This document shows positions 1-22,157 of a stretch of 22,157 nt of DNA, piece by piece. The first letter of the stretch is position 1; every line of letters starts with the position of its first letter. This DNA comes from a virus. Both the position numbers and the translations under genes were made by a program. The notes beneath the pieces were generated by a model, which worked only from the letters and a program-made list of their open reading frames with translations, did not search any database and was not told the DNA's origin. The stretch lies in the IMG/VR virus record IMGVR_UViG_3300010885_013200, positions 1 through 22,157 of that record; one strand, given 5' to 3'.

Positions 1-141
1 AAGGCAGACAAGAGTGGTGCCGCTCTTGTTAGTGGATTTAGTCCAGCTATCATGGCTAGCTTGCTAGGCGCTGATGTGGATCAATTCACTCCAGAAGGTA
101 TCATGCTTAAGACTGTAATGGTTTCGCGCTACGATATCTAA
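1..141 (+). CDS. C-terminal end of a probable phage vWA/TROVE-like protein (5' end outside window)
   Basis: Frame 1 is open from the first base to a TAA at 139-141, giving the last 46 residues of a longer protein. Its features are an SGFSPAIMASLL segment, then TPEGIMLKTV and a terminal SRYDI. From memory this pattern (SGFSP, a hydrophobic helix, a TP-x-x-x-M helix, then RYD) resembles the C-terminus of phage TROVE or von Willebrand A-like proteins, which in cellular relatives bind structured RNA. No catalytic or MIDAS residues lie in the visible part, so the assignment is an inference. A strong terminator follows 22 bases after the stop, so this gene ends a transcription unit. Confidence 0.6.
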   Translation, partial: KADKSGAALVSGFSPAIMASLLGADVDQFTPEGIMLKTVMVSRYDI

Positions 142-163
142 CTGTTGTAAAAATGCAACACTG

Positions 164-199
164 AACCCAGTCAGCGCAGGTTGACTGGGTTTCTTTTTG
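164..199 (+). terminator. Rho-independent terminator
   Basis: A perfect 10-bp stem pairs AACCCAGTCA (164-173) with TGACTGGGTT (182-191) around an 8-base loop, followed by a T-rich run (TCTTTTTG, 192-199). It lies 22 bases after the stop at 141. The 3' arm also supplies the -35 box of the next promoter. Confidence 0.9.
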
Positions 200-209
200 A
201 GCTTATAAT
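181..209 (+). promoter_or_regulatory. Sigma-70 promoter overlapping the terminator; predicts a leaderless transcript
   Basis: TTGACT at 181-186 and TATAAT at 204-209 are separated by exactly 17 bp. The -35 box lies in the 3' arm of the terminator hairpin. The ATG at 216 is only six bases after the -10 box, about where transcription should begin, so the mRNA probably has no leader. Confidence 0.8.
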
Positions 210-215
210 TAAGAT

Positions 216-407
216 ATGTACAAAGTAATATATAATGAAATAGAAACAGAATTTCCTAGCTTAGATGCGGCAATGGCCTATGCTAAGACGTTAGATGCTT
301 TTGTTAGCATCACAGGAAGCGAATTTGAAATTGTAGGCAAGTTTGGAGTCGATGAAGTAACTGATCCAAACTACAACGGGTGGATATCAAGGAAACACAG
401 GAAGTAA
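216..407 (+). CDS. Small phage protein of unknown function (63 aa)
   Basis: I do not recognise a family. The 63-residue protein has an acidic N-terminal half, a possible helix around residues 16-27 (DAAMAYAKTLDAF), a possible beta segment (FEIVGKFGV) and a basic C-terminus ending RKHRK. No signal peptide or membrane segment is visible. The ATG at 216 is preferred because the sequence fits well from there and the next Met is at residue 20. No Shine-Dalgarno sequence precedes it and the consensus -10 box ends at 209, so translation from a leaderless mRNA is likely. The next gene's SD lies at the end of this gene and its start follows six bases after the stop. Confidence 0.75.
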   Translation: MYKVIYNEIETEFPSLDAAMAYAKTLDAFVSITGSEFEIVGKFGVDEVTDPNYNGWISRKHRK

Positions 408-412
408 GTATA

Positions 413-1147
413 ATGGATAATATCAACATTAAGAACTATACTAGTCGATGGGATTATATGGCCGATCGTGCAGGAGTTTCTAAAACTCCTTCTCATACTC
501 AAGAGCCTACGCAATTTCAAATCGTCGGTACGTTTGTCGGTAACTGGAAAGAAGAGTTAGACCATCTTATTAAAAAATATAATGGTGGTCATGGATTTAA
601 TTTCTTAACAAAACTAGGTGCAGGTACAGATCCTTACACATATAAATTAGATCTCAATGATATGAACAGTGCAGGAATTTCTACAGACACAAAGTTTGTT
701 TATCGCATAGGTCCTAGTCAAATGATAGAATCTTTTTCAGAAATACCAACCATTAAGAAAATGGTAGATTGGTTTGGATTTACTGGATTAGTACTATCCA
801 AAATACATATTCAATATCCAGGACAAATTTTTCCATTCCATTTTGATGATCTGACTACTCATAGAGGGAATACCGACTCTGACAACTCTTTAGATAAAGA
901 TCCAAATAGCTGTGCTAGAATAGAGGTACAACTATTAGATTGGGACTATGGACATGTTTGGGGAATAGGAAACAACTATTGGTCAAATTGGCAAGCAGGT
1001 GAAATAATGTGGCACTCATGGTATGACGTTCCTCATGGTACTGCAAATAGCGGAATGACCCCTAGGATAAACTTGCAAGTAACTGGAGAAACTACTCCAG
1101 AGCTTTTAGAAAAGTTAAAAAGAAACAACGGAAACATTATTTTGTAA
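413..1147 (+). CDS. 2-oxoglutarate/Fe(II) oxygenase-like protein
   Basis: A 244-residue protein with a jelly-roll-type iron site. The HxD pair is H143-F-D145 inside PGQIFPFHFDD, the distal histidine is H208 (DVPHGTANSG) and R218 (TPRINLQVTG) sits where 2-oxoglutarate would bind. The GEIMWHSWYDVPHG stretch matches the end of the double-stranded beta-helix in aspartyl/asparaginyl hydroxylase-like enzymes. Such enzymes couple 2OG decarboxylation to hydroxylation; the substrate here is unknown. A GTG at 380 in the same frame would extend the N-terminus by 11 residues, but the ATG at 413 has AGGAAG at 399-404 eight bases upstream and is chosen. Several other proteins in the window share this fold (7913, 8602, 11239, 13444). 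Confidence 0.75.
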   Translation: MDNINIKNYTSRWDYMADRAGVSKTPSHTQEPTQFQIVGTFVGNWKEELDHLIKKYNGGHGFNFLTKLGAGTDPYTYKLDLNDMNSAGISTDTKFVYRIGPSQMIESFSEIPTIKKMVDWFGFTGLVLSKIHIQYPGQIFPFHFDDLTTHRGNTDSDNSLDKDPNSCARIEVQLLDWDYGHVWGIGNNYWSNWQAGEIMWHSWYDVPHGTANSGMTPRINLQVTGETTPELLEKLKRNNGNIIL

Positions 1148-1148
1148 G

Positions 1149-1177
1149 TTGACAGCTCACCAAAATAATGTTATAAT
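1149..1177 (+). promoter_or_regulatory. Consensus sigma-70 promoter
   Basis: TTGACA (1149-1154), a 17-bp spacer and TATAAT (1172-1177): a perfect match to the bacterial housekeeping consensus. It begins two bases after the stop of the preceding gene and drives the phosphatase, lipoprotein and kinase genes at 1206-2877. Confidence 0.92.
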
Positions 1178-1205
1178 AATACATATAACAGAATAGGGGC
1201 ATACT

Positions 1206-1679
1206 ATGCCATGGATTGAAAACGTAGCAGCCGCAGATATTCCAATTGGATTTCATCATGCAGCCGGAGAGAACAGTATGCTGATCAGCATTGTTGATCC
1301 CGCTAGCTGGCGCCCAGAAGCCAAGCACCAGTTCAAAGAGCGTCACAACTTTGAGTTTTTGGATATTGAAGAAAAAGACTTTGCCTTGGACGAAGCCATG
1401 CGATGTAGCCATGAGCAGGCCGCAGAACTAGTTCGTTTACTGCAACACGCATTGGACAATCGTATGAATGTGGTTGTTCATTGCTATGCTGGCGTTTGTC
1501 GTTCGGGTGCGGTCTGTGAAGTTGGAGTCATGATGGGCTTCGATGATACAGAGCGTTTCCGTAGTCCAAACTTGCTTGTCAAGCATCGTATGATGAAGGC
1601 CCTGGGTTGGACATATGATCCGGACGAAAAGCCTGTCCCATTGGCTGGCGACGAGTATATGAGACAAGGGGATATTTAA
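1206..1679 (+). CDS. Protein tyrosine / dual-specificity phosphatase-like protein
   Basis: The 157-residue protein carries the Cys-phosphatase P-loop HCYAGVCRSG: nucleophile C93 and phosphate-binding R99 (C-x5-R), followed by S100. The P-loop follows a hydrophobic strand (MNVVVHC) and precedes a helix, the usual DSP fold order. The family removes phosphate from phosphotyrosine, phosphoserine/threonine or other phospho-substrates through a cysteinyl-phosphate intermediate. The acidic stretch around residues 53-63 (DIEEKDFALDE) may hold the general acid, but I cannot assign it. The ATG is preceded by AGGGG about seven bases upstream and a perfect promoter. Base composition looks more GC-rich than its neighbours. 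It abuts the lipoprotein gene, whose ATG follows the stop immediately. Confidence 0.8.
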   Translation: MPWIENVAAADIPIGFHHAAGENSMLISIVDPASWRPEAKHQFKERHNFEFLDIEEKDFALDEAMRCSHEQAAELVRLLQHALDNRMNVVVHCYAGVCRSGAVCEVGVMMGFDDTERFRSPNLLVKHRMMKALGWTYDPDEKPVPLAGDEYMRQGDI

Positions 1680-2417
1680 ATGACTAAGTTTCTAATATTA
1701 GTAGTGTTGATATTGTCTGGATGTGCATCAGCAACTACAGATAATGCGTTGCCGCTATCAACATTCACTACTACATTAGAGAACCGAGGAACTGTGATAT
1801 TATTGCACGGTTGTGCAGGTCCAGACTCGAGACAGGATAAATTTGCTAAACTGTTGACAGAGGAAGGGTTTAATGCTGTAGTGTTAGACTCGTGGGCATA
1901 TCGAGGAGTAGCTTACGGAGTTGGACCAAACTCTGTATGTTCTACATACTCAGTTAAGGCACGTAATCGTCGAGATGATGAGTTGTATAAAACTGTCGAA
2001 TGGATCAAGTTGCAAACATGGCATAAAGGTCCAATATCAGTTGTAGGTTGGAGCCATGGTGCAATGGTAGCACTATCGGCCGCAAATAATGGACCAGAAT
2101 ACGGCATCACTAAAGCTGTATCTTTCTATCCTTACTGTTTGCCAAATACCTACAACAATCCTAAAATTAAGATTCAATTGCATATAGGTGCAAGCGATGA
2201 TTGGACTCCTGCAAAGCTATGTCGTAATTTGTATTCATCGTCATCAAATGGTAAGTTGTTCGAATACGAAAATTCCTATCACGGTTTTGATGGTAATGTA
2301 AGTGCATCTGTTAGAGGTATAGGAGATAACGGCATTACAATGAGAACTATACAACCAAATCAAACTGCTAAAATATTAGCATATTCTAGAGTAATTGAGT
2401 TTTTAAAAAATGAATAA
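1680..2417 (+). CDS. Lipoprotein alpha/beta hydrolase, dienelactone-hydrolase family
   Basis: A 245-residue protein with a short lipoprotein signal: a hydrophobic core ending in the lipobox LSGC, lipidated Cys at residue 15. The mature part is an alpha/beta hydrolase with an oxyanion region LLHGCAG (41-47), nucleophile elbow G-W-S125-H-G, an acidic residue at D173/D174 (GASDDWTP) and H201 (YHGFD). Order and spacing match dienelactone-hydrolase-like enzymes, which cleave ester or lactone bonds. The product should be anchored in the cell envelope. A secreted lipoprotein is uncommon in a phage; roles in envelope modification or superinfection exclusion are possible but inferred. The start codon directly follows the stop of the phosphatase gene, and the 3' end overlaps the kinase gene by 8 bp. 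Confidence 0.82.
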   Translation: MTKFLILVVLILSGCASATTDNALPLSTFTTTLENRGTVILLHGCAGPDSRQDKFAKLLTEEGFNAVVLDSWAYRGVAYGVGPNSVCSTYSVKARNRRDDELYKTVEWIKLQTWHKGPISVVGWSHGAMVALSAANNGPEYGITKAVSFYPYCLPNTYNNPKIKIQLHIGASDDWTPAKLCRNLYSSSSNGKLFEYENSYHGFDGNVSASVRGIGDNGITMRTIQPNQTAKILAYSRVIEFLKNE

Positions 2418-2877
2418 ATGTTATCAACTTGTTGGTATTCCGGGTGCAGGAAAAAGCACCTGGATTAAAGATCAAATCTGGGCGTTGGGATTGACTGTTG
2501 TTTCTACAGATGCTTTTGTAGAAGACTATGCTAGAGCACAAGGCAAGACTTATTCAGAAGTGTTTACGGATTACATGCCCACCGCAGTTAATCTAATGGC
2601 TGAACAGGTTGTAAGAGCACGTGAGCTTGGGCATACTATAATTTGGGATCAGACTAGTACCACTGTTGCCAGCCGTGCTAAGAAGTTTCGTATGTTACCA
2701 GACTATGAACATATTGCAGTAGTGTTTCGTACTCCGGAGCATAAAGAGCTTATGCGCAGATTGGAGAGCCGGTGGGATGATGGTAAGATTATTCCCGAGC
2801 ATGTTATTGCCAGTATGATTGCCAGTTGGGAAGAGCCTACTCTAGAAGAAGGCTTTAAAGAAATCTGGTTTACGTAA
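2410..2877 (+). CDS. P-loop kinase of the polynucleotide-kinase-like type (AAA_33)
   Basis: A 155-residue protein with an N-terminal Walker A, GIPGAGKST (residues 9-17, K15), a conserved STDAF segment (33-37) typical of PNK/zeta-toxin-like kinases, and IIWDQTST (residues 78-85), which fits the second catalytic strand. Arginines in the C-terminal third (MRRLESRW) may form the lid. Such proteins transfer the ATP gamma-phosphate to a polynucleotide 5' end or a small molecule. There is no C-terminal phosphatase domain as in T4 Pnkp, so this is a kinase-only version. It overlaps the preceding lipoprotein gene by 8 bp, implying translational coupling. Confidence 0.8.
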   Translation: MNKCYQLVGIPGAGKSTWIKDQIWALGLTVVSTDAFVEDYARAQGKTYSEVFTDYMPTAVNLMAEQVVRARELGHTIIWDQTSTTVASRAKKFRMLPDYEHIAVVFRTPEHKELMRRLESRWDDGKIIPEHVIASMIASWEEPTLEEGFKEIWFT

Positions 2878-2885
2878 TAAATCAC

Positions 2886-2914
2886 TTGACTAATCAAAGC
2901 ACTTATGTTATAAT
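2886..2914 (+). promoter_or_regulatory. Sigma-70 promoter
   Basis: TTGACT (2886-2891), a 17-bp spacer, then TATAAT (2909-2914). The start codon of the next small gene is at 2942, giving a leader of roughly 20 bases that contains AAGGA. It serves the two genes up to the terminator at 3732-3761. Confidence 0.88.
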
Positions 2915-2941
2915 GTTAGACTAAACAGTAAAGGACATACT

Positions 2942-3115
2942 ATGGCAGGCAAAGCAAAATCGGTTTATTTGACTATAAACCCAAAAGGTACATTTACAAC
3001 AGCATTTCATAAGGTATTCTTTGATGCTAAGGCATATAATGAATACGTTAAGACAGATGAGTTTAAAGCCAAATGGCCTAAAGAAGAGTTTGATATTGTA
3101 AAAGAAACTTATTAA
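2942..3115 (+). CDS. Small basic phage protein of unknown function (57 aa)
   Basis: ATG at 2942 to TAA at 3113-3115 encodes 57 residues. A promoter and an AAGGA ribosome-binding site ten bases before the ATG support it as a real gene despite its size. The protein is lysine-rich and aromatic, with beta-like segments (KSVYLTINPKG, FTTAFHKVFF) followed by a probable helix with FKAKWPKEEF. The arrangement 'DAKAYNEYVKTDEFKAKWP' resembles small phage proteins of unknown role. No cysteines, signal peptide or membrane span are present. It lies 15 bases upstream of the metallophosphoesterase gene, so the two are probably cotranscribed. Confidence 0.8.
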   Translation: MAGKAKSVYLTINPKGTFTTAFHKVFFDAKAYNEYVKTDEFKAKWPKEEFDIVKETY

Positions 3116-3130
3116 TGAAAGGAGGCATGT

Positions 3131-3733
3131 ATGCCTAGTGTATTCTTAGTAAGCGACACGCACTTTGGACACATGGGTGTATGCCGCTTTACACGTAACG
3201 ATGGTGTTACAAAATTACGACCATATGATAGTCCTGAAGAAATGGACGAAGATATGATTGCAAAATGGAACGCCAAGGTTAAGCCCACAGACAAGGTCTA
3301 TCACTTAGGTGATGCAGTTATTAACCGTAAGGCGTTAAAGACATTAGGTCGCTTAAACGGCGACAAGGTGTTAATCCGTGGTAATCACGACATCTTTAGG
3401 GATGATGAGTACAGGTTATATTTTAGAGAATTACGTGCATACCATGTAATGAACGGCATGATCTTAAGTCACATTCCATTACACTCAGATTCAATGGGAC
3501 GCTTCGGTGTTAACATTCACGGACACTTACACGCCAATCGCGTGAAGAAGGCTCGTGGTGTTGATGCTAGGACTGGAGATATCTTATACAGTGACGAAAA
3601 CGATGTACGTTATCATTGTGTTTGTGTAGAACAAACTGACTTTGCGCCTATCTTATTTGAAGAAGTGATTGCACGAATCGAAGCAGAAGGTGGATGTGTA
3701 GGGTTTAGGAACGGTAACGGACCTACAATGTAA
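3131..3733 (+). CDS. Calcineurin-like metallophosphoesterase (phage type)
   Basis: A 200-residue metallophosphoesterase with all expected motifs: SDTHFGH (D9, H11), HLGDAV (D61), IRGNHD (N85, H86), LSHIPLH (H114) and IHGHLH (H130, H132). These residues form a two-metal site that hydrolyses phosphomonoesters or phosphodiesters. The RPYDSPEEMDEDMIAKWN stretch is characteristic of a subgroup common in phages; its natural substrate is not known to me. The start is supported by a strong AGGAGG 6 bases upstream of the ATG. A bidirectional terminator begins at the stop codon. A second, longer family member lies at 17656-18504 but is clearly divergent, so the two are not a recent duplication. Confidence 0.92.
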   Translation: MPSVFLVSDTHFGHMGVCRFTRNDGVTKLRPYDSPEEMDEDMIAKWNAKVKPTDKVYHLGDAVINRKALKTLGRLNGDKVLIRGNHDIFRDDEYRLYFRELRAYHVMNGMILSHIPLHSDSMGRFGVNIHGHLHANRVKKARGVDARTGDILYSDENDVRYHCVCVEQTDFAPILFEEVIARIEAEGGCVGFRNGNGPTM

Positions 3734-3761
3734 AAATAGGACCTTCGGGTCCTATTTTTTT
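3732..3761. terminator. Bidirectional Rho-independent terminator with UUCG loop
   Basis: A 12-bp stem pairs AAAAATAGGACC (3732-3743) with GGTCCTATTTTT (3748-3759) around a TTCG tetraloop. A-rich and T-rich ends make it work in both directions, matching the convergent genes that end at 3733 and 3764. Confidence 0.93.
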
Positions 3762-3763
3762 GA

Positions 3764-4078
3764 TTAAAATTCGCTTACTTCTGCCGTTAATCTAGGAGCC
3801 GATGCAATATTGTTGTCTGCATTATGTGAGTTTTTTATATCATGCCATCCAAGCGTCTTAGGATCTGCAAGAAATTCATCGTAATCTTCTTGGGTATTCC
3901 ATACCCATTCAGATGTCATTGTTAAAAAATCTTCAGAGTTAGTAACCTTAACTGATAATAGTTTTCCGGTATCTTTATATGTTGATTTAAAGTACTCAAA
4001 TAATTCTGGAGTCATGTTAACTGTGTGAAATGGGACATCTGCACTAGTCCTAGTAAATTGGTTTGTTACTTTTATCAT
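3764..4078 (-). CDS. Small phage protein, possible ABM/ferredoxin-like fold (104 aa)
   Basis: The minus-strand reading frame extends to 4093, but the Met at 4078 is preceded by AAGGA about seven bases upstream on its strand, so 104 residues are called. I recognise no named family. The pattern (MIKVTNQF strand, helix TPELFEYFKSTY, strand LLSVKVTNS, then WVWNTQEDYDEFLADP, an aromatic helix) is reminiscent of ferredoxin-like antibiotic-biosynthesis-monooxygenase folds; this is a guess. The gene converges on the metallophosphoesterase with a shared terminator and diverges from the cupin operon at 4179. Confidence 0.65.
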   Translation of the reverse strand: MIKVTNQFTRTSADVPFHTVNMTPELFEYFKSTYKDTGKLLSVKVTNSEDFLTMTSEWVWNTQEDYDEFLADPKTLGWHDIKNSHNADNNIASAPRLTAEVSEF

Positions 4079-4178
4079 AATTAATCCTTGCAAGGTATTC
4101 TACATGTATTTATCAGTTATTTTTTTTTAGGATAACTAATATGGTCATAAATATGCGTACATAACTCAAGGCTCAACA
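4079..4178. promoter_or_regulatory. Divergent intergenic region with late-promoter-like octamers
   Basis: This 100-base gap separates two divergent genes and must hold their control signals. No good TTGACA/TATAAT pair is visible. It has CATAAATA on the plus strand (4146-4153), 25 bases before the ATG at 4179, and GATAAATA on the minus strand (complement of 4107-4114), about 28 bases before the minus-strand ATG at 4078. Both match the T4 late consensus TATAAATA at seven of eight positions. A run of nine T's (4120-4128) lies between 6-bp inverted arms AGTTAT (4115-4120) and ATAACT (4132-4137). In AT-rich DNA such matches can be chance. Confidence 0.35.
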
Positions 4179-4805
4179 ATGTCAGACTTTTTCTTTATAG
4201 AACACGAGTTCAAATCTTCCAACAGACACTTAGTATCGTGTTTTAAAAATACTGGAAGTCATACATACTCTAATACTAATTTTACTAGATTTTTCATATT
4301 ACAGAACGCATCAATAGCTACGAACAAGTTTACGGGTGCGGGCGATGTGGTTGCGCGAGTGAATGGAGAAGTTACAATAAACGGAGATCATGTAGTAGTT
4401 GAAACCCCAGGCTACTTGTTCAAAGATGAAATTGTATCAAGCTATAATAAAGGCATTATTGGAGACCTAAGCTATATCGACGGATGCAGTAATACTAACC
4501 TAATTAATCCTCCACGCAACGGAGACCCATGTATGAACTACTTATATTTCCCACCAGAAGTTAGCCAGCAGTTTCATACACATCCTAGCGTTAGAATTGG
4601 GCTAGTTGTTGACGGCAACGGAATTGCCTGTACACCAACTGGAGAAATTCCATTAGTTGCAGGAAAATGCTTTTATTTAGATAGACATGTGCTACACAGA
4701 TTTAAAACAACTAACAACAGTTTAAGTATTGTAGTATTCCATCCCGACAGTGATGATGGTCCTCGAGACGAATCTAACCCTATGAAAACAAGGACTTACC
4801 TATAA
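4179..4805 (+). CDS. Cupin-domain protein, first gene of the accessory operon
   Basis: A 208-residue protein with a C-terminal cupin barrel. The first metal motif is QQFHTHPS (H133, H135) followed by a glycine-rich turn (VVDGNG); the second is LDRHVLHRF (H170, H173). The N-terminal ~110 residues include beta-rich sequence (VVARVNGEVTINGDHVVVETPGYL) that could be a degenerate first barrel. Cupins bind a metal and act as dioxygenases, isomerases or sensors; the specific reaction cannot be read here. AAGG lies seven bases before the ATG. The stop overlaps the next ATG (TAATG), and four genes follow with gaps of one base or less. Confidence 0.75.
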   Translation: MSDFFFIEHEFKSSNRHLVSCFKNTGSHTYSNTNFTRFFILQNASIATNKFTGAGDVVARVNGEVTINGDHVVVETPGYLFKDEIVSSYNKGIIGDLSYIDGCSNTNLINPPRNGDPCMNYLYFPPEVSQQFHTHPSVRIGLVVDGNGIACTPTGEIPLVAGKCFYLDRHVLHRFKTTNNSLSIVVFHPDSDDGPRDESNPMKTRTYL

Positions 4806-5419
4806 TGGCCAGCTACTTAACATATGTTTTACTAGACGATGAAAATTTAGGAATTTTAGCATCTAGTAAAAGTTTACCGTTAATACAATTTTTATCAACT
4901 GGCATAATGGATACTAGTTTAAAAAGTTTGTTAACATATGCACCTAGTACTAAAGATACTGCAACCTGGCTTGAGGATAATAGGGCAAATCTATCTGAAA
5001 AAAATATAACGTTGGTATCTGATAAAATATTAGATATGCAACCTGAGAATATAACTGCAAATTTTTTACAAAAAAAGAGATTAGTGCAGTTACGTATTCA
5101 ATTATTTCAATATTTGATAGCAGTCACTGACATATATATTTCGATGCATACCTATACTACATCTGACATATTTGATCTAACTACATCTGATATTTTAAAA
5201 AATAATGAACTGTTAGAGTTATATGCTGATGCTCGAATATTACCTGTAGACGAAGCAAAAAAAGAATTAGAAATGAAACATCAAACTAGAATTGCTACAC
5301 TAGTAAGACTACAAGGTAATATTGATCGACATGTAGCTGAAATAAACTTAATTGAAAATCAAGGCCAAGCACTAAAAATGTATGCTACCTTAAAAGAGTT
5401 CTACGCAAATAAACTTTAA
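4805..5419 (+). CDS. Unknown mostly helical protein (204 aa)
   Basis: I do not recognise this 204-residue protein. It begins with a beta-like hydrophobic segment (SYLTYVLLDDENLGILA) and continues mainly as predicted helices rich in Leu, Asn, Lys and Thr. Residues about 147-190 (EAKKELEMKHQTRIATLVRL onward) look like a long amphipathic helix or coiled coil. No cysteines, catalytic signature or signal peptide are visible. It is translationally coupled to the cupin gene (TAATG) and ends one base before the asparagine-synthetase-like gene. This suggests a partner or scaffold for that enzyme, which is an inference from position only. The gene is very AT-rich. Confidence 0.7.
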   Translation: MASYLTYVLLDDENLGILASSKSLPLIQFLSTGIMDTSLKSLLTYAPSTKDTATWLEDNRANLSEKNITLVSDKILDMQPENITANFLQKKRLVQLRIQLFQYLIAVTDIYISMHTYTTSDIFDLTTSDILKNNELLELYADARILPVDEAKKELEMKHQTRIATLVRLQGNIDRHVAEINLIENQGQALKMYATLKEFYANKL

Positions 5420-5420
5420 A

Positions 5421-6530
5421 ATGTTAAAATTAATAAACTATACGCCTAGTATTTTTAATAACGATTTAACTTTTAAAAATTTACCAGGTGTTGCTGATTG
5501 GTTATCGGTATATTCTTTTATCGATTATTCAGTAGCATTAAATGATAGATCAGATACTATTAAATTACCAGTCAGTACTGTAGTTCCTGCACATTTAGCA
5601 TTACCTAATTTTAAAATAACTAATTTAACATACAGAGAATGTTGTCATAAAAAAGTGTTGGATCTTATTTCACTAAGCAAAACTACTGGAAAAGAAATAT
5701 GTCTAATGTATAGTGGCGGTATTGATAGTAGCGTAGTACTATCGTCATTTATAGATTTATTAGGGGTAGATGTTGCTGCTAAGAAAGTTAATATTTTAAT
5801 GAGTCAGGAGTCTATATTAGAAAATCCTGTAATGTGGGAGAAATTCATTCGACCACATTTTAAAATAACCAATAGTAAACTATATCATAGAAACGGAATC
5901 GATGAATCAAAGATTCTAGTATTTGGCGAACTTAATGATCAGTTGTTTGGCAGTGACATTTTGAAAAACATATCAATATGGGCCGGGCACGACATGCTGA
6001 ATAACACATTTACAGTAGATGTCGGAATCCGATACCTAACTGAATATTGTAAAATGAATATTCAATACGCTACTACATGGAGTGAATTACTAATAGAAAA
6101 TTTAAAGTCATGCCCGCATCATAATTCATCTGTTTGGGATACATTTTGGTGGTATAATTTTGCATTAAAATGGATTAATGTGTATTATCGATATCTTATG
6201 AGGTGTAACATAACTACTGAAATAACTCAGGAACAAATAGACACATCATACTGCGCATTTTTTAATACTGAAGATTTTCAATTATGGAGTATGAATAATA
6301 ATGAAGACAAACATCAAGGAACTTGGGATAGTTATAAGTATGCCGGAAAAAAGCTAGTAGCAGAAGTAACTCAAGATTCTAATTTCTTTAATAGAACAAA
6401 AAAGAATAGTTTACAAAATGTATTAATGTTAAGTAACCCAACTAACTATGTGTTTGAGAACAACGTGATGGTACGAGCTATTGACGATAACTTACCATTA
6501 TACAACCCCGATAACTACTTTATAAAATAA
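5421..6530 (+). CDS. Asparagine-synthetase-like ATP-pyrophosphatase without glutaminase domain
   Basis: A 369-residue protein with the PP-loop SGGIDSS at residues 98-104 (preceded by CLMY), the ATP-pyrophosphate signature of the synthetase domain of AsnB, beta-lactam synthetase and lasso-peptide cyclase. A second motif, GELNDQLFGSD (169-179), aligns with the GEGxDELFGG motif of AsnB. The Cys-initiated N-terminal glutaminase domain is absent, replaced by about 90 unrecognised residues. Enzymes of this type activate a carboxylate as an acyl-adenylate and form an amide or ring. Without a glutaminase the nitrogen donor could be ammonia, an amine or an internal amino group. It is flanked within one base by genes for an unknown helical protein and an aminotransferase-like protein. 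Confidence 0.8.
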   Translation: MLKLINYTPSIFNNDLTFKNLPGVADWLSVYSFIDYSVALNDRSDTIKLPVSTVVPAHLALPNFKITNLTYRECCHKKVLDLISLSKTTGKEICLMYSGGIDSSVVLSSFIDLLGVDVAAKKVNILMSQESILENPVMWEKFIRPHFKITNSKLYHRNGIDESKILVFGELNDQLFGSDILKNISIWAGHDMLNNTFTVDVGIRYLTEYCKMNIQYATTWSELLIENLKSCPHHNSSVWDTFWWYNFALKWINVYYRYLMRCNITTEITQEQIDTSYCAFFNTEDFQLWSMNNNEDKHQGTWDSYKYAGKKLVAEVTQDSNFFNRTKKNSLQNVLMLSNPTNYVFENNVMVRAIDDNLPLYNPDNYFIK

Positions 6531-6531
6531 C

Positions 6532-7389
6532 ATGGCTGATAATAATCCTTTCTGGAACAAACTTACAAAACCTATTCGCGATACAAAGATTAACAATATT
6601 ATTGACTCGTTATCAGTATACGAAACGTCACCCTGGGATAAAAATTTTAACTTTATGGAAAGGCTAGCGCCTAAGCAAAAGTTATTTTTAAAATTAACTA
6701 ATTGGCTATCTCCGTACTTCTCTGGATTTAATCAACTTCCGGAAAAATATATATGCAATGGAAATTCTGATTCATTAAATCATATTTTTATGGATCAAAA
6801 ATTTAAACGTGTATTTACGCTCGATAACGAATATAGCTATTATGGATATCTATGTCAGTCACTAGGTATAGAAAAAAAGATATTCACTATTGATACTATT
6901 GATCAAATAACTGAAGATGATTTGGTTTGTATCAGTGTACCTAATTCATACGATGGAAGAGTTGATAACCGACAAGATATTATATCTATATTACAGGATA
7001 GAAATATTCCAATTTACATAGATGTTGCCTACTGCGGATTAACTACACCGTTTAAAATTAATATTAAATCTACTAGCAATACATATTTTGCATTTACATT
7101 TAGCAAGTCTTTAAGTACGAGCTTTAATCGTATTGCTGTACTATATGCTGGACAGCCTGTTCCAGGATTGGAGATTATGAACAAAGTTGGTTATGTTAAT
7201 CTTTCAGGGGTAAAGATAGTAAATGCACTTATGGACCAATTACCATGCGACTACATATATCAAACATATGTAAACCAGTATGCTGATATTTGCAAAAGAT
7301 TAAATCTAACCCCAACTGATTGTATTTTATTTGCGCACGACGGCGATCAACAGAAGTTTTGCGTATCTGAAGAATACGTTACCGAATAA
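6532..7389 (+). CDS. Short PLP-dependent aminotransferase-like protein (fold type I)
   Basis: A 285-residue protein with the class I/II aminotransferase landmarks in order: ICNGNSDSLNHIF (75-87), like the cofactor phosphate loop; VPNSYDGR (136-143), like the NPxNPTG region with N138; YIDVAYCG with D164 and Y167, which contact the pyridine ring; and FTFSKSLSTSFNRIAVLYA with probable Schiff-base lysine K192 and R200. The nearest look is histidinol-phosphate aminotransferase. It is about 70-100 residues shorter than usual, and the C-terminal substrate-binding domain is reduced. It may be a specialised enzyme or have lost transamination. The start follows the previous stop by one base. Its end overlaps the minus-strand gene by 11 bp. 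Confidence 0.72.
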   Translation: MADNNPFWNKLTKPIRDTKINNIIDSLSVYETSPWDKNFNFMERLAPKQKLFLKLTNWLSPYFSGFNQLPEKYICNGNSDSLNHIFMDQKFKRVFTLDNEYSYYGYLCQSLGIEKKIFTIDTIDQITEDDLVCISVPNSYDGRVDNRQDIISILQDRNIPIYIDVAYCGLTTPFKINIKSTSNTYFAFTFSKSLSTSFNRIAVLYAGQPVPGLEIMNKVGYVNLSGVKIVNALMDQLPCDYIYQTYVNQYADICKRLNLTPTDCILFAHDGDQQKFCVSEEYVTE

Positions 7390-7912
7390 ACTCGTGCTCT
7401 ACGTTTTCCCCAATAGCTAGTATATTCTGTTGGCATTCTGGATTATCGTAGTCATCGCACACCCAAACTGCATTATCCCACACTTCACAGTTAACGCCTC
7501 TGGCTTTAATGTAAGATCCTAACTGTCCAAGGGTGTTTTTATATCCAAGTTTTCTTGATATAATGGCAGATCTAAAATCAGGTAAAGTTCTGCAAAAATT
7601 AACTTGTTGCATTATCATGTCAGTCCAAAATTCTTCAATACGTTTTGTAAATACATCTTTAGGGACAGGTTTAAAGACTCTATTCAATACTCTGTATACG
7701 CCAACTGGCCAATATGTTTTCCTGGCAATACTACTGCATAAGTACACTGTATCGACCGAACAGCTCATACTGTATGCAACTATTTCGGATTTGTTAAATC
7801 TTTCTCTATAGTTGATTGACAAGGGGTGATTAGACGTTGCGATTTGTAATCTTGCAGAGTCGAACCGGTCTTGTAAATCATTATCAGTAATCCAGGTAAA
7901 AGTATTAATCAT
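7379..7912 (-). CDS. Unknown protein, possible GNAT-fold acyltransferase (177 aa)
   Basis: A 177-residue minus-strand protein of uncertain family. Hydrophobic beta-type segments alternate with helices. FWTDMIMQQVNFCRTLP followed by SAIISRKLGYKNTLGQLGSYIKARG is similar in layout to GNAT-like proteins encoded by phages (long helix, then an R-K-rich turn and strand). I place it with the genes at 9267 and 12028 only on this layout, not on residue identity. Its ATG (complement of 7910-7912) abuts the ATG of the plus-strand gene at 7913, making CATATG. No Shine-Dalgarno sequence is evident. It converges with and overlaps the aminotransferase-like gene by 11 bp. Confidence 0.6.
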   Translation of the reverse strand: MINTFTWITDNDLQDRFDSARLQIATSNHPLSINYRERFNKSEIVAYSMSCSVDTVYLCSSIARKTYWPVGVYRVLNRVFKPVPKDVFTKRIEEFWTDMIMQQVNFCRTLPDFRSAIISRKLGYKNTLGQLGSYIKARGVNCEVWDNAVWVCDDYDNPECQQNILAIGENVEHEFIR

Positions 7913-8605
7913 ATGAATAGTTTTGAACTTTATAGTAAACTTAAAAAAATACCGTTCCTAAAGATAGGTCAGGTAGACTATTTAGACAATCTCAAACTAC
8001 TACTACCGCAGTTACGGAATCGACCAGTAGCACCATTTAGATATGATGAGAATCAATCCCCAACATTACTCTCATTAGGGGTAAATGTAGAAAGCATATA
8101 CGACTCTACAGATATAGAATTAGGATCTATATCATCAACTATACTTAAAAGCAGCCCCTGGAAAAACTGTATTCCTAAAACTCTTGCTAATGATTTTCCT
8201 TTATTGAAAAAAGTTGTTGATGATTATATAGATGTTCCTGGTAGGTGCAGGCTTAGTGTCTTACCGCCTGGCAGCCAGGTTAGATGGCACTGTCACGGAT
8301 ACTTACATACATTACCATCACTAACTGAAGTAATATTGCACATGCCGATACAATCAATTAATGTTGCAGCCAGAGTTGCTGATAGTAATTATAATAAAAT
8401 ATACGAAAGCATGTTTAACGAAGGTGAAGTTTGGTATTTAAATACTTGGTTACCACATAGTTTTGATAATCGCGGCCCGTTAGATAGATATCATCTTTGG
8501 ATGAATGCATACTTAACTGATAAACTAGGTGAAAACGTAAATCTTAAATTGAATTCTTTATTAGAAGATGCAGTAGCCAAGTATGAAGGTCCTTTAGTAA
8601 CATGA
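7913..8605 (+). CDS. Aspartyl/asparaginyl beta-hydroxylase-like oxygenase with HCH iron motif
   Basis: A 230-residue protein matching the aspartyl/asparaginyl beta-hydroxylase family. CRLSVLPPGSQVRWHCHG (residues 112-129) is the first iron strand, with H126-C-H128 in place of the usual HxD. TEVILHMPIQS is the next core strand, GEVWYLNTWLPHSFDNRG carries the distal H182, and R192 in DRYHLWMNAYL is the 2OG-binding arginine. The family hydroxylates Asp/Asn or related side chains using Fe(II), oxygen and 2-oxoglutarate. Replacement of Asp by His is notable, since some relatives work without the carboxylate ligand. The start codon is back-to-back with the minus-strand gene; the 3' end overlaps the next gene by ATGA. 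Confidence 0.8.
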   Translation: MNSFELYSKLKKIPFLKIGQVDYLDNLKLLLPQLRNRPVAPFRYDENQSPTLLSLGVNVESIYDSTDIELGSISSTILKSSPWKNCIPKTLANDFPLLKKVVDDYIDVPGRCRLSVLPPGSQVRWHCHGYLHTLPSLTEVILHMPIQSINVAARVADSNYNKIYESMFNEGEVWYLNTWLPHSFDNRGPLDRYHLWMNAYLTDKLGENVNLKLNSLLEDAVAKYEGPLVT

Positions 8606-9291
8606 AAAATACAAAGTACATGATGACTGCTACTACCAGTCTTCCATCTATGTCTCAATCATTAATAGATCAATTGTTGAAATGGCATGATGCAAATAAA
8701 ACAGTACTTGTTAACAAAGGAGCAAATGCGTTATATTCTCCCTGGGTATCTACAAAAATACGTGATGGTGACCTAAAAGAAAATATAATTTATAATATTC
8801 CTAATACAATTCCTGGGACACAATGGAATAAATGTTTTGTTGAAGAGTTTCCACAACTAGTAGAATATTTTAACTGCTTGCCTCTTAAGAGGGTTGATAA
8901 AATTATATTATTAGAAACAACTAAGTCGTGTGTTCCGCACGTTGACCTTAGTAGTTTATATTACAATGACATATCTTTAGAACCAGCTAATTATAGAATG
9001 TCTCTTAGACACGGCAAAAGTAACGGGTTCTATGTACAGCCTGTTCCAGAAGATCAGTTTGGATATCCCCGCAAAGAGCAGTTTAGTCCGTACCCTAAAC
9101 AAAATTACAATCCAGAAGTTGGCAAATGGTGGGTGTTAAACAATTGGTGTTGCCAACACGGTAGTGACTGGATCGAAGGCGATCAAAAAGTTTTAATATC
9201 AGTGCAAGGGACACCATCGTTGAAACATATAGAAGTAATTAATAACGATGTTGAGAATGTGCTGTATTATCCTGGATTAACTACCGGCTGA
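8602..9291 (+). CDS. Divergent 2OG/aspartyl-hydroxylase-like protein
   Basis: A 229-residue protein coupled to the preceding hydroxylase through an ATGA overlap. DKIILLETTKSCVPHVDLSS (residues 99-118) gives H113-V-D115, and GKWWVLNNWCCQHGSDW provides H186; the order matches the hydroxylase fold. The 2OG-binding arginine is less clear: K196 or R132/R136 could substitute. The two tandem oxygenases share architecture but little sequence, so they are not a recent duplication and may act on different positions or form a heteromer. The 3' end overlaps the minus-strand gene at 9267 by 25 bp, and no terminator separates them. Confidence 0.68.
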   Translation: MKNTKYMMTATTSLPSMSQSLIDQLLKWHDANKTVLVNKGANALYSPWVSTKIRDGDLKENIIYNIPNTIPGTQWNKCFVEEFPQLVEYFNCLPLKRVDKIILLETTKSCVPHVDLSSLYYNDISLEPANYRMSLRHGKSNGFYVQPVPEDQFGYPRKEQFSPYPKQNYNPEVGKWWVLNNWCCQHGSDWIEGDQKVLISVQGTPSLKHIEVINNDVENVLYYPGLTTG

Positions 9292-9953
9292 TTTAAATAT
9301 GGAGATTGGACTTCATCAAGGGTCAGTAAATCTTCTTGTATATGCGCAGGTAGATCAGTTCTATATTTTTGTAAGCAAGTAAATCTACAAACTACTGTAT
9401 CTTCTTCAAAGCGTTTTCCTCTAAATAATATCTTTGAATACGCATCTATTTTACTAGTTTCCCCTGCAGGAATGTAATCTTCTACGGTTCTAATATATTT
9501 TCTAGCAAAGTCGAGTCCAAACGTATATCCAACGTTGTTTGCAGTTTTAAATAAATCTCTCATAACCCTACCATTGTTTAATCTAGTATGTCCAACTGAT
9601 CGTAGAAATATAAACGAATACCTGTGCTCCTTTTCTTTTTGTTGTATTAACTCTGCAATATTCATGTATCCGTTTTTGCTAGCATCAAAGTAGTTTACTT
9701 TTCGAAATACTTTTTGATTTAATACTGCATAGTTAGGTAACGTTGGAAAACTATAAAGGCAGATCATGCTAACTGGCTCATCATTTTCGTACCACATGAA
9801 TGTCTCGTGATTAGGCATAGTGATACTCTGGGCCACGTAGTCCATGTAGTCTTTTCTTGGTATCTTAGTTCGACTCATTCCAATTCGTTGATCTCCAGGC
9901 CCAACTAACGAATCGATTAGTCCAATGTCATCTAGTGTAAGTAATTTATGCAT
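9267..9953 (-). CDS. Probable GNAT-fold acyltransferase-like protein (228 aa)
   Basis: A 228-residue minus-strand protein. The central order fits the GNAT fold as seen in large-phage proteins: FMWYENDEPVSMICLYSFP (strand pair), NGYMNIAELIQQKEKEHRYS (helix), FIFLRSVGHTRLNNGRVMRD (strand, then possible acyl-CoA contact region). I do not see the classical Q/R-x-x-G-x-G/A acetyl-CoA loop, so the call is tentative. GNAT enzymes acylate amines; homoserine-lactone synthases and N-acyl amino acid synthases are acyl-ACP-using relatives. This gives a possible but unproven link to the ketoacyl synthase gene that diverges from it. Upstream on its strand lie AAGGAG (12 bases) and AGAG (5 bases) before the ATG. 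Confidence 0.6.
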   Translation of the reverse strand: MHKLLTLDDIGLIDSLVGPGDQRIGMSRTKIPRKDYMDYVAQSITMPNHETFMWYENDEPVSMICLYSFPTLPNYAVLNQKVFRKVNYFDASKNGYMNIAELIQQKEKEHRYSFIFLRSVGHTRLNNGRVMRDLFKTANNVGYTFGLDFARKYIRTVEDYIPAGETSKIDAYSKILFRGKRFEEDTVVCRFTCLQKYRTDLPAHIQEDLLTLDEVQSPYLNQPVVNPG

Positions 9954-9961
9954 AAAATCTC

Positions 9962-9990
9962 TTGACTCCTTACTGTTAATTATATATAAT
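9962..9990 (+). promoter_or_regulatory. Sigma-70 promoter for the ketoacyl synthase gene
   Basis: TTGACT (9962-9967), 17 bp, then TATAAT (9985-9990) inside TATATATAAT. The palindromic -10 also reads TATAAT on the minus strand, but no -35 box fits there. The leader to the ATG at 10021 is about 23 bases with only a weak GGAA before the start. Confidence 0.88.
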
Positions 9991-10020
9991 GTTATGTAGG
10001 TATTCTAAAACTGGAAATGT

Positions 10021-11238
10021 ATGAATAATAAAATTGTAATAACTGGAATGCAGGTATGGGATTCGATTGGTACTGATGTAGCATCAAACTTTCAGACTAT
10101 CCTAAAAGAAAAACATCGATTGCCGCAGTCCTTGACTAATCATAATATTGGGTGGGATCGAAATGAAATGAACGATCAGTATTATGGTTTTGTATTATCA
10201 AATAATCCAGGTCTTGAAGATCAAGTAAAGAAGTATCGAGAGAAAGAATTAAATGCAGAAGTTATCAAAGCTGCATTGTATGTTGCAACAAAAGCAATTG
10301 AGCAAGCTGGCCTAGTTGAAAACAAATATCGAATTGGTGGCTTTGGCACTTCATTATTTTCAGCAGCCGACGTACTGGCAAGATCAGTAGACGGATTCAA
10401 AAAGGGTAGAGCTAGATGTCACCCAGATGATCACTTCTATCAAAATAGTGAATTTTTAATTTCAATGATCAGTAAGTATTTTGATTTAAACGGATTAACT
10501 TCTTCTATCTCAGCAACTTGCAGTAGTGGGCTTGTTGGCCTTGAACTAGGGTCAGCATTGATTAAACAAGGGTTACTTGATCAAGTAATTCTTATCTGTG
10601 CGGACTTACCCACGGACCCGTACGCTATCTATAGAATGAACAGTGTTAGAGCATTAAGCAAATCAAATATTAGCAAGCCATTTGATATTACTAGAGATGG
10701 CATTGTAATGGGCGACGGCATTGCAACATTTGTTATTGAGTCCGAACATACTGCTATTCAACGTGGCGCAAAGATACTTGCGAAAATCGAAGGAAGCGGC
10801 TCAGCAAATTCTAACATGCATCCGACAAATCCTGGCATGATGACTGATGCATATTATCTAGCATTTAAATCTGCAATGGAAACAAGCGGCCTTAAACCAG
10901 AAGACATTGACTGGATTTCAGCACATGCCACTAGTACACCCGATGGAGATAGAGTTGAAGATCAGATTATGTCTGAGTTATTGCCGGGCAAATCAATGAC
11001 TTCGTTTAAAGGACACATCGGCCATACTATGGCTGCAAGTAGTGCTATTGAGTTAATTTACACTATAGAGGCAATGAAAAATAAAATCATCCCTCATGTT
11101 GCTAACACTATTGAAGTAGACAATACTGATTCTAAACTAACCATTGTTTTAGAAAACACTCCAAATCAATCAAAATATGTTTTAAAGAATAGTTACGGCT
11201 TTGGTGGCAGAGCCAACTCTATTATTGTTAGCGTGTAA
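10021..11238 (+). CDS. 3-oxoacyl-[acyl-carrier-protein] synthase, FabF (KAS II) type
   Basis: At 405 residues this is full length for FabF (about 413). The thiolase-fold catalytic set is complete: C167 in ISATCSSG, H302 in SAHATSTPDGD, K330 in SFKGH, H335 in IGHTMAAS, and the glycine-rich NSYGFGGRANS near the C-terminus. Such enzymes decarboxylate malonyl-ACP and condense it with an acyl thioester, elongating fatty acids or polyketides. Two changes from FabF are AHATST (for HGTST) and the replaced AAG after the second His. No ACP, ketoreductase or dehydratase gene is in the window, so host ACP and reductive enzymes would be needed. It has its own consensus promoter, and its stop abuts the stop of the minus-strand oxygenase. 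Confidence 0.93.
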   Translation: MNNKIVITGMQVWDSIGTDVASNFQTILKEKHRLPQSLTNHNIGWDRNEMNDQYYGFVLSNNPGLEDQVKKYREKELNAEVIKAALYVATKAIEQAGLVENKYRIGGFGTSLFSAADVLARSVDGFKKGRARCHPDDHFYQNSEFLISMISKYFDLNGLTSSISATCSSGLVGLELGSALIKQGLLDQVILICADLPTDPYAIYRMNSVRALSKSNISKPFDITRDGIVMGDGIATFVIESEHTAIQRGAKILAKIEGSGSANSNMHPTNPGMMTDAYYLAFKSAMETSGLKPEDIDWISAHATSTPDGDRVEDQIMSELLPGKSMTSFKGHIGHTMAASSAIELIYTIEAMKNKIIPHVANTIEVDNTDSKLTIVLENTPNQSKYVLKNSYGFGGRANSIIVSV

Positions 11239-11988
11239 TTAATAAGTTTCTAGTTTATCTATACCTAACTGTGTTCTAAACTCGTCAGTGAATGTCCCGT
11301 CAACTCTAAGGCTCCACGTCATTTTAGAGTTAGGATGGCCACCATGCATATCTAAGTCATTAAAAAATGCTGCCTTAGCCGTGACCGGATGTTCGACATC
11401 CGCAATTTCGTCGTATATAAAGAAATCTTTTACACCGCATGGATTAATCCAAAGGAACTCATTTTTATGAGGAATAATTTTTGTACCATCCCTGTGAGTA
11501 AGTATTTTACAATCGTGCTCGTGCAGGAAAAATACAATACGCCCTATTTCTTTAAACGGTAGTTTATAAATCCATTCAATTAGTGTTGGAAAATATTTTT
11601 CATTTTCTGTGAACTTAGTTTCAGACTCTTTTCCTTTATTTAGGTAACTAGCTTCGTTTAGTTTAGGATTTTTGTAATCTCTAATATATACTACCGAACT
11701 AGCACTGTACATTCCGTTGTATAATTTAAAATATAAAGACCTTTGATTTCTACTTAATGAGTTAAACAATTCTCGCTCTTTGTTAGATAAAAATTCATTC
11801 TCGCATTTTACTCTAAGTTCTAAATAGTTCCCGTACTTCTCATTGTCTTTTATGCCTGGACCGTACAGGCCAGCTTGTATATTACTTTGTACTATACCAT
11901 AACATATTTCTCTTTCTAAAGAAATAATACCCTGCAAGTCGATGTACGCATCTGCGTTAATATAAGGGGAGCCGTTGATTCCGTTCAT
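11239..11988 (-). CDS. 2OG/Fe(II) oxygenase-like protein, minus strand
   Basis: The open frame extends to 12033, but the Met at 11988 has AAAGG about nine bases upstream on its strand, giving 249 residues; the longer N-terminus is hydrophobic by accident of AT-rich leader. The iron motif is H165-R-D167 (KILTHRDGTK), with H215 or H218 (DLDMHGGHPN) and R228 (WSLRVDGTF). IGRIVFFLHEHDC precedes the HxD and is a core strand. The N-terminal 140 residues are rich in Tyr, Asn and Glu and are unassigned. The reaction is likely hydroxylation or desaturation using 2-oxoglutarate; substrate unknown. It ends immediately next to the ketoacyl synthase stop (11238/11239), with no terminator between. Confidence 0.75.
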   Translation of the reverse strand: MNGINGSPYINADAYIDLQGIISLEREICYGIVQSNIQAGLYGPGIKDNEKYGNYLELRVKCENEFLSNKERELFNSLSRNQRSLYFKLYNGMYSASSVVYIRDYKNPKLNEASYLNKGKESETKFTENEKYFPTLIEWIYKLPFKEIGRIVFFLHEHDCKILTHRDGTKIIPHKNEFLWINPCGVKDFFIYDEIADVEHPVTAKAAFFNDLDMHGGHPNSKMTWSLRVDGTFTDEFRTQLGIDKLETY

Positions 11989-12027
11989 AATAATAGCCTT
12001 TATTTTTATTAATAGATAAATTAATTT

Positions 12028-12648
12028 ATGCAAACGATGGCCTTACCCAAAAATAAAATCCAACGATTAGACCTCTCACATTGGAAAGATATAGAAGATT
12101 TATATTTTGCGTGTGAAGATGCAGTTAGGTCACGCATTATTGCAAAGGGTGTTGATAAGCCTGCAGAACCTGAAGCTGTTGAAAAGATTTGGCAGTTATG
12201 GAGTAACGCTATAAAACGATATTACCTAATAGGGGACGAATTTCACTACCTATACGGAATATGGGACAATGAAAACGTTCTACAAACTATGTTAGGTTGG
12301 CGCTGTGACTTGCCAGCACCCTACAATAACGATTGGGTTATTGTTTACATGAAAAGTAGACCGGAATCAACATTAGGTTTTTTAGAACCGTTATGGAGAT
12401 TAATGTTCGAACAATGTGAAACTAGAGGGTTTGATAAATGGCATGCAATAGTGTCTAAGGATCGATATACAAAGTTTGATGCATTTGAAAGGAGGTTTAC
12501 TCCCGACATCCATAGTCGATATAAATACGAAACACTAGTAGATATGCCACCAGAGACACAGCCAACTATCGAATGGGTATGGGCTATGATGGGCCGAAAT
12601 CTATTAAAATCGCACCACGAAGTTAGAACAGGAACCCGTATCAAATGA
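12028..12648 (+). CDS. Probable GNAT-fold protein, first gene of the desaturase operon
   Basis: A 206-residue protein resembling phage GNAT-like proteins in layout. ACEDAVRSRII is helix 1; HYLYGIWDNENVLQTMLGWR is a strand pair with a turn; WVIVYMKSRPESTLGFLEPL leads into a helix (WRLMFEQCETRG); then strand HAIVSKDRY and a C-terminal RYKYETLVDMPP. No clear acetyl-CoA pyrophosphate loop is visible, so the call is tentative. No Shine-Dalgarno sequence is seen before ATG 12028; ATG 12037 is an alternative start. It overlaps the desaturase gene by ATGA and is probably cotranscribed with it and the hydroxylase at 13444. This makes an acyl-related role attractive but unproven. Confidence 0.62.
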   Translation: MQTMALPKNKIQRLDLSHWKDIEDLYFACEDAVRSRIIAKGVDKPAEPEAVEKIWQLWSNAIKRYYLIGDEFHYLYGIWDNENVLQTMLGWRCDLPAPYNNDWVIVYMKSRPESTLGFLEPLWRLMFEQCETRGFDKWHAIVSKDRYTKFDAFERRFTPDIHSRYKYETLVDMPPETQPTIEWVWAMMGRNLLKSHHEVRTGTRIK

Positions 12649-13457
12649 TCAATACCTCAGAAATGTTTATTCCTATTAGGAAGAACTTACTTTTAACTGC
12701 TAATCTAACACTGATTAATATCCCTATTTGGATCATAGGGTTATCTAGCTTGTATCTATTAGCAACTGATTTTGAAGTCTACAAACTCGCATTGTTTTTA
12801 GGTGGTTATTTCTTTTTTAACATACTAGGAATTACTGCCGGGTTTCATCGATATTTTTGCCACAAGAGTTTTAAAGTTAGCAAATGGAAAGAACTGCTAA
12901 TGATGCTTGCAGGAACTTTGGCAGCACAGGGCCCTATTATTTACTGGGTGGCATTACACAGAGGATATCATCATAGACATGCTGACGGCCCAGAAGATCC
13001 ACATAGTCCAATACATGGATTTTGGCATAGCTTTGTGCTATGGATGTTTAGATTGTCTCCTACTGCCATCAGTCTAAAGACTGCTGTGGATTTGTTAAGA
13101 AATAAAAATGCTATGTTTATGAGTAAACATTACAGAGCCATAGTATTAACTTTTTGGGCAATTGCATTATTCATTAGTGTTGACTTCTTTTTGTTCGGAG
13201 TAATGTTACCAACACTAGTTACTATCTGCACGTACAACATAACAAATAGTGCTACTCATATAAAGTCGTTGGGTTATACTAATTTTAAGACTAGAGATAA
13301 CAGTGTAAACTCTCCGTGGTTGTGGCCATTTGTACTAGGCGAGTGCTGGCATAACAATCATCATGGTCGTGCAGGCGACTACAGCCTTAAACAAAAATGG
13401 TGGGAACTAGACCCAGCTGGAGCATTTATTACCGTGTTTAAAGATGGCGATAGATAA
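12645..13457 (+). CDS. Membrane fatty-acyl desaturase (delta-9/stearoyl-CoA type)
   Basis: A 270-residue membrane protein with the three histidine boxes of di-iron acyl desaturases: H68-RYFC-H73 (HX4H) in GITAGFHRYFCHKSFK, H105-RGY-HH (H109, H110), and H236-NN-HH (H239, H240) in GECWHNNHHGRAG. Hydrophobic spans at about 17-40, 45-66, 87-104 and 165-198 fit the four-helix topology with boxes on the cytoplasmic side. Enzymes of this family insert a cis double bond into saturated acyl-CoA, acyl-ACP or lipid-linked chains, using oxygen and electrons from ferredoxin or cytochrome b5. No electron donor gene is visible, so a host partner is implied. At 270 aa it is slightly short. It overlaps both neighbours (4 bp and 14 bp). 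Confidence 0.95.
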   Translation: MINTSEMFIPIRKNLLLTANLTLINIPIWIIGLSSLYLLATDFEVYKLALFLGGYFFFNILGITAGFHRYFCHKSFKVSKWKELLMMLAGTLAAQGPIIYWVALHRGYHHRHADGPEDPHSPIHGFWHSFVLWMFRLSPTAISLKTAVDLLRNKNAMFMSKHYRAIVLTFWAIALFISVDFFLFGVMLPTLVTICTYNITNSATHIKSLGYTNFKTRDNSVNSPWLWPFVLGECWHNNHHGRAGDYSLKQKWWELDPAGAFITVFKDGDR

Positions 13458-14511
13458 ACCTAGTTTTAAAATAGCAGACTGCCCAGACAACAAGACTGTG
13501 CATGGTTGGATGGACTCTGTTTTAAATCTATCAGAAAAATTTAACGGACTTATCCCCGAAACAACCGGGGATCCGTTTATCAAGTTTAAAATTAATAATT
13601 TTGATATCCCACAAATTTTAAATGCGGTATCAGCTACAACTGAAAAATACGGGTGGCACGGGTTCTTAAGCCATTTTAAAGATACCACTAACATTACTAA
13701 GCAACGAACCAAATACTATGGTGGCTTTTCTATCACTCATAATCCAGATATTGCATACCCAGTAGATGAACATGCTAGTGCGTTAGGGGAGCCTAAAGCC
13801 AATCTAGGAACTTTTTTTAAAAGCGGATTAGGTATCAAGATATGGATGAAAATGGAAGAGATGAAAATTACTCATACATTTTATAAAATTTGTTTTGAAG
13901 AAGGTATGCAAGGAGTTAAAACTTTTCTATTACATCACGGGCTTATTTCAATAGACGATAGTTTTGAATGGGCAGATAAATTAAACTCGCATGTCTCTTC
14001 AAGTAGGAAAGGTTTAAAAAACGGATATTTTGATACTTATAGTTTTAGAAATTTATCCACCGGTGCACAAACTGGGATGTTGGGCAATTTTTTAACCAAT
14101 AGGATGCAACGAAGTCTATGTAGAAGTAGAGCTGCATTTATAGACGGCACTGCATGGAGCACTATTTCTAAAGAGTTAATGTGGCACTACGACGAACCTA
14201 TATATTTAAATTTACGTATTAATATTCCATTGCAAACAAGTAACAACTATGTTTGCGAAATCAAAGGAGACTCCAACGAATACCATTTTGATGTAGGGTA
14301 TGCATATTGTTGGGATACTACCGTAGTACATCGTGTGTACGCAAAGCTACCTGAAGATTCTAAACGCATACATCTAGTTCTAGGAACTATTCCGTGGTTT
14401 GATTTTGATCATGATAGTCAAACATACTACGCCAATGAATTTTACGGAGAAATGCATCCTTTTGATATGGTTGCTAATGGACACATTATATCCGATATCA
14501 GCGTGACCTAG
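13444..14511 (+). CDS. Long aspartyl/asparaginyl hydroxylase-like oxygenase
   Basis: A 355-residue protein whose C-terminal third matches the aspartyl beta-hydroxylase fold: H248-Y-D250 (LMWHYDEP), core strand YLNLRINIPLQTSNNY, GYAYCWDTTVVHRVYAK with distal H296, and R308 in KRIHLVLG for 2OG. The first ~230 residues, including FSHIT-like and WMKMEEM helices, are not a domain I recognise and may determine the substrate. It starts inside the desaturase gene (14-bp overlap), so desaturase and oxygenase are made together. This could mean sequential oxidation of one substrate, which is an inference. A consensus promoter for the next gene starts 11 bases after its stop. Confidence 0.78.
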   Translation: MAIDKPSFKIADCPDNKTVHGWMDSVLNLSEKFNGLIPETTGDPFIKFKINNFDIPQILNAVSATTEKYGWHGFLSHFKDTTNITKQRTKYYGGFSITHNPDIAYPVDEHASALGEPKANLGTFFKSGLGIKIWMKMEEMKITHTFYKICFEEGMQGVKTFLLHHGLISIDDSFEWADKLNSHVSSSRKGLKNGYFDTYSFRNLSTGAQTGMLGNFLTNRMQRSLCRSRAAFIDGTAWSTISKELMWHYDEPIYLNLRINIPLQTSNNYVCEIKGDSNEYHFDVGYAYCWDTTVVHRVYAKLPEDSKRIHLVLGTIPWFDFDHDSQTYYANEFYGEMHPFDMVANGHIISDISVT

Positions 14512-14521
14512 TTCATAATCA

Positions 14522-14550
14522 TTGACTATGCTTTGTTAAAAGTATATAAT
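14522..14550 (+). promoter_or_regulatory. Sigma-70 promoter; predicts a leaderless transcript
   Basis: TTGACT (14522-14527), exactly 17 bp, then TATAAT (14545-14550). The ATG at 14556 is only five bases after the -10 box and has no Shine-Dalgarno sequence, so transcription should begin at about the start codon. The same arrangement occurs at 181-216. It begins the return to densely packed phage genes. Confidence 0.85.
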
Positions 14551-14555
14551 ACTAT

Positions 14556-15089
14556 ATGACCAATGTATCGAAAAGCCCCGAACGACATACATTCCAAATG
14601 GAAAATTATGTTAAGCGCCGGGAAGAAGAAGGATTAGAACCTCTTGAAGAATATATCGAGATGTTTAAAACTTGGAAACAACAAGACGAAGAAAATATGG
14701 TTGATCCAAACTGGCAGAAGAACAATATGGAATATGATCTTCGGTCAACCAATTGGATACTTGCTAAAGTAAGGGAATCCGATACTTATGCTCAAAATCT
14801 GTATGCAGCTATTTGCAACAATGATTTCTGCAAGCGTGAATTGTGGCCTCTTCTCAAAGAAGAATACTGGAGTGCCAGTTGGCGCTCAGCTGGCGGCATT
14901 GTTGCAGATATGCGTGAGCATGGCGACTACATCGATTGGTACTGTAGCGGTATCGGCAGCGGCCTAGGTAATGGTGACGAAGATGGCACTAAGGGATATG
15001 TTTCAGAGAGTGTAGTAACAGAAGAAATTAAAGACGACCTATACAAGTTAGGTTGGTTAGTAATAGAATCAAAGGGTGATGTTGAATGA
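14556..15089 (+). CDS. Conserved phage protein of unknown function (177 aa)
   Basis: A 177-residue acidic soluble protein with no named domain that I recognise. The N-terminal half is charged and helical (RHTFQMENYVKRREEEGLEP and EYIEMFKTWKQQDEEN). The C-terminal half holds the block ELWPLLKEEYWSASWRSAGG, followed by HGDYIDWYCSGIGSG and a final GWLVIESKG strand. The aromatic, Ser/Gly-rich pattern looks conserved and could be a binding site. The ATG at 14556 gives a leaderless message; an internal ATG at 14598 also lacks an SD, so 14556 is kept. It overlaps the next gene by ATGA. Confidence 0.78.
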   Translation: MTNVSKSPERHTFQMENYVKRREEEGLEPLEEYIEMFKTWKQQDEENMVDPNWQKNNMEYDLRSTNWILAKVRESDTYAQNLYAAICNNDFCKRELWPLLKEEYWSASWRSAGGIVADMREHGDYIDWYCSGIGSGLGNGDEDGTKGYVSESVVTEEIKDDLYKLGWLVIESKGDVE

Positions 15090-15487
15090 CACAGTTAAAC
15101 GGCTACGTTAAAAAAGGTTGGGGCTATGAATTAATTTGGGCCACAAATGAAAAGTATTGCGGAAAGATCCTATGCTTTGAGCAGGTTGGTGCAAAATTTA
15201 GTATGCACTTTCACAAGGACAAAGATGAGACTTGGTTTGTAAATGCCGGGCAATTTAGTTTGAGATACATAGATACTAAAACTGCTGAGTTAAAACAAGT
15301 GTTACTCAAAGAAGGTGACACATGGCATAATCCTCCCCTACAGCCGCACCAACTAATTGCCATGCAACCTAATAGTATGATTTTTGAAGTAAGTACAGTA
15401 GACAGTGTAGAAGACAATTATAGAATTGGTGCCGGCGACAGCCAAGCAGTTAATAATACAGAGATACCAAATGCCCCTAACGTTTAA
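15086..15487 (+). CDS. Mannose-6-phosphate-isomerase-like cupin
   Basis: A 133-residue cupin starting with KKGWGYELIWATNEKYCGK, the motif of the C-terminal domain of type II phosphomannose isomerases. The first metal motif is SMHFHKDKDETWFV (H41, H43, E48) and the second includes TWHNPPLQPHQL (H88). The family isomerises mannose-6-P or binds related sugars; stand-alone small versions also occur as sugar-nucleotide epimerase-like or sensor proteins. In a phage it may feed sugar-nucleotide precursors, although no adjoining glycosyltransferase is visible. It overlaps the previous gene by 4 bp, and the next gene's start lies inside its 3' end. Confidence 0.82.
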   Translation: MTQLNGYVKKGWGYELIWATNEKYCGKILCFEQVGAKFSMHFHKDKDETWFVNAGQFSLRYIDTKTAELKQVLLKEGDTWHNPPLQPHQLIAMQPNSMIFEVSTVDSVEDNYRIGAGDSQAVNNTEIPNAPNV

Positions 15488-15644
15488 TGTAGAAGATATC
15501 TTCGAGGAAATTCCCGGAGATCCAGATAATGTTATTATGAAACTGCCACCGGAGATTTGTGAATCTCAAGGATGGGTCGAAGGTGATACACTTGATATTA
15601 AATTAGAAAACGGTGCATTAATACTGTCCAAAGTCAATGGCTAA
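15471..15644 (+). CDS. AbrB/SpoVT-fold small protein
   Basis: A 57-residue protein from the ATG at 15471; the alternative GTG at 15426 lies wholly inside the previous gene and adds residues that do not fit. VIMKLPPEICESQGWVEGD followed by LDIKLENGALILSK is the swapped-hairpin AbrB or MazE-type DNA-binding pattern: proline-rich turn, helix, G-W-x-x-G-D, then two strands. Such proteins bind DNA as dimers, as transcription regulators or as antitoxins. No toxin gene (PIN or MazF type) lies beside it; its partner is IF-1, so a regulatory role is more likely. It overlaps the cupin gene by 17 bp and IF-1 by 8 bp. Confidence 0.78.
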   Translation: MPLTFNVEDIFEEIPGDPDNVIMKLPPEICESQGWVEGDTLDIKLENGALILSKVNG

Positions 15645-15858
15645 AAATTCAGAACTAATCGAACTTATAGGCGTAGTTACCGAAGTGCTACCTAACTCAA
15701 CTTTTAGAGTTAGAGTAAATAACACAGCACATGAAATAATCTGTTACATGGGTGGCAGATTAAAGCAACATAAGATCAAAGTCATCATGGGTGATGGCGT
15801 TAAAGTAGAAGTCAGCCCCTACGATCTTACCAAAGGGCGAGTAACATATAGACTATGA
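15637..15858 (+). CDS. infA: Translation initiation factor IF-1, phage-encoded
   Basis: This 73-residue protein has the length and whole pattern of bacterial IF-1: MAKNSELIELIGVVTEVLPN, FRVRVNN, a central loop (CYMGGRLKQHKIKVIMGD) and VKVEVSPYDLTKGRVTYR. The S1/OB-fold core and the PYDL-x-KGR-V/I signature near the C-terminus are intact. IF-1 binds the 30S A site and modulates IF-2 and IF-3 in start-codon selection. The protein is divergent from host versions (e.g. KVIMGDGVKVEV), so it is unlikely to be a recent host acquisition. Its ATG lies in the 3' end of the AbrB-like gene, and the next gene starts two bases after its stop. Confidence 0.95.
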   Translation: MAKNSELIELIGVVTEVLPNSTFRVRVNNTAHEIICYMGGRLKQHKIKVIMGDGVKVEVSPYDLTKGRVTYRL

Positions 15859-15859
15859 A

Positions 15860-16525
15860 GTGAATACCAATCTCTATGCGGTTCGCAGTATATGTACAAG
15901 TATAATGACTGAGGCCCATACAGGTTCCAAGTTTCGCAGCCTATTGGCAAAAATTCGCAAGCACTTTAAATCTTTAGATTTAGTTATACATACTAAAAGA
16001 ATAAAGACACTAGAAGTTAATGAATTCTATATCAATGCATTTTATGACAGCATTGCCGATCATGAAAATGAATGCCCTATAGAAGTAATAGTATACCACA
16101 ATATTGATTCTGAAGAGTTTTTTGAACACAGTCAAGTTGGGCAATTCCTAGTTCAATTATATGACGCTGTTGTACATGAACTACGACATCAAGAGCAAGG
16201 GCGAGCTAGAAATTATCTTCCCAATCCATATGTTGTTGATCTTGAATCAACTGTTAGCTATCTAAGTGATCCAGATGAGATCGATGCGTATGCACTTAGC
16301 ATTGCAATTGAGCTTATTCGAATTTTGGGTAGAACACGTAGCATACAGTACCTGCACCGTGCAAGCCGATTAGCCAATGTTCGCCCAAAAGGCTTGTATG
16401 CAAGTCCAAACTTATTTGCCTACTTTGAAACTTTTGAGCGGCTTAATCATCCTGTTATCCGTAAGTTGTTAAAAAAAGTGTTTTTGAACTTAGAAACACT
16501 TGACAAGAACGCTGTTTTCTACTAA
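15860..16525 (+). CDS. HExxH metalloprotease-like protein A
   Basis: A 221-residue protein with VVHELRHQEQG: H106-E-L-R-H110 is a zinc-protease signature. A second conserved element DPDEIDAYALSIAIEL (138-151) offers E140 as a third ligand, typical of gluzincin-like arrangements. The C-terminus has ERLNHPVIRKLLKK. All three elements recur in the protein at 21169, so the two genes are paralogs. The family could be a peptidase acting on phage or host proteins, or a wall/peptide endopeptidase; no signal peptide is visible. The start is a GTG two bases after the IF-1 stop, with no clear SD; an ATG at 15905 is an alternative. Confidence 0.8.
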   Translation: MNTNLYAVRSICTSIMTEAHTGSKFRSLLAKIRKHFKSLDLVIHTKRIKTLEVNEFYINAFYDSIADHENECPIEVIVYHNIDSEEFFEHSQVGQFLVQLYDAVVHELRHQEQGRARNYLPNPYVVDLESTVSYLSDPDEIDAYALSIAIELIRILGRTRSIQYLHRASRLANVRPKGLYASPNLFAYFETFERLNHPVIRKLLKKVFLNLETLDKNAVFY

Positions 16526-16528
16526 AAT
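16500..16528 (+). promoter_or_regulatory. Sigma-70 promoter inside the 3' end of the preceding gene
   Basis: TTGACA (16500-16505), 17 bp, then TAAAAT (16523-16528). It overlaps the stop of the zincin gene (16525). The downstream GTG at 16561 has AGGAG at 16550-16554. It would start the operon extending to about 21111. Confidence 0.82.
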
Positions 16529-16560
16529 ACTAGTATTGTTAAACAGCCTAGGAGCGCAAG

Positions 16561-17250
16561 GTGTCAAAAGAATTTCCCCTACAACAAGTTTTGGAACTTG
16601 CCTGTGCGGCACAACGAGTTAACAATGCCTATATCAAAGAAGTAGAAAGCATCTTTGATGTCGACGGCAAGTTCATGTACATGAAACACCCTAACAAGAG
16701 TTTGATTAAAAAGGCATTGAATCTTAAGGACGGTAGTACCAGTGCAGAGTTTGCGCCACAGGATATCTTTGTAGAAGAAGCAGACTGTGAATTGGCTACT
16801 GAAATTCAAAAATATTTTAAGCGACTGATGTTTGCCGCAGTTAAAGGCGATAACGAATTCCACACAGAAGTCAACACGTTGTTAACATTAGGTGTCATCC
16901 CAGAAAACAAGATTGGATTTATTGCCTGTTTGCCCAGTGTATACAAACGAGATCATGCTAACAATCAAATTGAAAAACGTATCCGAACTACAGACAAGGA
17001 ATATTTAGGCACCATTGGTACTAATATTACAGATCGAGATTGCGAAATTGTTAGTTCAGTACGTTCAAAAAACTTTGATGCATGGAATGTTGATGCTATA
17101 ATAGATAATAAGATGGTATCTTGGTTTAGCAAGTCTGATATGAAAATTGGCCCTTGCGTCGTTATCAAAGGAAAAGTCAAAGATCATAGCTTGCATTGGA
17201 AACATAAGACTCCAGTGACTAGATTAAATTACATAAAGGCAGTACAATGA
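16561..17250 (+). CDS. Phage protein with a possible C-terminal OB-fold-like segment (229 aa)
   Basis: A 229-residue protein starting with GTG, supported by AGGAG six bases upstream and a consensus promoter. The N-terminal part is helical and unassigned. In the last ~50 residues, the pattern SWFSKSDMKIGPCVVIKGKVKDHSLHW, then TPVTRLNYIKAV, resembles OB-fold-like ends of phage replication proteins (W...G..V.I.G.VK.H.....T.L..VK). This is a memory-based match at motif level and the function is an inference; nucleic-acid binding is plausible. The 3' end overlaps the zinc-finger gene by ATGA. Confidence 0.7.
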   Translation: MSKEFPLQQVLELACAAQRVNNAYIKEVESIFDVDGKFMYMKHPNKSLIKKALNLKDGSTSAEFAPQDIFVEEADCELATEIQKYFKRLMFAAVKGDNEFHTEVNTLLTLGVIPENKIGFIACLPSVYKRDHANNQIEKRIRTTDKEYLGTIGTNITDRDCEIVSSVRSKNFDAWNVDAIIDNKMVSWFSKSDMKIGPCVVIKGKVKDHSLHWKHKTPVTRLNYIKAVQ

Positions 17251-17675
17251 CAGACGAATTTGAAAAATATGATGCTTTTGCTAAACTGATGGAAGAGCGT
17301 TTTCCAAAGATATTTGCAGAACCCTACGGTGGATTTTGTTGTGGCGAAGGTTGGTGGCCCATTCTTGAAAGTCTGTGCGGACAGATTCAGCATCACATTG
17401 ATTGGAAGAACAAGAAGTCAGAAGTTGTACCTCAGGTAACCGTAGCCCAGATCAAAGAGAAGTTTGGTGGACTGCGTTTCTACTACAATGGTGGTGATGA
17501 ACAGATACACGGTATGGTTAGTATGGCAGAAAGCTGGGCCGGACATAGTTGTGAAACTTGTGGTGCTCCGGGCAAAAGCCGAGAAGGCGGCTGGATTAAG
17601 ACTCTTTGTGATCATCACGAAGAAATGCGTAGAATTAACAATAGAAAATACGAAGATGAAAATCAAACTAGTTAG
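17247..17675 (+). CDS. Phage protein with a C-terminal zinc-finger-like motif (142 aa)
   Basis: A 142-residue protein with a C-terminal cysteine/histidine cluster: C102-x2-C105 (CETCG) and C121-D-H-H (TLCDHH), likely a single zinc site. Before it, KEKFGGLRFYYNGGDEQIHG and MAESWAG are conserved-looking segments of the type found in a common phage hypothetical family. The N-terminal half has an aromatic block GGFCCGEGWWPILESLCG. A DNA- or RNA-binding or scaffold role is possible. It overlaps the previous gene by 4 bp, and the following metallophosphoesterase starts 20 bp before its stop. Confidence 0.78.
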   Translation: MTDEFEKYDAFAKLMEERFPKIFAEPYGGFCCGEGWWPILESLCGQIQHHIDWKNKKSEVVPQVTVAQIKEKFGGLRFYYNGGDEQIHGMVSMAESWAGHSCETCGAPGKSREGGWIKTLCDHHEEMRRINNRKYEDENQTS

Positions 17676-18504
17676 TGATCTCCATTTAGAGTTCTCTGAC
17701 ATCAACATTAAAAACGACGAAGGCTGCGATGTTCTAATCCTCGGCGGCGATATCATGATTGCCGAAGAACTCTACGATCATCCTGCATCTAGTTTCGACC
17801 CATGGTCGTCTGGTGCTGTTGCAGATTTAGGCCGGAAGCAAGAGCGTGTTCAACGTTTTCGAGATTTCTTAAAGCGTTGTTCGTTTCAGTTTCCGCACGT
17901 TGTTTACGTTGCAGGCAACCATGAGTTTTATCACGGCAAGTGGGATCGCACTATTGATGTGTTGCATAACGAGTGTGCTAAGTTTTCTAACGTCCACTTC
18001 TTAGAGCAAGAGTGCAAGACTATTGATGATATTACATTTATTGGTGGCACACTTTGGACTGACATGAACAAAGGCGATCCGTTGACTCTGCATGCCGTTC
18101 GTGACATGATGAGTGACTTTCGAGTGATTCTCAAAGAGAACGAAGGTTATACTAGGCTCAAGCCCGCAGACACGTGTGTTCGTCATAAGAAGATGCTACA
18201 ATACATTAAAACAGTTGTCGCAGAACAGCATGACAGAAAGTTTGTAGTAGTTGGACATCACAGTCCTAGCAAGCTATCTACTCATGAACAGTATGCTAAT
18301 GAACAGCTAATGAATGGTGCTTACAGCAGTGACTTGAGCGAGTTCATTATGGATCACCCACAGATCAAATTGTGGACACATGGACATACGCATCATCCAT
18401 TTGACTATGTCGTTGGAGAGACACGTATTGTTTGCAACCCTCGTGGCTATGAAGGCTATGAGCCAGATAGCGGCTGGAACACTAACATTGTAATAGAGGT
18501 ATAA
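17656..18504 (+). CDS. Calcineurin-like metallophosphoesterase (second, 282 aa)
   Basis: The open frame begins further upstream inside the zinc-finger gene, but the ATG at 17656 places the metal motif SDLHLEF at residues 7-13, as expected for this family, so 282 residues are called. The remaining motifs are complete: LGGDI (D32), AGNHEFYHG (N88, H89), GHHSPS (H201/H202) and HGHTHH (H242, H244). It is larger than the first metallophosphoesterase and closer to the YfcE/UDP-pyrophosphatase-like general type. The substrate is unknown. It starts inside the preceding gene (20-bp overlap) and the next gene starts two bases after it. Confidence 0.9.
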   Translation: MKIKLVSDLHLEFSDINIKNDEGCDVLILGGDIMIAEELYDHPASSFDPWSSGAVADLGRKQERVQRFRDFLKRCSFQFPHVVYVAGNHEFYHGKWDRTIDVLHNECAKFSNVHFLEQECKTIDDITFIGGTLWTDMNKGDPLTLHAVRDMMSDFRVILKENEGYTRLKPADTCVRHKKMLQYIKTVVAEQHDRKFVVVGHHSPSKLSTHEQYANEQLMNGAYSSDLSEFIMDHPQIKLWTHGHTHHPFDYVVGETRIVCNPRGYEGYEPDSGWNTNIVIEV

Positions 18505-18505
18505 A

Positions 18506-19030
18506 ATGAAAACTGATTGGACTAAACTAACTCCTTATACATTTCCATTAAAGGGAATGACCCAACCTAAGGAGATTTGTGCAGTTATGAAGATGCTAGG
18601 TATTGACAAGTATATCTACGAAATTCGTAACAACATTACTATTAAGTATGGCATGAGTGCCGATAATGAAAAGTTTCACGGTGCTAGAATGTATCGTCAG
18701 CTTGGTCATTTAGACAGCTGGGGCAATTATAAACTAACTGGCTCAAATGGTATAGAATTTTTAGATATTGATGCTGAGTTTAACAATAGATACGGATCAA
18801 ATATTGATCATAAAGATGTGCTGATTACTGTATGGGGCTTTGATAACTATCCGTGGAGAACAATTAATGTTCGAAAAGAACTTATCGAAGCGGAAAGTTA
18901 TTTGATTAGTCAATACGAAATGATTCATCAAGAAAAACCTGTAGGTAATCTTTTTGATGAATCATTCTGGGAAAATAAATCTGCACCAATTAAATCAGTA
19001 TATGACAGTATGTTTAAGGAACAAGAATGA
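18506..19030 (+). CDS. Phage protein of unknown function, weak GIY-YIG resemblance (174 aa)
   Basis: A 174-residue protein with AGAGG before the ATG. The segment ITIKYGMSADNEKFHGARMY (residues 44-63) followed by RQLGHLDSW is faintly like the GIY-YIG nuclease core (I-K-x-G, then R-x-Y-R-Q). However, the GIY and YIG strands are not clear, so this is not called as a nuclease. A second block, DVLITVWGFDNYPW followed by a long helix around RKELIEAESYLISQYEM, looks conserved. No signal or membrane features are present. It sits in the tight operon between the metallophosphoesterase and a coiled-coil microprotein, and overlaps the latter by ATGA. Confidence 0.7.
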   Translation: MKTDWTKLTPYTFPLKGMTQPKEICAVMKMLGIDKYIYEIRNNITIKYGMSADNEKFHGARMYRQLGHLDSWGNYKLTGSNGIEFLDIDAEFNNRYGSNIDHKDVLITVWGFDNYPWRTINVRKELIEAESYLISQYEMIHQEKPVGNLFDESFWENKSAPIKSVYDSMFKEQE

Positions 19031-19179
19031 AAGATTTTAACGTAGCAGAAGTAACAAAAACTACAGCTAAAAATATGTACGAACTGCTACTACAATTAGC
19101 AAGTCATATCGAAAAGCTCGAAACTGAGAATGCCGAACTCAAACACAAATTAGAATTGCATCAAGATGACCTTAAGTGA
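19027..19179 (+). CDS. Short coiled-coil protein (50 aa)
   Basis: ATG at 19027 to TGA at 19177-19179 encodes 50 residues and fills the gap between its neighbours. The start overlaps the previous stop by ATGA and the 3' end overlaps the next gene by 14 bp, the same style as the whole operon, which supports it as a real gene. The sequence from about residue 17 (MYELLLQLASHIEKLETENA, then ELKHKLELHQ) has heptad-like Leu/Ile spacing and should form a short coiled coil, possibly a homodimer. No function can be assigned. Confidence 0.75.
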   Translation: MKDFNVAEVTKTTAKNMYELLLQLASHIEKLETENAELKHKLELHQDDLK

Positions 19180-19447
19180 AAAAGACGTAAAAGTTTTTAA
19201 GAAATGGCTAAAAGGCCATTTAGCCTACGGTCCTACCACTATTGTCTTTACTAAGAAAGACGGTACTGAACGAACTATGACTTGCACAACCAAGGTAGAT
19301 CTTGTTCCTGTTGAACCAATCGTCGAGGGCGTAGAAAAGAAAGAAAAGAAAGCAAATGAAGAAGTTATGCCAGTGTATGATCTAGATGCTAAAGGTTGGC
19401 GTAGCTTCCGTTGGGATAGCATTAAACAAGTGAGATTTGAACTATGA
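19166..19447 (+). CDS. WYL_2-like (DUF2693-type) small SH3-barrel protein (93 aa)
   Basis: The 93-residue protein carries GPTTIVFTKKDGTERTMTCT near residue 22 and GWRSFRWDSIKQV near 77, the two halves of the small phage family that I know as WYL_2/DUF2693 with an Sm-like SH3 barrel. A charged linker rich in K and E (55-66) separates them. The closing RWDSIKQVRF resembles the final strand of the family. Ligand- or nucleic-acid-binding roles are suggested for WYL domains, but none is shown here. It overlaps the coiled-coil gene by 14 bp and the next gene by ATGA. Confidence 0.75.
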   Translation: MTLSEKDVKVFKKWLKGHLAYGPTTIVFTKKDGTERTMTCTTKVDLVPVEPIVEGVEKKEKKANEEVMPVYDLDAKGWRSFRWDSIKQVRFEL

Positions 19448-19674
19448 GACAATACGTAGAAGATACCTGCGAAGTACTATGCGAAGATAATGGACGCAAA
19501 ATGGTTGCAGATCTTTTGAGTTTTCGAGAACGTGATCATCTTGCAGTTAGTATAGAAAAACAGTTAAAATTAGAAATGCGGTGGAACGGTAACATCTACG
19601 AAGGTAGAATAGGAACAAAAACTTTCACTTCAGATGGTCCATTAGTTCGAAACATTAAACAAGGTAGAAGATGA
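19444..19674 (+). CDS. Small phage protein of unknown function (76 aa)
   Basis: A 76-residue protein rich in charged residues with no recognised family. A beta-rich C-terminal part (LKLEMRWNGNIYEGRIGTKT) could form a small barrel; the N-terminal half is helical (RKMVADLLSFRERDHLAVSI). Two cysteines (C9, C13) are not arranged as a metal site. It overlaps both neighbours through ATGA junctions, so its translation is coupled with them. Start and end fit the operon spacing. Confidence 0.72.
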   Translation: MRQYVEDTCEVLCEDNGRKMVADLLSFRERDHLAVSIEKQLKLEMRWNGNIYEGRIGTKTFTSDGPLVRNIKQGRR

Positions 19675-20069
19675 TTGATTGTTTAATCATGGGAGATAGT
19701 ATTGCTGTAGGTACAGCTCAAGTGAGACAAGAATGTGTTTCATATTCTAAAGGTGGCATTAACAGTTACCAATGGTTGAATACTAATGTAGGCAAAAGTC
19801 CCTACGTTGCCAAAACTGTAATTATCAGTTTAGGATCAAATGATCACACGTATGTTAAAACTGAAAGCGAATTGCAAACAGTTCGTCAGTTAACCAAAGC
19901 TGATCAAGTGTATTGGATTTTGCCTGCGATCAAGCCCGATATTCAAGAGATTGTAAAAAAGGTAGCCGCACAATACGGCGACACAGTATTGCCAATTACA
20001 CGTTTACAAAAAGATGGTGTTCACCCAAGTTGGGCAGGTTATAAAAAACTAGCAGAGGAAACAAAATGA
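19671..20069 (+). CDS. SGNH/GDSL-family hydrolase (132 aa)
   Basis: A small SGNH hydrolase. Block I is IMGDSIAVG with nucleophile S10; GGI at 28-30 is a candidate block II glycine; block III is SLGSNDH with N57; block V is KDGVHPSWAGY with D115 and H118. All catalytic positions are present at 132 residues, shorter than the usual 180-200. Members are esterases, lipases or acetylhydrolases, often acting on acylated sugars or peptidoglycan. No signal peptide is visible, so it would act in the cytoplasm, on particles, or after lysis. It may remove acetyl groups from host surface glycans, but this is an inference. Confidence 0.85.
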   Translation: MIDCLIMGDSIAVGTAQVRQECVSYSKGGINSYQWLNTNVGKSPYVAKTVIISLGSNDHTYVKTESELQTVRQLTKADQVYWILPAIKPDIQEIVKKVAAQYGDTVLPITRLQKDGVHPSWAGYKKLAEETK

Positions 20070-20491
20070 AAATTGGACTAAGCTATAGCCGTTGTATTTT
20101 GGATATCGTTGAAGGTCGCGTAGATATGGATGATGTACTGGTATTGATTACTCGTACAGATTTTGATCCACGTGATGACGAACAATGGGAAGGTATTTGG
20201 CAAGGATATACACTTGGCGGAATGAGTAATCCAGAATGGGGTCACTATGACTTTAACAGTAAGGACGATGAAGGCAAGTTCCGTAGTGTGAGCATTATGC
20301 TCTACACAGATGGCAAAATGCATCAGCCTCGTCAATTTGGCGCACATCCAAGACGCAGACCAGAATTCTGGTTAGAAACAGTTCTTCCAACGGAAGAATT
20401 AGAAAAGAACCCTGCGGCAAAACTTGCTTGGGAAAAGTTTCAAACAGTTGCCAGTTTAACCAATGTAAATTTAGATAAGGATTACCAATAA
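20066..20491 (+). CDS. Phage protein of unknown function (141 aa)
   Basis: A 141-residue protein with an N-terminal segment KIGLSYSRCILDIVEGRVDM, a beta-rich middle (DVLVLITRTDFDPRDDEQWE), and a C-terminal helix KNPAAKLAWEKFQTVAS. Tryptophan and aspartate are frequent. No enzyme motif, signal or membrane span is visible. The layout (YSRC, then a DDVLVLI strand and a Gly/Trp-rich stretch) looks like a conserved phage family. It overlaps the SGNH hydrolase gene by ATGA, and its stop overlaps the clpP start by one base (TAATG). Confidence 0.72.
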   Translation: MKIGLSYSRCILDIVEGRVDMDDVLVLITRTDFDPRDDEQWEGIWQGYTLGGMSNPEWGHYDFNSKDDEGKFRSVSIMLYTDGKMHQPRQFGAHPRRRPEFWLETVLPTEELEKNPAAKLAWEKFQTVASLTNVNLDKDYQ

Positions 20492-21111
20492 TGCCACGCT
20501 TAATTCCCACAGTCATCGAATCAGAACCACGTGGAGAACGTGCCTATGACATCTACAGTCGATTGCTTAAAGATCGTATTGTTATGTTAGACAGCGAAGT
20601 TGACGAACACAGCTCAAGTATTCTTGTAGCACAGCTACTCTTTTTAGAAAGCCAGGGCAATGAGGATATTACGTTCTTTATTAACAGTCCAGGTGGAAGT
20701 GTTACTGCTGGCCTTGCTATTTACGATACAATGCAGTTTATTAAACCTGATGTAGCAACCTATGTTATGGGTCAGGCTGCTAGCATGGGATCGTTCCTAG
20801 CACAAGCGGGTGCGGCCAGCAAGCGTTTTGTGCTTCCAGAAAGTCGTACAATGATTCATCGTGTAAGTTCAGGTACACGTGGCACCAGCGGATCAGTACA
20901 CGTACAAGAGCTACAGTTTGAAGATGCTAAACGTAGCTTTGAAGAAAGCCAACGACTGAACAAGCGTTTGACAGAACTGTATGTACGTCATAATACTGCG
21001 GGTAAAACCTATGACGAACTATTCAGTAATATGAAGTTTGATACATTTCTAAGCGCAGATGACGCTGTGGCCTATGGTTTAGCTGATAAAGTGATCTCAA
21101 AACGTCCATAA
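20491..21111 (+). CDS. clpP: ClpP-type ATP-dependent protease subunit
   Basis: A 206-residue ClpP homolog. The N-terminus (TVIESEPRGERAYDIYSRLL) matches the bacterial ClpP mature start with no long propeptide. The triad is complete: S98 in GQAASMGSF, H123 in MIHRV (usually MIHQP), D184 in KFDTFLSADDA. FINSPGGSVTAGLAIYDTM and QFIKPDVATYVMG are near identical to cellular ClpP. The handle region (about 128-150) differs from E. coli ClpP. ClpP forms a tetradecameric chamber that needs an ATPase such as ClpX or ClpA, none of which is in the window, so a host partner is implied. A role in head maturation or degradation of host proteins is an inference. Confidence 0.94.
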   Translation: MPRLIPTVIESEPRGERAYDIYSRLLKDRIVMLDSEVDEHSSSILVAQLLFLESQGNEDITFFINSPGGSVTAGLAIYDTMQFIKPDVATYVMGQAASMGSFLAQAGAASKRFVLPESRTMIHRVSSGTRGTSGSVHVQELQFEDAKRSFEESQRLNKRLTELYVRHNTAGKTYDELFSNMKFDTFLSADDAVAYGLADKVISKRP

Positions 21112-21168
21112 AGTGCGCAGTTAATGGGCATTGACACTGTACTTAAATAGTTAAACTAGGAGAGTACT

Positions 21169-21894
21169 GTGTCAAGAAAACCATTTAATTGGGCGTTGTT
21201 GGACAGAGAAAACTTGTACATCATGATGTACGAGTTAAAGCCTTTAGTAGTAGGCAAACGCCTTGCCATTAAAGATTTACAAAAGCTACTAAGTAATCAT
21301 CTTAAATGGCATCTTCCTATCAGAGTTAGACTAAAGCGTGATCCTACTCATGATACGGGTATTGTTTACATAGGCGGAGCATACTATGCCCACTATGATC
21401 AAGAAGAACGTGCGCAAGTTGAAATAAATTTTAGCTATAAATCAACCAGTAATGAAATTAAACTTTCAGATAACCGCTGGGGTAGAATGTGCAGATTATT
21501 TGCAGATACTATTTTACATGAAGTAGTACACATGAGGCAATATCGTACTAGACAGTTTAAAGATATTCCAGGATACCTAAGCACAGCCTATTATGCCAGA
21601 GATCGTAAAGAGCAAGAGTATTACGGTCATAAAGATGAAATGGGGGCATTTGCATTTAATATTGCCTGTGAGTTAAATGATAAGTTTGGCAACGATTTCG
21701 ATGCAGCCAAACAATATTTGGATAGTAATCTAGCCAAACGTGCCAAAAAATCCTGCTGGCACAAGTACATGAGAACATTTGATTGGAATCATAACCATCC
21801 AGTTATACGTGCTATGAAAAAGAAAATCATCCGAAACTTGCCATATGCCCAACTAGGTAAGCCATTTAAGACGCCAGACCACTTGACATACTAA
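21169..21894 (+). CDS. HExxH metalloprotease-like protein B
   Basis: A 241-residue paralog of the protein at 15860. The zinc motif is TILHEVVHMRQ (H117-E-V-V-H121), followed by HKDEMGAFAFNIACEL with E157 as possible third ligand, and a C-terminal NHNHPVIRAMKKKI. The N-terminal strand pair GIVYIGGAYYAHYDQEERAQ contains conserved-looking aromatics. GTG is the start; AGGAG at 21158-21162 is six bases upstream. Likely roles are proteolysis of phage or host proteins; no signal peptide is present. TTGACA at 21131-21136 lacks a good -10 box, so its promoter is uncertain. Confidence 0.82.
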   Translation: MSRKPFNWALLDRENLYIMMYELKPLVVGKRLAIKDLQKLLSNHLKWHLPIRVRLKRDPTHDTGIVYIGGAYYAHYDQEERAQVEINFSYKSTSNEIKLSDNRWGRMCRLFADTILHEVVHMRQYRTRQFKDIPGYLSTAYYARDRKEQEYYGHKDEMGAFAFNIACELNDKFGNDFDAAKQYLDSNLAKRAKKSCWHKYMRTFDWNHNHPVIRAMKKKIIRNLPYAQLGKPFKTPDHLTY

Positions 21895-21911
21895 AGGTTA
21901 GACTGTATAAT
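21883..21911 (+). promoter_or_regulatory. Consensus sigma-70 promoter
   Basis: TTGACA (21883-21888), exactly 17 bp, TATAAT (21906-21911): a perfect match. It starts inside the last codons of the metalloprotease gene. The following leader contains AGAAAGG before the ATG at 21942. Confidence 0.93.
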
Positions 21912-21941
21912 ATACATATTAAACAGTAGAAAGGTCTATTC

Positions 21942-22157
21942 ATGCTCGATCCTTGTCAGAATGTAATTTCCACCCTTGAAGATCATAACAGTCGTTTGGA
22001 CAAAGAAGCTATTATTCTTGTTCAAGCAGAACAAGGCAACGATGAATTCTTTCACGGTTGCCGGCTTGCATTAGACCCTATGATTACATTTGGTATTAAA
22101 CAAGTAAAGGAAAAGAATGATAAAGACGGTCCTGGCCTATCTTGGGATATGTTTACT
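21942..22157 (+). CDS. N-terminus of a probable ATP-dependent DNA ligase (cut by window end)
   Basis: The first 72 residues run to the window edge. They start MLDPCQNVISTLE, continue with a charged helix (SRLDKEAIILVQAEQGNDEF) and LALDPMITFGIKQVKEKND. The order (helix, K-E-A-I-I, then a 'DP-x-I-T-F-G-I-K' turn) resembles the N-terminal domain of T4-type DNA ligases, where small helices precede the adenylation domain. The diagnostic K-x-D-G motif would lie beyond the window. It has a perfect promoter and SD (GAAAGG). The call is an inference from a short N-terminal match. Confidence 0.6.
   Translation, partial: MLDPCQNVISTLEDHNSRLDKEAIILVQAEQGNDEFFHGCRLALDPMITFGIKQVKEKNDKDGPGLSWDMFT

What the first reader, a model, noticed from the sequence alone, without database searches (positions are those of the whole stretch)
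4179..14511. Candidate phage-borne biosynthetic island for an acylated, oxidised, possibly amidated product
Seen: within about 10 kb a phage-type contig carries a complete FabF-like ketoacyl-ACP synthase, a complete membrane acyl desaturase, an asparagine-synthetase-like PP-loop enzyme lacking the glutaminase domain, a PLP aminotransferase-like protein, a cupin, four 2OG/aspartyl-hydroxylase-like oxygenases and three possible GNAT-fold proteins. Known: these families make or decorate fatty-acid-derived metabolites, amides and hydroxylated amino acids. Inference: together they could make a lipid-amide, N-acyl amino acid or altered membrane lipid during infection. No carrier protein is visible, so host acyl-ACP would be used.
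Basis: partly seen in the sequence, partly recalled or inferred. Interest (0 to 1): 0.85.

Follow-up and report, generated by a model that had tools for sequence, protein, structure and literature searches.

The report
Phage gene island building acyl metabolite
A large bacterial virus carries a 10-kb block of enzymes that look able to extend, desaturate, hydroxylate and transfer a fatty-acyl chain, and related viruses carry the same enzyme kinds together with their own carrier protein and its activating enzyme, so these viruses appear to make their own unknown lipid-like molecule during infection.

Summary
The 4179-14511 island of this 22-kb virus record holds a FabF-like ketosynthase with intact catalytic residues, a stearoyl-CoA-desaturase-type enzyme with all histidines, three GNAT-type proteins (two confirmed by confident models), four oxygenase-like proteins, a PP-loop enzyme, a short PLP enzyme and a cupin. 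In 68 dereplicated viral contigs (some are 364-400 kb and carry a T4-type capsid gene), a GNAT gene lies directly upstream of 41 of 105 desaturases (shuffled mean 3.9, maximum 11). The ketosynthase lies directly upstream of 11 (mean 2.0, maximum 7). Eight dereplicated relatives encode ketosynthase, acyl carrier protein, FabZ and AcpS; six checked records have exactly two carrier proteins each. The window has no carrier protein. No malonyltransferase or FabH was found, so host supply is needed. Island families are under purifying selection (dN/dS about 0.05-0.18). Best reading: a hypervariable phage island that builds and decorates an acyl metabolite, perhaps an N-acyl amide. The product and its purpose are unknown. 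Phage desaturases and prophage acpP-fabF-fabG were already known; this combination I did not find described.

The parts
4179..4805 (+). cupin-domain protein (208 aa); not found in any other contig examined
   Evidence: Pfam Cupin_2 2e-6, over cut-off; window only
4805..5419 (+). 204-aa protein of unknown function, paired with the PP-loop gene
   Evidence: no Pfam hit; relatives directly upstream of PP-loop relatives in L010 and further contigs
5421..6530 (+). PP-loop ATP-pyrophosphatase-type enzyme (369 aa), SGGIDS motif intact, no glutaminase domain
   Evidence: alignment A5; PDB profile LarE 3e-4, AsnB 0.14
6532..7389 (+). short PLP fold-type I enzyme, aminotransferase-like (285 aa), K192, D164 and R200 conserved
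   Evidence: Pfam Aminotran_1_2 0.002, below cut-off; A4 invariant columns; nearest PDB histidinol-phosphate aminotransferase, 0.018
7379..7912 (-). GNAT-fold protein of a family found only in viruses so far (gnat7382)
   Evidence: AF2 pLDDT 88; Foldseek GNAT hits; 23 of 25 new contigs found with it carry a desaturase
7913..8605 (+). aspartyl/asparaginyl beta-hydroxylase-family oxygenase (oxyB)
   Evidence: Pfam Asp_Arg_Hydrox 6e-5, over cut-off
8602..9291 (+). 2OG-oxygenase-like protein (oxyC), H113xD115...H186
   Evidence: A8 invariant columns; up to six copies per relative island
9267..9953 (-). GNAT-like protein (gnat9270)
   Evidence: family profile hits in 22 contigs; no structure predicted
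10021..11238 (+). elongating beta-ketoacyl-ACP synthase, FabF-like, C167/H302/K330/H335 intact
   Evidence: Pfam; A6; PDB FabF 1e-36
11239..12033 (-). 2OG-oxygenase-like protein (oxyD), HxD...H...R
   Evidence: A9 invariant columns; no Pfam or PDB sequence hit
12028..12648 (+). GNAT-fold protein (gnat12028), directly upstream of the desaturase
   Evidence: AF2 pLDDT 89; Foldseek GNAT 1e-7; same order in relatives
12645..13457 (+). membrane acyl desaturase of the stearoyl-CoA desaturase type, all histidine boxes intact
   Evidence: Pfam 2e-16; PDB acyl-CoA desaturase 4zyo 2e-18; A7 invariant histidines
13444..14511 (+). Asp_Arg_Hydrox-family oxygenase (oxyE), directly downstream of the desaturase
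   Evidence: Pfam 2e-6, over cut-off; A10 WHxDE...H
3131..3733 (+). left flank backbone gene, metallophosphoesterase, 85-94% identical in relatives with different islands
14556..15089 (+). right flank backbone gene, unknown function, 15 contigs

Best explanation
The island is a hypervariable biosynthetic cassette at a fixed backbone position in a lineage of large, at least partly T4-type, phages. It makes a decorated acyl metabolite in the infected cell. Shown by sequence or structure prediction: the enzyme classes, intact KAS, desaturase and PLP active sites, the recurring GNAT-desaturase, KAS-desaturase and KAS-ACP-FabZ gene orders, and purifying selection. Inferred: the KAS extends an acyl-ACP (on host ACP in this genome, on phage ACP activated by phage AcpS in relatives) using malonyl units loaded by the host. 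The desaturase introduces double bonds, the oxygenases hydroxylate the chain or its head group, and the GNAT proteins transfer the acyl group to an amine supplied or activated by the PLP and PP-loop enzymes, giving an N-acyl or amide product. The benefit may be a change of host envelope, a signal, or a weapon; it is unknown.
For: KAS with intact C/H/K/H and FabF relatives. SCD-type desaturase with all histidines. GNAT folds. GNAT directly upstream of the desaturase in 41 of 105 cases (shuffled mean 3.9, maximum 11) and KAS in 11 (mean 2.0, maximum 7). 23 of 25 contigs found with the GNAT alone carry a desaturase. ACP, FabZ and AcpS adjoin or lie near the KAS in relatives and are Pfam-confirmed; exactly two ACPs in each of six records, one beside KAS-FabZ and one beside gnat7382-desaturase. 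dN/dS 0.05-0.18 in island families.
Against: The window has no ACP, FabZ or AcpS. No FabD or FabH in 12 related records. Island content differs strongly between relatives, so no single product is conserved. The window KAS is only 27-29% identical to the KAS of the relatives that have ACP. The GNAT models match many ordinary acetyltransferases and do not identify an acyl-ACP donor. Genes lie on both strands and are not one operon.
Confidence: 0.5

Rival explanations
1. The island remodels existing host envelope lipids (phospholipid, ornithine lipid or lipid A acyl chains) rather than making a free metabolite: the desaturase acts on lipids, the Asp_Arg_Hydrox proteins act like LpxO or OlsC, and GNAT resembles OlsB in role. 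The likely benefit is superinfection exclusion or membrane fluidity.
For: SCD-type desaturase; Asp_Arg_Hydrox family hits, the family that from general knowledge includes LpxO and OlsC; cyanophage lipid desaturases are cited in PMC8224337 and PMC11480375.
Against: The PP-loop, PLP, Rieske, B12 radical SAM and carrier-protein genes of relatives are not needed for simple lipid desaturation; no lipid A acyltransferase was seen in the window.
Confidence: 0.25
2. The block is a hyperplastic region where unrelated auxiliary genes gather; each enzyme acts alone and there is no common pathway.
For: Content is highly variable; solute-binding TctC proteins, nitroreductase, carbamoyltransferase and others also occur in relatives; host genes in a hyperplastic region are known from cyanophages (cited in PMC3037559).
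Against: Gene-order statistics for GNAT-desaturase, KAS-desaturase and desaturase-desaturase exceed all 2000 shuffles; KAS-ACP-FabZ adjacency in eight relatives; fused GNAT pair in three dereplicated contigs.
Confidence: 0.15
3. The oxygenases and GNATs modify virion or host proteins (for example tail fibres) or nucleic acid, with the KAS and desaturase as bystanders.
For: A similar island in pelagiphage Mosig lies next to tail-fibre genes; phage Mu Mom is among the Foldseek hits of one GNAT.
Against: Desaturase is the strongest partner of the GNAT genes; carrier proteins and AcpS make sense only for acyl or aminoacyl chemistry.
Confidence: 0.1

Closest known systems
Pelagibacter phage Mosig EXVC030M island (MT647606)
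   Same: Asp_Arg_Hydrox, desaturase and PLP6532-family aminotransferase genes in a row, with TauD and N-acetyltransferase genes nearby
   Different: no KAS match in the 30 kb held; includes radical SAM, nitroreductase and carbamoyltransferase genes; lies beside tail fibres
Cyanophage lipid desaturases (Roitman et al. 2018, cited in PMC8224337 and PMC11480375)
   Same: phage-coded membrane acyl desaturase
   Different: from the citations only (paper not held): desaturases, with no report seen of paired GNAT, KAS or carrier protein
acpP-fabF-fabG in three roseobacter prophages (PMC8224337)
   Same: phage-linked ACP and KAS
   Different: gene order as in the host fab operon, in predicted prophages; here a virus lineage with tailoring enzymes, AcpS and FabZ
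Dedicated type II acyl systems of bacteria (AcpXL/FabZXL/FabFXL for very-long-chain lipid A acyl; aryl polyene clusters; from general knowledge)
   Same: own ACP, FabZ-type dehydratase and KAS in relatives of the window
   Different: no acyltransferase of the lipid A type seen; many oxygenases, desaturases and GNATs; partial set to be completed by host FabD and primers
FeeM and LuxI-type GNAT-fold acyl-ACP transferases (from general knowledge)
   Same: GNAT fold beside acyl-chain genes
   Different: no sequence match; LasI is only one of many weak Foldseek hits

Membership tests
FabF/KAS II elongating ketosynthase | Cys-His-His triad plus Lys | tested here: met
   C167, H302, K330, H335 invariant in A6; PDB FabF 1e-36
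Stearoyl-CoA-type (Delta-9) membrane desaturase | three histidine boxes and the further metal-ligand histidine | tested here: met
   H68, H73, H105, H109, H110, H205, H236, H239, H240 invariant in A7
Stearoyl-CoA-type (Delta-9) membrane desaturase | activity on an acyl-CoA, acyl-ACP or acyl-lipid | not testable with these tools
   needs assay
GNAT superfamily | GNAT fold | tested here: met
   7379 and 12028 only; 9267 not modelled
GNAT superfamily | pyrophosphate-binding loop Q/RxxGxG/A | tested here: inconclusive
   loop after strand 4 is degenerate in A1 and A2 by inspection
N-acyl amino acid synthase or LuxI family | sequence relation to FeeM or LuxI | tested here: not met
   no Pfam or PDB sequence match
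Fe(II)/2OG oxygenases | HxD...H facial triad | tested here: met
   oxyC, oxyD, oxyE; oxyB (7913) has HCH at the first site by inspection and is placed by Pfam Asp_Arg_Hydrox only
Asparagine synthetase B | N-terminal glutaminase domain | tested here: not met
   369-aa ORF without that domain
Asparagine synthetase B | PP-loop SGGxDS | tested here: met
   SGGIDS invariant in A5
Class I/II aminotransferase | PLP lysine, N1 aspartate and phosphate arginine | tested here: met
   K192, D164, R200 in A4; Pfam score 17.6, below the 19.7 cut-off
Complete type II fatty acid synthase | own ACP, FabD and FabH in the element | tested here: not met
   no ACP in the window; no FabD or FabH in 12 related records

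The most novel reading that the evidence does not exclude
A lineage of large phages runs its own acyl natural-product pathway, with virus-coded ketosynthase, carrier proteins, AcpS and dehydratase plus recombining sets of desaturases, GNATs and oxygenases, so that each phage makes its own variant of an acyl signal, lipid or toxin in the infected cell.
Probability: 0.35. Interest if true: 0.93.

Novelty: new variant of a known kind. Interest (0 to 1): 0.78.

Why it matters
Phage auxiliary genes are usually single enzymes that boost a host pathway. A conserved multi-enzyme acyl module, with carrier proteins and the activating AcpS on large phage genomes, would mean that some viruses synthesise their own specialised lipid-like compounds. 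It would give a concrete gene set for testing whether phages use small molecules for superinfection exclusion, signalling or competition, and a source of new desaturases, oxygenases and acyltransferases.

Tried and rejected
Single-protein pattern scans with the KAS and PP-loop proteins found no viral relatives; alignments were needed. Genome-collection scans with the GNAT and PLP alignments found no bacterial relatives; they rest on one or two short patterns, so absence is weak evidence. I first took the KAS and the cupin to be private to the window; the GNAT-anchored sample overturned that for the KAS. An undirected KAS-desaturase nearness test was not significant (11 of 31 within two genes, shuffled mean 7.2, maximum 16); the directional test was. 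ACP-desaturase adjacency (8, shuffled maximum 9) and ACP-PLP adjacency (2, shuffled maximum 2) did not exceed all shuffles. Asparagine synthetase B, FeeM/LuxI and a complete fatty acid synthase were tested and rejected as memberships. Foldseek could not separate acyl-ACP-using GNATs from acetyltransferases. PDB profiles gave nothing for the oxyD and oxyE families. Habitats and hosts could not be read from the tools.

Full report
What is in the window. The window is a complete IMG/VR virus record of 22,157 bases with no near DNA match among 50,697 phage records. Between a left flank (phosphatase 1206, polynucleotide-kinase-like 2410, metallophosphoesterase 3131) and a right flank (14556, cupin 15086, IF1-like 15637, metallopeptidase-like 15860 and others) lies an island of thirteen ORFs. 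GC is 0.349 in the island and 0.392 on each side. Pfam supports the KAS, desaturase, cupin and two Asp_Arg_Hydrox proteins over their cut-offs, and the PP-loop and PLP proteins only weakly. AlphaFold2 models of the 12028 and 7379 proteins have mean pLDDT 89 and 88 and GNAT topology, and Foldseek returns GNAT structures. The third GNAT-like protein (9267) was not modelled.

Active sites. In an alignment with five phage KAS proteins the catalytic Cys, both His and the Lys are invariant; the closest solved structures are FabF (1e-36). The desaturase is closest to solved acyl-CoA desaturases (4zyo, 4ymk; 2e-18) and all its metal-ligand histidines are invariant in 18 phage sequences. The PLP protein keeps the lysine, aspartate and arginine of class I enzymes but is short. 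The PP-loop protein keeps SGGIDS; its best PDB profile match is LarE, with asparagine synthetase only at E 0.14. Three oxygenase families keep HxD...H.

Relatives. A scan with the desaturase gave 21 viral loci. Many carry the window's own backbone genes at 85-94% identity around a different island, so the island is a hypervariable site in one phage lineage. Recurrent families are gnat7382 (21 contigs), the PLP enzyme (18, one of them pelagiphage Mosig), gnat12028 (17), oxyC (19 contigs, 51 genes) and oxyD (15). The order gnat7382-gnat12028-desaturase recurs, and the two GNAT genes are fused in three dereplicated contigs. Six of 12 long records tested, including ones of 365 kb and 400 kb, carry a T4-type Gp23 capsid gene, and four a terminase.

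A scan with the gnat7382 alignment, chosen without reference to the desaturase, gave 25 new contigs; 23 carry the desaturase and six a KAS. A scan with the KAS alignment gave 43 loci. Of 31 KAS contigs dereplicated at 90% identity, 23 carry a desaturase in the held stretch and eight carry ACP, FabZ and AcpS, with ACP and FabZ the first and second genes beside the KAS. Pfam confirms PP-binding, FabA-like, ACPS and Rieske domains. Six KAS records have exactly two ACPs each, one beside KAS-FabZ and one convergent with gnat7382-desaturase. Other relatives closer to the window have an ACP next to or near the PLP gene. Across 68 dereplicated contigs a GNAT gene is directly upstream of 41 of 105 desaturases (shuffled mean 3.9, maximum 11 in 2000), a KAS of 11 (2.0, 7) and another desaturase of 19 (5.8, 14). 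One contig has a KAS followed by five desaturases. Contigs were collected by these anchors, so presence counts are biased; the shuffles keep content and test order only.

Selection. Median dN/dS is 0.05-0.18 in the eleven island families tested, against 0.06 for the backbone metallophosphoesterase; some rest on few pairs and many dS values are near saturation. The genes are kept functional.

What is missing. The window itself has no ACP, FabZ or AcpS in six-frame profile searches. No FabD or FabH was found in 12 related records, and an SDR reductase passed the cut-off in only four. Host malonyl loading and priming are therefore needed. The GNAT donors and acceptors are unknown. Hosts and habitats could not be established.

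Reading. The best-supported reading is a phage biosynthetic cassette for a decorated acyl product: KAS chain extension on host or phage ACP, desaturation, hydroxylation, and GNAT transfer to an amine, with PLP and PP-loop enzymes supplying or activating the amine. Only the enzyme classes, intact sites, gene order and selection are shown; the chemistry is inference. Rivals are envelope lipid remodelling, a dump of independent auxiliary genes, and modification of virion or host macromolecules.

Known work. Phage desaturases are known from cyanophages (cited in PMC8224337 and PMC11480375; the original was not held). acpP-fabF-fabG was reported in three predicted roseobacter prophages. T4-like cyanophages carry many 2OG oxygenases and LPS gene clusters (PMC3037559). 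Searches of the open library found no report of a virus island with ACP, AcpS, FabZ and KAS beside paired GNAT-desaturase genes, but the library lacks most subscription papers.

Noticed in passing
window 20491-21111: ClpP-like protease 61% identical to the ClpP or head maturation protease of the jumbo Pseudomonas phage PA5oct group
   Followed up: partly
   Followed up: partly
window 1680-2417: Dienelactone-hydrolase-type alpha/beta hydrolase among the flank genes; relatives lie inside or at the edge of the island in several contigs
   Followed up: no
window 15860-16525 and 21169-21894: Two homologous metallopeptidase-like proteins (HExxH-like motif by eye) present in the same phage
   Followed up: no
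L012 and L013 islands: Four to six oxyC-family oxygenase genes per island, many in tandem, plus a second small 2OG-like family (u0) with 55 copies over 21 contigs
   Followed up: partly
L010 16187-17137 and L065 3649-4527: Phage genes for secreted TctC-type solute-binding proteins in the islands, with no transporter partner noticed
   Followed up: no
L097 (3300013126_000105) 5590-10657: A KAS followed by five tandem desaturase genes
   Followed up: no
window 3764-4093: Small protein at the left edge of the island; relatives of 100-140 aa recur in the islands and look like ABM or EthD-type dimers by eye, without Pfam support
   Followed up: no
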